Counted from the stretch's first letter, positions 1 to 52,541 are shown. The stretch: DNA of 52,541 nt from a virus (IMGVR_UViG_3300029258_002096:1-52541), one strand, 5' to 3'. Notes: generated from the letters alone by a model not told the origin. Program-made: numbers and translations.

Positions 1-1
1 G

Positions 2-142
2 ATGCCAGAACTTCGTGGAATTGCTGATAAACTATCAAAAATGTTTAATGCACCTGATTATCCAAAACAAGGTGGGCCAGTAGAGGCTATAAAATTATTA
101 AATAGAGCACTTGATATTTTGGGGGAAGGCAGTTGCCGGTGA
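2..142 (+). CDS. Hypothetical protein, possibly the C-terminal part of a longer gene
   Basis: This reading frame starts at an ATG at base 2 and ends at TGA 140-142, giving at least 46 residues. It may continue upstream of the window edge, so it could be a C-terminal fragment. It is rich in charged residues with a helical C-terminus (around GPVEAIKLLNRALDIL). I do not recognise the family. The stop is followed at 146-170 by AAC and AATAACCGG, the same order of motifs that follows many other small ORFs of this window. Confidence 0.45.
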   Translation: MPELRGIADKLSKMFNAPDYPKQGGPVEAIKLLNRALDILGEGSCR

Positions 143-214
143 ACCTATTAATAACCGGTGAGGTACACAAGATCAAAAATAACAATAGTGTGTAATATGC
201 TAAAAAGGTGATTT

Positions 215-481
215 GTGGGCACAAAATTTGATAAAATCATGAAAGTCAGGATTAATGGGGATGACAAGAGACTTTTCCGTGAAGCTTCAATTCATATTTA
301 TGGTGATGAAAGTTTGAGTAGATTTATCAGAGATGCTGGATTTGCGTTTATTGAACTAAAAAATGGTTTTGTTGAGCGAGAATTAGATAAAGAATATTTC
401 CCAACAGGGAGACGATATTTGAGGTTTATTAAGCCATACAAAAAAGGGAAAAGACGGAGACATTGGGAAGGGCAAACATAA
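215..481 (+). CDS. Small ribbon-helix-helix-like DNA-binding protein
   Basis: 88 residues from a GTG start with an AAGGTG ribosome binding site five bases upstream; an alternative ATG is at 239. Around residues 9-45 the pattern of a short basic beta strand (MKVRIN) followed by a charged helix and ESLSRFIRDAGF resembles Arc/MobC-type ribbon-helix-helix proteins, which bind operators as dimers. The C-terminus is strongly basic (KPYKKGKRRRHW). It may be a transcriptional regulator. The stop TAA overlaps the next ATG by one base, so the two genes are probably translationally coupled. The family assignment is by pattern only. Confidence 0.6.
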   Translation: MGTKFDKIMKVRINGDDKRLFREASIHIYGDESLSRFIRDAGFAFIELKNGFVERELDKEYFPTGRRYLRFIKPYKKGKRRRHWEGQT

Positions 482-1224
482 TGAAAAAATATATTTGGTT
501 GATCGCTTTTATTTTGATTTCCTGCCAACCCGAAACGCCGGATACTCCGCCCGAGGAGCCGCCAGAGGAACCGTGTATCTGGGGAAGCCTAAGCTGTAAC
601 ATCATTGGGGATCCAACGAATGAGTTCAGCCTGAAAATGATCAATGAATTGAATTTGTCCGTTGATTCCATCGGCTTAGTATGTCTGGAAGGAAATTATC
701 CAGACCGGATCGATCAGGCTGTTTGGGGTGGCGAGCGGTTTTTTGGCAGAAACAACGACGGCGTGCGTGGGACACAATGGAGCCGACAGATCAATCTGGC
801 TCCGGGTGATAGCGTGCCGAACAATTACATTGAGTTGGATGGCACGGGCGAAGTGTTAATTTATGTTGTCATCAACACGTTGTATATTGAGCGAACTCTA
901 AGTGATACCGTCGTTTTCTGGGCCGAGCAGGATACCGCTCCACCCGACACCGTCGGTCTTGCATCGGCAGTGGTGAGTTGGGACCCAAACACGGAATCGG
1001 ATTTGGCGGGTTATCGGGTGTACTATGGATTGACGTCAGGCAAATATACGGTTTTTTTCGATGTCGGAGACGTCACCCATTTTCAAATCGACGGCTTCAG
1101 AAAAAACATAACTTACTACTTTGCCGTAACGGCCTACGACGAGAACGGGAACGAGAGTCCGTATTCAGTAGAAGTAGCGTGGCAATGGGGAGCAACTAAC
1201 GTAGAACTGAAAGGGTGGCTATGA
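481..1224 (+). CDS. Lipoprotein with a fibronectin type III domain
   Basis: The start is the ATG at 481, overlapping the previous stop. Residues 1-15 form a lipoprotein signal peptide (KK, hydrophobic run, lipobox L-I-S-C). A Pro/Glu-rich linker (TPPEEPPEEP) follows, then a mature region, and a C-terminal fibronectin type III domain (roughly residues 155-235: VVSWDPNTESDLAGYRVYYG, ITYYFAVTAYDENGNES). Such lipoproteins are anchored in a membrane and exposed to the periplasm or cell surface. In a phage this suggests a lysogenic-conversion or superinfection-exclusion gene rather than a virion part. Base composition is more GC-rich than its neighbours, hinting at separate acquisition. Confidence 0.75.
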   Translation: MKKYIWLIAFILISCQPETPDTPPEEPPEEPCIWGSLSCNIIGDPTNEFSLKMINELNLSVDSIGLVCLEGNYPDRIDQAVWGGERFFGRNNDGVRGTQWSRQINLAPGDSVPNNYIELDGTGEVLIYVVINTLYIERTLSDTVVFWAEQDTAPPDTVGLASAVVSWDPNTESDLAGYRVYYGLTSGKYTVFFDVGDVTHFQIDGFRKNITYYFAVTAYDENGNESPYSVEVAWQWGATNVELKGWL

Positions 1225-1394
1225 ACAAAATGTGTGACTTTCACAACCCCCAAAAACTTGGATATTTACAATGGCATTCATGGGCCGAAGAAATGATAAA
1301 GAAGGGTGAAAAACAAAAGTATTGCCCCAAGTGCAAAAGATGGTTTTTTGATTGTGAATTTGGGGAAGCCAACAGGCAAACACAACATTTATAA
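1221..1394 (+). CDS. Small Cys/His zinc-binding protein (57 aa)
   Basis: Starts at ATG 1221, overlapping the previous stop by ATGA, and ends at TAA 1392-1394. Potential metal ligands are CxxH near the N-terminus (MCDFH), a CPKC knuckle around residue 35 and a further Cys in FFDCEF. The spacing suits a zinc ribbon, but the function is unknown. It is one of about 20 short Cys-rich proteins in this genome. Confidence 0.6.
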   Translation: MNKMCDFHNPQKLGYLQWHSWAEEMIKKGEKQKYCPKCKRWFFDCEFGEANRQTQHL

Positions 1395-1403
1395 GGCAAA
1401 TCA

Positions 1404-1772
1404 ATGCTTAAATATACCAAACAAGAGGTCATGCAAGAATTTTGGGGCTATTATCAAAAATATGGACATTGGCCGCGATATATCCCACAGGATACATTAA
1501 GCACTACATTTGTTTTTAGGGGGATAAAACGTTTTGGTAAACTATCAAAAGCTATTCAAGCGACAGAGCGGTGGCGTAAAAGACTGGATAGAGAAAAATG
1601 GTCTATCCCATGTGGAAGACAGCCCGACGATTTCTGGAAAGGTTGTTCCGATAGTCGATGTCATGCGAGGTGGCGATGTGAAATATGGCAAGGTGAAAAA
1701 GCTGAATTGGAAAGATTTAGAAAGAGCTTGAATATTAGTAAAAAAAGTATTATATTGAATGAGATTTATTAG
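1404..1772 (+). CDS. Homing-endonuclease-associated-repeat-like protein, possibly frameshifted
   Basis: 122 residues. The N-terminal 50 residues (EVMQEFWGYYQKYGHWP, then FGKLSKAIQA) resemble the HNH-associated repeat (G.wP ... FGs...A). From about 1600 onward the protein composition looks less natural (several Cys, Trp and Arg in a row), while the +1 frame 1534-1731 gives a more plausible segment (KVVPIVDVMRGGDVKYG) ending in its own stop at 1731. A single-base indel near 1590-1640 may therefore have broken the gene. No nuclease motif is visible, so a catalytic role is unsupported. Confidence 0.5.
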   Translation: MLKYTKQEVMQEFWGYYQKYGHWPRYIPQDTLSTTFVFRGIKRFGKLSKAIQATERWRKRLDREKWSIPCGRQPDDFWKGCSDSRCHARWRCEIWQGEKAELERFRKSLNISKKSIILNEIY

Positions 1773-1789
1773 TTGAAAGGAGTGGGGTT

Positions 1790-1975
1790 ATGGAGAATGG
1801 TTATAAGTATGAAGATAAGGATGGAGATTTCTTAGAAGTGTATATTATTGGTGAGTTTATAGCATTTTGCATTAATGATGGTGATGAAATTTATGTTCCA
1901 CCTGAAGATGTTAGTAAAATTATTAAAAATATTGAAAATGTGGGCAGGGAGGTTGAAGAAAGAATCTCTAAATAA
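1790..1975 (+). CDS. Small acidic hypothetical protein
   Basis: 61 residues from ATG 1790 with an AAAGGAG ribosome binding site eight bases upstream. Acidic, probably a short beta sheet (DGDFLEVYIIGEFIAFCI) followed by a helix (VSKIIKNIENVGREVEERI). No family recognised. It is followed by the attC-like palindrome at 1983-2042. Confidence 0.65.
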   Translation: MENGYKYEDKDGDFLEVYIIGEFIAFCINDGDEIYVPPEDVSKIIKNIENVGREVEERISK

Positions 1976-1982
1976 GCCGTCC

Positions 1983-2042
1983 GCCCTAAATTTAGCATAA
2001 GCCGCGCGAAGGCATAGAAACAAATGCAAATATTTGTTATGT
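1983..2042. other. attC-like imperfect palindrome, weak example
   Basis: The left part (GCCCTAA, then AAATTTAGCATAAGC) pairs imperfectly with the right part (CAAATGCAAATATTT, then GTTATGT). The right outer box GTTATGT resembles the integron R' core GTTRRRY and is followed by GCCGAAACG, close to the tail GCGGCGAAACG of the site at 2338-2444. The left outer box lacks the usual AAC triplet, so this is the weakest of the full-length sites. Confidence 0.4.
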
Positions 2043-2062
2043 GCCGAAACGAAAGGGGTTTT

Positions 2063-2335
2063 ATGAAATTGAGAGAATACACAGATGAACAGATAGATAA
2101 ATATGGGAATGATTTTAACATAGATGTAATAAGAGAGGCTAATATAGATTTTAAAGAATGGTATGATCATAAAAAGTATCTTTGGAAAAAACCAACTAAA
2201 GATTTACCATGCCAAATATGTTATGAATGGCGGAGATTTCCAAAAGGACAAAGACATTTTGGGTATGCTTGGTGGAGAATTTGTAGTAAGGAATGTACGT
2301 GCTCCCACCATAAAGAAGAAGTGTGGATGGCATAG
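2063..2335 (+). CDS. Hypothetical protein with Cys-rich C-terminus
   Basis: Start chosen at ATG 2063 because GAAAGGGG lies just upstream; an upstream in-frame ATG at 2024 falls inside the preceding palindrome. 90 residues: a charged helical N-terminal half (LREYTDEQIDKYGNDF) and a C-terminal CxxC...CxxxCxC cluster with HH that could bind zinc. The function is not recognised. The stop TAG is two bases before the left box (ACATAAC) of the next attC-like site, so ORF plus palindrome form a cassette-like unit (about 2037-2438). Confidence 0.6.
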   Translation: MKLREYTDEQIDKYGNDFNIDVIREANIDFKEWYDHKKYLWKKPTKDLPCQICYEWRRFPKGQRHFGYAWWRICSKECTCSHHKEEVWMA

Positions 2336-2337
2336 GC

Positions 2338-2444
2338 ACATAACGTCTGTCATAATGTGCCGGTGGAGTTGTGAGGCTGAACCCGATTTCGGCGGATCTC
2401 TTCCTCGGTACAGGGCGGGGGTCACATTCATGACATTGTTATGC
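2338..2444. other. attC-like recombination site candidate
   Basis: The left outer box ACATAAC (2338-2344) is matched by the right outer box GTTATGC (2438-2444). The inner arms also pair: TGTCATAATGTG on the left against CACATTCATGACA on the right. The core is a GC-rich 60-base loop. This matches the attC order R''-L''-loop-L'-R', and GTTATGC is a typical R' box, as in Vibrio repeats. A covariance-model search would be decisive. Confidence 0.6.
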
Positions 2445-2478
2445 GGCGAAACGAAATTATAAAAAGGAGAAAATTGCA

Positions 2479-2736
2479 ATGTATGACTACAATGTTGAGA
2501 AAAAAAAGATATTTACGGATGAGGGACAACGTGAGTTTTTGAAAGTTAGAGATAAGGCAAGACAGCTTCTGGATGAGGGTGGGGCATTCATGATGTTTTC
2601 TGCGCTTACGGATATTTCCGGTGACACATCATGGACAATGATGGCTTATGTTGACAGGCTTGTTGAGCTTGGTGAAATACGTGAAATTACAAAACCTGGG
2701 GTTGCGGGGCAAGACCGAGTTTTTGTAGCCGCATAA
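2479..2736 (+). CDS. Small hypothetical protein, winged-helix-like
   Basis: 85 residues from ATG 2479 with AAGGAG upstream. Residues 20-75 read as helix, helix, recognition-like helix and hairpin (DKARQLLDEGG..., YVDRLVELGEIREI, then GQDRVFVAA), an outline of a winged-helix fold. That is an inference from pattern only. The stop TAA is the TAA within GCATAACG, the left box of a cassette-type half-site. Confidence 0.6.
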   Translation: MYDYNVEKKKIFTDEGQREFLKVRDKARQLLDEGGAFMMFSALTDISGDTSWTMMAYVDRLVELGEIREITKPGVAGQDRVFVAA

Positions 2737-2760
2737 CGTCAATGCTCTGCGGTGAAACGG
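2731..2760. other. Degenerate cassette-type half-site
   Basis: GCATAACGTC followed directly by AATGCTCTGCGGTGAAACGG. The second part resembles the right end of the 2338-2444 site (ATTGTTATGCGGCGAAACG) with the GTTAT core altered. It looks like a deletion derivative in which most of the palindrome has been lost. Confidence 0.4.
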
Positions 2761-2784
2761 CGGGGTAAGAGAAAGGATAAAAAA

Positions 2785-3147
2785 ATGGAATTTCCAGAAA
2801 TTGATAGAAAATCATGGTTTTATCAGAATTGCAAGCGTAATCGCAGGGTTGGTGCAAAGTGCTGTGATGTATGCCCTTTTAAGGAGGGTATTGAAGATCA
2901 GGAAAGCGGTGTTGGGCGGGTTTCATCCGTAGCAGCAACGGGTTATGCCGGGCCGGGCAGTGAGGAAGGGACGGGCTGGCGGCTTACTGACGAAGAAAAG
3001 CCGATGGAAGAAGGATACAAAATGTGTTCAAACGGAAAAGGATTGTTACCATTTTTCGCTATGTACAGGGACGGTAATTTTTATCTTGACATGGAATTTA
3101 CTATACCGAAATACTGGCAAGAATTACCTAAGCCGCCAGAGGCATAA
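2785..3147 (+). CDS. Cys-containing hypothetical protein with internal Gly/Ser-rich insert
   Basis: ATG 2785 is preferred because GAAAGGA precedes it by eight bases; an in-frame GTG lies at 2752. 120 residues: an N-terminal part with CCDVCPF (metal-ligand-like), a G+C-rich stretch coding for a Gly/Ser/Ala-rich linker (residues about 42-68, SGVGRVSSVAATGYAG), and a C-terminal aromatic part (FFAMYRDGNFYLDMEF). The linker bases are clearly more GC-rich than the rest. Function unknown. The stop TAA lies inside GCATAACG. Confidence 0.6.
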   Translation: MEFPEIDRKSWFYQNCKRNRRVGAKCCDVCPFKEGIEDQESGVGRVSSVAATGYAGPGSEEGTGWRLTDEEKPMEEGYKMCSNGKGLLPFFAMYRDGNFYLDMEFTIPKYWQELPKPPEA

Positions 3148-3180
3148 CGCTAATTATAACCGGCTTGAGGCCGGGAGGTA
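3141..3180. other. Cassette-type half-site with small hairpin
   Basis: GCATAACG, then ATAACCGGC, then a CCGGC-TTGAG-GCCGG hairpin leading directly into the ribosome binding site of the next gene. The left R'' and L'' boxes are present, but no GTT-type right box is visible, so this site would be incomplete if it is an attC. Confidence 0.4.
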
Positions 3181-3183
3181 AAA

Positions 3184-3519
3184 ATGGATTGGGAACAGAT
3201 AGTTCAAGAAATGCTTAGTTGTTATTCAAATAAAAAATATTGGTATAAACATTTAGTTGGAAGAAAATGGGATATTGTAAAAGTTGCAGAGCATTTGCAA
3301 AAAAAGTTTGGTGGGGCAAGTCCGGTTCATAATCAAGTTATGCCTGGCCGGGAAGATGCGGAGCGGAAGGGCAATCAGGGCGATATAATTGTCGGCAAGT
3401 ACAAACTTTGCGCTCATAATGCCGAAAACGGGCAAGTATGGCTTAAAGTGTGTAAGACTGGCGAAGGCGTTTTGCTCGGAGAGAAAGAAATTGAAGAATT
3501 ATATTTAAAACATTTTTAG
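3184..3519 (+). CDS. Hypothetical protein with internal polar insert
   Basis: 111 residues from ATG 3184 with GGGAGGT five bases upstream. The N-terminal half is helical and basic. Residues about 43-65 form a Gly/Pro/Asn/Glu linker (GASPVHNQVMPGREDAERKG) more GC-rich than its surroundings. The C-terminal half (IIVGKYKLCAHNAENGQVWL, then helix) looks like a small alpha/beta fold. No family recognised. The stop lies 11 bases before the attC-like site at 3531-3607. Confidence 0.6.
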   Translation: MDWEQIVQEMLSCYSNKKYWYKHLVGRKWDIVKVAEHLQKKFGGASPVHNQVMPGREDAERKGNQGDIIVGKYKLCAHNAENGQVWLKVCKTGEGVLLGEKEIEELYLKHF

Positions 3520-3530
3520 CCCTGATTGGG

Positions 3531-3607
3531 GCATAACGGCTTGCGTTTAACCGGCAGAGGCAAGGACGTGGGCAGGGTGGCTGTCCGTGTTCTAACGCTG
3601 GTTATAC
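3531..3607. other. attC-like recombination site candidate
   Basis: GCATAAC at 3531-3537 is matched by GTTATAC at 3601-3607. The inner arms pair as GCGTTTAACCGG on the left against CCGTGTTCTAACGC on the right, with mismatches and an extra base as expected of attC sites. 77 bases, within the known attC size range. Confidence 0.6.
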
Positions 3608-3646
3608 GGGTTTGCCCTTTACCCTAAAAATATAAAGGAATGAATT

Positions 3647-3958
3647 ATGTGTAAACATAAAAGACTTGAATTGCGGGGGCATATCAGACCCGAAAATTTA
3701 TCAAAAAATGATATGTGGATTTCGGATTTATCTTTGGTTTGCATGGATTGTGGAGCACATTTATTGTATACCCCTAACAACCTTAAAAATATTATTAATA
3801 TTCCACATCCAGATAAATCTAATTGCAAACACCCATCAAATGTATTATCCTATGATTTGTGTGGTTTCGGAAGATGGACGTGTCTACAATGTGGGGAAAG
3901 AGGTATTTCATCTCCAGCATCTAAATTGGAGATAAGAACCTCTTGCAAACACGTATAA
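3647..3958 (+). CDS. Cys/His-rich probable zinc-binding protein
   Basis: 103 residues from ATG 3647 with AAAGGA upstream. Two repeat-like units are visible, each with CKH at its start and CxxC later: MCKHKRL ... CMDCG, then NCKHPSN ... CLQCGERG, with a final CKHV. This spacing suits two zinc ribbons. The cellular role is unknown. The stop codon TAA is the TAA of GTATAACG, the left box of the next palindrome. Confidence 0.65.
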   Translation: MCKHKRLELRGHIRPENLSKNDMWISDLSLVCMDCGAHLLYTPNNLKNIINIPHPDKSNCKHPSNVLSYDLCGFGRWTCLQCGERGISSPASKLEIRTSCKHV

Positions 3959-4021
3959 CGGACTGGTAATAACCTGAAAAACCGCTACACTGAATTTTAG
4001 GTTATTATACAGACGTTTAAT
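3953..4021. other. attC-like recombination site candidate
   Basis: The left half GTATAAC + spacer + TAATAACCTGAAAA pairs with the right half TTTTAGGTTATTA + spacer + GTTTAAT. The inner arms are almost perfect over 13 bases. The right outer box GTTTAAT departs from GTTRRRY in one position. 69 bases. Confidence 0.55.
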
Positions 4022-4040
4022 TAATGGATGGGAATTCCAA

Positions 4041-4124
4041 TTGATATATGATAATATTGGAGATTATTGCAAGGAGGAAACTACCTTATTTAAGCTGTGC
4101 CCTTTTTGCGGGAAGCGTTTTTAA
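4041..4124 (+). pseudogene. Remnant of a zinc-ribbon protein
   Basis: The frame from TTG 4041 to TAA 4122-4124 encodes YC..., then LCPFCGKRF. This is the C-terminal half of the small phage zinc-ribbon type also seen at 6591-6884 (CPFCGNKI). No convincing start or ribosome binding site exists, and the frame is open upstream for a few codons only. It is probably the 3' end of a decayed gene between the last left-hand palindrome and the terminase operon. Confidence 0.35.
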
Positions 4125-4198
4125 TCAAAACGGTTGAAAATAGATAGGTTGTGGAAGTATGGAAATCCGTAAAACGAGAAGTAGTGGGGTGTAAGAAT

Positions 4199-4609
4199 AT
4201 GAAATATACTCAGGAAGTTGTTGATGCTATTGTAGCCAGCCTAAGAGAAGGCGTACCCATAAAAAAGGTATGCGATCTTGTGGATATTAGTGAGGAAACA
4301 TTTTATGCGTGGCAAAGAGAAAAACCTGAATTTTCTGAGGTTGTAAAAAAAGCGCGTGCTGATAAAATAAAAGATATTTTAAGCCATATACGTACAGCGG
4401 GTGTGGGTGAGACAAGGGTACAAGTTCAGTGCCCGGATTGCAAGGCTAAATTTGAAACAACAATCACTTTACCCACAAAGGCGTGGCAGGCATTAGCATG
4501 GATACTTGAACGAACGGAGAACGAGGACTTTGGACGTAGGTATCAAGTAGGCGGAGGCAAGGAACCCATTAAACATATTATAGAGTTTGTGGATGGAGAC
4601 GATACATAG
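4199..4609 (+). CDS. terS: Terminase small subunit
   Basis: 136 residues from ATG 4199; a GTG at 4151 would add 16 residues. The N-terminal 50 residues form a helix-turn-helix (VDAIVASLREGVPIKKVCDL, ISEETFYAWQREKPEFSEVV), as in phage small terminases that recognise packaging sites. A zinc-knuckle-like pair (CPDC) lies around residue 80. The 3' end overlaps the start of the large terminase, the usual order. It would load DNA on the motor for genome packaging. The identification rests on the HTH and the neighbouring gene. Confidence 0.8.
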   Translation: MKYTQEVVDAIVASLREGVPIKKVCDLVDISEETFYAWQREKPEFSEVVKKARADKIKDILSHIRTAGVGETRVQVQCPDCKAKFETTITLPTKAWQALAWILERTENEDFGRRYQVGGGKEPIKHIIEFVDGDDT

Positions 4610-5882
4610 GATAGTCATTCCTGGTTATACAAATCCCAAAACTGGAAAGAGACACGAAGAACAAAAGCGATTCGTTGAAAGTGCCACTAAAAGGAAAATC
4701 GTCAAAGCTGGAAGGCGTGGTGGCAAAACTATTGGGTGTGGGAAAATAGCATTACATGGGTTTAGAGATGGAAAGAGGGTATTATATGGAGCTCCTACAG
4801 TAGAACAGGTAGGGGCTTTTTGGCATTTCATTAATACGGTTTTAGAGCCTGTTATATCAGAGAAGATATTATTCAGGGACAAGAATTTACATATTATTGA
4901 AGTGCCAAATACGGATATTAGGATAAAGGCTAAAACGGCTTGGAATGCAGATACACTAAGGGGTGACTGGGCGGATATACTCATTCTTGACGAATTTCAA
5001 TTAATGAATGAAGACGCCTGGGAGATTGTTGGTGCTCCGATGCTTTTAGATAACAATGGTGATGCTGTTTTTATTTTTACCCCCCCAAGTTTTAGGATGA
5101 GGGGGGTTACTAAAGCCTTTGATCCCCGCCACGCTTCTAAAATGTTCAAAAAAGCACAGAAGGATACATCTGGTCGCTGGGAAGCATTTCATTTCACGAG
5201 TTACGCAAATCCATTTATTGACGAACGGGCCCTTGACGAAATTGCTATAGATATGACCCAACTTGCCTATAAGCAAGAAATCTTAGCCGAAGACATTGAT
5301 GACGTTCCCGGAGCCCTGTGGACACAAGCAATCATTGATAATACAAGAGTCAGTGAAGCACCAAGAATGAAAAGAATCGTTGTAGGTGTCGATCCCCAAG
5401 GAAAAAAGAAAGATTCATCGGAAACGGGTATTATTGTTGCTGGACTTGGGTATGATAATCATGGATACGTTTTGGCGGATTATTCTATTAATGCGAGACC
5501 GGAGGGGTGGGCTGAAAGCGTTACGCAAGCTTTTGAGGAAAACGAAGCAGACAGAGTTATCGCAGAAAAGAACTATGGTGGTGATATGGTCAAGAGTGTG
5601 ATTCAGTCAGCGGGGCCTAATTTACCCGTTAGATTGATAACAGCATCACGGGGCAAGACAATACGGGCCGAACCCATATCATTCCAATATGAAGAGGGAA
5701 ACGTACACCATGTTGGCATATTCCCAAAATTGGAAGATGAAATGTGTACCTATACACCCGGCAGCGGCTGGAGTCCCAATAGGATGGATGCCCTTGTTTG
5801 GGCGTTAAAGGAATTGTTACCCATAAAAGGCAGGGTATCTTCTTCTCCTGTCAAACTTGGTGAACCAAGACCCATAGATTAA
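4593..5882 (+). CDS. terL: Terminase large subunit (ATPase and nuclease)
   Basis: 429 residues from ATG 4593; a TTG two codons earlier would have no room for a ribosome binding site. Walker A is AGRRGGKT (residues 39-46) and Walker B is ILILDEF (129-135) with the catalytic Glu following Asp. The C-terminal RNase H-like nuclease begins at GVDPQGKKKDSSETG (about 265-280), with later acidic residues in the expected region (MDALVWALKEL near the end). It drives DNA into the prohead and cuts concatemers. It overlaps terS by 17 bases. The length is typical. Confidence 0.95.
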   Translation: METIHRIVIPGYTNPKTGKRHEEQKRFVESATKRKIVKAGRRGGKTIGCGKIALHGFRDGKRVLYGAPTVEQVGAFWHFINTVLEPVISEKILFRDKNLHIIEVPNTDIRIKAKTAWNADTLRGDWADILILDEFQLMNEDAWEIVGAPMLLDNNGDAVFIFTPPSFRMRGVTKAFDPRHASKMFKKAQKDTSGRWEAFHFTSYANPFIDERALDEIAIDMTQLAYKQEILAEDIDDVPGALWTQAIIDNTRVSEAPRMKRIVVGVDPQGKKKDSSETGIIVAGLGYDNHGYVLADYSINARPEGWAESVTQAFEENEADRVIAEKNYGGDMVKSVIQSAGPNLPVRLITASRGKTIRAEPISFQYEEGNVHHVGIFPKLEDEMCTYTPGSGWSPNRMDALVWALKELLPIKGRVSSSPVKLGEPRPID

Positions 5883-5919
5883 GAAGGGGGTTATTATAGA
5901 TACCAAATTAAATCAGGGG

Positions 5920-6141
5920 TTGTTAAACCTTGCACAACATATTACAAATATGTGCATAGAGGATTTGAGTGGAGATTCAAATAAATGGAATGTAGTCGGT
6001 GTTATTATTCCAGATGATACATTATTGGCAATTGTGAAATATGATAATGGGAAACAGGCAAGAATTACTGGATTGTGGGCATCTAAATTGAAGAGACTAA
6101 GTTGTGGGGATGGGGTTGATGATTCCGTCTCTGAAAAGTAG
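5920..6141 (+). CDS. Small hypothetical protein, start uncertain
   Basis: 73 residues if started at TTG 5920. The frame is open upstream, and the strong GAAGGGGG at 5883-5890 is better placed for a non-standard start at ATT 5893 or ATA 5896, which would add about eight residues. The protein has a helix (LAQHITNMCIEDL) followed by a beta-rich part (VVGVIIPDDTLLAIVKYDNG). Function unknown. It is downstream of terL in the same orientation. Confidence 0.5.
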   Translation: MLNLAQHITNMCIEDLSGDSNKWNVVGVIIPDDTLLAIVKYDNGKQARITGLWASKLKRLSCGDGVDDSVSEK

Positions 6142-6176
6142 CCGCCATAACAAATAGCTGAAGAAAGGAAAATGAC

Positions 6177-6374
6177 ATGACAGCAGGGGTAGAAAAGATT
6201 TGGGCTGTATATAAAAGATGTTGGCCGAATAGAATTGTGGCTTTATATAAGGACGAAGAAGCCGCATTAGAACATTCTAAAATCAGGAAAAATTACAAAA
6301 CAGAATGTTGGGCCGTATTTGAGAATTGTGACCAATCTATGGAATATTACATATGGAATATTAAAAATAGGTGA
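6177..6374 (+). CDS. Small hypothetical protein
   Basis: 65 residues from ATG 6177 with GAAAGGA upstream. Rich in Trp, Tyr and Lys; a beta-alpha-beta outline (IWAVYKRCWPNRIVALYKDE, EAALEHSKIRK, CWAVFENC) is plausible. No family recognised. Confidence 0.6.
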   Translation: MTAGVEKIWAVYKRCWPNRIVALYKDEEAALEHSKIRKNYKTECWAVFENCDQSMEYYIWNIKNR

Positions 6375-6414
6375 GGAAAAGTTTTTGATCTGGTTAAAAT
6401 AGTGAAAAGGGAAA

Positions 6415-6588
6415 ATGCGCGAAACAACCAAGGTGAGGCATGATGAAATCCGCCATGTGTTAGAGGGGCGGATAGAAACATTAAGGCAGCGTGGCGTACG
6501 TGATTACGTCCGGCGGGCTTGTGAGGATTTGTCCAAAGAGGTCGGCTATACAGCGAGGACATTAAGGGATTGGTACTATGAAATCTAA
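6415..6588 (+). CDS. Small helix-turn-helix protein (57 aa)
   Basis: ATG 6415 follows AAAAGG by five bases; stop TAA 6586-6588. The protein is highly basic and the C-terminal half (RRACEDLSKEVGYTARTLRD) has the outline of a helix-turn-helix. Its base composition is more GC-rich than its neighbours. It may be a regulator. The call is by pattern only. Confidence 0.55.
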   Translation: MRETTKVRHDEIRHVLEGRIETLRQRGVRDYVRRACEDLSKEVGYTARTLRDWYYEI

Positions 6589-6590
6589 TA

Positions 6591-6884
6591 ATGGAGCAAT
6601 GTTTGAAGATGAACAAATATAAAAAAATAAAAGAATGGATGTCTGAAACAAATAGCAGTAGCGGGTTAGTCAGTGGTGGGAATCAGGGAAAGGGTGGGCC
6701 ACAAAATGCGGGTGGGGTATGTAAATGGACATATCGAACACTTGGGGATTATGACCCATATCATACAACAAGTTGTGGAAATGATATAACATTACATCAG
6801 GGTTGTGAATGGGTTGAAACAGATTATAAATTCTGTCCTTTTTGTGGCAATAAAATTGTGGGGAAGCATTTTGTGTGTGGCTAA
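6591..6884 (+). CDS. Zinc-ribbon protein with Gly-rich linker
   Basis: 97 residues from ATG 6591; ATG 6609 is an alternative. After a short helix comes a Gly/Ser/Asn/Gln linker (residues about 20-42), then a zinc ribbon: VCKW, TTSCGND, GCEW, and the diagnostic CPFCGNKI. This is the common small phage protein type with TSCG and CPxCG pairs. Role unknown. The stop TAA is inside GGCTAACG, the left box of the next attC-like site. Confidence 0.65.
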   Translation: MEQCLKMNKYKKIKEWMSETNSSSGLVSGGNQGKGGPQNAGGVCKWTYRTLGDYDPYHTTSCGNDITLHQGCEWVETDYKFCPFCGNKIVGKHFVCG

Positions 6885-6954
6885 CGCCGCCAATAACCAG
6901 GCGGCTGAGGAGCGGAGCGACGAAGACGATCCGCGTTAATTAGCCTTGTTATGT
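6879..6954. other. attC-like recombination site candidate
   Basis: GGCTAAC at 6879-6885 matches GTTATGT at 6948-6954. The inner boxes CAATAACCAGGCGG and CCGCGTTAATTAG pair imperfectly. The loop contains GGAGCGGAGCGACG. 76 bases with the full R''-L''-L'-R' order. Confidence 0.6.
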
Positions 6955-6973
6955 TTTTACTTTGGAGATAACG

Positions 6974-7282
6974 ATGATTAGCAAAAAATTTGGGGAAGAT
7001 TTTAACAGCACCCGTGGCGCACTTACCTTGGATGTTTCAGAAGTAACGGACTCCGATGCTACGGGTGGAGTCCATACGAAAACACACGCAGACGGATGGA
7101 CAATTACAGGTGAAGTACACGAGGACTATTACACATGGGTTAATTCATTTAGTGCCACACACCCTGAATACGGAACGGTGGCTGGTGACTTTGAAGATGA
7201 AGTAACGGCAACCTCTGAGGAAGGGTTTAAGCACTTCTGGCAGCACCATCGGCCTACTGAGTGGGACTATAGTAATATTTAA
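6974..7282 (+). CDS. Hypothetical protein
   Basis: 102 residues from ATG 6974 (GGAG upstream), directly after the attC-like site. Acidic and aromatic, with a beta-rich outline (GWTITGEVHEDYYTWVNSF) and a His-containing C-terminus (FKHFWQHHRPTEWDYS). No family recognised. It is the last gene before the head-module promoter. Confidence 0.6.
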   Translation: MISKKFGEDFNSTRGALTLDVSEVTDSDATGGVHTKTHADGWTITGEVHEDYYTWVNSFSATHPEYGTVAGDFEDEVTATSEEGFKHFWQHHRPTEWDYSNI

Positions 7283-7345
7283 AACATAACATAAACGGCA
7301 TGCTTTAATGAAAAGAAATTAGGGCAGGATTGTAAATATTTTTTC

Positions 7346-7364
7346 TATACGTTATTTGCGTATA
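7346..7364. promoter_or_regulatory. Inverted repeat, operator candidate
   Basis: TATACG-ttatttg-CGTATA, six-base arms with a seven-base spacer, placed just upstream of the -35 box at 7370. The position suggests a binding site for a regulator of the head operon. The regulator is unknown. Confidence 0.4.
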
Positions 7365-7369
7365 CTTGC

Positions 7370-7398
7370 TTGACAAATTAATAATATAATATTAAATT
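7370..7398 (+). promoter_or_regulatory. Sigma70-type promoter of the head operon
   Basis: TTGACA at 7370-7375, a 17-base AT-rich spacer, and TAAATT at 7393-7398. It lies 41 bases before the TTG start of the portal gene. The 156-base gap 7283-7438 contains no gene. Confidence 0.6.
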
Positions 7399-7438
7399 AA
7401 TATCCGTTGAATGTTATCCTAATTCGGCGGAGTTTATT

Positions 7439-8791
7439 TTGGATATAAACATCTCGACTCGCCCCTTCAAGGTAAGATTGCGAAAACCCCAACCCCCTAA
7501 ACCCCAAAGACAGGCATCTGCAACATCGCAGACACGGGAAACCTACGAAAGTGGAATATCTATATTTAATGCCTATAATCCCCTGAAACACAACATGGGG
7601 GCCTACCGTGAATTGAGGGAAAAAATACCCTTCTTCAATGTAGCCATAAAGAAACTCGTACAGCTTATTGGTGACCCGATATTTGATTCTCCATCCGATT
7701 CCGTAAAAAAGAAAATAGAAGACTTTGTTCAAAAAGTTCAGGTAAATCGCTTTGGCAGAGGATTGGGTTCTTTCTTAGACGAATTAGAGGATTCAGCTTT
7801 TGAAGTGGGTGGTGGTTGGGGAGAACTTGTACCAACAAAAACAATGACAGATGTTCATCGTTTGAAAATAGCCTCTGCCGAATCTATGTGTTTTATAAAA
7901 GATGAAAAGACGGGCGAACTTGTTATCGGCACTTATAAAGACAATCATTTTATGCCACTGCCTGTTGAAAATATGGATTTGATTTATTACTTGGCTTTTG
8001 ATCGAAGACAGGGACATCCGCAGGGTTATAGCTTGCTTTATTCTTGTATGTGGCCGAGCCAGGCATTTTTGCGATGGGAAAAATCCTTTGAAAATCAAGT
8101 GCAGAGATTCGGGGATATATCTCTCGTCGGTGCTTTTGCCCCACCCGAGGGTGGAACCGTTGAGGAAGCAGATTATACAAGAGATAAATTCATGGAGCAA
8201 TTGGGTAAACTTTCAAAACTGAAAAGGCGCGGGAATGTAACCGATATCGGATTAAGTATACCGCCTGGTGGTACGTGGGATATAAAAACATTGGGCGCAG
8301 ATGCAAAGTTAATAGCAACCAAAGATTCCGTCAGAACGCTTTTAGAGCAATTGATCGCAAATACCGGCCTTCATCCTTCGTCCCTGGGAGTCCATTGGTC
8401 TACCTCCGAACGTATGTCGGTAATGCAAAATTTATTGCTAATGTCTAATCTCAACGCACAACGGGAACGGATCAATCCAATTGTTGAAAGAATTATCGAT
8501 ACCATGTTGGAGCTTACGGGTGATGCTGGAGCAGAATGGAGCATGAAATGGCCTGAAGTTATGTTATTGGGGGAAACCGAACGAGCCGATGCAAAAAAGA
8601 GCAATTGGGAAGCCATTAAAAATATGCTTGAAGCTCTTGAAATGGCTATTGCCTACGGATGGGCTGATGAAGAAAGTGCAAGGGAAACATTGGACAGAGA
8701 GGGTTTTGACGTAACTAAGTTACCGTCTAACTGGTATGCAAAGGTCAAAGAAAGATCGTATTTAGCAAGAATGGCAAGGGAAATAGAATAG
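7439..8791 (+). CDS. Portal protein
   Basis: 450 residues. The TTG start at 7439 is supported by GGCGGAG six bases upstream. The length, position between terminase and the Mu F-like gene, and internal features fit a phage portal: a basic Pro-rich N-terminus, AFEVGGGWGELVP, the stem region around IYYLAFDRRQGHPQGYSLL, and a long C-terminal helix set (LNAQRERINPIVERIIDTML). It would form the dodecameric ring for DNA entry at one capsid vertex. It is close to the DUF935/SPP1-like portals in style, but I cannot fix the subfamily. Confidence 0.85.
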   Translation: MDINISTRPFKVRLRKPQPPKPQRQASATSQTRETYESGISIFNAYNPLKHNMGAYRELREKIPFFNVAIKKLVQLIGDPIFDSPSDSVKKKIEDFVQKVQVNRFGRGLGSFLDELEDSAFEVGGGWGELVPTKTMTDVHRLKIASAESMCFIKDEKTGELVIGTYKDNHFMPLPVENMDLIYYLAFDRRQGHPQGYSLLYSCMWPSQAFLRWEKSFENQVQRFGDISLVGAFAPPEGGTVEEADYTRDKFMEQLGKLSKLKRRGNVTDIGLSIPPGGTWDIKTLGADAKLIATKDSVRTLLEQLIANTGLHPSSLGVHWSTSERMSVMQNLLLMSNLNAQRERINPIVERIIDTMLELTGDAGAEWSMKWPEVMLLGETERADAKKSNWEAIKNMLEALEMAIAYGWADEESARETLDREGFDVTKLPSNWYAKVKERSYLARMAREIE

Positions 8792-8825
8792 GGGGGAATG
8801 GAATGTCAACAAGAAGAGGATATTG

Positions 8826-9029
8826 TTGAAAAATAATTTAGGACAGGAACATAGAGTTTGTAAAAAATGTCCTATTCATCATGTAGAAAACTGTACCACC
8901 TGTTTTGGGTTTGGATTAAAAATTGTTAAAAATCGACAAATACCAATACGATGTGGTGAAGCCTGTGAACCGAAAAGATTGTTGAATTATCAAATTGTGC
9001 AATGTCCGGAGTGTGGTGGGCTTGCATAG
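8826..9029 (+). CDS. Cys-rich zinc-binding protein
   Basis: 67 residues from TTG 8826 (AGAGGA five to eight bases upstream; a second TTG is at 8823). Contains CKKC, HH, CTTC, RCGEAC and CPEC, enough for two zinc sites. It lies between the portal and the Mu F-like head gene. It could act as a translation regulator or a small structural factor; this is unproven. Confidence 0.55.
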   Translation: MKNNLGQEHRVCKKCPIHHVENCTTCFGFGLKIVKNRQIPIRCGEACEPKRLLNYQIVQCPECGGLA

Positions 9030-9132
9030 AGAATCATATAGATATATTTATTGTCAACATGAAGATACTTCGAGTGTTGTGTATACGCACCCTCCTAAAA
9101 AGCAAGGGGAGATAATTAAAGATGGACACTAA
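9022..9132 (+). CDS. Possible small protein (36 aa)
   Basis: The frame from TTG 9022 to TAA 9130-9132 overlaps both neighbours by a few bases, the usual packing here. GGTGGG precedes the start. The predicted peptide (HRESYRYIYCQHEDTS...) looks protein-like but has no recognisable family. If it is not real, the gap 9030-9121 is empty. Confidence 0.3.
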   Translation: MHRESYRYIYCQHEDTSSVVYTHPPKKQGEIIKDGH

Positions 9133-9301
9133 AGAATTACAAAGCAAAGTAGAAGAGATAGAACAAAATATTGGAAAGCAACTGAAGGAGCTGATAGACA
9201 ATGCGCCGGAAGTTAGAGACGTGCAAATTTATTTAGGAAAAAGTCTTTATACGATTGGTGGAATTAATGATTTTAGCGTAGACATTAAACTAATTATATG
9301 A
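9122..9301 (+). CDS. Small coiled-coil protein
   Basis: 59 residues from ATG 9122; the stop TGA overlaps the next ATG (ATGA). Residues 1-27 form a charged heptad-like helix (KELQSKVEEIEQNIGKQLKE), followed by a short beta-rich tail. Translational coupling to the Mu F-like gene suggests a head-assembly role, but nothing else supports it. Confidence 0.6.
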   Translation: MDTKELQSKVEEIEQNIGKQLKELIDNAPEVRDVQIYLGKSLYTIGGINDFSVDIKLII

Positions 9302-10353
9302 TTAATGCCCAACTTGACATCTCAATACATACAGACCGCTTGCGAAAAATAGCAATAGCCAAGGGTTTTGAAATACCCGACGGGCAGGGCGTATGTTGTT
9401 TTAAAGTTACAACTCCGAATTTCCATGAACTTGAACTTGCCAGTAGAAAACACCGTTGGCCTAAAATGCGAAAATTGCAAGCAGATTTCTTTAATGCTTT
9501 TATGGAAGAAGCAACAGAGCAAGAAATTGAGATTCTCAATATATTAGCATTACCGGATATAGAAACGGTTAGGCAGGCCGAGTTTACGGATGTGGATGAT
9601 GTGGGAGAGACGGGGAAATTCCGATACACGCTAATGATGAACGAAGAACTCGACCGTGTGTTTTATGAATGGCGTGAGGAGTTGTTGGGGACGGAAGCAG
9701 TAAAAACCGTCGATCCGATGTCGGCCACCTATCCGTTTCATCAATTATCTGCGTTTAGCATCGGGACTGATCAAGTCTTTAGGGATGCTTTGAGAGAGTT
9801 ACCGGATTATGTTGATTCCGAAGAACTTAAACGAAGACGTATTCAGGCAGCTTTAGATAATCCCTATTTACGTGCCGTAATCCGTGATGGTGGGAACAGG
9901 ATCAAGGAAGAGCTTGGTAAAAAGCATATTAGATTAATAAAAATTGCTTTACGGGAAAAAGCAAAAGAAGGACAAAACCCGCTTCAAGTTGCACGATGGC
10001 TTCATAAAGAGGTGGGGGAAGGCAAAGCTTGGTATTGGAGACGGCTCGCACGATCTGAATCCGTATTGGCAGCCGATGCTGCTTTTGAATCGAGCATAAG
10101 ACAATATCAAATCCCTTACGAACGCTGGAGTGCGGCTCCGACAGCGTGTCCTATATGTATGCAATTTCAGGGAAGAGTATGGTCGGCAGGACGAGGCCCG
10201 CATCCGGTATCGGATACGCACCCACACTGTCTTTGTGTTAGGCGAGTTGTTTACGTAACGGATAAACCGATACAGCGACCGTGGCAAAGAGAATCACCAT
10301 ATAGTAGACTATATACAAGAGAAGAGCTTGAAAACATAGAGTGGAGGATTTGA
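9298..10353 (+). CDS. Mu F-like minor head protein / head morphogenesis protein
   Basis: 351 residues from ATG 9298. The C-terminal third carries the Mu F/SPP1 gp7 signature: LARSESVLAADAAFES, then ACPICMQFQGRVWSAG, HPVSDTHPHCLCVRR, with paired Cys and His typical of the family. These proteins bind the portal and enter the head with the DNA in related phages. It sits next to the portal, as expected. Confidence 0.85.
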   Translation: MINAQLDISIHTDRLRKIAIAKGFEIPDGQGVCCFKVTTPNFHELELASRKHRWPKMRKLQADFFNAFMEEATEQEIEILNILALPDIETVRQAEFTDVDDVGETGKFRYTLMMNEELDRVFYEWREELLGTEAVKTVDPMSATYPFHQLSAFSIGTDQVFRDALRELPDYVDSEELKRRRIQAALDNPYLRAVIRDGGNRIKEELGKKHIRLIKIALREKAKEGQNPLQVARWLHKEVGEGKAWYWRRLARSESVLAADAAFESSIRQYQIPYERWSAAPTACPICMQFQGRVWSAGRGPHPVSDTHPHCLCVRRVVYVTDKPIQRPWQRESPYSRLYTREELENIEWRI

Positions 10354-10355
10354 AA

Positions 10356-10565
10356 ATGGCAGAGCAAAAGAAAAAAGACCCAGTTGAAGAAGCTCAGAAT
10401 CTTTTGGGTAAAAAGCCAGCTTTTGACTCAGAAACAATTGAGCCTCTGGCAAAGCTACAAAAACAAGTATTCGATGCTTATATTGCAAGTGGATTTAATG
10501 AACATCAGGCTCTTGAGTTGACGATGGGTTGGATTGCACTTACACTTAAAAAAAATCTAACATAG
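10356..10565 (+). CDS. Small hypothetical protein of the head operon
   Basis: 69 residues from ATG 10356, GGAGGA upstream. Basic N-terminus followed by two helices (IEPLAKLQKQVFDAYIASG, NEHQALELTMGWIALTLKK). The helix pattern is common in small phage head-operon proteins, but no family can be named. Confidence 0.6.
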   Translation: MAEQKKKDPVEEAQNLLGKKPAFDSETIEPLAKLQKQVFDAYIASGFNEHQALELTMGWIALTLKKNLT

Positions 10566-10566
10566 A

Positions 10567-10830
10567 ATGGTTGCTGCGATTATCTTTATTATTGCGTGTT
10601 TAGTTTATTCCGTATATAGCTTTGCTCAAATAACATGCGGAACTGCAAACTGGATGTGGCATATAACGCAGTGGGCTTCGGCCTTGATGTTTGTTATTTC
10701 GGGAGTATCTTTCGGTTTAAATCTTAGAGAAATGACTTGGCATGAATTCGGTAGAATTGTTGCCGTGGCAGTTTTGGGAATACCGGCTTATGTATTTTCC
10801 CTTCATTGGATGTTGAAATATTTAAAATAA
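10567..10830 (+). CDS. Small membrane protein with about three transmembrane segments
   Basis: 87 residues starting one base after the previous stop codon. Hydrophobic segments at about residues 2-21, 31-52 and 62-83. The length and topology could suit a class I holin, but the position within the head operon is not typical of a lysis gene. The role is unknown. Confidence 0.6.
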   Translation: MVAAIIFIIACLVYSVYSFAQITCGTANWMWHITQWASALMFVISGVSFGLNLREMTWHEFGRIVAVAVLGIPAYVFSLHWMLKYLK

Positions 10831-10841
10831 AGGAGTAACTA

Positions 10842-11108
10842 ATGCCAGTTGTATATTGTGAAAAATGTGGAGCCCCCATCAGTGTTTGTGTTTCTGATTA
10901 CAAACGCTACAAGTCGGGCCGCCCTAACACCGTACCCTTGCTTTGTCCTAAATGTTCAAAGCGTCGGGGAAGTGCTGAAAAAGTCGCGGATATTGCAGAG
11001 GGCGAGGAAAAGGAATTTGGTGGAAATGGGGCCGAAGTAAAAAAAGGGAAACGGGGACGCAAGAAAAACGAGGAGAGCGGAGGCTTTGGTGGCTTCTCGC
11101 CGAACTAA
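10842..11108 (+). CDS. Zinc-ribbon protein with disordered basic tail
   Basis: 88 residues from ATG 10842 (AAAGGAGT upstream). Residues 5-45 hold CEKCG and CPKC pairs, a zinc ribbon. The rest is a disordered Gly/Lys/Glu tail. The 3' end overlaps the start of the Com-like gene by 20 bases. Confidence 0.65.
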   Translation: MPVVYCEKCGAPISVCVSDYKRYKSGRPNTVPLLCPKCSKRRGSAEKVADIAEGEEKEFGGNGAEVKKGKRGRKKNEESGGFGGFSPN

Positions 11109-11265
11109 AGGATGTTTAAAGTTGGGCGAAAACAGATGCCCAACTTGTAATCGCTTTTTGTACGAGGTAACATCCGATGGCATTGAGATCAAATGTCCAA
11201 AGTGCAAGAAAGTGGTCTGTTTTGTAAATTCGAGTTTATGGCAAGAGCCAACAGAAGATAGATAA
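11089..11265 (+). CDS. Com-like zinc-finger protein
   Basis: 58 residues from GTG 11089, with GGAGG six bases upstream; stop TAA 11263-11265. The layout RCPTC ... SDGIEIKCPKCKK closely resembles the Mu translational regulator Com (RCxxC ... IEIKCPRC). In Mu, Com binds mRNA and activates translation of mom. Here the target is unknown. It overlaps the previous gene, which suggests coupling. Confidence 0.65.
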   Translation: MASRRTKGCLKLGENRCPTCNRFLYEVTSDGIEIKCPKCKKVVCFVNSSLWQEPTEDR

Positions 11266-11285
11266 AGTTTCATTGACATTTGAGA

Positions 11286-11298
11286 GCGGTTCGACCGC
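11286..11298 (+). other. Small hairpin upstream of the protease gene
   Basis: GCGGT-TCG-ACCGC, a five-base stem in the 104-base gap between the Com-like gene and the protease gene, 24 bases before the intrinsic terminator. Confidence 0.4.
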
Positions 11299-11322
11299 CT
11301 GATACTAATAGAGCTGTACGAC

Positions 11323-11356
11323 AGCCGATTCTCTGAAAAGAGGGTCGGCTTTTTTG
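11323..11356 (+). terminator. Intrinsic terminator directly before the protease gene
   Basis: A 12-bp stem (AGCCGATTCTCT with AGAGGGTCGGCT, two G-U pairs), GAAA tetraloop, then a T-rich tail. It ends only about 14 bases before the ATG at 11370, inside the head operon. It may attenuate expression of the protease/scaffold and capsid genes. Confidence 0.75.
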
Positions 11357-11369
11357 TTGGGAATTAATA

Positions 11370-13094
11370 ATGAGATTTTTAAACGAATCAAGACGCAATT
11401 ATCTTTTCGCGCTTGATGAAATAATAAATTACGAGAAAGACGGCATCCGCGCCGAAGACGGGATGATATGGTTCCCACGGGTTTATGAAGACGCAGAAGA
11501 AAACTTTATCCATAAACAAGTGAACATTGAAAATCAAGACAAAAAAACATTCAGAACAATAGAAGAATGTGAGGCATGGTTTGAAGAACACACGAAGGAT
11601 ATAGCAATGGATAAAATGGTTAAGGTTTCCATGTTGCCCGCCGAACGTCTTGAACCTACCGACGAAGATTGGGAGCTGATGAAAGAATATATACCAGGTG
11701 CGAAAAGAGGGACAAAGACGAAGGAAGACTTTGTGGTATTTCGGGATCATCTGGCATTCAATCTTTTGGACCGTGATAGCCAGAGATTTCCCCCGAAGGT
11801 ATTGGAACGTCTAAAGAATACAATTGTCGGGAAAAGGAAATTACCGTCCCATGACTGGCCTGGTTCAAAGGGTGTCATTGGAAGGTATTTTAAGAGTGAT
11901 ATAGAAACGTCGGGCATTGATGAAGGATTGAAGGCCTTGGGTGGACATATTCCGTCCGAAGCTAACCGGACATTACAGAAGAAGATCGCCCAGCAAGATA
12001 GTGGAGTATTGTGGCTGGTCGGTAGTTATTATGTGCCAAAAGAAAAAACGGAAATTATCAATGATCTTGATTCCGGCTTGTGGGCGTCTTCGATTGGATT
12101 TGTGGGCGGGCAGACTAAAGACATTGAGGATGAAAAAGGCAAAAAACTTTACGAGGAATATATTTTAACTGATTTTTTGGAAGCTGCCGAGGGGTCTTTG
12201 GTGGGTGTAGAGAGTCAACGGGGAGCGGAAACGAAAACTGTCAACCCTGAGCTTGAAAAAGATGAAGGAATGAAAATTACTTATGCCGAAGTTATTAAAC
12301 CCTACGAAAACGAACACGCCTGCAGATTGAAAGACCCCAGTCAGTACGAAAGATTCGCACGGAAAAATTGCGAGCAAAAACACGACGGGAAATGTATAGA
12401 TGTAATATATGGCATTAAAGACGGAAAATCAGAAATACAATCATTAAGATATAAGATAAAGACGTGGAGTGTTTCCGCAGCGAGAAACCATTGCGAATCA
12501 CGTAAAGGGATATTTGAAGCCGCTGCGAAGGTTGTGAGTAGCCTTGCTGTTAAGAAAAAAAATAAACCAGGAGGAAACATGAAATTTACAGTGGATTCTG
12601 TTGGCTTTTCAAAGGAAATCGAGCTTGACGAAGAGTCTATTAACACCCTCCAGGCCGACATTGAAGACGCAGTTCAGCAAAAGGTCGCAGACATCGAATC
12701 GGAGATGAAAGAGCCGACCGAAGAGTTGACTGCCGTAAAAAAGGTTTTCGGCGAGGAATTCACCGCCGAGAATGCTAAGGATGTGAAAATCAAGGCCGAC
12801 GAGTGGGAAAAGTATCACAAGCAATTGATCGAGGATACAGTTAGACTTGGATGTATGGCAGGCTTAGTATCAAAGGAAAAAGCTGATAGTAAAAGAGAAT
12901 TTCTTGAAGATTTGTCTTTTGAAAAATTACTTGCCCAGCATACGGAATATCAGGAGGCGGTTGACAAGAAATTCGAGTTGAAGGGTATTTTGCCCGACAA
13001 CAACGATGATCTTAACCCAGACAAAAAAGACAATAAAGGGGAATCAGAGGAAATTATACACGTTCCCGATTCTGCATTTAGCATTGGAGGTTAG
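11370..13094 (+). CDS. Prohead protease fused to scaffold
   Basis: 574 residues. Residues about 1-300 resemble prohead maturation proteases: FRDHLAFNLLDRDSQRFPP, LPSHDWPGSKGVIGRYF, a Ser-containing GLWASSIGFVGG and EAAEGSLVGVESQRGAE. Residues about 315-395 form a Cys-containing module (HACRLKDPSQYERFARKNCE, HCESRKG) that I associate with phage protease proteins. Residues 404-574 are an acidic, helical scaffold-like part (ESINTLQADIEDAVQQKVAD) that also has its own internal start at 12579. It would cut scaffold and capsid during maturation. The catalytic triad was not assigned. Confidence 0.75.
   Translation: MRFLNESRRNYLFALDEIINYEKDGIRAEDGMIWFPRVYEDAEENFIHKQVNIENQDKKTFRTIEECEAWFEEHTKDIAMDKMVKVSMLPAERLEPTDEDWELMKEYIPGAKRGTKTKEDFVVFRDHLAFNLLDRDSQRFPPKVLERLKNTIVGKRKLPSHDWPGSKGVIGRYFKSDIETSGIDEGLKALGGHIPSEANRTLQKKIAQQDSGVLWLVGSYYVPKEKTEIINDLDSGLWASSIGFVGGQTKDIEDEKGKKLYEEYILTDFLEAAEGSLVGVESQRGAETKTVNPELEKDEGMKITYAEVIKPYENEHACRLKDPSQYERFARKNCEQKHDGKCIDVIYGIKDGKSEIQSLRYKIKTWSVSAARNHCESRKGIFEAAAKVVSSLAVKKKNKPGGNMKFTVDSVGFSKEIELDEESINTLQADIEDAVQQKVADIESEMKEPTEELTAVKKVFGEEFTAENAKDVKIKADEWEKYHKQLIEDTVRLGCMAGLVSKEKADSKREFLEDLSFEKLLAQHTEYQEAVDKKFELKGILPDNNDDLNPDKKDNKGESEEIIHVPDSAFSIGG
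12579..13094 (+). CDS. Nested scaffold protein, in-frame internal start
   Basis: Within the protease gene, CAGGAGG precedes an in-frame ATG at 12579 with ideal spacing. The product would be 171 residues with the acidic helical composition of scaffolds, ending in a disordered tail (DNNDDLNPDKKDNKGESE). This repeats the arrangement of lambda C/Nu3. The separate product is an inference from the ribosome binding site. Confidence 0.65.
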   Translation: MKFTVDSVGFSKEIELDEESINTLQADIEDAVQQKVADIESEMKEPTEELTAVKKVFGEEFTAENAKDVKIKADEWEKYHKQLIEDTVRLGCMAGLVSKEKADSKREFLEDLSFEKLLAQHTEYQEAVDKKFELKGILPDNNDDLNPDKKDNKGESEEIIHVPDSAFSIGG

Positions 13095-13096
13095 AT

Positions 13097-13546
13097 ATGT
13101 CCAGAGTAAGAGGTGGTGGCGACCGTCCAAGTATTACGAGGGTTGGTTGCGTGCCGGATTCTACATTTGAAAGTGAAATTGATGCTCTTGTGGCTGCTGG
13201 AACAGATGTTATTGGAAAACTCGTTACGGCAACTTTTTCCAATAATTATGAAGTGACAAGTGCTGCTGCCGGAGCCGTGCCACACGGCAAAATCGTTGAT
13301 TATAGGGTAAGTGGAAGTTCGTATGCATTGACTGTTCATTTTTTCCTGATGACGGATCAAAATGGCAATGTGTTTGCGCCTACACAGATTATTAATCTGC
13401 CCTATGATGGTACGACTGCCTTGCAAGATACTTTCAAGGTTGACGATACGACTTATATGAATATCGAAGATGCCGGTGCAAGTGGGGCTGGTGTTGTAAT
13501 TGCCGTAGACGTGCCCACGACCAACCGCGTTGATGTGATGGTATAA
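13097..13546 (+). CDS. Small head protein, possibly capsid decoration
   Basis: 149 residues from ATG 13097, GGAGG six bases upstream. Beta-rich, Ala/Gly/Thr/Val-rich (VTATFSNNYEVTSAAAGAVP), placed between scaffold and major capsid, the usual position of decoration or stabilisation proteins. No catalytic motif. The role is inferred from position and composition. Confidence 0.6.
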   Translation: MSRVRGGGDRPSITRVGCVPDSTFESEIDALVAAGTDVIGKLVTATFSNNYEVTSAAAGAVPHGKIVDYRVSGSSYALTVHFFLMTDQNGNVFAPTQIINLPYDGTTALQDTFKVDDTTYMNIEDAGASGAGVVIAVDVPTTNRVDVMV

Positions 13547-13556
13547 GGAGGCTAAA

Positions 13557-14705
13557 ATGGCTTATACACCAAGAATTGACCCCATGAAAAGCTCTAAAGT
13601 TGTAGAGGCATGGTATCCCAAAGACGGACTCGAATCCGGTATGTATAAACATGCAGCTAAAGATGGCAAGTCTTTTACTATGTTTCTTGAGGAGCTGAAA
13701 TCTGAAAAAATGGGGCAGCAAACTATTTATGACGGGCTTTCGCTTTCTCAGATATTCGACAAAAAGGCAAAAATGAGAGCAAATGGCGAGACCCCCCCCC
13801 TAACTGCTTTTGAGGAAGGCTTGAAAGCATGTGGTATTCGTTTCGACGGTATCGGAACCGATAATATAGTCGGGAAGTTTTTCCAGTTTTCCGGAGCCGA
13901 CGTTCTTTTCCCCGAAGCAATTTCTACGCAAGTTTTTGCAGGTCGCAAAAAAGATAATATGGTTCCGATTTTTGCTGCTCGTGAAACCATGCTTGATTCA
14001 ATGACTTATTACAAAATTTACATTGAAACGGCTGAGGCGGATGAGCAAACTTCAAAATTAGAACCACGCGAAGAAATGAAGGAAACGAAAATCGTCGTTG
14101 GCAAACAGACGGTTACTCTTCAGAAATTCGGCACCTATTTGACACAGAGTTATGAAGATATTAAACAAATGCGCCTGAATATTTTTGCTGTTGCCCTTGA
14201 TCGAATTGGTTTACAGATTAAAGTTGATGAAACCGATGATATGTTTTATACTATGATTAATGGCGACGGCAATTCAAACACGCCGGGTGCTACTGCATCT
14301 GCCGATGCTTCGGGAGTAATTGATGGCGAGGAAGTGACGAAAGTTCGCACGATTATGAGTTCTCCGTATCAGGTTTCCGTACTTGTTGGCAAAAAGGCCG
14401 GTGTCCGTAAATGGATCAATGCTCTTGCGGATTATACAAATCCTTACGATATGCGAAGTTTCACCCAGGAGGTTGTGCCACAGTTAGTTATGCCAGTTAT
14501 GTACGAGTGGGATACCAGTACGATCACAACTTCCCATTTTTACGGTGTTGACAAAAATTACGGCATTGAGCATCTAACGATGGGTAGTGTATTGACCGAA
14601 ACCGAAAATCTAATCCGACAGCAAATCAAGGGTACTGCTATTAGTTATGCAGCGGGGCATGCAATAATTGACGAAAACGCTGTTTGTGATTTTGATTTTT
14701 CGTAA
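13557..14705 (+). CDS. Major capsid protein (HK97 fold expected)
   Basis: 382 residues with AAGGAGG upstream. Placed immediately after protease/scaffold and the decoration candidate. The alternation of helical N-terminal part and beta-rich core (GKQTVTLQKFGTYLTQSYED, LVGKKAGVRKWINALADYT, MYEWDTSTITTSHFYGVDK) fits HK97-type capsid proteins. It would build the icosahedral shell. A C9 homopolymer at 13792-13800 encodes Thr-Pro-Pro-Leu in frame. Confidence 0.8.
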   Translation: MAYTPRIDPMKSSKVVEAWYPKDGLESGMYKHAAKDGKSFTMFLEELKSEKMGQQTIYDGLSLSQIFDKKAKMRANGETPPLTAFEEGLKACGIRFDGIGTDNIVGKFFQFSGADVLFPEAISTQVFAGRKKDNMVPIFAARETMLDSMTYYKIYIETAEADEQTSKLEPREEMKETKIVVGKQTVTLQKFGTYLTQSYEDIKQMRLNIFAVALDRIGLQIKVDETDDMFYTMINGDGNSNTPGATASADASGVIDGEEVTKVRTIMSSPYQVSVLVGKKAGVRKWINALADYTNPYDMRSFTQEVVPQLVMPVMYEWDTSTITTSHFYGVDKNYGIEHLTMGSVLTETENLIRQQIKGTAISYAAGHAIIDENAVCDFDFS

Positions 14706-14715
14706 GGAGTGACTT

Positions 14716-15171
14716 ATGGGTGTAATATATGTAACAAGCAAGAAAAAGAAACCTCTCTCCTTGTCCTGTCCTGTGAGGGGGAATTATAATCATTATATGA
14801 GCATTAACCAATATATGATTGATAAAAAAATCCCTCACGAGGTTCCCGATGTACCCTTTTATCATGACAAAATCAGTCAGGGGCTACTTGCATTAGACAA
14901 CTCAAATAAAGCAGCCTCGAAGTGGAAAAAGTATTATGATAAAAAGGTGAGCACAACCGAAGAAGCCCAAAAACGGTATGCAGAAGATCGCGAGAAAAAA
15001 CTTCAACGGCTGCGGAACGAGCAGGAAGAAAGGGCAAGGCTAAGGGGGCGGCGGGTTTCGCCTGCAGTGAAACCTAACAATGAAGATACTTCTGAAAATT
15101 TGGAAGTAAACGAAGATACTTCTGAAAATGATAATGAAGATACTTCTGAAAATTTGGAGGTGCAAGAATGA
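14716..15171 (+). CDS. Hypothetical protein with tandem EDTSEN repeats
   Basis: 151 residues directly after the capsid gene (AAGGAG upstream). N-terminal part basic with VTSKKKKPLSLSCPV; middle a charged helix (EEAQKRYAEDREKKLQRLRN); C-terminus has three copies of EDTSEN separated by LEVN/DN. The start of the next gene overlaps the stop (ATGA). A head-tail joining or head-completion role is possible from position. No family recognised. Confidence 0.6.
   Translation: MGVIYVTSKKKKPLSLSCPVRGNYNHYMSINQYMIDKKIPHEVPDVPFYHDKISQGLLALDNSNKAASKWKKYYDKKVSTTEEAQKRYAEDREKKLQRLRNEQEERARLRGRRVSPAVKPNNEDTSENLEVNEDTSENDNEDTSENLEVQE
15082..15153 (+). repeat. Three 18-base direct repeats
   Basis: Identical copies of GAAGATACTTCTGAAAAT at 15082-15099, 15112-15129 and 15136-15153, coding for EDTSEN. 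Perfect identity points to recent slippage or recombination, so copy number may vary between relatives. Confidence 0.85.
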
Positions 15172-17684
15172 AGCGATTAATCATCTTTCTTTTAATGATC
15201 GGATTTGCATTTCCGTTGTTCGCACAGAATCGTGAACCTTCCGGCTTTGGTAACGTGGGAACCTTCAAAAGTTGGATTAAGGATGGCTTAACTAACATAA
15301 CGATTTATGGGCTTACCCATGCAGGTGCCCTGACAGTCGGCGAAGACGATACTGGATATGACGTCAAGTTTTTCGGTGCCACATCCGGGAATTATGTTTT
15401 TTGGGATGAAAGCGAAGACCTGTTGAGCGTAGTACAGACCAACGCAAACACTTCTGGAACAGAGCGGGCTACAACAGTTACGCTAACCCAAACCGGCGCA
15501 GGTGCGATTTCTGAGGCATTTTACGCTAAAGTCATTGCAGATGTTCAAACCGGATCCTGGGTGAACGGAATTGTCGGACGAGTGGATTATAGTACAGGGT
15601 CTACCGGAGATGCGGGTGGCGGTATGGCGGCTGCGATTTGTGCCGAAATCAATTTACCAGCCAAGTCTCCGAGTGGTGGGGCTTATTATGCCTTTGATGC
15701 AGAAATTGAAGCTCCTGAAAACTTTTCGTCTATAACAAATCCGACATCATTCCCAATGGCATTTATGCGAACCGGCCTATGGGGAAACGGAACCGCAAAG
15801 GCGAATTGGGAAGATTACGGATATATCTTCCATTTCGATGACATCACGGATGCCTCCGGCAACGTCTGGTATGATAATACGTTAAGGTGTTTAATTAATA
15901 CCACTGCATTCTATATGGTTTTTTCCGAGGCAGAGGGCGAATTCCAGACACAGTATTTAATTGAGTCTACAAATACAACGGACGCATCAAGCACAACGGT
16001 TGCAGCGCTTCAGTCAGACGGCGGATTGGGAATTGCGAAACAGGCACATATCGGCACAGGTTTGACGGTCGGATATACTACCGCAGACGAAAATGAACCT
16101 GCTTTCAAGATTATTGGTGATGCTGATTCTGATGCGGCGGGTGATACCGATGATACGTTCCAAATCGCTATCACGGCAAATGCCACCCCTACAAATGCTA
16201 CGTGGGGGTTCACATCTACTCAAAGTGCTGGATATACGTTTGATAAAAAAATTGACCTTGCGGCGGGTTTAGATGTAGGAACTGATTTGGATGTTGACGG
16301 AACGGCAAATCTGGACAATACCGATATTGATGGAACGTTTGCAGCGGACGGGACTACTTTTGATGTCAATAGTACAACTTCCATGACGTTTGACAATTCT
16401 AACACGACGAACGGGATTGACATCAATACCGGAACATCGGGAAGCCCGGTTGACATTGGACATTCGACATCCGAAACAACCGTTGGTGACAATCTTACTG
16501 TCAATGGTGATGCCGATGTGGTCGGAGCACTTACGGGCGGAACGATTGCTTCTGATGCAACGGTCACGGCTGCTTCAACAATGTCAACCGGTGCTAACGC
16601 TGGAACATCTGGTCAAATTACGTTTATTGCGAGTGATAACGATCAAGGTACAGTAACAATCAACACATCTGATAATCTTGCATTTGCGGGTTTTGCTGGT
16701 GGCGTTGATGTAGATGGCGACTTTACCGCTGGAAGTGTTGCGTCAGATGCAGGAGTAAGCGGAACATCTGTAACCATAGCACCATCGGCTGCCGGTGCCG
16801 CAATTGATCTACAACTCGAAACTGAATGGGTGTCCGGCACTTTAATTGATGCTGATTTTGGCAGTGCTACTACGTTAGACGATGACGCCATTGGTTTTGA
16901 GATGGATTTAAATGGCAATGTTACCATGACAACTGACAAGGATGTTACCGCAATTAGCTTAAAGTTACCGGCGTTGAGCCAAACGGCAGCTAATACAACT
17001 GCGATTTACGGGTTAAATCTTAGTACGGCTGGAGCGTTAGTACAGAGTTCGGGTGCTGGAACAATAAATTGGCGTGGTGTGAATATACAAATGCCAAATA
17101 GCACTCAGACAACCGGAACAGTATCTTCGATTGGAATTGACATCGCTGGTGGAACATTAACAAGCGGGACAGCTTACGGTATTGATGTGACTGGATCGTT
17201 TACGCGGGGCGCACACATAGCAACAAGTATGGCAAACGCTAACGTTGGTGATGGATACGGTGCGGCGATTGAAGTTGATGTTACTACGACAGGAACAAAT
17301 GCAGGTCATCTCGCTGCTGCTTCAGCATGGGTAAACGTAAACAGTGCAGTGGCCGCAGGCGGGAATCTGGTTGCGGCTCGCAATGATGGTATCTGGGTTA
17401 ATACTGGTGATTCTGGCAACCTTACGAATGCCATTGCTATCTTCGGCGCACGAATGCACATGTTGAGCGCGGGAAACGAAACAGCTGCTTGCCCATTTAG
17501 TCTGAATGTTTCAGGCACTACGACGGATGCGCTGTTTTACCTTTATAACGAGGATGGAAGCACATCAATGGGCTATACTGCCGATGGAAATACCGGAGCA
17601 AATAAGATCGGAGCCGTACCCTTGTATATCGATGGGAATACCAGTACGAAATACTGGGTATATATCTACGATAATTACAATTAA
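15168..17684 (+). CDS. Large secreted fibre-like beta-repeat protein with signal peptide
   Basis: 838 residues. Residues 1-20 form a Sec signal peptide (KR, hydrophobic core, cleavage at FAQ|N). The rest is Thr/Gly/Asp/Ala-rich with short beta repeats such as GLDVGTDLDVDGTANLDNTD, typical of beta-helical fibres or adhesins. A signal peptide on a fibre-like protein inside a head operon is unusual; either it is exported to the envelope, or the hydrophobic N-terminus serves as an anchor in the virion. Shares style with the fibre at 33843. The precise role is not known. Confidence 0.7.
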   Translation: MKRLIIFLLMIGFAFPLFAQNREPSGFGNVGTFKSWIKDGLTNITIYGLTHAGALTVGEDDTGYDVKFFGATSGNYVFWDESEDLLSVVQTNANTSGTERATTVTLTQTGAGAISEAFYAKVIADVQTGSWVNGIVGRVDYSTGSTGDAGGGMAAAICAEINLPAKSPSGGAYYAFDAEIEAPENFSSITNPTSFPMAFMRTGLWGNGTAKANWEDYGYIFHFDDITDASGNVWYDNTLRCLINTTAFYMVFSEAEGEFQTQYLIESTNTTDASSTTVAALQSDGGLGIAKQAHIGTGLTVGYTTADENEPAFKIIGDADSDAAGDTDDTFQIAITANATPTNATWGFTSTQSAGYTFDKKIDLAAGLDVGTDLDVDGTANLDNTDIDGTFAADGTTFDVNSTTSMTFDNSNTTNGIDINTGTSGSPVDIGHSTSETTVGDNLTVNGDADVVGALTGGTIASDATVTAASTMSTGANAGTSGQITFIASDNDQGTVTINTSDNLAFAGFAGGVDVDGDFTAGSVASDAGVSGTSVTIAPSAAGAAIDLQLETEWVSGTLIDADFGSATTLDDDAIGFEMDLNGNVTMTTDKDVTAISLKLPALSQTAANTTAIYGLNLSTAGALVQSSGAGTINWRGVNIQMPNSTQTTGTVSSIGIDIAGGTLTSGTAYGIDVTGSFTRGAHIATSMANANVGDGYGAAIEVDVTTTGTNAGHLAAASAWVNVNSAVAAGGNLVAARNDGIWVNTGDSGNLTNAIAIFGARMHMLSAGNETAACPFSLNVSGTTTDALFYLYNEDGSTSMGYTADGNTGANKIGAVPLYIDGNTSTKYWVYIYDNYN

Positions 17685-17696
17685 AAAAAAGGCTTT

Positions 17697-17727
17697 GGGG
17701 CTGTGCCTAAAAACAGCCCCGTTATTT
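17697..17727 (+). terminator. Weak intrinsic terminator or mRNA hairpin
   Basis: GGGGCTGT-gcctaaaa-ACAGCCCC, an eight-base perfect stem, then GTTATTT, an imperfect T tract. It separates the fibre-like gene from the secreted protein at 17750 and may reduce read-through. Confidence 0.55.
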
Positions 17728-17749
17728 AAAACAGAGAGGAGAATTTAAA

Positions 17750-18160
17750 ATGAAACGTGCGCAAATGAGTATCGGGCTGTTCATTGGTATTTTGTTATTT
17801 TCTACATCCCTTACGGCAGAGTATGTTCCATTCAAAGTCAATCTGAGCATGCTCGAAAGATTTATTGTACTTTCGCTGTTGCCCGAAAAGGCGAGTTTTA
17901 GCGATTGGAAAGTCATCAACGACTTAAAGGATCAACTTGCACCCAACGAACAGGAACGAGTTGCGATTGAAGCTAAACAAAATCCCAATGGCAGTATAAA
18001 TGCTAAATGGGACGCAGTGCCAGAAAAAGAAATCGTATTTGGAGAATATACGGAAAAACTGATTGTTGAAGCATTAAAAAACCTTGACGCAAAGGGAAAT
18101 CTCAATATTAATCAATTATCACTTTATAGGAAATTTGTGTTAAGAGAAATCAAAGAATAA
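17750..18160 (+). CDS. Small secreted protein
   Basis: 136 residues from ATG 17750, GAGGAG upstream. Signal peptide at residues 1-24 (KRAQ, hydrophobic run, SLTA|EYV). The mature part is charged and helical (EQERVAIEAKQ, YTEKLIVEALKNLDAKGN). Function unknown. It is grouped with three other exported or envelope-acting genes between capsid and connectors. Confidence 0.65.
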   Translation: MKRAQMSIGLFIGILLFSTSLTAEYVPFKVNLSMLERFIVLSLLPEKASFSDWKVINDLKDQLAPNEQERVAIEAKQNPNGSINAKWDAVPEKEIVFGEYTEKLIVEALKNLDAKGNLNINQLSLYRKFVLREIKE

Positions 18161-18177
18161 ATAGATTGGATAAATAG

Positions 18178-19227
18178 ATGAAGAAGCCAAAACTCGCTTT
18201 TATTACTCATCACAATTGTGCGCGTGTCACAAAAGAAGCGTGGGTACTTAAAAATCTTGGTTATGAAATACGATTAATTTCTCATTTACCCAAAGAGTAT
18301 GATAAAAGTCTTTACGATAGCATCAATTATTATGAAACACCGGAAAAATTCAGATCAACAATAAAACTGTTCTTTGGCAAAGTTGATATATTCCATGTTC
18401 ACAACACGCCCGACTGGATGGCATGGACGATTCGAGAATTGAATCCAAAGGCAAAGATTATCCTTGATGTTCACGATTCTAATAGATGGCTTTTTGGCGA
18501 ACAGACGGTTGATGCTACGGGTGAAAAAGTAATATGGTACGATGAGGATATGGCTATTGGTTGCTCAAATGGATTGGTTTTGCCAAGTTTGGGTTGCCAG
18601 AAAGAGATAAAAACACGAACATCAAAACCTACAACTTTCATTCCTCCGGCCTGCCCGGAAGATTGGTATATAACAAAACCCCAGGGATTCTACGGTGGTG
18701 CCGTAATTAATGGTGGGGTCTCAATGGATGTAATAAACAGTGGAGAGATATGGAGGAATTATACGGATTTATGTAAGGCATTGAGAGGGAAATGTCAAAT
18801 ATATATGTATACGCCGTCTATTACAGCCCGTGCAGATGATAAATTGAATATTCACTACATGAATTTAGGATGCCGAATATCTAAAATGATGATGAGTTTG
18901 GTTATTGAGAAGTTAGGCGAACACTCGTGGAATATAGTAGGTAACTGGTTAGCTAATAACAAAAAAATAAAAGTATTTGATATTAATATGCCCAATAAAT
19001 TTTTTGACGCGGTTGCGGCTGGCATACCGTCAGTTTCATTTGGAGTGCAGGAGGTAAACAGACTTATTGAAAAATATGATATTGGGATAGTGGCCAATAC
19101 GCCGGATGAATTTATTGAACGATGGGATGAACACATACAAAAACGAACAAACCTTGCGATGCACAGGCGGAAGCTATCTATGGAAAATTTTATCGGAAAC
19201 CTAACCAAGTTTTATGATAATTTTTAG
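18178..19227 (+). CDS. Glycosyltransferase, GT-B fold (GT4-like)
   Basis: 349 residues. N-terminal domain: KLAFITHHNCARVTKEAWVL and FHVHNTPDWMAWTIRELNP, then IILDVHDS. C-terminal domain: KFFDAVAAGIPSVSFGVQEV, the acceptor/donor-binding Gly-rich element typical of GT4 enzymes, followed by NRLIEKYDIGIVANTPDEF. Such enzymes add a sugar from a nucleotide donor. In this context it may glycosylate a capsid or fibre protein, or alter host glycans. The substrate is unknown. Confidence 0.75.
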   Translation: MKKPKLAFITHHNCARVTKEAWVLKNLGYEIRLISHLPKEYDKSLYDSINYYETPEKFRSTIKLFFGKVDIFHVHNTPDWMAWTIRELNPKAKIILDVHDSNRWLFGEQTVDATGEKVIWYDEDMAIGCSNGLVLPSLGCQKEIKTRTSKPTTFIPPACPEDWYITKPQGFYGGAVINGGVSMDVINSGEIWRNYTDLCKALRGKCQIYMYTPSITARADDKLNIHYMNLGCRISKMMMSLVIEKLGEHSWNIVGNWLANNKKIKVFDINMPNKFFDAVAAGIPSVSFGVQEVNRLIEKYDIGIVANTPDEFIERWDEHIQKRTNLAMHRRKLSMENFIGNLTKFYDNF

Positions 19228-19235
19228 AAAACGCT

Positions 19236-19781
19236 ATGGAACAAAACAGCAAATATTATGACGAAGTTTACAGGTACTCTGAAGACTATAAAGTGCATTA
19301 TAGGCGATCACCATACTATCCTATTTGGAATGTTTTTGTAAAAAACATGAACCCCAAAATGAGAATCGTAGACTTGGGTTGTGGGCCTGGTCAATTTGCG
19401 AAATATTTACGGGATGAAAGTTTCCAAGATTATATCGGCATTGATTTTTCGCATGTAGCCATTGATATGGCGAAAAAATTAGTGCCGGATTATACTTTTA
19501 TTTGCGCAGACTTAAATACTTGTCCGTTGCCCGATGCAGACTATTATGTTTTGTCCGAAGTCTTGGAACACCTTGAAAAGGATATTGCTTTAATTCAAAA
19601 AATACCATTCGGCAAAAAAGTTGTTGCATCGGTTCCCTGTTTTGACAATCCTGCTCATGTAAGAACATTTAAAAATATAAACGATGTTACAAAAAGATAT
19701 GGAAAATATGTTGTGTTTGATGTACTTGGTCAAGTCGGATTGTTTTTTGTGTTTAGCGGAGAAATGAAAAGGGAATTCTAA
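19236..19781 (+). CDS. Class I SAM-dependent methyltransferase
   Basis: 181 residues from ATG 19236. Motif I VDLGCGPGQ (residues 45-53), motif II around YIGIDFS, motif IV-like ADYYVLSEVLEHLEKD. The length suits a short Methyltransf_11-type enzyme. It follows the glycosyltransferase by eight bases and could act on the same glycan or on a small molecule. DNA methylation is less likely because no target-recognition region is visible. Confidence 0.75.
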   Translation: MEQNSKYYDEVYRYSEDYKVHYRRSPYYPIWNVFVKNMNPKMRIVDLGCGPGQFAKYLRDESFQDYIGIDFSHVAIDMAKKLVPDYTFICADLNTCPLPDADYYVLSEVLEHLEKDIALIQKIPFGKKVVASVPCFDNPAHVRTFKNINDVTKRYGKYVVFDVLGQVGLFFVFSGEMKREF

Positions 19782-19795
19782 GAAAGGAGAAAGAA

Positions 19796-20146
19796 ATGAA
19801 AAGAGCATTAATTATAGTTTGTCTGATGATTTTATTTGGCTCGTCTGGATATGCACAGTCAAAACCTAACGAAAGCCGAACCGTACCTGCTGGACAGGAA
19901 CAAGCCGCTCGGATTAATCAAACTGAGGCTGATGAATACCAACGAGTCAAATCCGAATTGGAAGAAGCCCAGAAATTGATAGGGCAGTATACGATATATG
20001 TGTCCAAGCTCGAAAAGAACAACAAACAACTTGTTGATCTGCTTGAAATGTCTCGGCAGGTTCTAAGGGAATTGGCAAACGCCGAAACAATTGAAGAGCG
20101 TGACAAAATATTAGCAAAATATCAAATAAAGGAAGCTGATGGCTAA
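19796..20146 (+). CDS. Secreted coiled-coil protein
   Basis: 116 residues, GAAAGGAG upstream. Signal peptide at residues 1-20 (KRALIIVCLMILFGSSGYAQ), followed by a long coiled coil (EYQRVKSELEEAQKLIGQY, SKLEKNNKQLVDLLEM). An outer-membrane or periplasmic position is likely. It could be a spanin-like protein by topology, but the position before the connectors is unusual for lysis. The next gene overlaps by eight bases. Confidence 0.6.
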   Translation: MKRALIIVCLMILFGSSGYAQSKPNESRTVPAGQEQAARINQTEADEYQRVKSELEEAQKLIGQYTIYVSKLEKNNKQLVDLLEMSRQVLRELANAETIEERDKILAKYQIKEADG

Positions 20147-20636
20147 TATAACTGCTGCGCAAGTACAAGCAACTGGCGGATGGACGACTACCGAGGCTCC
20201 TGATGCAACCCTTGCCTTGGCTCCATATATCCCGGCTGGTGATGGTTGGTTGAATGAAATTCTATCTAATAAAGGAACCGACCTTACAACACTAACGGCT
20301 GCGGATGCCGACAAAGGGGCTTTAGCGTTAGCCGCCGAATGTTATTACGTAGCTCATTTATTTGCATCCAGACCATCAAAGAATGATTTCAGGGCGGGGC
20401 CAGTAGAATCTAAAAACAAAAAGGCTGCCGATATTGTCGGGAGCGCGGAATGGCTTCTAAAAAAAGCCAAAGAGATGCTTGCTAAAGCTGGTATAGTTTA
20501 CGAAAAATACGGAGCCGTGACTCACGGCGGAGACGATTATCATCCAGACGGTGACGAGAAAACACAGATTGACCTTGGCCTTGCCTATCAAGATAGCGAC
20601 GAAGAGTTGAATTTTCTTGGGGTTGATGACGGTTGA
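20139..20636 (+). CDS. Head-tail connector adaptor, gp6-like
   Basis: 165 residues. Starts with an Ala-rich part (ITAAQVQATGGW), has a helical core (ADADKGALALAAECYYVAHLF, KKAADIVGSAEWLLKKAKEM) and an acidic tail. The gene precedes other connector and tail genes, as gp6-type adaptors do. The call rests mainly on order and size. Confidence 0.55.
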   Translation: MANITAAQVQATGGWTTTEAPDATLALAPYIPAGDGWLNEILSNKGTDLTTLTAADADKGALALAAECYYVAHLFASRPSKNDFRAGPVESKNKKAADIVGSAEWLLKKAKEMLAKAGIVYEKYGAVTHGGDDYHPDGDEKTQIDLGLAYQDSDEELNFLGVDDG

Positions 20637-21106
20637 GCTACAGAGATCAATTTCTTTTATGGTTGGCAACTGACGATCTTGCGGAGACTGCCACGCTAAC
20701 AACGGTCACGGGAGATACTTGTCCCTGTATGGAACAGGGTCGAAAGAATTATTCTCCCGACTGGCACGTTGCAAATCCGGGAGAAGATGATTGTGAGGGC
20801 ACTGGTTTAATTAATACCAGCACTACGACAATTAACATTAAGGCGGTGTTTTCTCCGGTTGGGCTTGCGGGAAATAGTATACCAACGATGAAAGAATTTA
20901 TCGAAACTATTGGGGAAATCCAGAAAGACGATCTCTTTTTGTGGGGGACGGTAAATACGGCCGACGGCTCGTTTGCCGATTTGTCGGGGAAAAGCGAATA
21001 TACGGATTATATCACAAAAGATTCAAAGAAATATTTAATAAGGGATGTTTCCGATATTCCCGCAAGTGTAGGACAGGTTGCCCATTTAGTGAGGAGGAGG
21101 GCTTAA
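20633..21106 (+). CDS. Head closure / connector protein
   Basis: 157 residues from TTG 20633, overlapping the previous stop. N-terminal LLWLATDDLAETATLTT; a central Cys pair (TCPCMEQGRKNYSPDWH); and a beta-rich C-terminus (FAD, DYITKDSKKYLIRDVSDIP), fitting small head-closure proteins in order and length. The identification is tentative. Confidence 0.5.
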   Translation: MSYRDQFLLWLATDDLAETATLTTVTGDTCPCMEQGRKNYSPDWHVANPGEDDCEGTGLINTSTTTINIKAVFSPVGLAGNSIPTMKEFIETIGEIQKDDLFLWGTVNTADGSFADLSGKSEYTDYITKDSKKYLIRDVSDIPASVGQVAHLVRRRA

Positions 21107-21546
21107 TGGAAAAGTTGGTTGACACAAGCAGATTTATCCTTAAAAGCAGGGCTGTAAAGTTAGCTCTTGCTAAAGCTGGAGCGCGGGAGATACTTAAGGG
21201 TGCACAGGAGATATACGACGCAGCCGACAAGAATCTTTCCGGCCCGCATTATAAACCAGGCCAGCCACACAAAGCCACTATGCCCATTGCACGGATTACA
21301 GGTAACTTGTCCAATTCGTTGAAGCTGACTCCGTTGTCGAGTACGGTTGTAGCTGTTTGGTCTGATCCCAAAATAGCAAACTATAACAGATATGTTCATG
21401 ACGGCACAAAGGGGAAAAAGGGGAAAAGGAAGCGAATGAAACCCCGACGCTTTATTGGAGCTCCTGTAAACGAGAGACGACCCGCTATACAGGGTAGAAT
21501 CAGGCGACAGGTTTTGCTTGCGATACGCAAAGACGGGCGAACATAA
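21106..21546 (+). CDS. Tail completion / neck protein (HK97 gp10- or Mu G-like)
   Basis: 146 residues. Start chosen at ATG 21106, which overlaps the previous stop and follows GAGGAGGAGG. Contains the pattern of such proteins: a helical N-terminus, TGNLSNSLKLTP with GPHYKPGQPH upstream, a Tyr-rich NYNRYVHDGTKGKKGKRKR, and RRFIGAPVNERRPAI. It would join tail tube and head. Reasonable by pattern and order. Confidence 0.65.
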   Translation: MEKLVDTSRFILKSRAVKLALAKAGAREILKGAQEIYDAADKNLSGPHYKPGQPHKATMPIARITGNLSNSLKLTPLSSTVVAVWSDPKIANYNRYVHDGTKGKKGKRKRMKPRRFIGAPVNERRPAIQGRIRRQVLLAIRKDGRT

Positions 21547-22038
21547 GTGAGTGTTAGGCAGACACATATCATAGAAGATTGTGAAAGATGTTTCGAGGCT
21601 CTTTTCAATGCCAAGATTTCGGGCGGTGTTCCCTGGAGTCGTTGGGAAACCTATTTAGGCTTCCCAGAAGAAGATGTACTGAGCCAACTTGAAAAACCCG
21701 TGATATATACCGAGTCACCAAAATATATCGAAGAAATAAAACAGCAAGGCGGCCTGGGGCTCGGTTTATATCAAATGTATTTCGGTGCGTGGGATGACCG
21801 GAAAACTGGAGGGCCGGAAGAGATAAATATTATATCTTCCTACATTCTTCAGCTTTTCCGAAACACAAAAACACTCCATACGACCACGTTTTCCGTAACG
21901 CTTGGTGGAACGAGTTATTCCGGTAAAACCTTGACGGATATGGGAATCGTAGTGCAAGGAATCAGAGATACGGGAGAAAAAGCCACAGAAGATATAAAAG
22001 AATTCAGACATGAATATGAAATAATGTTTATGGCCTAA
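21547..22038 (+). CDS. Tail terminator-like protein
   Basis: 163 residues from GTG 21547, just after the previous stop. An alpha/beta small protein (SVRQTHIIEDCERCFEALF, SSYILQLFRNTKTLHTTTF, FRHEYEIMFMA) immediately before the tail tube gene, the usual place of the tail terminator. The role is inferred from order and length. Confidence 0.5.
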   Translation: MSVRQTHIIEDCERCFEALFNAKISGGVPWSRWETYLGFPEEDVLSQLEKPVIYTESPKYIEEIKQQGGLGLGLYQMYFGAWDDRKTGGPEEINIISSYILQLFRNTKTLHTTTFSVTLGGTSYSGKTLTDMGIVVQGIRDTGEKATEDIKEFRHEYEIMFMA

Positions 22039-22053
22039 TTAAAGGAGAAAGAC

Positions 22054-22842
22054 ATGGCTGTTACTGACATACTTCCAGCACCGCCGGAAAATAGTTATTT
22101 ACGCGGCCAAGATGCTTTGCACCGATATGTGATTTGTGATGCATCGGCCTCTGCGCCTGTAGCTTGGACAAATTTAAGTTATGTTCAGTCTGTAGTAGTT
22201 GGCGATGTAACCTATGGCGTAGAGTACGACATACGACATCATGGAGCGGGAGACAAGACGCACGTCAAGCGTGAACCTATGTGGCCCGTGACAATTAATG
22301 TTTTGAACGGGAAAAAGGCAGAGGTTTTGGCTGCCCTTCAGAATATTACGTGGAGTAGTGCAAGCGTAGCCCTTCCATATCATGTGAGTAATGATACGCC
22401 GGATTGTATTATTGAATCTATTTTTCGTGAGGCAGATTATACCCACAGGTTTAGTCAAGTTATCCAAGATTTGATTATTGATGATACCAGCCAGGGTATT
22501 CCAATGGAATACGAAGACGGTGTAATTACTGGACATACTTACTATCCGCCGTTCTACGTTTACGCTGGATATGAAGCGGTTTACGATGTTTGGGATGCAA
22601 CGCCGACAACGCTTACTTATACCCTGTCTTGTTCTACGCCTGCATCTATGGTTACGGCGACTGACCACAACTGGTGGGAACTTGATAATGCAGCTTTTGT
22701 GAAGCTGTGGGATAATTCAGCCGACGGATTCTACCGTTACACGACTGGTGTTGCGATCAGTGGCGGAACGTTGACAGTTACGGGAGCCACGCCATCTGCC
22801 ACAGATAAAGTTTATACGCTATATGTAAAAGCAACTTCTTAA
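22054..22842 (+). CDS. Major tail tube protein
   Basis: 262 residues, AAAGGAG upstream. Beta-rich, Thr/Ser/Ala-rich; the C-terminal 90 residues (LTYTLSCSTPASMVTATDHN, GTLTVTGATPSATDKVYTLY) look like an added Ig-like or decoration domain, common on tube proteins. Placed before the tail chaperone pair, the usual order. It would form the tube through which DNA passes. Confidence 0.7.
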   Translation: MAVTDILPAPPENSYLRGQDALHRYVICDASASAPVAWTNLSYVQSVVVGDVTYGVEYDIRHHGAGDKTHVKREPMWPVTINVLNGKKAEVLAALQNITWSSASVALPYHVSNDTPDCIIESIFREADYTHRFSQVIQDLIIDDTSQGIPMEYEDGVITGHTYYPPFYVYAGYEAVYDVWDATPTTLTYTLSCSTPASMVTATDHNWWELDNAAFVKLWDNSADGFYRYTTGVAISGGTLTVTGATPSATDKVYTLYVKATS

Positions 22843-22862
22843 AAAACAGAGGAGATAAAAAG

Positions 22863-23210
22863 ATGACAGATCAAAAAAACGCACCATTCGTAACTGCTTC
22901 TATTTGGCTTGCAAGTGCATGGGAAAGTATTTTTGGTATCAAGCCGGATAGAATGGAACAAGAGGAATATCCAGACGGACGGATATTAGCACTTGCCGTT
23001 TATGAGGATCGTACTAAGTTGCCCGATCCGTCAAAATTCAGGGTATCGCACGATGACGGGGGGGCGATTGTGCCCCTCCTTGCGATACCGTTTTCAAGGG
23101 AAACTGTTTTTGAGACGAATTTCAATACAATCAAAAGAAACAAATTTTTTAGAATTGTAAACGGTAAAGGAGAAAATGAAGATGGAAAAAACACAAAACA
23201 AAGCGATTGA
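22863..23210 (+). CDS. Small tail-module protein
   Basis: 115 residues, GAGGAGAT upstream. Short alpha/beta protein (ASIWLASAWESIFGIKPD, GAIVPLLAIPFSRETVF). Overlaps the start of the chaperone gene by 35 bases in another frame. No family recognised. Confidence 0.55.
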   Translation: MTDQKNAPFVTASIWLASAWESIFGIKPDRMEQEEYPDGRILALAVYEDRTKLPDPSKFRVSHDDGGAIVPLLAIPFSRETVFETNFNTIKRNKFFRIVNGKGENEDGKNTKQSD

Positions 23211-23697
23211 TATACTGAAAAAGGCTTATGAAAAAGATACCGTAGAGGTCAACTTTGATCTCGGTGGTGGTGTCATTGCGAATTTAAGTCTTGCCGATGC
23301 TGCGGATATGTTCGCAGAACAGGGTTGCATCAAAGAGGATAAGCAATACGAATACGAAAAAAAGGGATATGGCGACCGTCCGATTGATGAAAAAAAATGG
23401 GAAACATATCTAAAAAGCGTTAAGCCTGAACATAGGGAAAGAATCGCCAAAGATAGGCCTTGCAATCGTGCCGAACAGCGTGCAGACGAAGATACGCAGC
23501 GCATTATCATACGTGACTTACTTGCAAAATATTTACGGGACGAAAACGGGGCTTTTCATTTTCCCGATGAACAATCGCAGCAAAAGTTTGGGCGTATGGC
23601 TATTTCTACGCCACGACTTACAAAGTTGATTACTGATAAATTAATTGAGTTGACCGGCAAGGTTTCCGAAATTCAGGAAACGGTAAAAAACTCCTAA
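23176..23697 (+). CDS. Tail assembly chaperone, short form (G-like)
   Basis: 173 residues from ATG 23176, with AAAGGAG upstream. Charged helical protein (AIDILKKAYEKDTVEVNFDL, QQKFGRMAISTPRLTKLITD) directly before the tape measure, the position of lambda G. It ends just after a slippery heptamer that can shift ribosomes into the next frame. The short form would be the main product; it wraps the tape measure during tail assembly in related phages. Confidence 0.75.
   Translation: MKMEKTQNKAIDILKKAYEKDTVEVNFDLGGGVIANLSLADAADMFAEQGCIKEDKQYEYEKKGYGDRPIDEKKWETYLKSVKPEHRERIAKDRPCNRAEQRADEDTQRIIIRDLLAKYLRDENGAFHFPDEQSQQKFGRMAISTPRLTKLITDKLIELTGKVSEIQETVKNS
23685..23691 (+). promoter_or_regulatory. 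Programmed -1 ribosomal frameshift site
   Basis: A AAA AAC in zero frame, a standard X XXY YYZ slippery heptamer, two codons before the stop of the short chaperone ORF. A five-base stem CTCCT / AGGAG lies directly downstream. Confidence 0.8.
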
Positions 23698-24086
23698 GAG
23701 CAGGAGAGCTTAGTGAATGGCGTTTTAGGGATGCTGTTGCAAGGCGTTATGGACTTTGGCCCTGGTGTGATGAAATAACGGATGCCTGGGAAAATCTCTA
23801 CCAAAGAGCTTTTCTGCTCACGACATTGGAAGACATCAATACAGAAAACGGATTACTCATTGAGTTGTTAAGCAAAGAATTTCCAAAATTTTTCAAACAA
23901 CTTACGGGCGTTGTTGCATCGACAGTCATTGCAACATCGTGGCTTGACAAAAAAGGTAAAATCAGAGAGCGGAAAAAACTTGATCCGTTGTTTAGAGATT
24001 CCGATCAGGCGAAAGAAGGATTTGAAGTCAATATTCCTGATCCTGAACATCCAGGACAATGGAAAAGAGTCGCGGTGAGGTGGTAA
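23685..24086 (+). CDS. -1 frame extension giving the long tail chaperone (GT-like)
   Basis: The heptamer A AAA AAC at 23685-23691 sits in the right phase of the short chaperone gene. A -1 slip continues as KK|LLRAGELSEWRFRDAV..., open to the stop at 24084-24086, immediately before the tape measure start. No independent start is well placed. A short stem CCT/AGG-type hairpin (CTCCT...AGGAG) follows the heptamer and may help. The fused protein would be about 300 residues, as for other G-GT pairs. Confidence 0.8.
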   Translation, partial: KKLLRAGELSEWRFRDAVARRYGLWPWCDEITDAWENLYQRAFLLTTLEDINTENGLLIELLSKEFPKFFKQLTGVVASTVIATSWLDKKGKIRERKKLDPLFRDSDQAKEGFEVNIPDPEHPGQWKRVAVRW

Positions 24087-27000
24087 ATGCCTTTCGGGTT
24101 TGGCAGTATCGGTGGTGTGGGTGACATTGTTGCATTTGTTAAACTATCCGGAGCGGATAAATTTAATAACGATCTGGACCGCTTAAATCAACGTGTGTCT
24201 AATTCCGGTCAAGTAATGAACAGGGCTATGAATGCCACGTTGCTTGCAGGTGCTGCTGCATTTACGGCTGCGACGGTTGCTGCGTCGAAGTTTGAAGCAC
24301 AAATGGCAGATGTCAATACATTACTTGATGTATCCGAAAAAGAATTTGAAAATCTCAATCAAGGTGTACTGAACATTGCTAAAACTGTTCCCACTTCAAT
24401 GTCTACATTGACAAAGGGCTTGTATGATTTAATTTCCGCAGGGGCCGAATCTTCACAATCAATTTCTGCTCTCGACTTAGCCGCACGTGCCGCAACGGCT
24501 GGCATTTCTGGTGTTGATGTTGCAGTTAGGGCGGGCATGGCTACAATTAACGCCTATGCCTTAGATATTGGAGAATTGAGCAGAATTTATGATTTGCAAT
24601 TTTCAACGGTAAAAAAGGGTGTTTTGACGTATGCCGAGTTATCGAATGCAATAGGGAATGTTTTACCATCGGCCTCAAATTTAGGCGTTGTACTTGAAGA
24701 CCTATACGGTTCCATTGCAGCCGTGACAAAAGCCGGTATTGATGCTCAATCTGCCACAACTTATTTAGCACGCGCTTTTGAATCTATGACGGAAAACAGG
24801 GAGAAATGGGAAGCATTGGGAGTTGCGATATTTGACGCAACGGGCAAATTTAGGGGGTTAGAGCCAGTTATCGGAGATTTGGCAAAATCGCTACAGGGTG
24901 CTACGGTAGAGCAAAGAATAATGAAACTTGAAGCCCTTGATATGGAAAAACGTGCAGCTAAAGCAATTCTGACAATGGTCAATAATTATAAGGGATTCAA
25001 AAAGACACTTGATGCTGTAGCAGATTCACAAGGTGCAATGAATGATGCTTTTGAAAAACAGATGGATACATTTAAAGCGCAGGCTGGAATAATTAAAAAC
25101 AATCTTCAAGTTGCGTTTATCGAACTTGGCCGATCCGTACTTCCCGTTTTAACGGATATGTTTAGGGAATTAAATAAGCATCCAGAAACCATTCGTACTA
25201 TTGTCTCGGTTGTAGGGAAATTAGTAATAACTCTTGGTGGAGCTACTGCTGCGCTTAAGGGTGTTCGGCTTGCCATGTCTGCGGTTAAAGGGATACAAGC
25301 TTTGTGGATGGCTTCATTTGGCCCATTCGGTATAGCTATTGCAGGCGTAACGGCTGGATTAATTGCATTAAATGAAATTGCAAATAAACGCCATGAACAG
25401 GCTTTAGCGCAGATAGATGCAATAGGTGAAGAGATTAATGAAGTGCGGGTGCTTTCCTTGCGTTATGATGAATTGAAAGATAAGGCAGTATTAACAAGAG
25501 CAGAATCCGAAGAATTAAAAACAATAACAGAGAAATTAACAAAGGCATTTGAGGCACAGGGCTTAGACGTTTCAAATCTTACTGGAGCACTCACACAATT
25601 AACCCCCCTGTATTTAAAATTAAGAAAAATAGAGCTCCAGGAAGCTCTATCTGAAGTTGAAAGAAAAATTGGAGCTGTTGCCATGAAAACAAACGTCCTG
25701 GCAACAGCTCTTGGTGGCCCCATATCTCTGTTTAGCGGGCTTCGGGATATTGTAGATGACACACAAGCTGGAGCACTAAAGAGATTAAACAACCAAGCCG
25801 AAGATCTTAAAAGTAGATTGGAAGAACTTGAAAATCCACTTGCAACAACATCTACTGAAGTTGAAAATGTGGGCGATGTTTCAAAGAATGCTGGAGACAA
25901 AATATCCTCAACAATAAAACCTATTTATGATATGGCCATAAAGACAAAAGAATTAAAATCTGCTATGATAGATTGTGCCGATGCAACATTGCAACACGAT
26001 GAACACGTAAAAGCCTATGAAGAACATTTGAGAAAAGCAAACGATACAACCCAAAAAGCGAACAACAATTGGATCGACTTCGCCCGCCTCATTGGAGATG
26101 TAACAGACAGGATGGAGGGTGATTTCGCCCCTGCCATAGGCAATATCGCAAACCTTATTGCTTCATTTGCAAGTCCAAGTGCAACATTCTTGAACATTTT
26201 CAATATTTTTGGTGCGATCTTCGATGCCTTTACCGGCAAGACTGGAACGCTCAAAGTATCAATCGACGAACTAAAAGAGTCTTTCGGGGCTTTAGGTGAT
26301 GAGATCGAACGAGCGCAACAATCTGCTGAAGATTTAGGGAATGTTATCAGCTCTGCCCTTGCACAGCAAACAAGTCAAGTACTTGATGATACCTTGCAAC
26401 GCGCAGCCGATTTAGCTACGGAGATCAAAAGATTTGAACTCTTAGAAGTATCAGCCAGACGTCCATCTGGTTTGGGTGGCATTAATTGGGTAAATCCGTA
26501 TACTGAACGGCTTAAAGATTTGCGTATTGAATATGAAGCTACTCAAAAAGAAATAGAAGGTCTGACTAACAGCCTTCTTGAATTAAGCGATGCATTTCAA
26601 TTTGAGGTGGGATTTGAAAAACAGGCCGAGGATTTGGGAACCCTGACAGAACAAGCCTTAAAGATGAGAGATTATTTTGGTGACATTGAATGGCCTGGCC
26701 TTGAAACCCTTTTACAGGAAACCATTGACCAATCAAGAATTATGCTTGACGATCTTGATCCCACTTCACAAGCGTATGTTGATTTAAGCGATAGCATAAA
26801 AGAAGCAGAACTGGCTCTTGGCATACTCAATGGGACAATTGATCAAGAAACCCTTGATATAATAAAGAAAACCGAAAACGAAATAGAAGCATTAACTCAA
26901 GCAATTTCAGATTGGGAACAGGAACAGGCAAATATTGATGAACAACTAAAACGGGATATTGAGGGAATAAATAATGAAATAGAATCCTTAAATAAAACGA

Positions 27001-28103
27001 TAACCGATTTAAAACAACAGCGAATTGAAATTGACATACAGCTTGCTCAGGATATTCTGCCCTATCAAACAAAACTTTCTCAATTGCAGACTACATTAAT
27101 GGGTTTTCGTGAAATACCCTCAGTTGAAGGTATTGACTTCTATCAACTCTCAAAGGCGATTGACGAGTTAACGGGTCGGGTCAATAAATTGACCATTGAC
27201 TGGGGAAATATGCTTGATGTCATGTTCCAGGATTATGACCAGTTTGAAAAAGACATCCAAACAGCCACTTCCGCCATTGAAAAAATACTTTATTTTGATA
27301 TTGACCTTGAAACAACGACGGCAGACGAACAGATTGCAGGACTTATATTTAGGATGCAAGACTATTTAAAGACATTAAGTCCTGGTTCTAAGGCTTATGA
27401 AGATGCAAACAAGGCACTTGAAACCCTTACCCAAAAATTTGAAGACATGGGGGGTGAGCTTGATAAAGAAAAAGCCCTTGCGATTGAAACCGATGCAGTA
27501 GATTCTGCCATTGCAGATGCACAAACTATTATTGACAATTTCATCCTGGAGGCCGAAAGCAAAAAAGCCGAAATAGATATTGATATTATTGAGGCAGAAA
27601 ATAAAATCAGGACCCTAAAGGGTGATATTATCAGTTTGATAAATGAGGCCGAATCTCGCAAACTTGTCATAGATGCGAATATACAGGTTGCTCAATATAA
27701 GATAGAAACCTTGATAAACAAGCTATCGGAACTGAGAAGCAAAACAATTACTATTGATGTAAATGCACCGTCGGGAATGCATATAGGTGGCATTGTCGAA
27801 GCCCACCAGGGCCTTGTTCTTGGATCAACCTATAAGGGACGGAAAGAAGTTTTAATCAAGGGGCTTGAAGGGGAGGCGGTTATTCGTCCTGAAGTTGGAG
27901 ATATGTATTCCTCGAAACAATGGGAGCGTTTTAATAGAACGGGCAATCCTGCCGTTTTTGGGAATACGCAAGATACCGGCAGGGCGGTTGTTGTGATCAA
28001 TCAACCAGGTCCACGAACAAATGCACAAATATATCGAGATTCTATTTTACCGGAAAAACTTTATGCGGAACGATTTCTTGAACCGGCAGGAGACGTATTC
28101 TAA
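24087..28103 (+). CDS. Tail tape measure protein
   Basis: 1338 residues, beginning at the base after the chaperone stop. The first 450 residues are the tape-measure core (SKFEAQMADVNTLLDVSEKE, GLYDLISAGAESSQSISALD, KAGIDAQSATTYLARAFESM). Around residues 355-430 there are hydrophobic stretches (KLVITLGGATAALKGVRLAM). The rest alternates coiled coils (KIELQEALSEVERKIG; NNEIESLNKTITDLKQQRIE). It sets tail length, suggesting a tail of about 200 nm by the usual 0.15 nm per residue rule. Confidence 0.9.
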   Translation: MPFGFGSIGGVGDIVAFVKLSGADKFNNDLDRLNQRVSNSGQVMNRAMNATLLAGAAAFTAATVAASKFEAQMADVNTLLDVSEKEFENLNQGVLNIAKTVPTSMSTLTKGLYDLISAGAESSQSISALDLAARAATAGISGVDVAVRAGMATINAYALDIGELSRIYDLQFSTVKKGVLTYAELSNAIGNVLPSASNLGVVLEDLYGSIAAVTKAGIDAQSATTYLARAFESMTENREKWEALGVAIFDATGKFRGLEPVIGDLAKSLQGATVEQRIMKLEALDMEKRAAKAILTMVNNYKGFKKTLDAVADSQGAMNDAFEKQMDTFKAQAGIIKNNLQVAFIELGRSVLPVLTDMFRELNKHPETIRTIVSVVGKLVITLGGATAALKGVRLAMSAVKGIQALWMASFGPFGIAIAGVTAGLIALNEIANKRHEQALAQIDAIGEEINEVRVLSLRYDELKDKAVLTRAESEELKTITEKLTKAFEAQGLDVSNLTGALTQLTPLYLKLRKIELQEALSEVERKIGAVAMKTNVLATALGGPISLFSGLRDIVDDTQAGALKRLNNQAEDLKSRLEELENPLATTSTEVENVGDVSKNAGDKISSTIKPIYDMAIKTKELKSAMIDCADATLQHDEHVKAYEEHLRKANDTTQKANNNWIDFARLIGDVTDRMEGDFAPAIGNIANLIASFASPSATFLNIFNIFGAIFDAFTGKTGTLKVSIDELKESFGALGDEIERAQQSAEDLGNVISSALAQQTSQVLDDTLQRAADLATEIKRFELLEVSARRPSGLGGINWVNPYTERLKDLRIEYEATQKEIEGLTNSLLELSDAFQFEVGFEKQAEDLGTLTEQALKMRDYFGDIEWPGLETLLQETIDQSRIMLDDLDPTSQAYVDLSDSIKEAELALGILNGTIDQETLDIIKKTENEIEALTQAISDWEQEQANIDEQLKRDIEGINNEIESLNKTITDLKQQRIEIDIQLAQDILPYQTKLSQLQTTLMGFREIPSVEGIDFYQLSKAIDELTGRVNKLTIDWGNMLDVMFQDYDQFEKDIQTATSAIEKILYFDIDLETTTADEQIAGLIFRMQDYLKTLSPGSKAYEDANKALETLTQKFEDMGGELDKEKALAIETDAVDSAIADAQTIIDNFILEAESKKAEIDIDIIEAENKIRTLKGDIISLINEAESRKLVIDANIQVAQYKIETLINKLSELRSKTITIDVNAPSGMHIGGIVEAHQGLVLGSTYKGRKEVLIKGLEGEAVIRPEVGDMYSSKQWERFNRTGNPAVFGNTQDTGRAVVVINQPGPRTNAQIYRDSILPEKLYAERFLEPAGDVF

Positions 28104-28492
28104 TGGCAACGGCTGTCAGGTTTACACTGTCAGGTCCAACTAATGTTGACTTTGATGAAGAAGAAATCCAGGATGTTATTGTCCCCTGGGATCAAGATAT
28201 TCAGGTTCAGAAAAATCAAACAATGCCTCCTTATATATTTACGGATGGCGAACAATGGGCAACGATTATAATTTACTTTTTTGAAAAATACGATTCGACC
28301 AAAACAAGAATAGATCAGATAATTGACGCAGAAGAAGAAATGACTTTATACTATGCTTATAAATCATTCCCATCAAAAACCTGTTCCGTGATTTACTATC
28401 CAGACGGAATGACGCATACTTATCAATACCATGTCGGCGGAGAACAAGCATACGGAGTTATTCATAAATTAACCTTCTTAAAATCGAGTTGA
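28103..28492 (+). CDS. Distal tail-like small protein
   Basis: 129 residues; its ATG overlaps the last base of the tape measure stop. Beta-rich with aromatic residues (QWATIIIYFFEKYDSTKTR, TCSVIYYPDGMTHTYQYHVG). Placed between tape measure and tail tip, like distal tail proteins, but smaller than most. Tentative. Confidence 0.5.
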   Translation: MATAVRFTLSGPTNVDFDEEEIQDVIVPWDQDIQVQKNQTMPPYIFTDGEQWATIIIYFFEKYDSTKTRIDQIIDAEEEMTLYYAYKSFPSKTCSVIYYPDGMTHTYQYHVGGEQAYGVIHKLTFLKSS

Positions 28493-28493
28493 T

Positions 28494-31400
28494 ATGCCAG
28501 CTTATACGACATTGCCGAGTCCATGGCAGACAGAACTTGAGAAGAAAACGGCTGCCAAGCCGATTATTGAAATCGTCTACGATCCCGAAGATGAGGCAAT
28601 ACCTCTAAGTGGTAAATATGACATCGTTGAAATGACCCCGATTTCCAATACGAGAGAATTAGACATTGAATGGATCGGGCGACCCGTTGCATTTGACATG
28701 ATGTTGACCTTTAATGATCCAGACAATTTTTTCAATCCGACAAATTCAAATTCACCATTTTATAATATAACTGGCGAGCTTTACGAAGACCATGCGTCGG
28801 GGGCGACTTCGATCAAGTTGCTTGATAAATCCGGCGTTTCATTTTCGGCTGGCAAGGTATTAACCATAGATGACGGCACAAATAGCGAAGATATATATCC
28901 TGACAGTTTCACGGCTGCTTCGGGTTCTACCTATTATCACGAAATCACTTACAATGCAGGACTGACTTATAATTATGCAAAAGGAACATATATTTACCCA
29001 AAATCGGCAGAGTTGAAAGAAGTTTTAGTGCGTATGCGAATGACGGGATGTACGTCAAAAGTGACTTGCTTTTTGGGTAAATTGCTAAAACCGCCAGAAT
29101 GCGAAAGCGGAAAGTCAACTCTTGTTGTGGTCGATCTTAAAAAAGAAGCATTTGATCGTATTTTAACAGGTGCAGATTCTGATTCATCGCAAAAATTAAA
29201 AAGAATAGATACGGATGGAGTTCTTGCAAATTCTGTGTCTAAAAGTATTGCACAGGAAATAGATTATATAGAATATTCTTCCGATGCACTTGTCCAAGCT
29301 GCGTGGGCCAGTAGTAGCACGGAAGCCAAACTTGATAGTTATGAGACAGGCGGGGGCACAGATTCGGCCCTCGGAGATGTGGGGGGAACTGAATACTGGT
29401 TGGGGGTGCGGTTTACCCTTGACGAGCCGATAACTTGCACAGCAGTTTCAACATATATTAATTCCAAAAATGGCGCGCCCACCGGAGACATGACCTTTCG
29501 GATTGAAACCGACGATGCCGACACTCCATCCGGTACGCTGGCAGATACCAATGCTACGGGCACAATAGCCAACGGTTCACTTTCAACGGCTGCATGGAAC
29601 AAATGTACTTTTTCAACCGCCTTTACTCTTCCCGCCGGGTCGTATTGGATAAGACTGAATATTCCCGATCAGGCAAACAATGTTTACTGGAATATTAACC
29701 GAAACGCAACGGGAACCGGAACGAATGCATACAGCACAGATCATGGTACGACATGGACAACGACAAAAAATTCCAATATCAAATATTATCGTGTATACGG
29801 TTATGCTTTGCAGTGTTTTTCAGAGTCAACAATAAAATCGCAAGGGCAATATTCCATGGAAGCTGTTGCTGCAGCAACGGACAGCCTTGACGAATATTTG
29901 ACAAGGACATTCAGTACGGCCCTTGATATGTCCGGTCTTGATGAAATTACGTTTGATATTTATGCGTCAAGATCGGGTTCTAACTTAAAATTTGAGTTAG
30001 TTGATTCTGGCGGTACTCGCACGGAATATACGCCGTCAGTATCAAGCGCAAATACATGGGAAACGATAACATGGGATATTTCGGGTGTTTCTGATGCAAA
30101 TAAAGACGCAGTTAGTTCACTTGTCATAACGATAGCTAACGCCGATTCGGACAATACATTCTATATTGATAATATATTTAATCCAGAATACAGGGCATTT
30201 GACCGAACGAAAGTCAAAGTATTTGATAATTGTAAACTGACGGAATGGACGGCCTCTTTTACGTCGAACACTGAATTTATTTTGAAAGCCGCAGATATAG
30301 GTGAAGGGGTTAATAGCGTAACTGATTTAACAATATATGGAATTTTGTCGGGCGCAGAACATCCCTTTAGATTCAACAATATATATGATATAGCCATTTA
30401 CAAACATTATGCGATTATAACAAATGGATTCCAAGTAGACCCCTACTTAACTTGTATTATAATAGATATTGAAGACCCACAGAACCCTCAATTTGTAACC
30501 AGCTTCGGCGGCAACGGCTCGCCCAATTATATGAATGGCGCGTATAAGCTTGCAGTTGAAAATAATTATTTGTACGTATTGTCTTGGAATGATGATTATT
30601 TGAACATATACGACATATCGGATATTAGTAATCCAACAAGAACGGGTGGCATAGCTGTAACGGTTAGCGATACTCCTATTACTGGTGGAATGGTTGCAAA
30701 AGACGGATATGTATATGCTGTTGTTTGCGATAACGACTGGTTGAAAATATTTGATGTGCGTGATCCAACCAATCCAACACTTGCTTCAACATTTTCTGGT
30801 AACGGTGCACCCAATTACATGAATGGGCCACGCAATGTAAAGATTTATGGTGATTATGCCTATGTAGTTACTGAGGCAGATTTGTCGGTTAATATTATAG
30901 ATGTTAGTGATAAAACAAATCCAACCATTTCGGGTGTACTACTATCAACCGATCTTGGTGATCCGCTCGATTTTTTTACATTACTTGATTTAGATATTAA
31001 CGAAGACGCAACTTATTTATATACAACAACTATAAATGGACGATTTAATGTTATAGACATTAGCAATAAAACCGCACCCTCGCAAACTTCCAATATCCAG
31101 GATGCCAACCCCCCGTATTTGTCAAGTGCATATTCTATACAATATAGAGATAATCGTTGCTATTTAGGCGCTTTTGGAGATAATGCGCTTTCAGTAATAG
31201 ATGTATCCGATCCCACCGATCCGACCCATGCCGATATTTTAGTAGATGCAACTTATTTTTCGACTGGATATGCATTAAGACTCTATGGGGATTATGCTCT
31301 AATGGGGTCGTCGAGCAATTATAGTTTTATAACTGTTAGAATTACAACATCTGATACAAATTTAGTTGGCAACGAAAACATTCGTATCCCGTCGGATGCT

Positions 31401-32516
31401 TGGCAGGGTACAAGGGCAGATGGCGATACGGTTACATTTGCAACGGCCATTTCCTACGAAGACCAAAATATTGTACAATGCCTTTATGATATTTACGAGG
31501 ATCATGCAGGGATAAGTAGTCAACTTATTGACCGTTCGAGCTATTTGGCAGACAGATATGTCGGGACGCTCTTTGAAAATGCAAGCGCATCCGCAACAAC
31601 AATCAAGGTAAAAATACTTGTTCCGATGTTGATTAAAACCGGAGAGACCCTGACAATCACAGAGGGATCAACAACCGAAGACGTGACCGTCAACACAGGC
31701 GTTGATACAAACAGCAAATACCCGCCGTATATTGACCTGACCGTTTCGGCTTTATCTAATTCTTACTCTCCAGCCGCAACCGTGACATGGAAGCAGAGGT
31801 CTTCTCTCGATACCGACTTCTCCTGGGATGCCGAATATCATTATTTCGATTTGATGGATTATAATATTAAATATTCTCTTGATAGAGAGATGAAAATTTC
31901 ACAAGGCATAGAGAGAATATCACGACACGGAGATTGTTTTACATTTACAGATAATTGGGGTGTCGAAAAAATCCATACCTTTAGGCCCCATTACAATAGC
32001 TCTGTCCCGACGATAGCCAAAGATACGAACCTCTGTCTACCGACCCCTACTATCCAGACAAAGGAAATGGTGAACGAAATCAAAGTCTTGTACGGTTATG
32101 ATTATACAAATTCTAAGTATCTTTACGAATTGACTTATCCCGAATCAAGAGATGATAATAAAGGATATATTCGGCACGGATTTGTAAGGCAGCGAATTCT
32201 TCGCCTCGCTGGTGTGTTCGATGAAGATTATGCAAAATCTATGGCAGCCCATAAATGGTTCATGTGGCAAAACGGCTTAACCGTTTTTAGGTTTAACACG
32301 ACCCTGCAGGGCATGGTTTTGACTATAGGGGATCACGTCGATCTTGATTGTGACAATCCAGATATTGATACCGAGATCGAAATAATCGGCATACCGAATA
32401 TATCGTATTTAGGAAAATTTGATTTGTCGTTTTTGGCGTACGACGCAGAATTCATTTGGAATAATTGGTTCCTAATCGAAGACAGTGGCATAGGAACTGG
32501 TAAAGTATTATGGTGA
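28494..32516 (+). CDS. Tail tip protein with two jelly-roll-like domains and an LVIVD beta-propeller
   Basis: 1340 residues. Residues about 1-100 and 970-1340 look like a tail hub (WIGRPVAFDMMLTFNDPDN; IHTFRPHYNSSVP; GMVLTIGDHVDLDCDN). Between them: a jelly-roll-like domain (about 282-440, FRIETDDADTPSGTL), a second sugar-binding-like domain (442-562, EYLTRTFSTALDMSGLDEIT), and a repeat domain (632-950) with many copies of an LVIVD-type pattern: YVLSW...LNIYDISDISNP, AYVV...VNIIDVSDKTNP, LSVIDVSDPTDP. LVIVD repeats form beta-propellers on bacterial surface proteins. This suggests receptor binding. Confidence 0.75.
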   Translation: MPAYTTLPSPWQTELEKKTAAKPIIEIVYDPEDEAIPLSGKYDIVEMTPISNTRELDIEWIGRPVAFDMMLTFNDPDNFFNPTNSNSPFYNITGELYEDHASGATSIKLLDKSGVSFSAGKVLTIDDGTNSEDIYPDSFTAASGSTYYHEITYNAGLTYNYAKGTYIYPKSAELKEVLVRMRMTGCTSKVTCFLGKLLKPPECESGKSTLVVVDLKKEAFDRILTGADSDSSQKLKRIDTDGVLANSVSKSIAQEIDYIEYSSDALVQAAWASSSTEAKLDSYETGGGTDSALGDVGGTEYWLGVRFTLDEPITCTAVSTYINSKNGAPTGDMTFRIETDDADTPSGTLADTNATGTIANGSLSTAAWNKCTFSTAFTLPAGSYWIRLNIPDQANNVYWNINRNATGTGTNAYSTDHGTTWTTTKNSNIKYYRVYGYALQCFSESTIKSQGQYSMEAVAAATDSLDEYLTRTFSTALDMSGLDEITFDIYASRSGSNLKFELVDSGGTRTEYTPSVSSANTWETITWDISGVSDANKDAVSSLVITIANADSDNTFYIDNIFNPEYRAFDRTKVKVFDNCKLTEWTASFTSNTEFILKAADIGEGVNSVTDLTIYGILSGAEHPFRFNNIYDIAIYKHYAIITNGFQVDPYLTCIIIDIEDPQNPQFVTSFGGNGSPNYMNGAYKLAVENNYLYVLSWNDDYLNIYDISDISNPTRTGGIAVTVSDTPITGGMVAKDGYVYAVVCDNDWLKIFDVRDPTNPTLASTFSGNGAPNYMNGPRNVKIYGDYAYVVTEADLSVNIIDVSDKTNPTISGVLLSTDLGDPLDFFTLLDLDINEDATYLYTTTINGRFNVIDISNKTAPSQTSNIQDANPPYLSSAYSIQYRDNRCYLGAFGDNALSVIDVSDPTDPTHADILVDATYFSTGYALRLYGDYALMGSSSNYSFITVRITTSDTNLVGNENIRIPSDAWQGTRADGDTVTFATAISYEDQNIVQCLYDIYEDHAGISSQLIDRSSYLADRYVGTLFENASASATTIKVKILVPMLIKTGETLTITEGSTTEDVTVNTGVDTNSKYPPYIDLTVSALSNSYSPAATVTWKQRSSLDTDFSWDAEYHYFDLMDYNIKYSLDREMKISQGIERISRHGDCFTFTDNWGVEKIHTFRPHYNSSVPTIAKDTNLCLPTPTIQTKEMVNEIKVLYGYDYTNSKYLYELTYPESRDDNKGYIRHGFVRQRILRLAGVFDEDYAKSMAAHKWFMWQNGLTVFRFNTTLQGMVLTIGDHVDLDCDNPDIDTEIEIIGIPNISYLGKFDLSFLAYDAEFIWNNWFLIEDSGIGTGKVLW

Positions 32517-32525
32517 GGTGATATA

Positions 32526-33122
32526 ATGCCGACTTATTCACAGGGTGACACACTTACGGTAGCGGTTGCAAACGCCTGGCCCCGAACAAATATGGCACAA
32601 GAAGATGCGGTCGGGTATAAAGTACCGCTAAGTGACTTTCGTTATGCAGATGGCTCAATACCCGACACTACCGGAGCCGCCGGAAACCCCAAACTCGTTA
32701 TGGGGGGTTACGGATCAGGAACGGGAATTTTCCAAGGCGAGGATGCGCAGGCAGCCACAAAGACGGAAACGCTGTATTTTGATTTTAGGCTTCCCGAATG
32801 TTACGTTGCAGGCCAAACCGTAACGGTATCTTTTTCTGCACGTTTCAACGATGCGGGGACAAACACTGAAAACCCAAAGACGATAGATTGCGAAGCCTAC
32901 GAAATCGCAGAAGCGGGAACGGCTGGAAGCGATATTTGTGCAACGGCAATCCAGACCATGACGGCTTCAATGGCAAGCTATTCGTTTACGATCACGCCCA
33001 CCGGATTGTCGGCTGGTGATTTGTTAAGAGTATTTGTGCAAACGGCTTTGGCTGGTGATAGCAATGGAGCCCTGAAAATGGAACTCGGTGGTGCAACAAT
33101 GGCACTGGATATTAAGGGATGA
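32526..33122 (+). CDS. Tail fibre-like or baseplate protein
   Basis: 198 residues, GAGGTGAT upstream. Thr/Gly/Ala-rich, beta-rich: VGYKVPLSDFRYADGSIPD, VSFSARFNDAGTNTENPKT, FTITPTGLSAGDLLRVFVQT. It follows the tail tip gene and overlaps the next gene by ATGA. The composition suits a virion surface protein. The role is inferred from position. Confidence 0.55.
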   Translation: MPTYSQGDTLTVAVANAWPRTNMAQEDAVGYKVPLSDFRYADGSIPDTTGAAGNPKLVMGGYGSGTGIFQGEDAQAATKTETLYFDFRLPECYVAGQTVTVSFSARFNDAGTNTENPKTIDCEAYEIAEAGTAGSDICATAIQTMTASMASYSFTITPTGLSAGDLLRVFVQTALAGDSNGALKMELGGATMALDIKG

Positions 33123-33550
33123 GTACCGTATTAACATTTAAATATATTTCAGGCGGATCCGAAACGACAGTCAGCTTTTCGGATTTAGAAGTCGATACCG
33201 TAAATATCATTACTCATCAAGAAACGGTGCTGAAACGACTTTGTAATAGACAGCCCGTACAATATTATATAAATCCCGAATGGAAAGAGATCACGATTGA
33301 TCTCATTAACCAAATAGATACGCATGATAATGTAGAAACTCTCAGGGATGTTACAAGTATTATGGCAATGTTGCTTTATGATTTAAACGGTACGCTACGT
33401 CAAAATATCGGAGTGAGAATAAATCCGAACCTCTCTTTATATTATTATGCGGGTGAAGAAGATGCAGAGAAAAAAATCAGATTACATCTATGGCAGGCGA
33501 CAAGTGGGAAGGCGGTTGCTTTGTTGCCTTTATCCGGCGAGGTATGGTAA
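33119..33550 (+). CDS. Small tail-module protein
   Basis: 143 residues, start overlapping the previous stop. Beta-rich with a helical centre (TVLTFKYISGGSETTVSFSD, LCNRQPVQYYINPEWKEITI). No family recognised; grouped with tail tip and fibre genes by tight spacing. Confidence 0.55.
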   Translation: MSTVLTFKYISGGSETTVSFSDLEVDTVNIITHQETVLKRLCNRQPVQYYINPEWKEITIDLINQIDTHDNVETLRDVTSIMAMLLYDLNGTLRQNIGVRINPNLSLYYYAGEEDAEKKIRLHLWQATSGKAVALLPLSGEVW

Positions 33551-33832
33551 ATGGCATGGGATAAAGATGAAATTATCATACATATTGTAGACCCCGATAC
33601 CGGCGATGATTATACATCAACAATCACGGTCGAGGTTTATCCGACAACTTCGGCCTATCCGACAAACAAAGTGGCGTGTACGCAGTTATCGTCCTTGTAT
33701 AGATATAAGCCCGTATCGGATTTAAATGAATATACGCATTATTGGATACGCTGGACGATTGGGGCGACAACGTATTACAAAAAACTAATTGCCAAAAACA
33801 GTGAACCGATGACGGGTGCAGACCCAGGATAA
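33551..33832 (+). CDS. Small tail-module protein
   Basis: 93 residues, starting at the base after the previous stop. Predicted beta-sandwich (IIIHIVDPDTGDDYTSTITV, YWIRWTIGATTYYKKLIAKN). Resembles small Ig-like tail appendages in style. Function unknown. Confidence 0.55.
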   Translation: MAWDKDEIIIHIVDPDTGDDYTSTITVEVYPTTSAYPTNKVACTQLSSLYRYKPVSDLNEYTHYWIRWTIGATTYYKKLIAKNSEPMTGADPG

Positions 33833-33842
33833 GGAGGATAAG

Positions 33843-35402
33843 GTGAAAAAACGATATTTACTTTTAGCGTTTATTCCATCTCTGCTTTTCGGGCAAACGA
33901 AATGGATTAGAAATTATGGCAGTTTGCCTTACGCTTGGACAAGCCAGACTTACGAAGAAGCTGTGCCGAGTGATGCTTTTACGTTGGTTGATTCGGCATC
34001 CATTAAATTCAGGCTTGCGGACAACGGAGCTTGGGAAGTAATCATTTTAGATGAAGATGGAAATACACACGCGATTGTAGATTCTATAGGTAATGTCGGT
34101 ATTGGGACTGATAGTCCAAACAATTTATTACATTTAGAAAAAGACCAAAATGCCGCTACTGTTTTAGAGATACAAAATAATGATTCTGGGTCAAGCGCTT
34201 ATGCTGGTATAGTTTTGGATTCTGATGGTGGAAATAACTCTATTATTTATCAGCCGAGTTCTGGTTATTCTGACTCTAATACTCAGGATAAACTTGTTTT
34301 GCAGGATTCAGATGGAATATTTATAAATACACCTTTTCCTGAATTTTATTCGTCTTCTGCAGCCAGGCCGTTAATATATTTTACTAATAATAATGATGAT
34401 AATAATTCAGCTTTATTTTATTTCCGTAAACTTTCAGATTCACCGGCAGACGGTGATTATCTTGGTCAATGGCGTTTTTATGGAAATGATTCTGGCTTGA
34501 ATGAGGACGATTTTGTTCAGATAGGGTTTAAAGCTTCTGATGTTACTAATGGGGATGAGGCTGGTCAAGAAACTCACTACATTGCTCATAATGGCACAGC
34601 ACGGAATTATTTTGAAATGAATGGTTATAATGGTTCTGTAAATCAAGGATATATTGTATTTAACGAAGATAGTTATGATGTAGATTTCAGGGTTGAGTCA
34701 GACAATGATGCCAATGCGTTATTTGTCCGAGGGAGTGATGGTAACGTCGGCATCGGGACAAACGCACCCGACAAAATACTTGAAATCAATGGAGCAAGCG
34801 GTGGGAATATACGCCTTACTTACAATGACGGTGATGGCAGTGCTACAAATTATGCGGACATTCAGGTCGGGAGCGATGGCGAGGTGTCTCTTACAACGGT
34901 TGATTCCGATGGAGCCGACGGAGATTTTACCCTATCCCTTGATGGTGATTTCAACGTAAATTCTCCGGTAACATCCGATGAAGAATTTACGTGGAATGTT
35001 GGAGCTTACGATTTTGTCACGGGGGGAACGTATATTGCAGCCGAGGCAGCCGTTCATCCAACCAATGCAAATGATCCTATCTATGCACCGCTCAATATTC
35101 CGTTTAATCAATTCAGCGGAACAGTTGTAATTGACCAAATCACTGTTTATTACAACACCGACGGAAACGGAGATGACTTTGATTTAGCCCTTGTCCGTAC
35201 CGATCAAGACGGAACGATTACAACTGACGAAGACGAAGACGATATTGGAAATGGAACTTCGGGAGCGCAAAACTCGACCTGCCTTGCTGCGGATTTAACA
35301 TTAACCGACTTTGCGTATTATATCGAAATAGATGTGAACAATACCGATACGAATACAGACGTAAAAATCTATCAGATAAAATTTGAAGCGCATTTGGAAT
35401 AA
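33843..35402 (+). CDS. Tail fibre-like protein with signal peptide
   Basis: 520 residues from GTG 33843, AAGGAGG upstream. Residues 1-18 form a signal peptide (KKRYLLLAFIPSLLFGQ|T). The central part has fibre-like elements: GNVGIGTDSPNNLLHLE and GNVGIGTNAPDKILEING, common in trimeric fibres. The C-terminal 130 residues are a beta domain (IDQITVYYNTDGNGDDFDL, YYIEIDVNNTDTNTDVKIY). The signal peptide again suggests export. It is the last gene of the tail module. Confidence 0.7.
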   Translation: MKKRYLLLAFIPSLLFGQTKWIRNYGSLPYAWTSQTYEEAVPSDAFTLVDSASIKFRLADNGAWEVIILDEDGNTHAIVDSIGNVGIGTDSPNNLLHLEKDQNAATVLEIQNNDSGSSAYAGIVLDSDGGNNSIIYQPSSGYSDSNTQDKLVLQDSDGIFINTPFPEFYSSSAARPLIYFTNNNDDNNSALFYFRKLSDSPADGDYLGQWRFYGNDSGLNEDDFVQIGFKASDVTNGDEAGQETHYIAHNGTARNYFEMNGYNGSVNQGYIVFNEDSYDVDFRVESDNDANALFVRGSDGNVGIGTNAPDKILEINGASGGNIRLTYNDGDGSATNYADIQVGSDGEVSLTTVDSDGADGDFTLSLDGDFNVNSPVTSDEEFTWNVGAYDFVTGGTYIAAEAAVHPTNANDPIYAPLNIPFNQFSGTVVIDQITVYYNTDGNGDDFDLALVRTDQDGTITTDEDEDDIGNGTSGAQNSTCLAADLTLTDFAYYIEIDVNNTDTNTDVKIYQIKFEAHLE

Positions 35403-35449
35403 ATCGCGCCAGAAGCGAAAATACCGCTAAAATCAATTGGAGGATGATT

Positions 35450-35665
35450 GTGGAAATAAAAGAAATATGGCCTGCGCTTGGTGCTCCTATTGTTGGTTTA
35501 ATAATGGGGATTTATCACAAATATATAATACACCCCCTATGTCAAAGAATTGATATTGTTGAAAAAGAAACTGTAAAACAAGGCGAAATGTTAGCTCGTA
35601 TAGACGAACGGACAGAATGGATTAAAAACATTCTTGATAAAAAATATAATGGCAAAAAAAGATAA
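35450..35665 (+). CDS. Membrane protein with coiled-coil tail, holin candidate
   Basis: 71 residues from GTG 35450, chosen because GGAGG (35439-35443) is six bases upstream, while an in-frame ATG at 35444 would abut it. One hydrophobic segment (about residues 7-25, WPALGAPIVGLIMGIYHKYI) precedes a coiled coil (IVEKETVKQGEMLARIDERT). The coil resembles XhlA-type holin accessory proteins with the order of parts reversed. A lysis role is plausible from position before the DUF5675 gene. Confidence 0.5.
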   Translation: MEIKEIWPALGAPIVGLIMGIYHKYIIHPLCQRIDIVEKETVKQGEMLARIDERTEWIKNILDKKYNGKKR

Positions 35666-35816
35666 AATAATTCGCATCCTTGCCAACGACCCCGATTTTG
35701 GCAATAACGATATTCGGGAAGAGATCGAAACCGTCCTTGAATATCATGGCTATTTCTTTAGAGCGGAAAAACGCAATGGCGATGAATGGGAAATGATATT
35801 TGTAAAAGGTGATTAA
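35649..35816 (+). CDS. Small hypothetical protein
   Basis: 55 residues from ATG 35649, overlapping the end of the membrane protein gene. Basic N-terminus and an alpha/beta outline (IIRILANDPDFGNNDIREEI, FRAEKRNGDEWEMIFVK). The stop overlaps the next ATG by one base. Function unknown. Confidence 0.5.
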   Translation: MAKKDKIIRILANDPDFGNNDIREEIETVLEYHGYFFRAEKRNGDEWEMIFVKGD

Positions 35817-36211
35817 TGATACTTAAAAGAATAGCTCAAAACAAACATGGAACTTTTGGAGTATTAATTGATAATAATATTCCCTTTGCCGTTACCCTTG
35901 AATTGCCGTGGAAAAATAATAAGCCGTTTGTTTCCTGTATCCCTGCCGGACATTATACCTGCCGACGGACTATCCGCTCAAATGGAATGCACACTTATAA
36001 GGTGATGAATGTTTTAAACAGAACATCTATATTATTTCATTGCGCAAATACGATAGACGATCTTCTGGGTTGTATCGGAATAGCAGAAGAATATGGAGAA
36101 TTAAACGGTAAACCCGCAGTCTTGTCAAGTGGGCGCGGATTTAAAGAATTTATGGAAAAATTAAATGGAATAGATAAATTTAAACTTGATATAATTGATT
36201 GCATTTTATAG
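35816..36211 (+). CDS. DUF5675 family protein, probable lysis gene
   Basis: 131 residues from ATG 35816. Typical DUF5675 features: FGVLIDNNIPFAVTLELPW near the start, IPAGHYTCRRT, ILFHCANTIDDLLGCIGIAE with conserved His-Cys region, and ALSS/VLSSGRGFKEFMEKL. Members often sit in phage lysis regions and may be peptidoglycan-active, though the reaction is not established. A terminator-like palindrome follows immediately. Confidence 0.75.
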   Translation: MILKRIAQNKHGTFGVLIDNNIPFAVTLELPWKNNKPFVSCIPAGHYTCRRTIRSNGMHTYKVMNVLNRTSILFHCANTIDDLLGCIGIAEEYGELNGKPAVLSSGRGFKEFMEKLNGIDKFKLDIIDCIL

Positions 36212-36229
36212 GTCACATGACCTATTTTT
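36209..36229 (+). terminator. Short palindrome with T tract after the lysis gene
   Basis: TAGGTC-ACAT-GACCTA followed by TTTTTC. The stem is only six base pairs, so it may act as a terminator or an operator. It separates the tail/lysis operon from the next promoter. Confidence 0.55.
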
Positions 36230-36232
36230 CGC

Positions 36233-36261
36233 TTGACTTTTAAAACATCTTTTTGTATATT
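36233..36261 (+). promoter_or_regulatory. Sigma70-type promoter
   Basis: TTGACT at 36233-36238, 17-base spacer, TATATT at 36256-36261. The expected start of transcription, near 36268, coincides with an ATG. The same hexamers and spacing occur at 42254-42282. Confidence 0.75.
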
Positions 36262-36267
36262 CCAAAC

Positions 36268-36357
36268 ATGCAGGGAGAGGGAAGAAAACACAAGGCCAGA
36301 ATCGGTGAGTCGTTAAGCGTCTCGGCAGATTCTGGTTTTTTTGTTTTGGGGGAATAA
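36268..36357 (+). CDS. Leader peptide ORF through an intrinsic terminator
   Basis: 29 codons from ATG 36268 to TAA 36355-36357. The ATG lies about seven bases after the -10 box, so the mRNA may be leaderless. The ORF runs through the terminator hairpin at 36296-36342, and its stop overlaps the ATG of the membrane protein at 36357 by one base. GGGGG inside the last codons serves as ribosome binding site for the next gene. The arrangement suggests translation-controlled attenuation. The peptide may have no role beyond regulation. Confidence 0.5.
   Translation: MQGEGRKHKARIGESLSVSADSGFFVLGE
36296..36347 (+). terminator. Intrinsic terminator/attenuator just before a gene start
   Basis: Stem CCAGAATC (36296-36303) with GATTCTGG (36328-36335), partial inner pairing GAG/CTC, then seven T and GTTTT. 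It ends about 10 bases before ATG 36357 and about 75 bases after the promoter. Confidence 0.75.
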
Positions 36358-36518
36358 TGAAATTTTCCCACTATATTTTTTGCCTGACTCTGGGCCTACC
36401 CGTGACATTACTTGTTTTATGGCTTGGTTTCTTTTTTTATCTCTGGCTTATCTGGCCTCCGTGGAGACGGGTAGAGAAAGCAACGTGGAGGGATTACTGG
36501 CCTTTAGAGGGGGAGTAA
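36357..36518 (+). CDS. Small membrane protein (53 aa)
   Basis: From ATG 36357, GGGGGAA upstream. One or two hydrophobic segments (IFCLTLGLPVTLLVLWLGFF, then YLWLIW) followed by a basic/aromatic tail (PPWRRVEKATWRDYWPLE). First gene of the 36.3-39.8 kb operon. Could be a second holin or an inner membrane factor; not recognised. Confidence 0.6.
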   Translation: MKFSHYIFCLTLGLPVTLLVLWLGFFFYLWLIWPPWRRVEKATWRDYWPLEGE

Positions 36519-36519
36519 C

Positions 36520-37056
36520 GTGAACAAGTCGAGTAAATTGTTAGCCTGCCCCGATGATTTGGTGAATGAACATTGGGATTATATAGAGAAAGTATTAGAG
36601 AATTATGCAGGCAAACCAATGTATTTACACATGATTGAATTTCATTATAAAACCGCCTTTAAACATGGTTGGAAACATGCCATACAAGAAAAGGCAGGCT
36701 TACGTGCCACAAGAGAGGAAGGTGACGTGACAGTAGACGAATTAACGGATTATGCATATAAAGATTTAGACGAGTATGAAAAAATTGTCGGATTTGAAAC
36801 AAATGAATCTTTCAGAATTGGTTGGACGATGGCACGGATAACAAATAAACAATTGAAGATACCAACGGACACAGAAAGGCTCGACTGGCTGGAAGAACAG
36901 TATGGGCTTCACAGGGAAGTCGAAATTACCTATGTAGTCGATGGGTACGAGATTGAATTCACCCATGACGGTAACCCGACGGACGGTAAGCGATACCACG
37001 GGAGGACGCTTCACGAGGCGATAGACGCGGCGAAAAGGGGGCAGCTGGATAAATGA
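36520..37056 (+). CDS. Hypothetical phage protein
   Basis: 178 residues from GTG 36520 with GAGGGGGAG upstream. N-terminal helical part (HWDYIEKVLENYAGKPMYLH, FKHGWKHAIQEKA); C-terminal part RLDWLEEQYGLHREVEITYV, DGYEIEFTHDGNP, RTLHEAIDAAKRG. This C-terminal layout recurs in many phage accessory proteins. Function unknown. Stop overlaps the next ATG. Confidence 0.6.
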   Translation: MNKSSKLLACPDDLVNEHWDYIEKVLENYAGKPMYLHMIEFHYKTAFKHGWKHAIQEKAGLRATREEGDVTVDELTDYAYKDLDEYEKIVGFETNESFRIGWTMARITNKQLKIPTDTERLDWLEEQYGLHREVEITYVVDGYEIEFTHDGNPTDGKRYHGRTLHEAIDAAKRGQLDK

Positions 37057-37229
37057 AATTATATAAAGTACCCAATCACAGGGCGAGTAAGATTCAGGTG
37101 GTGGAATCATCGTCGCCCCCATCCGTTTGTTCTGTGTGCTGTGGTACGCCCGTCGTGGTGCGAGGACACACGACACATTGGTATGAGTGCCAGAAGTGCG
37201 GTAAGGCATGTGACACACAGAACGGTTAA
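37053..37229 (+). CDS. Zinc-ribbon protein (58 aa)
   Basis: From ATG 37053 overlapping the previous stop. CSVCCG and CQKCG pairs with an intervening HTTHWYE. A treble-clef or zinc-ribbon fold is likely. GC content is higher than surrounding genes. Function unknown. Confidence 0.6.
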   Translation: MKLYKVPNHRASKIQVVESSSPPSVCSVCCGTPVVVRGHTTHWYECQKCGKACDTQNG

Positions 37230-37246
37230 TAATAAAAGGAGTAAAC

Positions 37247-37348
37247 TTGAAAATGAACCGTAACAAAATATTCTATATTTACCTTTGTGCATTTGTTATT
37301 ATAAGTTTCATCATACTAATCCTACAAGGAAAAGTTCCTAACTGGTAA
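37247..37348 (+). CDS. Single-span membrane peptide (33 aa)
   Basis: TTG 37247 is spaced six bases from AAGGAG; ATG 37253 is an alternative. A basic N-terminus, a hydrophobic span (FYIYLCAFVIISFIILIL) and a short tail. The good ribosome binding site argues it is real. Confidence 0.5.
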   Translation: MKMNRNKIFYIYLCAFVIISFIILILQGKVPNW

Positions 37349-37374
37349 AATAAAAAAAGGGGGGGGCACTAAAC

Positions 37375-37728
37375 ATGAAAAGAGTATATGTGGCAGGGTC
37401 TTATTCTTCTAACAACGTTATACAGATTTTAGATAATATCCGTGAGGGAGTCCGGTTAAGCACAGAAGTTTTACTTGCTGGCTATGCTCCGTTTTCGCCC
37501 TGGCTTGATTATCATTTTCAGTTGATGCTTAGGCCTGGCGAAAAACTAACGATTGACGATTATTACAAATATTCTCTTGCGTGGCTGATAAAAGCCGATG
37601 CCATTCTCATTGTTCCCAACAGCGATAATTCGGTCGGTACGCAAAACGAAATTGAAATTGCACATGAATACAATATTCCGGTTTTCCATAGTCTTGAAAA
37701 ACTCAACGAATATTTCCATAGGACGTGA
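37375..37728 (+). CDS. DUF4406-like / nucleoside 2-deoxyribosyltransferase-like protein
   Basis: 117 residues, G-rich ribosome binding site at 37361-37368. RVYVAGSYSS at the N-terminus, LAGYAPFSPWLDYHF, LAWLIKADAILIVPNSDNSV and GTQNEIEIAHEYNIPVFHSL match the Rossmann-like layout of this superfamily, with a Glu in the position of the nucleophile (NEIEIA). It may act on nucleotides. The reaction here is not known. Confidence 0.7.
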   Translation: MKRVYVAGSYSSNNVIQILDNIREGVRLSTEVLLAGYAPFSPWLDYHFQLMLRPGEKLTIDDYYKYSLAWLIKADAILIVPNSDNSVGTQNEIEIAHEYNIPVFHSLEKLNEYFHRT

Positions 37729-37731
37729 TAG

Positions 37732-38583
37732 ATGAAGCGTACCAATAAAATAAATAATATAGTTGTTATATCAGATATACATGCGGGTTGTCAGTTAGGG
37801 CTTTGTCCTCCAGGGGCGATCAAATTAGATAACAGTGGTCATTATCATGCTTCTAAATTTCAAAGGGCCTCGTGGAAGGCGTGGATGGAATGGTGGGAAG
37901 AATCAGTACCGATGTTAACAAGGGAGGAGGATTATATAATAGTTGTTAATGGCGATATGGTTGAGGGTAGACACCACCAAGCAACAACAACTATCAGTAA
38001 TAATCTTTCGATCCACTCAAAAATAGCAAGAAAGATCATGGAGCCTATTCTATTAAAAAAGAAATGTAAGGGATATTATCATATAAGAGGAACCGAAGCA
38101 CATGTCGGATTGTCGGCAGAAAATGAAGAAAAACTTGCCGAAAATTTAGAGGCAATGCAAGACGAAGAAACCAGGAATTATTCACGGTGGGAAATGTGGA
38201 CAAGACTCGATAAAGCACTTATACATTTTACTCATCATGTTGGCACAACGTCAAGTAGCAGTTACGAATCAACTGCCGTATTCAAAGAATTAGTTGAAGC
38301 ATATAATGAGGCGGGGCGGTGGAAAGATGAACCGCCGGACGTCGTTGTAAGAAGCCATCGGCACAGAGCAATATATATCGGGCTGCCAGCTGGAAAGGGA
38401 ATGGGTCTATCCTGCGTAACTCCAGGCTGGCAGTTAAAGACTCCCTTTGTTTATAAGCAAGCACTTGGCAAGGCATCGACTCCTCATGTCGGGGGTTGCG
38501 TAATCCGCACGGGAGACGAGGATGAAGTGTATGTCCGCTATCGAACATGGAAAATGAAAAGACCCAAAGAGGTTGTATTGTGA
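37732..38583 (+). CDS. Calcineurin-like metallophosphoesterase
   Basis: 283 residues. Metal-binding motifs in order: ISDIHAG (residues 13-19), NGDMVEG (73-79), GTEAHVG (about 120, in place of GNH), HFTHHVG (about 165) and SHRHR (about 212). The family uses two metals to cut phosphoesters in nucleic acids or nucleotides. The GNH motif is replaced by GTEAH, common in phage members. It could process DNA or host RNA; substrate unknown. Confidence 0.8.
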   Translation: MKRTNKINNIVVISDIHAGCQLGLCPPGAIKLDNSGHYHASKFQRASWKAWMEWWEESVPMLTREEDYIIVVNGDMVEGRHHQATTTISNNLSIHSKIARKIMEPILLKKKCKGYYHIRGTEAHVGLSAENEEKLAENLEAMQDEETRNYSRWEMWTRLDKALIHFTHHVGTTSSSSYESTAVFKELVEAYNEAGRWKDEPPDVVVRSHRHRAIYIGLPAGKGMGLSCVTPGWQLKTPFVYKQALGKASTPHVGGCVIRTGDEDEVYVRYRTWKMKRPKEVVL

Positions 38584-38813
38584 AAGAATTAGCTATTTCC
38601 GAAGCCGAATGGCAAGCAGAGATAGATCGCTTGCGTTGCCAGAAAAATAAAAGAATATGGACAAAAGAACAAGAAAAAATTTTGTTATATGCAAGAGACA
38701 AAGAAAACCCGGTGTCTTGGGACAACTTAATAGAATATTGGAAAAAGAGGGGTTGGGGAGGCATTGCACAAAACACATTGAAAAATAAATACGAGGAATT
38801 ACACAAAAAATGA
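38580..38813 (+). CDS. Myb-like helix-turn-helix protein
   Basis: 77 residues from GTG 38580, overlapping the previous stop. Residues about 22-75 (RIWTKEQEKILLYARDKENP, VSWDNLIEYWKKRGWGGIAQ, NTLKNKYEEL) look like a Myb/SANT or resolvase-type HTH. It may be a regulator. Overlaps the next gene by four bases. Confidence 0.6.
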   Translation: MKELAISEAEWQAEIDRLRCQKNKRIWTKEQEKILLYARDKENPVSWDNLIEYWKKRGWGGIAQNTLKNKYEELHKK

Positions 38814-39016
38814 AGTTAATATTATCACCAAAGGATAACATCAATAAAATCGAATTACAGGGAGTGAAAACCTACTGCCAAGGCCAAGAAGGAAATACTG
38901 TTCTTGTGATATTCGAGGATGGACGTGCAAGGAATTACCCCATGTGCCATTTGTGGTATTGGGAAGGTCAAGTGCCGGCAAGCGAGGGACGGTCAAAGCC
39001 CCCCAAACAGGGGTGA
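38810..39016 (+). CDS. Small hypothetical protein
   Basis: 68 residues, start overlapping the previous stop (ATGA). A beta barrel-like outline (KIELQGVKTYCQGQEGNTVL, VIFEDGRARNYPMCHLWYW), as in small SH3-like phage proteins; Ser/Pro/Lys-rich tail. Function unknown. Confidence 0.55.
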   Translation: MKLILSPKDNINKIELQGVKTYCQGQEGNTVLVIFEDGRARNYPMCHLWYWEGQVPASEGRSKPPKQG

Positions 39017-39063
39017 AATATTACATCAGCATTTTATAATGTGTTACATCTTGAGGTAACAAA

Positions 39064-39459
39064 ATGACCCCTCAAAATGAAATAAAACGACATGGTAAAT
39101 GGCAAGGTGAACCACCGTTTGTCGAGGAAGTAGAGACGACCGATTTACCGAAGCAGGAGGGGGTCGGATTTTTTGCAAAGCTATGGATGAAACTCAATTA
39201 TAAAAAGGCATATATCGGTTTAGGATTAATGGCAAGCGGAAAACTTTTACAGGGAATAGGACTATTGGGTTTACCCTTCCTCGTCCCTATTGGAGAAGGT
39301 GTTTTTTATACGGGAAGCGCAGTTTTGGGGGGTGGGGTTTTACACAAAGTTTTTAAAGCTGAGAAAGAAGTCAAGGGAAAAACAGATGGAAATCCGTGGT
39401 GGGAGAGGTTGTTGTTTTTGTTAATTGAAACTTTAAAACAATTCAAGAAAGCGAGGTGA
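39064..39459 (+). CDS. Membrane protein with one hydrophobic hairpin
   Basis: 131 residues, TTGAGGT upstream. Hydrophobic region at about residues 52-95 (KAYIGLGLMASGKLLQGIGL, LGLPFLVPIGEGVFYTGSAV) and a C-terminal amphipathic helix (ERLLFLLIETLKQFKKAR). It may be a holin or envelope factor, but the family is not recognised. Confidence 0.55.
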   Translation: MTPQNEIKRHGKWQGEPPFVEEVETTDLPKQEGVGFFAKLWMKLNYKKAYIGLGLMASGKLLQGIGLLGLPFLVPIGEGVFYTGSAVLGGGVLHKVFKAEKEVKGKTDGNPWWERLLFLLIETLKQFKKAR

Positions 39460-39464
39460 AGAAA

Positions 39465-39806
39465 ATGGGTATCGAAAACATCAAAGAAATTGTCAAGTTC
39501 GTAGGAGAGTTCGTCAAAGCAATGGTGAAAACCCTTGAAGACGAACATTTCAGCTTTACCGATCTTCCGTATTTCGCAACGGCAGGAAAAGCCCTTTCCG
39601 CGGCAATCAAGGGAATCGGTGATGTATCAGCCGAATTTGGGGATATGGATGAAACCGAACGTGCCGAGATTATTGCCTTTGTCAAAGATGAATTTGATCT
39701 CCCGGACGATGAGGTTGAAGAATTTATCGAGAAGGTATTTCGGGCCGGAATCTATATCGCAGATGCCTTTACATACGGCTTGGAAGTTTTCGGCAAAGAA
39801 AAATAA
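39465..39806 (+). CDS. Small acidic helical protein
   Basis: 113 residues from ATG 39465 (GAGGTG spaced seven bases); GTG 39456 is an alternative. Helical and acidic (IKEIVKFVGEFVKAMVKTLE, DEFDLPDDEVEEFIEKVFRA). Last gene before a strong terminator. Function unknown. Confidence 0.6.
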   Translation: MGIENIKEIVKFVGEFVKAMVKTLEDEHFSFTDLPYFATAGKALSAAIKGIGDVSAEFGDMDETERAEIIAFVKDEFDLPDDEVEEFIEKVFRAGIYIADAFTYGLEVFGKEK

Positions 39807-39831
39807 TCTTTCCATCCCTCCCCCCCCGCAG

Positions 39832-39863
39832 GGCCAGTCTTTCGAGGCTGGCCTTGTTGTTTT
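39832..39863 (+). terminator. Strong intrinsic terminator
   Basis: GGCCAGTCT-TTCG-AGGCTGGCC, a nine-base stem with a stable TTCG loop, followed by TTGTTGTTTT. Ends the 36.3-39.8 kb operon. Confidence 0.85.
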
Positions 39864-39865
39864 AG

Positions 39866-39893
39866 ATCGTTTTGTTGATGTTAACAAAACGAT
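39866..39893. promoter_or_regulatory. 11-bp inverted repeat, operator candidate
   Basis: ATCGTTTTGTT-gatgtt-AACAAAACGAT, perfect arms with a six-base spacer, directly downstream of the terminator. No T tract follows, so it is more likely a protein-binding site than a second terminator. Confidence 0.5.
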
Positions 39894-39908
39894 GAAAACC
39901 GCAAAAAG

Positions 39909-40005
39909 TGTATCATCCGTGAAATCTGTTCAAAATGATACAACTGACCTTACTATAATGAATATATATACTTATCAAATATTATACATTTTTAATTGTG
40001 TATCA
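39909..40005. promoter_or_regulatory. Repeated TGTATCA boxes around a TATAAT element
   Basis: TGTATCAT at 39909-39916, its inverted copy ATGATACA at 39935-39942 and a third copy TGTATCA at 39999-40005 flank a TATAAT at 39954-39959, which has only a poor -35 (TTCAAA, 19-base spacing). This looks like a repressor-controlled promoter for the operon starting at 40150. The gap 39807-40149 (343 bases) contains no gene that I can support. Confidence 0.45.
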
Positions 40006-40149
40006 AGTTGAGACAATTTTGATATATACATAAAAAGTGTTATTCGTAAGTATATAAAAAACAACAGCAAAATTGTTTTGGTACGGTATTTGTAATAGAT
40101 ATAAATGAACGCATAAGAGATAAACAAACCCCAAAAGTTGGAGGAAAAA

Positions 40150-40536
40150 ATGGAAACCGTGACAAGTAACGACCCAAATGTCAGACTCACGATTAAAACG
40201 AACATCCAATTTAAAACCCTCGACGAAACCAAGCTCGACACAATCAAGCCTGTTGAACTGGCAAATGCTTTCCGGGCACTTGCCAATGGTATTATCGGTA
40301 GTTCTATGTATCTTTCGTCTGTCGGCGGCAAACCATGTGGCGTACCGACTCAGACACCGACTACATTGGCCTCCGCAAATATTGGCGACGGTCTGGTTGG
40401 CATCACACGGTTGGAACCCGGCCAATACCAGCTTACCATCAAGCGCGTCGTGGAGGCAGAATGTTACCATAATGGCAGTATCTCGCGCAGCCACAAGGCC
40501 GTCCACACGGATGACGGATGGCAGAAAGTGGGGTGA
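40150..40536 (+). CDS. Hypothetical protein
   Basis: 128 residues from ATG 40150, TTGGAGGA six bases upstream. Thr/Val-rich N-terminus (VRLTIKTNIQFKTLDETKLD), a helix (VELANAFRALANGIIG), and a beta-rich C-terminus (GVPTQTPTTLASANIGDGL, RLEPGQYQLTIKRVVEAECY). First gene after the regulatory gap. No family recognised. Confidence 0.6.
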   Translation: METVTSNDPNVRLTIKTNIQFKTLDETKLDTIKPVELANAFRALANGIIGSSMYLSSVGGKPCGVPTQTPTTLASANIGDGLVGITRLEPGQYQLTIKRVVEAECYHNGSISRSHKAVHTDDGWQKVG

Positions 40537-40627
40537 ACTATACAAGAGGGTTCTGGAGGAAATCAAAACTTGGCCTCCAGAGAGATTCACTCCCGAAGGT
40601 TGGCAGTATCACGACTGGAGAAAATGA
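40511..40627 (+). CDS. Small Trp-rich protein (38 aa)
   Basis: ATG 40511 to TGA 40625-40627, overlapping the previous gene by 26 bases in another frame. The sequence KWGELYKRVLEEIKTWPPER then PEGWQYHDW is protein-like and ends one base before the next start. The ribosome binding site is weak. Function unknown. Confidence 0.45.
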   Translation: MTDGRKWGELYKRVLEEIKTWPPERFTPEGWQYHDWRK

Positions 40628-40628
40628 C

Positions 40629-41030
40629 ATGCGACTCTGGCACGAAGATATAATCGATAAGCTACCAGACCGTAAAACGTCTGGCGATCCCAAGAAAAGC
40701 CAGTTGAATGGCCTGCATCGAGAATGCTGTGGAATGCGTGGAAAGGGCTGGGGCAAGAAAGGCGGAGTCGTCGGGTATGTCTGGAAATATCCCTACGCAT
40801 ATCTTTATTTGTATCATAAAAAAGTTATGCATGAATTGTTATGTCGGGGTTATAATATAGATAGACGTTGGCTTGATTCCTTTTATCGAGGGAAAAAACT
40901 GGGTTATGATTATTCACTCGAAATATCTGGACACTTAAAGTTTGACAGAACGCCTATTTTCCCAGAACACGACGAAGCCTATTTGCAAGAATGTATAGAC
41001 AACCTTAGAAAGAAAGGAGTAGAATTATGA
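40629..41030 (+). CDS. Pyrimidine-dimer DNA glycosylase-like protein (TIGR02328 type)
   Basis: 133 residues from ATG 40629. The start [14 protein letters not shown] and [15 protein letters not shown], then [35 protein letters not shown] and [19 protein letters not shown] match the TIGR02328 / pyrimidine dimer DNA glycosylase-related family. A short insert (about [12 protein letters not shown]) sits between LPD and the HRECC motif, where family members as I recall them have a shorter LPRQQLLGQ-like link. T4 endonuclease V acts on UV dimers; activity here is unproven. Confidence 0.8.
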
Positions 41031-41623
41031 AAAAGCAGATTGAACTAAGGAATCGCTTTACTAACGAAATTATAGTAGCTGGTAAATATGCGGATATCAG
41101 GTGGGCTGTTGAGGAAAACAGGGCTGATCTCATGGGAGCCAACCTCCGGGGAGCCAACCTCCAGGAAGCCAACCTCCGGGGAGCCAACCTCCAGGGAGCC
41201 AACCTCCAGGGAGCCAACCTCCAGGGAGCCGACCTCCGGGGAGCCAACCTCCAGGGAGCCGACCTCCGGGGAGCCAACCTCCAGGGAGCCAACCTCTGGG
41301 GAGCCGACCTCCGGGGAGCCAACCTCTGGGGAGCCAACCTCCGGGGAGCCAACCTCCAGGGAGCCAACCTCCGGGAAGCCGACCTCCAGGGAGCCGACCT
41401 CCGGGGAGCCGATCTTGATTTTTCTTGCTGGCCCCTATGGTGTGGGTCGTTCGGTGTTATTGTTGACATAGACAAAATTTATCAACTTGCCTTACATATA
41501 TGCAAGTGTAGGGTTGAGGGAAGTAAAGAAGATAAAGAGGAGTTTGCCAAGATCAAAGATTTCCTCCGCCCTTATGCGAACAAGTTTCATCGAATTGGAC
41601 AAGATGTTAAAGGTGTAGAATGA
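41027..41623 (+). CDS. Pentapeptide-repeat protein
   Basis: 198 residues, start overlapping the previous stop, AAAGGAG upstream. Residues about 33-132 are 20 pentapeptide repeats (A[ND]L[RQW]G), which fold as a right-handed square beta-helix and can mimic DNA. The C-terminal domain ([33 protein letters not shown]) is a conserved phage module seen attached to such repeats. The best-known members protect or inhibit gyrase, but that function cannot be assumed here. Confidence 0.85.
41123..41422 (+). repeat. 15-base tandem repeat array coding pentapeptides
   Basis: 20 consecutive 15-base units close to GGAGCCAACCTCCRG, nearly identical at DNA level. Variation is mostly at the third-repeat residue codon (CGG, CAG, TGG) and at AAC/GAC. 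Such uniformity indicates recent expansion by slippage or recombination. Confidence 0.95.
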
Positions 41624-41826
41624 ACTTCGAAAATGATAAATTCTGGGAATCCGCGACAATCGTTTCCCAGAGATGGATCGAGGAAAGGCTTACGGATTTA
41701 AGCTATACCAAGAATGGGATTTATTATTCTTGGAGCTTAGTCAACGGACGGTGGGAATTGCAGGAGGAGAGGGAAATTCAGGGGCGAGAACCCTCCTCAT
41801 CCCCTAAACGGCACGGCGGCGAGTGA
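41620..41826 (+). CDS. Small hypothetical protein
   Basis: 68 residues, ATGA overlap with the previous gene. Aromatic alpha/beta part ([36 protein letters not shown]) and a Ser/Pro/Arg/Gly tail. The stop lies inside the hairpin at 41811-41848. Function unknown. Confidence 0.55.
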
Positions 41827-41848
41827 GAGCGACGGCTTGTCGCCGTGC
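41811..41848 (+). terminator. GC-rich hairpin at the end of an operon
   Basis: GCACGGCG (41811-41818) pairs with CGCCGTGC (41841-41848); the loop contains the stop of the previous gene and a second short stem. No T tract follows, so it may be an mRNA-stabilising hairpin or a decayed palindrome rather than a true terminator. Confidence 0.45.
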
Positions 41849-41912
41849 TAACCTCTAAAAGGAAATAATAATGGGTTGGTGTTGATGTAATTTTATATAC
41901 GGAGGTGCACTA

Positions 41913-42236
41913 ATGGCGAATTGGAAATTTAGATTAGACTTGAAAGATGTGTGGGAAAAATTGGATAGCGAAGAAATCCCCATATCAGAAGGCGGTCTAA
42001 TTATCGAAGCGAAAATTAATGATTTAATTTCTAAAATTAATCCCAATAACAACGAAGAAATCGAAGAAGAATTTGCCCTTGATGAATTGTTTGACATTGC
42101 TACCAATATGGCCTCTGTCGTAGACGTGGAGGATTTTGATTGTCAAATGGGGCGACTTTATGATTGGGGAGACACAAAATTGTCAAATAGAAAGTGGCCG
42201 GAAGATAGAATGTGTTGGATAGCGACTTCCTTTTAA
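41913..42236 (+). CDS. Acidic hypothetical protein
   Basis: 107 residues, GGAGGTG upstream. Acidic, alpha/beta (WKFRLDLKDVWEKLDSEEIP, INPNNNEEIEEEFALDELFD). The C-terminus is rich in Trp and Asp (YDWGDTKLSNRKWPEDRMCW). No family recognised. Confidence 0.6.
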   Translation: MANWKFRLDLKDVWEKLDSEEIPISEGGLIIEAKINDLISKINPNNNEEIEEEFALDELFDIATNMASVVDVEDFDCQMGRLYDWGDTKLSNRKWPEDRMCWIATSF

Positions 42237-42253
42237 CGTAAATGAAAAAACAC

Positions 42254-42282
42254 TTGACTTTTTGAATTGACTTTGTTATATT
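42254..42282 (+). promoter_or_regulatory. Sigma70-type promoter before the tRNA-like region
   Basis: TTGACT at 42254-42259, 17-base spacer, TATATT at 42277-42282; identical boxes and spacing to the promoter at 36233. Transcription would start near 42289 and run through the tRNA-like gene and two hairpins. Confidence 0.75.
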
Positions 42283-42400
42283 CAATTAACCCAACGAAGG
42301 GGGTTTAATGATCCAGAAAGTAAAAATAGGAAGCGACTTTTCGGGCGTCCCGTGCCTTGACCCCCTTCATGTTTTCCATGCGGGGCGTCCGAATATTTTT

Positions 42401-42488
42401 GAGGGAGTGGCGGAAAGGGTTAGACGCAACCCGACGGGGCGTGTATCGGGGCCACGATACAGTGCAGGTTCGAATCCTGCCTCCCTCT
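42401..42488 (+). tRNA. tRNA-Leu-like gene (type II) with aberrant anticodon arm
   Basis: Perfect seven-base acceptor stem (GAGGGAG with CTCCCTC), U8, a tRNA-Leu-type D arm (GCGGAAAGGGTTAGACGC), a long variable arm (GTATCG-GGGCCA-CGATAC), and a perfect T arm (GCAGG-TTCGAAT-CCTGC). Between D and variable arms only about 15 bases remain (about 42428-42442), too few for a normal 17-base anticodon arm, and no five-base stem forms. No CCA is encoded. It may be a decayed tRNA, a tRNA mimic or a site used for integration. The anticodon cannot be read. Confidence 0.6.
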
Positions 42489-42492
42489 CTAT

Positions 42493-42550
42493 GGAGCGGG
42501 AAAATATCACAGTTTCGGGGTTGTTGGCAGCAGAGATGCTGTCCCGCTCC
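42493..42550 (+). ncRNA. Hairpin 1 downstream of the tRNA-like gene
   Basis: GGAGCGGGA (42493-42501) pairs perfectly with TCCCGCTCC (42542-42550). Inside is a small stem CAGC/GCTG (42528-42531, 42538-42541). A long nine-base outer stem with a structured interior suggests a functional RNA rather than a simple terminator. Confidence 0.5.
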
Positions 42551-42568
42551 TACTTCCCCCCCAAGGCG

Positions 42569-42604
42569 GGCACGGCTGGTATACTCGTGGATGCTGGCCG
42601 TGCC
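42569..42604 (+). ncRNA. Hairpin 2 downstream of the tRNA-like gene
   Basis: GGCACGGC (42569-42576) pairs perfectly with GCCGTGCC (42597-42604), 20-base loop, followed by ATATTTTAA. It could be the terminator of the RNA unit, though the T tract is poor, or another structured domain. The gap 42237-42622 holds promoter, tRNA-like gene and both hairpins. Confidence 0.5.
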
Positions 42605-42622
42605 ATATTTTAAGAGGCAAAA

Positions 42623-42970
42623 ATGAATTGTAATAATGTGTATTGTATAAAATATAACGAGGATTGTGAGGGGAATTGTGCAATCTGGGATGCAGAAGAT
42701 AGGATTCATTGTTTGCCGAGAATTAAATTTGTAAAAGAAATCAAGGTGGGGAAATCTGGTGCGAATAGCCAGAACGAAGAGGCGAGGCAGGAACTGGACG
42801 AGGATGAGAAGGAACGAGTCCCATATTTAAGAAAGATAACTGAATATGAAGGGTTGGGCTGGTATTTAATTTTCCGTGACGGGGAATTTAAAACAACAGA
42901 ATGGGAATGTTATGTCAGGGAAGAGTTATCCGATGAGGGGGAGGTGTGGAAAATTGAAAGTTATGAATGA
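42623..42970 (+). CDS. Hypothetical protein with Cys-rich N-terminus
   Basis: 115 residues from ATG 42623; AAGAGGC upstream. N-terminal Cys pattern (CNNVYCIKYNEDCEGNCAIW), a polar linker (KSGANSQNEEARQELDEDEK) and a C-terminal beta-rich aromatic part (EYEGLGWYLIFRDGEFKTTE). The linker resembles inserts seen in other small proteins here. Function unknown. Confidence 0.6.
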   Translation: MNCNNVYCIKYNEDCEGNCAIWDAEDRIHCLPRIKFVKEIKVGKSGANSQNEEARQELDEDEKERVPYLRKITEYEGLGWYLIFRDGEFKTTEWECYVREELSDEGEVWKIESYE

Positions 42971-43040
42971 GAAGTCCGATCTAATGGAGCTTACAATGAA
43001 AATCATTTTTTTGATTCTTTTTTAAGGGGAGCGACGAGAG

Positions 43041-43472
43041 ATGACAAACCAAAAAGCCATATCAATGCTAATAGCTATGACGGGAAGCATAAAAGAAATT
43101 AGAGAGGATCACGAATTTACCGAAGCCATAAAAAAGGCAATTGAGGCATTGGAAACATTGCAAGGTGTATGTGATGGTTCGGCGACGCTTAATCCAATTG
43201 AGATATTTGATAGTATGGACATTGATGATGAGCGCAGTATCGTTGAAGCACTATATGAATTACAAAAAGGAAATATCTCATGTCGTGCTATGGCACAAAA
43301 GATTAGAGGTTTTGTAAAAGAGAATGAAAAATGGGAACCGGGAGCAAAATCCGCTGTTGAGCCGATTGGTAGCCAGGGTAGCGGATCGGTGATGAAGGTG
43401 GATGTCAAAAACTGGGATAGGGTGATAAAGAGATTTTGGGGATGGGTTGATAAAAGATACGGGTATAAGTGA
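43041..43472 (+). CDS. Hypothetical helical protein
   Basis: 143 residues, AAGGGGAG upstream. Helical (MLIAMTGSIKEIREDHEFTE, IVEALYELQKGNISCRAMAQ) with a Gly/Ser linker (EPGAKSAVEPIGSQGSGS) before a C-terminal Trp-rich segment (VIKRFWGWVDKRYGYK). No family recognised. Confidence 0.6.
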   Translation: MTNQKAISMLIAMTGSIKEIREDHEFTEAIKKAIEALETLQGVCDGSATLNPIEIFDSMDIDDERSIVEALYELQKGNISCRAMAQKIRGFVKENEKWEPGAKSAVEPIGSQGSGSVMKVDVKNWDRVIKRFWGWVDKRYGYK

Positions 43473-43491
43473 ATATGGGAAGGATAAGTTA

Positions 43492-43926
43492 ATGAAAACC
43501 ATTTTTTTAATACTGCTGATTCCTACCATGCTTTCCGCTCAATCTTACAATGAATGGCATGGGATACGAATAAAACAGGGTGGGCCGGATTTCGACGGCT
43601 GGTCAATCGGGCACATGGCGGGAGGGATTGTGGGCTATGGTGGATTGAGGGCACTTAAAGTCAAACCCATCTACGCTGTGCTTGGAACTGTCGCCGGAGG
43701 ATATATCTATGAAATTTACAAGGACGGCCTCGGAAATAAAATCCCCCTCACAGGAGGGCGTGACCATCGAGGAGCCGACTTGAAAGGCGACCCTGTCTGG
43801 GTGGCAGTTGGCGGGTGTGTTGGCGTATTGCTTGAAGCATCTTTTAAGATTATCAAATTATCAGAGCGGAAACAAGTAGCCATAAATATGTCACCATGTA
43901 GAATTGCAATTCAGGTGCAAATATAA
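43492..43926 (+). CDS. Secreted or envelope protein with signal peptide
   Basis: 144 residues from ATG 43492 (AAGGATAAG upstream). Signal peptide at residues 1-17 (KTIFLILLIPTMLSAQ|S). The mature part has Gly-rich hydrophobic stretches (HMAGGIVGYGGLRAL, AVLGTVAGGYIYEIYKDGLG, VAVGGCVGVLLEASF), as in YfiM-like or small envelope lipoproteins. Possibly acts in exclusion or lysis. The stop TAA lies directly before the structured element 43927-44082. Confidence 0.65.
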   Translation: MKTIFLILLIPTMLSAQSYNEWHGIRIKQGGPDFDGWSIGHMAGGIVGYGGLRALKVKPIYAVLGTVAGGYIYEIYKDGLGNKIPLTGGRDHRGADLKGDPVWVAVGGCVGVLLEASFKIIKLSERKQVAINMSPCRIAIQVQI

Positions 43927-44082
43927 ATGACAAACCCATCCTTAGCTGCTTACCGCCGTAGGCGGTTGCAGGATAGGAGGAGTGACAAAGGGATGTCAAA
44001 CCCGAATAGGCATTCGTACAAATCACTCGCCGGACGGGCCGGAAACCGGAATCGAGGTACTTCGGGTGGATGGGTTTGTCAT
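43927..44082 (+). ncRNA. Large structured intergenic RNA candidate
   Basis: Perfect 15-bp closing stem: ATGACAAACCCATCC (43927-43941) with its exact complement at 44068-44082. Inside are a hairpin ACCGCC-GTA-GGCGGT (43952-43966), an arm GAGTGA/TCACTC (43980-43985, 44023-44028) enclosing two hairpins (GGG/CCC and GAAT-AGGC-ATTC), and CCGG-AAA-CCGG (44039-44049). It fills the gap between two genes. A short MITE with terminal inverted repeats is an alternative, but no target duplication is visible. Confidence 0.65.
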
Positions 44083-44105
44083 AAATAAAAGCAAGGGGTG
44101 AAAAA

Positions 44106-44327
44106 ATGAACATGAAAGAATGGAATAAAGCGGTCGCGGAAATAAAGCGTCTTGCTTCTCAAGACGTTGTGCACTTGGACATTGGGGAAACGATTGTGCC
44201 AGGCGAAGAAGCAAAGGGGCCAAGTGTACGTATCTTAATAGGACACGATCCGGCCACGGAAATACGAGGGAATAATATCAGAGAAGCGCTCAATAAATTT
44301 CGGGCGTATATGGGAGGGAAATCATGA
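44106..44327 (+). CDS. Small hypothetical protein
   Basis: 73 residues, AAGGGGTG upstream. A helix (KEWNKAVAEIKRLASQDVVH), a beta part (VRILIGHDPATEIRGN) and a final helix (IREALNKFRAYMGG). No family recognised. Overlaps the next start by four bases. Confidence 0.6.
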   Translation: MNMKEWNKAVAEIKRLASQDVVHLDIGETIVPGEEAKGPSVRILIGHDPATEIRGNNIREALNKFRAYMGGKS

Positions 44328-44524
44328 GTCTTTTAGATGCTTTACAACAACAGATTAATCGCTTAGAAATGCTTTTGAGGGTAGCGCATCAAATAATCGA
44401 CGACCAACAAGAACGGCTTGCTCTTTTGGAACAAGAGGATGAATGGAGGGAGGAAAAGGCGTTTTTAGATGCACAGGATCGCTTGTTCAATGAAGGTGTT
44501 CGACAAGTACACGGAGAAACGTAA
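44324..44524 (+). CDS. Small coiled-coil protein
   Basis: 66 residues, ATGA overlap with the previous gene. Entirely helical with heptads (LLDALQQQINRLEMLLRVAH, IIDDQQERLALLEQEDEWRE). Its stop overlaps the start of the nuclease gene by one base, indicating coupling to the recombination module. Confidence 0.6.
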   Translation: MSLLDALQQQINRLEMLLRVAHQIIDDQQERLALLEQEDEWREEKAFLDAQDRLFNEGVRQVHGET

Positions 44525-45366
44525 TGGCCAAGGTAAGAAGTTTAGAGATAGAAACATCTTTCGGCGGTGTAATTTCTGAAGCCCCCTTTGAAAACGTTAA
44601 GCCACTTTATCGAGATAAAATTATTATCGATATTGAAGAAGGGGACGATCCAGCCGAAATCAGAAAAAGTTATCGCAAGCTTTTGCAAGATGAACAAATC
44701 TGTGAATTTGATCTTTTGAAAAACAAATTGAAGTCCGATCTCCTTCAAATCCAATATCAAAATATCAAATTTAGAGAAAAAGGTGGAAAACAATATCCGC
44801 GAGTTTCATCCATTATTTATTGGATGAAAGACTGGCGAATCAGTGAATCCGATCTTGCTCAATATGCTGCTCGTGGTCATCTTATTCATAAGCTCTGTGA
44901 ATATTTTATCTATAATCAAATTTGGTTATCGTTAGAAGAGTTGGCAGAAAAAGACCCAGAATGTAATAAAGATATTACATTAATGCTCAGTGGGTCGCTT
45001 AAGCTCTCTGTGGATGATTGTAGTCATAAACAGTTTTTTGAAACACATGGTAAGGATTTCCAGTTTGATTTTGTTGAGGAAACCGTTTTCAACGAAGAAT
45101 ATTTTTATACCGGATGTTTCGACGGAGAAGGATTTTATAAAGGTAAAAAATCAATCATTGATCTCAAAACGGGTTCCTGGGAATGGAAACAGTTGGCAGC
45201 GTATGCGCGATGCAGGGATAAAATCGAACAATTGGTTATTTGTCCTGTTGGTCCTAACGATAACAAAAGTGGCGTGAAAAAACCCGTTGTTTGTACGAAC
45301 ATTGACATGGAATTTAATAATTTTTTGAAGGATAGGGCAGAGTTCAAAAAAAGATTTGGAATCTAA
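44524..45366 (+). CDS. PD-(D/E)XK nuclease, RecB/Cas4-like exonuclease
   Basis: 280 residues. Core motifs in order: a His-containing helix (AARGHLIHKLCEYF, near residue 120), ETVFNEEYFYTGCFDGEG giving the motif II Asp, KKSIIDLKTG giving the D...(D/E)XK Lys, and WKQLAAYARCRD giving the QxxxY motif IV. These features define RecB/Cas4-like nucleases. With the downstream SSB-like gene it probably forms a recombination or end-resection pair. Confidence 0.85.
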   Translation: MAKVRSLEIETSFGGVISEAPFENVKPLYRDKIIIDIEEGDDPAEIRKSYRKLLQDEQICEFDLLKNKLKSDLLQIQYQNIKFREKGGKQYPRVSSIIYWMKDWRISESDLAQYAARGHLIHKLCEYFIYNQIWLSLEELAEKDPECNKDITLMLSGSLKLSVDDCSHKQFFETHGKDFQFDFVEETVFNEEYFYTGCFDGEGFYKGKKSIIDLKTGSWEWKQLAAYARCRDKIEQLVICPVGPNDNKSGVKKPVVCTNIDMEFNNFLKDRAEFKKRFGI

Positions 45367-45376
45367 GGAGGATAAT

Positions 45377-46021
45377 ATGGGACTGAATAAAGGCAGAGAT
45401 CGGACATTTTTAAATATTAGTTTTGGGCGTATTAGACAACGCTGTAAACCTGACCACCCCGAAGCGATAGGGCGAGAATTACAATCCGGTGAAAAAACGT
45501 ATGCGGTAGAATATACATCGGTCAGTGGTATACTTGAAGATATTCGATTTCGTGATGACCCACGTTATGGAAAATCGTGGAATCTTTATATCACCGACGG
45601 GGACGAAAAATTTGCGATTCAAGTTAAGGAAGATACGGCTTTCGGTAGTGCTTTATTAGAGCGGATACCAAATCTTGTAAGAAATCAATTTTATCTTTTT
45701 GCGCCCTATGATTTTGAAACACAAAAAGGAAAGCGCAAGCGTGGACTATCTATCAAAGACAAAAGCGGAGAGAAAATTTCCAGTTATTATAAAAAATTCA
45801 CAGAAAGGGAAGACGGGGGGTGGGATGTCGAAAATCTATATGGCTATCCAAGTTATGACGGAGATCGAAAAGATAAAGATGAGTTGAAAATCTATTTTAC
45901 TCGTCTTTTGAAGTTTTTGCGTGCCGAAGCCCTTAAACATATAGGTCAATTTCGGGATAACGACGAAAGTTCAAGCGATGATATACCAATCGGAGAGCCA
46001 GAAGAGGAATTGCCGTTTTGA
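45377..46021 (+). CDS. ssDNA-binding protein with SSB-type C-terminal tail
   Basis: 214 residues from ATG 45377, AAGGAGG upstream. The core is a beta-rich OB-like protein (VEYTSVSGILEDIRFRDDP, SWNLYITDGDEKFAIQV, VRNQFYLFAPYDFETQKGKR). The acidic tail ends SSSDDIPIGEPEEELPF, like the acidic tip of bacterial SSB, with a final Phe that docks partner proteins. Immediate neighbour of the nuclease. The call rests on tail and context. Confidence 0.75.
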   Translation: MGLNKGRDRTFLNISFGRIRQRCKPDHPEAIGRELQSGEKTYAVEYTSVSGILEDIRFRDDPRYGKSWNLYITDGDEKFAIQVKEDTAFGSALLERIPNLVRNQFYLFAPYDFETQKGKRKRGLSIKDKSGEKISSYYKKFTEREDGGWDVENLYGYPSYDGDRKDKDELKIYFTRLLKFLRAEALKHIGQFRDNDESSSDDIPIGEPEEELPF

Positions 46022-46166
46022 TTCAAGGGGAAAAACCAAAGAAAAGCCTTGTGAGCATCCGTTCGTTGCTGTGACGATAGACGGAGAAGTATATTGTACT
46101 GAATGTGGCGAGCCTGTTGACCTTGATGAATTAACGGATGAATGTGAAATTTGGGAAGAAGAATAG
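45978..46166 (+). CDS. Small zinc-ribbon-like protein
   Basis: 62 residues if begun at ATG 45978, overlapping the SSB-like gene by 44 bases; no other start is in frame. CEHPFVAVTIDGEVYCTECG gives a Cys/His set spaced like a zinc ribbon, followed by an acidic tail (DLDELTDECEIWEEE). The start is uncertain. Confidence 0.5.
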   Translation: MIYQSESQKRNCRFDSRGKTKEKPCEHPFVAVTIDGEVYCTECGEPVDLDELTDECEIWEEE

Positions 46167-46180
46167 GTGAGGGTATTTTG

Positions 46181-46339
46181 ATGGTTATTATAAAAAAATG
46201 TTTTTCCTGTGGCAAGGACGTAGACCCCGTTTCAGATTACTGTTATGGATGCGGGAATTATGTTTGTTTAGAATGTGCTAAAAAATATAGTCATTTTGCG
46301 GGCGGCGAGCACGGGAGAGGGAAAAAGAAAAAGAAATAG
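46181..46339 (+). CDS. Small zinc-ribbon protein (52 aa)
   Basis: ATG 46181 preferred over an upstream in-frame ATG at 46151. KCFSCGKDVDPVSDYCYGCG then CLECAKKYSH: three Cys pairs and a His give a double-zinc or RING-like pattern. Basic Lys-rich tail. Function unknown. Confidence 0.6.
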   Translation: MVIIKKCFSCGKDVDPVSDYCYGCGNYVCLECAKKYSHFAGGEHGRGKKKKK

Positions 46340-46365
46340 ATCACACCGTATGAGGATATATTTTA

Positions 46366-46644
46366 ATGGACTACAAACCCCGCTCTGAACTTGAAATAAT
46401 GTCAAGCGATGCCATAGATCGTTACAAAACAGAGCTTGAACAAAATCTAAAACAGATGATTGTCGAGCACGGAATTGTTGAACGACAAAAACTGGAAATC
46501 CAGAGAAAAATTATTGATTTGCAATCCCAGAAGAAAGACCTTGAGTTGAGTTTATCTAAATCGAGCGAAAATAAAAGAGTTTTACAAATAGAAATTGCAC
46601 TTGCAAAGTCAATGTTTTGGGCGGTGAAAAATGAAGGCGGATAA
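46366..46644 (+). CDS. Coiled-coil protein
   Basis: 92 residues. Nearly all helix, with heptads (IDRYKTELEQNLKQMIVEHG, QKLEIQRKIIDLQSQKKDLE). No catalytic motif. Overlaps the next gene by 14 bases. Confidence 0.6.
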   Translation: MDYKPRSELEIMSSDAIDRYKTELEQNLKQMIVEHGIVERQKLEIQRKIIDLQSQKKDLELSLSKSSENKRVLQIEIALAKSMFWAVKNEGG

Positions 46645-46828
46645 AGGAGTTTACCGTTGCGTCTCCTGTGGCTTGGGATTTACGGAAGCTGAATACCTAA
46701 GAAGACATCTATTGACGAACTTCCAGTGTCGCGACCAATTGCTTTATATCTGTCTCAAAGAATCGTTCCCGTTAAGTATGTTGGATAATTGGTTAATGGG
46801 TGGGGAAAAACTATGTCAAAGGAATTAA
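46631..46828 (+). CDS. C2H2 zinc-finger protein
   Basis: 65 residues. CVSCGLGFTEAEYLRRHLL then FQC fits a C2H2- or C2HC-type finger (C-x2-C ... H ... C). The start overlaps the coiled-coil gene. Possibly DNA- or RNA-binding; unproven. Confidence 0.6.
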   Translation: MKADKGVYRCVSCGLGFTEAEYLRRHLLTNFQCRDQLLYICLKESFPLSMLDNWLMGGEKLCQRN

Positions 46829-46974
46829 TAATTAGAATTAAAGATTCCCGATTGCGACTCAGGAGTTTATATTATCAACTCCTAAGAAATAACATTGGAT
46901 ATGCTAAAACATTAAAAGATGAATTAGACGAATTGAAGGATATTATAAAAGAAATGGAGGGGGAGAAGCCTTGA
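46813..46974 (+). CDS. Small helical protein (53 aa)
   Basis: ATG 46813 chosen because GTGGGG precedes it; ATG 46789 is an alternative. Basic/acidic helices (RIKDSRLRLRSLYYQLLRNN, KTLKDELDELKDIIKEMEG). Overlaps both neighbours by a few bases. Confidence 0.5.
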   Translation: MSKELIIRIKDSRLRLRSLYYQLLRNNIGYAKTLKDELDELKDIIKEMEGEKP

Positions 46975-47276
46975 AAACATATTACAAAATAAGATTATTC
47001 TTAAAAATTGTTTGGAGAAGATGGGAATACAAGCGACTAAAACTTATGGAGGACAATATGAAACTTGGTCAAGAGGTTGACTGGCAGGAAGTTGGGGCTG
47101 CGTTAGCGCATGCTGATGATGGCGAACAAGCCGAATGTTTAAAGGCATTCATCAAAGAATGTAAAACTTGGGGAACCCATTATGCGATTGAACAACAGCT
47201 TGCAAGTGTAAATTTTAAACTCACGCAAGAGGAACGCGAGATATTAGCAATGCTTGGCTATACCAAAGATGTATAG
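46971..47276 (+). CDS. Hypothetical protein
   Basis: 101 residues from TTG 46971, with GGAGGGGGAG upstream and a four-base overlap; an internal ATG at 47058 preceded by GGAGG is an alternative start. Residues from there (KLGQEVDWQEVGAALAHADD, ECLKAFIKECKTWGTHYAIE) are helical. Function unknown. Confidence 0.55.
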   Translation: MKTYYKIRLFLKIVWRRWEYKRLKLMEDNMKLGQEVDWQEVGAALAHADDGEQAECLKAFIKECKTWGTHYAIEQQLASVNFKLTQEEREILAMLGYTKDV

Positions 47277-47427
47277 TCACTGCTACCTTATAGATGGAAA
47301 ATGCCCGTTCTGTGTTGTTCATGATGGCGAATCAATTTGTTGTGAAGTATCTGGGACGGGAAAACACGGAAGAGCGAAAGAGAAGCGAACGAGGTTGATG
47401 ACAAAATGTCCAAGAGAAAAGAAATAA
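47269..47427 (+). CDS. Small Cys-rich protein (52 aa)
   Basis: ATG 47269 to TAA 47425-47427; overlaps both neighbours. HCYLIDGKCPFCVVHDGESI, then CCEV and a basic tail give a Cys/His cluster typical of a zinc-binding fold. Placed just before the NinG-like gene. Function unknown. Confidence 0.5.
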   Translation: MYSHCYLIDGKCPFCVVHDGESICCEVSGTGKHGRAKEKRTRLMTKCPREKK

Positions 47428-47918
47428 CAGATTTACCATTCGGGAAAGAAAAGATTGTAAGGCTTGACTGGCGAAAGCATGAAAAACGAATGGATGAAAA
47501 ATTTAGTATATTTCTAAAATTAGACCGCAACCTAATCTGTGAAAAATGTAATAAACCATATTTCATTCAAGATAATTTAAAGATTCCTCCCTCTATCCAG
47601 TGTAGCCATTATATAGGAAGAACCAAACGAAACACACGGTGGAGTCCGACGAATTGTTTTTGTCATTGTACCGGATGTCACCAATATCTTGGAAACAATC
47701 CACACGAATTCAGGAAATGGGTTTTAGATTACAGATTTCATGGATGTGTAAATAGGCTAATGATAATGGAACATTTTGGAAACGAGAAATTTAGAGGAGA
47801 TCGCGGTATCATTGAATTGTGGATTGAACGAAGGCTGGCCGAGGTCTTACCGACATGGCCAGTATTGGACTACCCTGTTTTAGATGAAATATATTACAAA
47901 TTAGGGATGAAAGAATAA
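47406..47918 (+). CDS. NinG/Rap-like recombination protein (HNH-type)
   Basis: 170 residues. Layout: LICEKCNKPYF, IQCSHYIGRTKRNTRW, NCFCHCTGCHQYLGNNPHEF, RFHGCVNRLMIMEHFGNEKF. Cys pairs, the CSHY motif and CxxCH match lambda NinG/Rap, a Holliday-junction-binding recombination factor, and HNH-like nucleases. It fits the nuclease and SSB-like neighbours. Confidence 0.8.
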   Translation: MSKRKEITDLPFGKEKIVRLDWRKHEKRMDEKFSIFLKLDRNLICEKCNKPYFIQDNLKIPPSIQCSHYIGRTKRNTRWSPTNCFCHCTGCHQYLGNNPHEFRKWVLDYRFHGCVNRLMIMEHFGNEKFRGDRGIIELWIERRLAEVLPTWPVLDYPVLDEIYYKLGMKE

Positions 47919-48179
47919 ATGAAAATATTGGTTAAATGTGATTACTGCGGAAAAATGTTTTTAAAGAAAGAGTGGCAAGTAAAAACGTGTCGATTCCATT
48001 TTTGTTGTCCTCCGCATTTTTATTTATGGCGAGTTAACAAGCGTACTAATGGTCGTCCGGCTACGAGAAAATTTGAACGAATTAATAATAAACAGGTATA
48101 TTTCAGGATTACATCGAAGAGAGTCGGTCTTGCAGTTGGCCGACAGATGACGCGGTATTGCAAGGAGACGGGAAGCTAA
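47919..48179 (+). CDS. Zinc-binding basic protein
   Basis: 86 residues, start directly after the previous stop. CDYCGKMF, CRFHFCCPPHF give likely metal ligands; the rest is basic (RVNKRTNGRPATRKFERINN). Probably nucleic-acid binding; family not recognised. Confidence 0.6.
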   Translation: MKILVKCDYCGKMFLKKEWQVKTCRFHFCCPPHFYLWRVNKRTNGRPATRKFERINNKQVYFRITSKRVGLAVGRQMTRYCKETGS

Positions 48180-48182
48180 ACC

Positions 48183-48761
48183 ATGCGAGACACGGAATCA
48201 TACACCCAGACCCAAGAAATCCCGACAGTCGGGATATATGGGGCAAATACGGACGATCTCTTTGGGGCTCCGCCCCCGACTTGCGAATACCGATTCTGTG
48301 GTAAACCCATTCCCTCAGACAGGCTTCAGCGTCATGGGAAATACTGCTGCGACGAACACGGTGTACTTGAAAGAAGGTATCGGGCAGAAGATAGAAAGCA
48401 AAACGCCGTCCAAGAACGGCGGGAAGAGTTCCGTGAAGAAGCTGAGGAATTTTTGCGTCAAAATCCCGAAGTGCTAAAAGTCTTTGTCGCCTTAGCTCTT
48501 TTTTGTAAACGTAATGGGACAAAAGTCGGGGCAAAGGCTATCGTTGAAGTGATTCGCTGGTTTCGGAAATTTAATGGAAATCAGTTTAGAGAAATAGCCC
48601 TCATCTTGGAGGGGCTTGGCGAAATCCGGTCAGGTGGGCCGTATAAATTAAATGATCATTACACCAGATATTTTCGATTAATTGCCGAAGAGGAAGAGCC
48701 TGAGTTGGTTGGGTTTTTTGAGGACAGAGGAAAGAAAAAAAGCGGAGGAGAAAATGGATAA
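48183..48761 (+). CDS. Zinc-ribbon and winged-helix-like phage protein
   Basis: 192 residues from ATG 48183. N-terminal Cys set (CEYRFCGKPIPS, YCCDEHG), a charged helix (DRKQNAVQERREEFREEAEE), and a C-terminal domain (VLKVFVALALFCKRNGTKVG, REIALILEGLGEIRSGGPYK) that looks like a winged helix. It may help DNA replication or transcription. Overlaps the next gene by eight bases. Confidence 0.6.
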   Translation: MRDTESYTQTQEIPTVGIYGANTDDLFGAPPPTCEYRFCGKPIPSDRLQRHGKYCCDEHGVLERRYRAEDRKQNAVQERREEFREEAEEFLRQNPEVLKVFVALALFCKRNGTKVGAKAIVEVIRWFRKFNGNQFREIALILEGLGEIRSGGPYKLNDHYTRYFRLIAEEEEPELVGFFEDRGKKKSGGENG

Positions 48762-48936
48762 TTTTACAAAATACGAAACTGGATTAAAGGATGATCTTAT
48801 TAGGTTGCAAATTCCGTTACGCACAATAGAAGTTCTTATGGTTGTGTTTAAATCGATATATAAGCAGGGGGTGATAGATGGGATGGAGGAAAGCATAAAA
48901 AAATTTAGAGAACCAATCACAGAAGATAGAAGTTAA
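48754..48936 (+). CDS. Small helical protein (60 aa)
   Basis: ATG 48754 preceded by CGGAGGAG; an earlier in-frame ATG at 48682 lies deep inside the previous gene. Helical and amphipathic (GLKDDLIRLQIPLRTIEVLM, GVIDGMEESIKKFRE). Its stop overlaps the replication-initiator start by one base. Confidence 0.55.
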   Translation: MDNFTKYETGLKDDLIRLQIPLRTIEVLMVVFKSIYKQGVIDGMEESIKKFREPITEDRS

Positions 48937-49415
48937 TGCCAAAACGTCAAACAGATACTGAAATATTAGACCAAGCTTGGTTTCAGGATATGTCATTGTC
49001 GTCAAAGGCTATTTGGTGGTTTTTGGAAAAGCGGGTGGATGTGGCCGGAATATGGAAATTAGATATAATCCAAATGAGACGTATTCTCAAATGTAAAATA
49101 AACATCGAACGCTTTTTAAGGGAAGTGAATAAAGACTACGACAAAATAACGGGTGAAAAAATAGATAAAAAAAGAGTCATACTTATAAACGGTGGCGCAA
49201 AAATATGGGTCGTAAACTTTCTCGCCTTCCAATGGGGAAACAGTAATAGCGTCGTCGATTTAAGATACGGTGCCGTGCGATCTGGCTTAAAAAAAATACA
49301 CGAACACGGTCTTCTGTCAATGGCATTAAAGGAAGGGTTTCTAAGGGTTCGGAAGGGTTCGGAAGGGGTAGAAGAAGAAAAAGAAATAGAAAAAGAAATA
49401 AAAAGACTTATCTAA
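48936..49415 (+). CDS. Replication initiator / replisome organiser-like protein
   Basis: 159 residues. The N-terminus (KRQTDTEILDQAWFQDMSLS, SKAIWWFLEKRVDVAGIWKL) matches the start of phage replication proteins with the pattern of a winged-helix initiator that senses tDTEiW...WF.sLs...k..w..L......aGi. The C-terminus is a charged tail (SEGVEEEKEIEKEIKRLI). No helicase or helicase loader is visible in the window, so replication would depend on the host. Confidence 0.7.
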   Translation: MPKRQTDTEILDQAWFQDMSLSSKAIWWFLEKRVDVAGIWKLDIIQMRRILKCKINIERFLREVNKDYDKITGEKIDKKRVILINGGAKIWVVNFLAFQWGNSNSVVDLRYGAVRSGLKKIHEHGLLSMALKEGFLRVRKGSEGVEEEKEIEKEIKRLI

Positions 49416-49456
49416 TATCTCTTATTATATATTTTAAATTATTGTAGATATTAGAT
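49410..49456. promoter_or_regulatory. Long inverted repeat in AT-rich DNA, terminator or origin candidate
   Basis: ATCTAATATCT with AGATATTAGAT form an 11-bp perfect stem with a 25-base A/T-rich spacer, overlapping the stop of the initiator gene. A second short stem GAGC-TAAA-GCTC (49457-49468) follows. Either a transcription stop, a protein site, or part of a replication origin beside the initiator gene. Confidence 0.4.
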
Positions 49457-49480
49457 GAGCTAAAGCTCAGGAGAAAAATA

Positions 49481-49573
49481 ATGGATAAAAAAGATGGTTG
49501 GTTGATAACCATTAAAACAACTGCGAATAAATATAACGCCGGGATCACCGGCAGGAAGGAGCGGAGCGCATGA
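49481..49573 (+). CDS. Very small protein (30 aa), possible leader
   Basis: ATG 49481 with CAGGAG upstream, stop TGA overlapping the next ATG (ATGA). The 3' part carries TATAACGCCGGG...ACCGGCAGG, resembling the left half of the palindromes elsewhere. It may be a cut-down gene fused to a cassette half-site. Confidence 0.4.
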   Translation: MDKKDGWLITIKTTANKYNAGITGRKERSA

Positions 49574-49992
49574 CTGTCCGTGTGAATCCCGATGTTATAT
49601 GTCCCGCGTGCGGTTGGCATGGTCCGCTGACACAAACCGACAATGGGGTCTGTCCACGGTGTGAATATGAGGTAAACGGCGGCGAGCCCTACAGGCTGAT
49701 GACGCTAGCCGAACTTCGCGAGTCAGAACATGGGGCCACATGGTGTGATGTAGACATGCGCGAGTTTCTGCGCGCGGTGGCTGAGGTAGAAGCAGATAAC
49801 GTCAAGCGTCAGGTAGCCGTCTCGCGTCGGCAGACCAACAGCGCTCGTGAACGCGGCCCTTCATGTTGTAGCCCTCCATCCGCTTGTTCGGCATGCCCTA
49901 CGTGTGGCCGCAGCAAGCCGGATTGGGCGGAGTATTGCTCTGAGGAATGTCGCTATGAGGACGAAACGGGGCATCCTGGTTGTGAATACTGA
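49570..49992 (+). CDS. GC-rich double zinc-ribbon protein
   Basis: 140 residues, GGAGCGGAG upstream. First zinc ribbon: CPACGWHG ... CPRCEYE; last: CPTCGRSKPDWAEYCSEECR, with a Ser/Cys-rich linker (SCCSPPSACSAC). Base composition and codon use (CGC, GCG, GCC) are markedly more GC-rich than the flanking genes, a sign of recent transfer. Followed by a hairpin and an attC-like site. Confidence 0.65.
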   Translation: MTVRVNPDVICPACGWHGPLTQTDNGVCPRCEYEVNGGEPYRLMTLAELRESEHGATWCDVDMREFLRAVAEVEADNVKRQVAVSRRQTNSARERGPSCCSPPSACSACPTCGRSKPDWAEYCSEECRYEDETGHPGCEY

Positions 49993-49996
49993 GCGT

Positions 49997-50023
49997 CAAC
50001 TATTCGAGAATCTCGAACAGTTG
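49997..50023 (+). other. Hairpin after the GC-rich gene
   Basis: CAACTATTCGAG-aat-CTCGAACAGTTG, eleven of twelve positions paired. No T tract. Lies between the stop codon and the attC-like site. Confidence 0.5.
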
Positions 50024-50080
50024 CCGAACGGTTAGTTTCAGCGGTGCGCTTTTTGCATCCGCTGCAAACTTTTGTTATAC
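50023..50080. other. attC-like recombination site candidate
   Basis: GCCGAAC (50023-50029) and GTTATAC (50074-50080) are outer boxes; TTTCAGCGGTGCGC and GCATCCGCTGCAAA are nearly perfect inner arms with an extra base on one side. 58 bases, the size of a short attC. Confidence 0.7.
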
Positions 50081-50434
50081 GGCGAACTTAACTAACAGGA
50101 GAAAACAATGGAAAACAATAATCACTTAACACTTAAATGGGGCACACTGAAATCATGGAACTTTAAAGGCAATGAAGAAGCGTGCAAATTATTAAAACGT
50201 TACGGGGAAATCGGTTCATCATTCTCAGCGATGGCGCAAAATGATACGCCAGAACAAAAGGAAATAATTTGCAAGTTAATAGATTTGACACCAGGAGAAA
50301 TATATCTTGATTGGGACGGTGAATACGTTTCAAAAGAAAAAGCAAAAGAATATGTAATGAATTACGGCAAAGAAAAACAAGCCGTATAACGTCAAGGGTC
50401 AGGCGCGGCTTTAGCCGTCGCCTGAATCCGCTGG
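50075..50434 (+). mobile_element. Single-gene integron-type cassette candidate
   Basis: Bounded by the cut position within GTTATAC (after G50074) and within GTTCGGC (after G50434). The 360-base unit contains one ORF with its ribosome binding site and one attC-like site at its 3' end, the exact layout of an integron gene cassette. No integron integrase is seen in the window. Confidence 0.5.
50108..50389 (+). CDS. Hypothetical cassette-borne protein
   Basis: 93 residues, CAGGAG nine bases before ATG 50108. Alpha-helical with a beta C-terminus (TLKWGTLKSWNFKGNEEACK, PEQKEIICKLIDLTPGEIYL, WDGEYVSKEKAKEYVMNY). No family recognised. Its stop TAA is the TAA within GTATAACG, the left box of the following site. 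Confidence 0.65.
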   Translation: MENNNHLTLKWGTLKSWNFKGNEEACKLLKRYGEIGSSFSAMAQNDTPEQKEIICKLIDLTPGEIYLDWDGEYVSKEKAKEYVMNYGKEKQAV

Positions 50435-50440
50435 TTCGGC
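50384..50440. other. attC-like recombination site candidate
   Basis: GTATAAC (50384-50390) with GTTCGGC (50434-50440); inner arms TCAGGCGCGGC and GCCGTCGCCTGA pair with one bulged base. 57 bases. Clearest palindrome of the set. Confidence 0.7.
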
Positions 50441-50469
50441 TCCGGTTGGACTGGTGGAGGAGAGGACCA

Positions 50470-50976
50470 ATGAATCCAAAAGAAACACAACGCCGAGAAG
50501 AGATTGGTAAGATCGTTGCCAGCCTTGAACGGTTTGGGAAAATAGGCTGGTGGCAATTTGCGGCCTATCAACAGAAGAAATGGAGATTTGAACTTATATT
50601 ATATGTTATTGATATACTTTACGAAACAGAAAACTTAAGGAGGCGTATCCAGCATTTAGTTGAACAAAAAGAAATGGGCCAACTATACGGGGCGCTGACT
50701 TATTTTATTGATAAATATGCCGGAGAATATTCGGAGACACAGGGTCAAGAACAAAAGCAAGCCGCAAAGGAATGGGCCGACAAAATAGATATACCCATCG
50801 GCCAAAATCTTAAGTCAGACGATCAAATCCGGCTTGAAGGAGAACTTAAAAAACGCCAGCAGAGAGCGGATCAATATTTGCAGGACGGGGACATACATGG
50901 ATACAAAGACCTAAAGCGACAAATAAATAAAATAGAAATCCAGTTGAAGCGAATGGAAAAGCTTCAAAAATTTTAA
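50470..50976 (+). CDS. Hypothetical helical protein
   Basis: 168 residues from ATG 50470, GGAGGAGAGG upstream. Long helices and coiled coil (GKIVASLERFGKIGWWQFAA, RIQHLVEQKEMGQLYGALTY, LKRQINKIEIQLKRMEKLQK). No family recognised. The start lies 30 bases after the clear attC-like site. Confidence 0.6.
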   Translation: MNPKETQRREEIGKIVASLERFGKIGWWQFAAYQQKKWRFELILYVIDILYETENLRRRIQHLVEQKEMGQLYGALTYFIDKYAGEYSETQGQEQKQAAKEWADKIDIPIGQNLKSDDQIRLEGELKKRQQRADQYLQDGDIHGYKDLKRQINKIEIQLKRMEKLQKF

Positions 50977-51011
50977 GGAGGTACTGTTATACGTTTTCTT
51001 AGGAGGACTGA

Positions 51012-51425
51012 ATGGAAAATATACCTGAAAAAATATATTTACAAGTTGACCCTGAAAATGAACAACCAGAAAGTTTTGATGATTTGGCGGAAATAACATG
51101 GTGCAGAGATAAAATTAATGATAACGATATTGAATATGAATTAAGCGGGGTGGAATCGGGTCAGCTTGATATATTGTTAGCTGCCCGTTGTGCCACTTGT
51201 AAGCATTGGGGAGGGGATAAAAAACAATTAATGAAAGTACTTAATGAATATGATATTGAAACTATAAAAAAATATTTAGATGTTAAAGAAGGATGGGCAA
51301 TAGATGGAAAATGTAAAGAATTAATATGTGAATTAATATTTTATGCCTATGGGGCAGGGGTTGATGAAGTAGAGACACCTGCTGGTTTTAGCTGTAATCT
51401 TTATGAATCAGATAAGGGCAGCTAA
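51012..51425 (+). CDS. Hypothetical phage protein with Cys-rich segment
   Basis: 137 residues, TTAGGAGGA upstream. The opening PEKIYLQVDPENEQPESFDD and ITWCRDKINDNDIEYELSG is a layout common in phage accessory proteins. Then CATCKHWGGDKK and CKELICELIFYAYGAGVDEV. The CxxC..H may bind zinc. The stop TAA lies within AGCTAACG. Confidence 0.55.
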   Translation: MENIPEKIYLQVDPENEQPESFDDLAEITWCRDKINDNDIEYELSGVESGQLDILLAARCATCKHWGGDKKQLMKVLNEYDIETIKKYLDVKEGWAIDGKCKELICELIFYAYGAGVDEVETPAGFSCNLYESDKGS

Positions 51426-51455
51426 CGTCCAGTAATAACCGGCTGAAAGGACTAA
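51418..51455. other. Cassette-type half-site
   Basis: GCTAACG, spacer, then AATAACCGGCTGAAAGGAC leading into the next ribosome binding site. Left R'' and L'' boxes as in the full sites; no GTT-type right box. Confidence 0.4.
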
Positions 51456-51458
51456 GTG

Positions 51459-51812
51459 ATGGATAGAAATCAAGTTATTGAAATTTTGGCAGAATTGCGA
51501 GAAACGGCAGATTACTTACCTACTGACCAAAAATATTTGGATGCTCTTGAACACGCACAGAACTTATTAGAAGAGGGCGGTGCGGAGCAAGGTCCGCGTT
51601 CTGCCGATGGTTCACCAGTGGATGTGCCTGGGGAAAGTGCGGGACTTCAAGACGGGGTGGTGGCTATTGAAAAGAAATTACTTGATACAATTTACGCACA
51701 GATAAAAGGTGTTATTGATAATATGGAACTGCATCCAAAACAGTGTGGATATAAGTGCGCCCTATATGATACTTTTGAAAAATTGAAATTAATTTATGGG
51801 GTGGAGTCTTGA
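51459..51812 (+). CDS. Hypothetical protein with internal Gly/Pro/Ser-rich insert
   Basis: 117 residues from ATG 51459, GAAAGGAC upstream. A helical N-terminus (NQVIEILAELRETADYLPTD), a GC-rich linker (GGAEQGPRSADGSPVDVPGE) and a helical C-terminus (IYAQIKGVIDNMELHPKQCG). The linker bases differ in composition from the flanks. Function unknown. Confidence 0.6.
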   Translation: MDRNQVIEILAELRETADYLPTDQKYLDALEHAQNLLEEGGAEQGPRSADGSPVDVPGESAGLQDGVVAIEKKLLDTIYAQIKGVIDNMELHPKQCGYKCALYDTFEKLKLIYGVES

Positions 51813-51854
51813 AGTTGGTGAACGTTTAGGTTCATGTGCCAAATGGAGGACAAA

Positions 51855-52034
51855 ATGAAGAAAAGGAAAATTTGGAATCGTTGTATTTATTGCGGCAGGT
51901 TTATTGGATTGGGTGAGTTTATGAGGGGTGAGGTAGAAACTGATTTTACACCAGACACTCACTTTACATACGAAAAAATTGAACATTATCACAAAAAATG
52001 TAAAGAAGAATGTGGGGATTTGGTCACGTGCTAA
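51855..52034 (+). CDS. Small zinc-binding protein
   Basis: 59 residues from ATG 51855 (TGGAGGAC upstream). CIYCGRFIGLGEF near the N-terminus and HYHKKCKEEC near the C-terminus give a Cys/His set for zinc. Its stop TAA is the TAA of GCTAACTTTG at the next half-site. Confidence 0.6.
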   Translation: MKKRKIWNRCIYCGRFIGLGEFMRGEVETDFTPDTHFTYEKIEHYHKKCKEECGDLVTC

Positions 52035-52100
52035 CTTTGGTTATGCTTAGTGAATACCGGCCACAAGCCGGTGCTTATGAATGGCCAAAGGGCCAGAGGA
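52028..52100. other. Cassette-type degenerate site and hairpins
   Basis: GTGCTAAC and GTTATGC occur only five bases apart. Then GAATACCGGC-cacaa-GCCGGTGCTTATG form an imperfect palindrome and TGGCC-AAAG-GGCCA a small hairpin before the next gene. It looks like a rearranged or collapsed pair of sites. Confidence 0.4.
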
Positions 52101-52106
52101 GCGAAG

Positions 52107-52382
52107 ATGAACGATAGATTAGACTGGCAACACAAGGGTGGGGTGCTTGACATACCAGATAGACATTTTGTCTATAATGTAAACTTTGATGCTGATGAAC
52201 CTTACATAACAATTGTTGATGCAGAAGATCCTCACACTGAAGAAAAAAAGATGTTAGTACCGAAGTCACTCGCATACTATTTAAGCACGCATGCTTGTGG
52301 ATCACGGAAAATGATGGAGAATTTTATAGAGCAAGGACGGCATGAGGTGCGGGTGGGGTTTCAAAGGCTATTGGGATTATAG
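52107..52382 (+). CDS. Small hypothetical protein
   Basis: 91 residues from ATG 52107, AGAGGAG six bases upstream. Beta-rich centre (FVYNVNFDADEPYITIVDAE) and a helical, His/Arg-containing C-terminus (MMENFIEQGRHEVRVGFQRL). No family recognised. Confidence 0.6.
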   Translation: MNDRLDWQHKGGVLDIPDRHFVYNVNFDADEPYITIVDAEDPHTEEKKMLVPKSLAYYLSTHACGSRKMMENFIEQGRHEVRVGFQRLLGL

Positions 52383-52397
52383 GCCCTTTGGCAACAC

Positions 52398-52447
52398 TAA
52401 CATGAATAATAACCGGCAAAAACAAGCGTTTTTGTCCAAACATAAAG
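52398..52447. other. Cassette-type half-site with hairpin
   Basis: CTAACATGAATAATAACCGGC followed by CAAAAAC-aagc-GTTTTTG, a seven-base hairpin, then AAACATAAAGGAG. Left boxes resemble those of the full sites; no clear right box. Confidence 0.35.
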
Positions 52448-52457
52448 GAGATGAGCA

Positions 52458-52541
52458 ATGAAAAGTAAGGCCGCAAAGTTAGCGTTTTTGTCCGTGTTCG
52501 TTATTGGGTTATTCGGCATTACGGGGTGTGGCGAAAAGAAC
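52458..52541 (+). CDS. Lipoprotein, 3' end outside the window
   Basis: At least 28 residues from ATG 52458; AAAGGAG upstream. Basic start, hydrophobic segment and lipobox (FGITGC) typical of lipoprotein signal peptides. The rest lies beyond the window. Confidence 0.65.
   Translation, partial: MKSKAAKLAFLSVFVIGLFGITGCGEKN

Follow-up and report, generated by a model that had tools for sequence, protein, structure and literature searches.

An accessory region of the uncultivated tailed phage recorded in IMG/VR as IMGVR_UViG_3300029258_002096 is probably a partly decayed integron cassette array, that is, a cluster of attC sites without an integrase (CALIN), in which the genes run antiparallel to their attC sites and whose cassettes would be served by an integrase supplied in trans and expressed from phage promoters. 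The window analyzed here is the whole of this virus record, 52,541 bases. Phage-borne attC arrays are already published: 17 CALINs and three complete integrons have been reported in phages, and five of six phage attC sites tested recombined with IntI1 (Qi et al. 2023, PMC9892861), which corrects the statement, made in a reading of this DNA from its sequence only, that no such array was established. What is unusual here is the polarity, every cassette gene being antiparallel to its attC, and this polarity-reversed variant is common to the window and other phages. A search of open-licence papers found no description of arrays with genes systematically antiparallel to attC.

The phage context is provided by portal, head and tape-measure genes and by the small and large terminase genes (4151–4609 and 4587–5882, both plus strand) that adjoin the array. 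Small plus-strand ORFs occupy two zones, one at 2.0–4.0 kb upstream of the terminase and the other at 49.5–52.4 kb, the far end of the record; nearly none of the small ORFs of either zone has a database match, and an Rfam search of the window returned no matches. Circular permutation might join these two halves of the array; a search for contigs that bridge the window's end and its start found none. There are no near matches to the record among cultured phages, the sole near relative found being a metagenome contig of identical sequence, so that no close relative shows gain or loss of units, and no attC matches were found near the terminases of relatives up to 58% identical. The 52.5 kb record, possibly incomplete, contains no match to PF00589 or TIGR02249, so the attC cluster is classed as a CALIN and not as a complete integron. 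Elsewhere in the window, an 89-nt tRNA-Val (gac) gene lies in a small-gene region (42401–42489), and a gene for a pentapeptide-repeat protein (40518–41623; Pfam 1e-47) neighbors one for a pyrimidine dimer DNA glycosylase (2e-13).

Sites were identified with covariance models and a grammar scan. Model R1 was built from 27 attC sites close to integron integrases of bacteria, the phage contig L107 supplying one, and R3 is a wider model with a background maximum of 13.7 bits; neither was trained on any site of the window. The two best R1 matches in the window are 50023–50080(−) (18.3 bits, E=0.005) and 50384–50440(−) (16.1 bits, E=0.022), the third reaching only 8.7 bits, and the same two sites scored 32.9 bits (E=1.7e-5) and 23.0 bits (E=0.0038), respectively, with the held-out R3. 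They form a CALIN by the definition of at least two model matches above background within 4 kb. The scan, which looks for R boxes, spacers of 5/6 nt and an L box with one extrahelical base, recovered three attC sites in phage TJE1, equal to the published count for its CALIN, and ranked 2338–2444(−) first (12.2) and 50023–50080(−) second (10.1) in the whole window; in 60 dinucleotide shuffles no score of at least 11 occurred, and scores of at least 10 occurred at 0.017 per window. Bottom-strand folds were stronger than those of shuffled sequences at 49531, 50023, 50384, 2338 and 3953 (z −2.5 to −3.9). The complete attC anatomy (R″, spacer, L″ with extrahelical base, loop, L′, spacer, R′) is present at 2338, 50023, 50384 and 49531, and in part at 1983, 3531 and 3953. 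A generic inverted-repeat test across all window genes did not distinguish the array significantly (p=0.16–0.29).

The window's best attC sites, 49531, 50023 and 50384, lie at the opposite end from the interval (1983–4021) to which the sequence-only reading had confined the array. The first, 49531–49600(−), has R″ ATATAAC and R′ GTTATAT and scored 20.0 bits with model R2, from whose training set it was absent (scan 8.1; fold z −3.9). The ATG of the 140-aa ORF 49570–49992(+), a weak zinc-ribbon-like match, lies together with an SD inside the loop of this site, and the L″/R″ arm encodes the N-terminus of the protein, MTVRVNPDVIC. The best attC of all, 50023–50080(−), reads GTATAAC AAAAG TTT[G]CAGCGG ... 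GTTCGGC (fold z −2.8) and is followed by ORF 50108–50389(+; 93 aa), which has its stop within GTATAACG and perfectly complementary flanks, GTTATACGGC and GCCGTATAAC, and then by 50384–50440(−) (fold z −3.6). Beyond these are two ORFs (50470–50976 and 51012–51425, both plus), the second with its stop in GCTAACG, a half site consisting of R′-L′ alone (51421–51445, minus; plus strand GCTAACGTCCAGTAATAACCGGC) and a degenerate half site (52382–52418, minus; plus strand ..AACACTAACATGAATAATAACCGGC); a further degenerate half site is found at 131–165.

At the other end, the plus-strand motif RYATAACG recurs at 2338, 2731, 3142, 3531 and 3953, spaced by 389–422 bp and each time at or just past an ORF stop. 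The stop runs directly into TAACG in 5 of 12 array ORFs versus 2 of 67 other ORFs (Fisher p=0.0006). Four palindromes had been listed here as attC sites, and all four exist where they were placed, with the right boxes GTTATGT (2036), GTTATGC (2438), GTTATAC (3601) and GTTTAAT (4015), but their standing is uneven. One of them, 2338–2444(−), is a textbook attC, GCATAAC AATGT CAT[G]AATGTG ... CACATT ATG ACAGAC GTTATGT, with spacers of 5/6 nt, an extrahelical G, 8/8 pairing of the L box and a fold z of −2.5. Less convincing are 3531–3607(−), attC-like but weak (scan 6.9; fold z −1.2), and 3953–4021(−), a strong hairpin (fold z −3.6) with R′ GTTATAC, a divergent R″ ATTAAAC and a scan score of 3.5; 1983–2042 comes down to a pair of boxes at 1995–2042(−) (R″ ACATAAC, degenerate R′ CTTATGC) without the L-box stem (fold z −0.4). 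With both R1 and R3 all four stay within background (9.8 bits for 2338–2444 with R3, against 13.7), and they do not amount to a CALIN by themselves. Two further box sites within the interval had been overlooked, a truncated site at 2731–2752(−) (R″ GCAGAGC, 6 nt, R′ GTTATGC, without L boxes) and an R′-L′ half site at 3142–3164(−). The cassette ORFs between these sites, all on the plus strand, are 2063–2335 (flanks GTTATGTGCC and GGCACATAAC), 2479–2736 (stop within GCATAACG; flanks GTTATGCGGC and GCCGCATAAC), 2785–3147 (stop likewise within GCATAACG), 3184–3519 and 3647–3958 (a weak zinc-ribbon-like match; stop within GTATAACG; flanks GTTATACGGGTTTGC and GCAAACACGTATAAC). A weak attC-like candidate at 6879–6954(−) (score 5.9), also outside the original interval, lies between the terminase and portal genes; ORF 6591–6884 stops in its GCTAACG and the nearby gene 6974–7282 has flanks TGTTATGTTTT and AAAACATAACA, which suggests that 6879–7290 is a second place of cassette insertion.

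All four units of the window in which polarity could be scored from ORFs are antiparallel to attC, and none has the parallel arrangement of a standard cassette. Chromosomal and class 1 integron arrays are like the window in attC anatomy, in R′/R″ complementarity within each cassette and in units of about 300–1000 bp, but almost all of their units have the gene parallel to attC: 21 of 22 units were parallel in 299 Pseudomonadota genomes, as were 29 of 35 near IntI1-type integrases, where intI itself accounts for two of the three antiparallel calls.

Reversed arrays were found in other phage contigs. The pattern GTTATGYGSCGAAACG yielded no attC arrays among its IMG/VR matches beyond the window's own contig, consistent with chance. 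The pattern TTGTTATRCGGCGAA led to one further array, G001 (locus L212), on a 62.5-kb phage contig with portal-like PHROG matches, whose roughly 15 sites fall into two clusters, one on each strand, and the polarity-neutral pattern TAACAANNNNNTGNAACGGAGC, taken from one attC arm, revealed sites, single or in arrays, on eight additional contigs. Where these eight have at least two sites, 16 units are antiparallel, none parallel and three unclear (Fisher p=8e-10 against the Pseudomonadota genomes). By contig, antiparallel units number 12/13 in G001, 5/5 in G004, 5/7 in G005 (two unclear), 3/4 in G006 and 1/1 each in G007, G009 and G010. Parallel units predominate in the phages Rctr41k (5/5), TJE1 (2/2), M16-3 (6/6) and Vibrio p16 (3/4), and polarity judged by ORF length is ambiguous in G002 (1:1) and in MW202573, which scores 2:1 parallel though its annotated genes all oppose attC. 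A DNA methyltransferase gene in G001 (MELQNNATGAPLHPIVTMPFAPYY...) and a C5-type methyltransferase gene in G006 (MPPEKTSTATSDQPIVRVPLTFGSLFAGIGGFD...), their types assigned by motif inspection and not by family search, both start inside an attC loop; being of recognizable type, they confirm that gene direction is opposite to attC. With the start codon inside the loop, the attC of these related phages also encodes the first residues of the protein.

Two of the reversed phage arrays are accompanied by integrase genes. In G006 the gene lies at 15686–16705(−) (TIGR02249, 310 bits; cut-off 265) and the array at 18183–21727, with attC on the plus and genes on the minus strand. The Mu-like G002 (L107; IMGVR_UViG_3300047678_000840), recognized by GemA (2e-30), a MuA-like rve and a MuB-like AAA protein, carries a complete-looking integron, with the integrase gene (TIGR02249, 434 bits) between the cassettes and the gemA gene, three attC sites on the minus strand, and genes and intI on the plus strand. 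In both contigs the orientation of attC to intI is the usual one, and the genes face toward intI in the same direction as intI.

The phages of Qi et al. (TJE1, P12002L, PH101, MW202573, M16-3 and V. anguillarum p16) resemble the window in having attC clusters between small phage ORFs, mostly without an integrase. Genes are parallel to attC in TJE1, M16-3 and p16, unlike in the window, whereas our scan places annotated genes against attC in MW202573 and at one site of P12002L, as in the window; the study's own remarks on this are limited to “divergent directions” and “multiple ORFs” (PMC9892861). The reverse integrons of Treponema denticola, Chlorobium phaeobacteroides and Blastopirellula marina have intI and cassette genes in one direction, with intI facing attI and the array downstream of intI (PMC3607928, PMC6557892). 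G002 and G006 are similar in that cassette genes and intI share direction, but their arrays lie upstream of the intI start in the usual attC-to-intI orientation with the genes flipped, and they are not reverse integrons of the Treponema type, for which genes parallel to attC are a further defining trait. Virus Rctr41k (L280, KX853513), from a methane-oxidizing enrichment, is like the window group a phage with attC sites, six in number, has in addition an integron-integrase-like gene, and differs from the window in that its genes are parallel to attC. At 4680–10101 this gene, annotated xerD, is followed by the six sites with matching boxes. The locus looks like a complete integron in the reverse (Treponema-like) arrangement and is missing from the complete integrons of Qi et al. 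(PMC9892861).

The usual account of cassette orientation refers to the Pc promoter of the integron, from which cassettes are expressed. All-reversed arrays would mean that integron recombination can serve phages independently of Pc promoter logic, and they point to a phage-specific cassette pool, including the DNA methyltransferases in G001 and G006; searches that assume standard polarity would misannotate such cassettes, and accessory-gene exchange between phages via integron integrases becomes testable. The reversed layout may have arisen as an adaptation of phages or may derive from an unsampled bacterial lineage. A farther-reaching reading, to which we give a little below an even chance, is that phages of several lineages own a back-to-front class of integron in which attC serves as a 5′ leader, often with the start codon, the cassettes fit a one-directional operon, and phage IntI moves them, in some cases supplied in trans to phages like the present one. 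Rather unlikely is that reversed polarity is the ordinary chromosomal layout of an unsampled host phylum, passively acquired by phages and not specific to them. The G001-type attC sites (TAACAANNNNNTGNAACGGAGC) are one sequence family, suggesting one lineage, and the bacterial comparison covered Pseudomonadota genomes and IntI1 relatives alone; however, the site sequences of the window are unlike the G001 family, and the cassettes of G002 include reversed genes although the bacterial relatives of its IntI (59% identical to class 1 IntI1) are parallel.

The two ends of an integron cassette match each other: the six bases that follow the cut on one side are complementary to the R″ on the opposite side. 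Three of the four attC-bounded units in the window are perfect in this respect, with 10-nt complements GTTATGTGCC (2036)/GGCACATAAC (2344), GTTATGCGGC (2438)/GCCGCATAAC (2737) and GTTATACGGC (50074)/GCCGTATAAC (50390) that differ from each other, and GTTATACGGGTTTGC (3601)/GCAAACACGTATAAC (3959) is complementary at 14 of 15 positions. Pooled over the antiparallel phages, 33 of 41 box pairs are perfect within cassettes versus 3 of 54 within sites, and 10,000 permutations of the pairs gave a mean of 3.3 and a maximum of 13, none reaching 33. Boxes within one site often mismatch, as at 50023 (R″ GTATAAC, R′ GTTCGGC); the R″ of the next site, 50384 (GCCGAAC), complements the R′ of 50023, and its own R′ is GTTATAC. 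A perfect pair would result if the 50108 unit were excised at its predicted cut points, so that the swapped boxes suggest one past insertion of this cassette. Held-out model matches, canonical anatomy and complementary boxes in each unit together bear out the original proposal of attC-like cassettes. The array is partly decayed: no complementary R″ accompanies genes 2785 and 3184, in two of the seven units, and there are several half sites. The half sites, the position of sites at gene ends and the absence of an integrase in cis are also what would be seen if attC-derived hairpins had been retained as transcription terminators or translation-control elements after recombination was lost. We regard this as improbable, since the perfect complementarity spans genes and not hairpins, and the box swap at 50023/50384 is the trace of a cassette insertion.

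For a cassette array of reversed polarity, we infer the following route of recombination and expression. Each unit consists of one small gene and one attC at the gene's 5′ side, antiparallel to it. The bottom strand of attC, which is the phage coding strand, would fold once single-stranded, and an integron integrase from the host or a co-infecting phage, acting in trans, would cut at RYYYAA↓C and insert or remove units at G↓TT. Being reversed relative to attC, the genes would be read with the phage operon from phage promoters instead of Pc. The suggestion that the units might be a phage-adapted modular system using a host integrase gains new support from the systematic gene inversion in several phage contigs, two of them with their own IntI.

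The sequence-only reading had attC and its box order running with the genes on the plus strand, and the outer boxes alone are symmetric enough for either reading. This is now very unlikely. In known attC sites (alignment A1), A or C usually comes after R″, R′ has a C in front of it and L″ is the arm with the extrahelical base, a pattern which the window's sites follow solely on the minus strand: CGTT marks R′ in all complete sites, the base after R″ is A or C (AACA/AACC) in five of six sites (the exception being 3953–4021), and L″ carries the extrahelical base, in agreement with the aadA7 site. Strong model matches are likewise confined to the minus strand, and the start codons within attC in other phages link the hairpin to its gene in the reversed arrangement. 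The top strand of attC is therefore the minus strand of the window, which puts the cut point in the box at a gene's stop codon and assigns the hairpin 5′ of a gene to that gene's unit. Chance palindromes between small ORFs, which 1983–2042 and 3531–3607 would resemble if taken alone, as neither exceeds shuffled sequences, are the least credible account of all, contradicted by the scan against shuffles, the held-out model and the box complementarity.

The protein encoded by ORF 50108 has homologues in seven other viral contigs, around which no attC model matches were found. On the 334-kb contig IMGVR_UViG_3300049436_000052 (L226), a homologue with 78% identity at 3800–4300 has the flanks GTTAGCGTT and AACGCTAAC, and the resemblance, while only suggestive, is such that this locus of a large, AT-rich phage may be an attC-like cassette.
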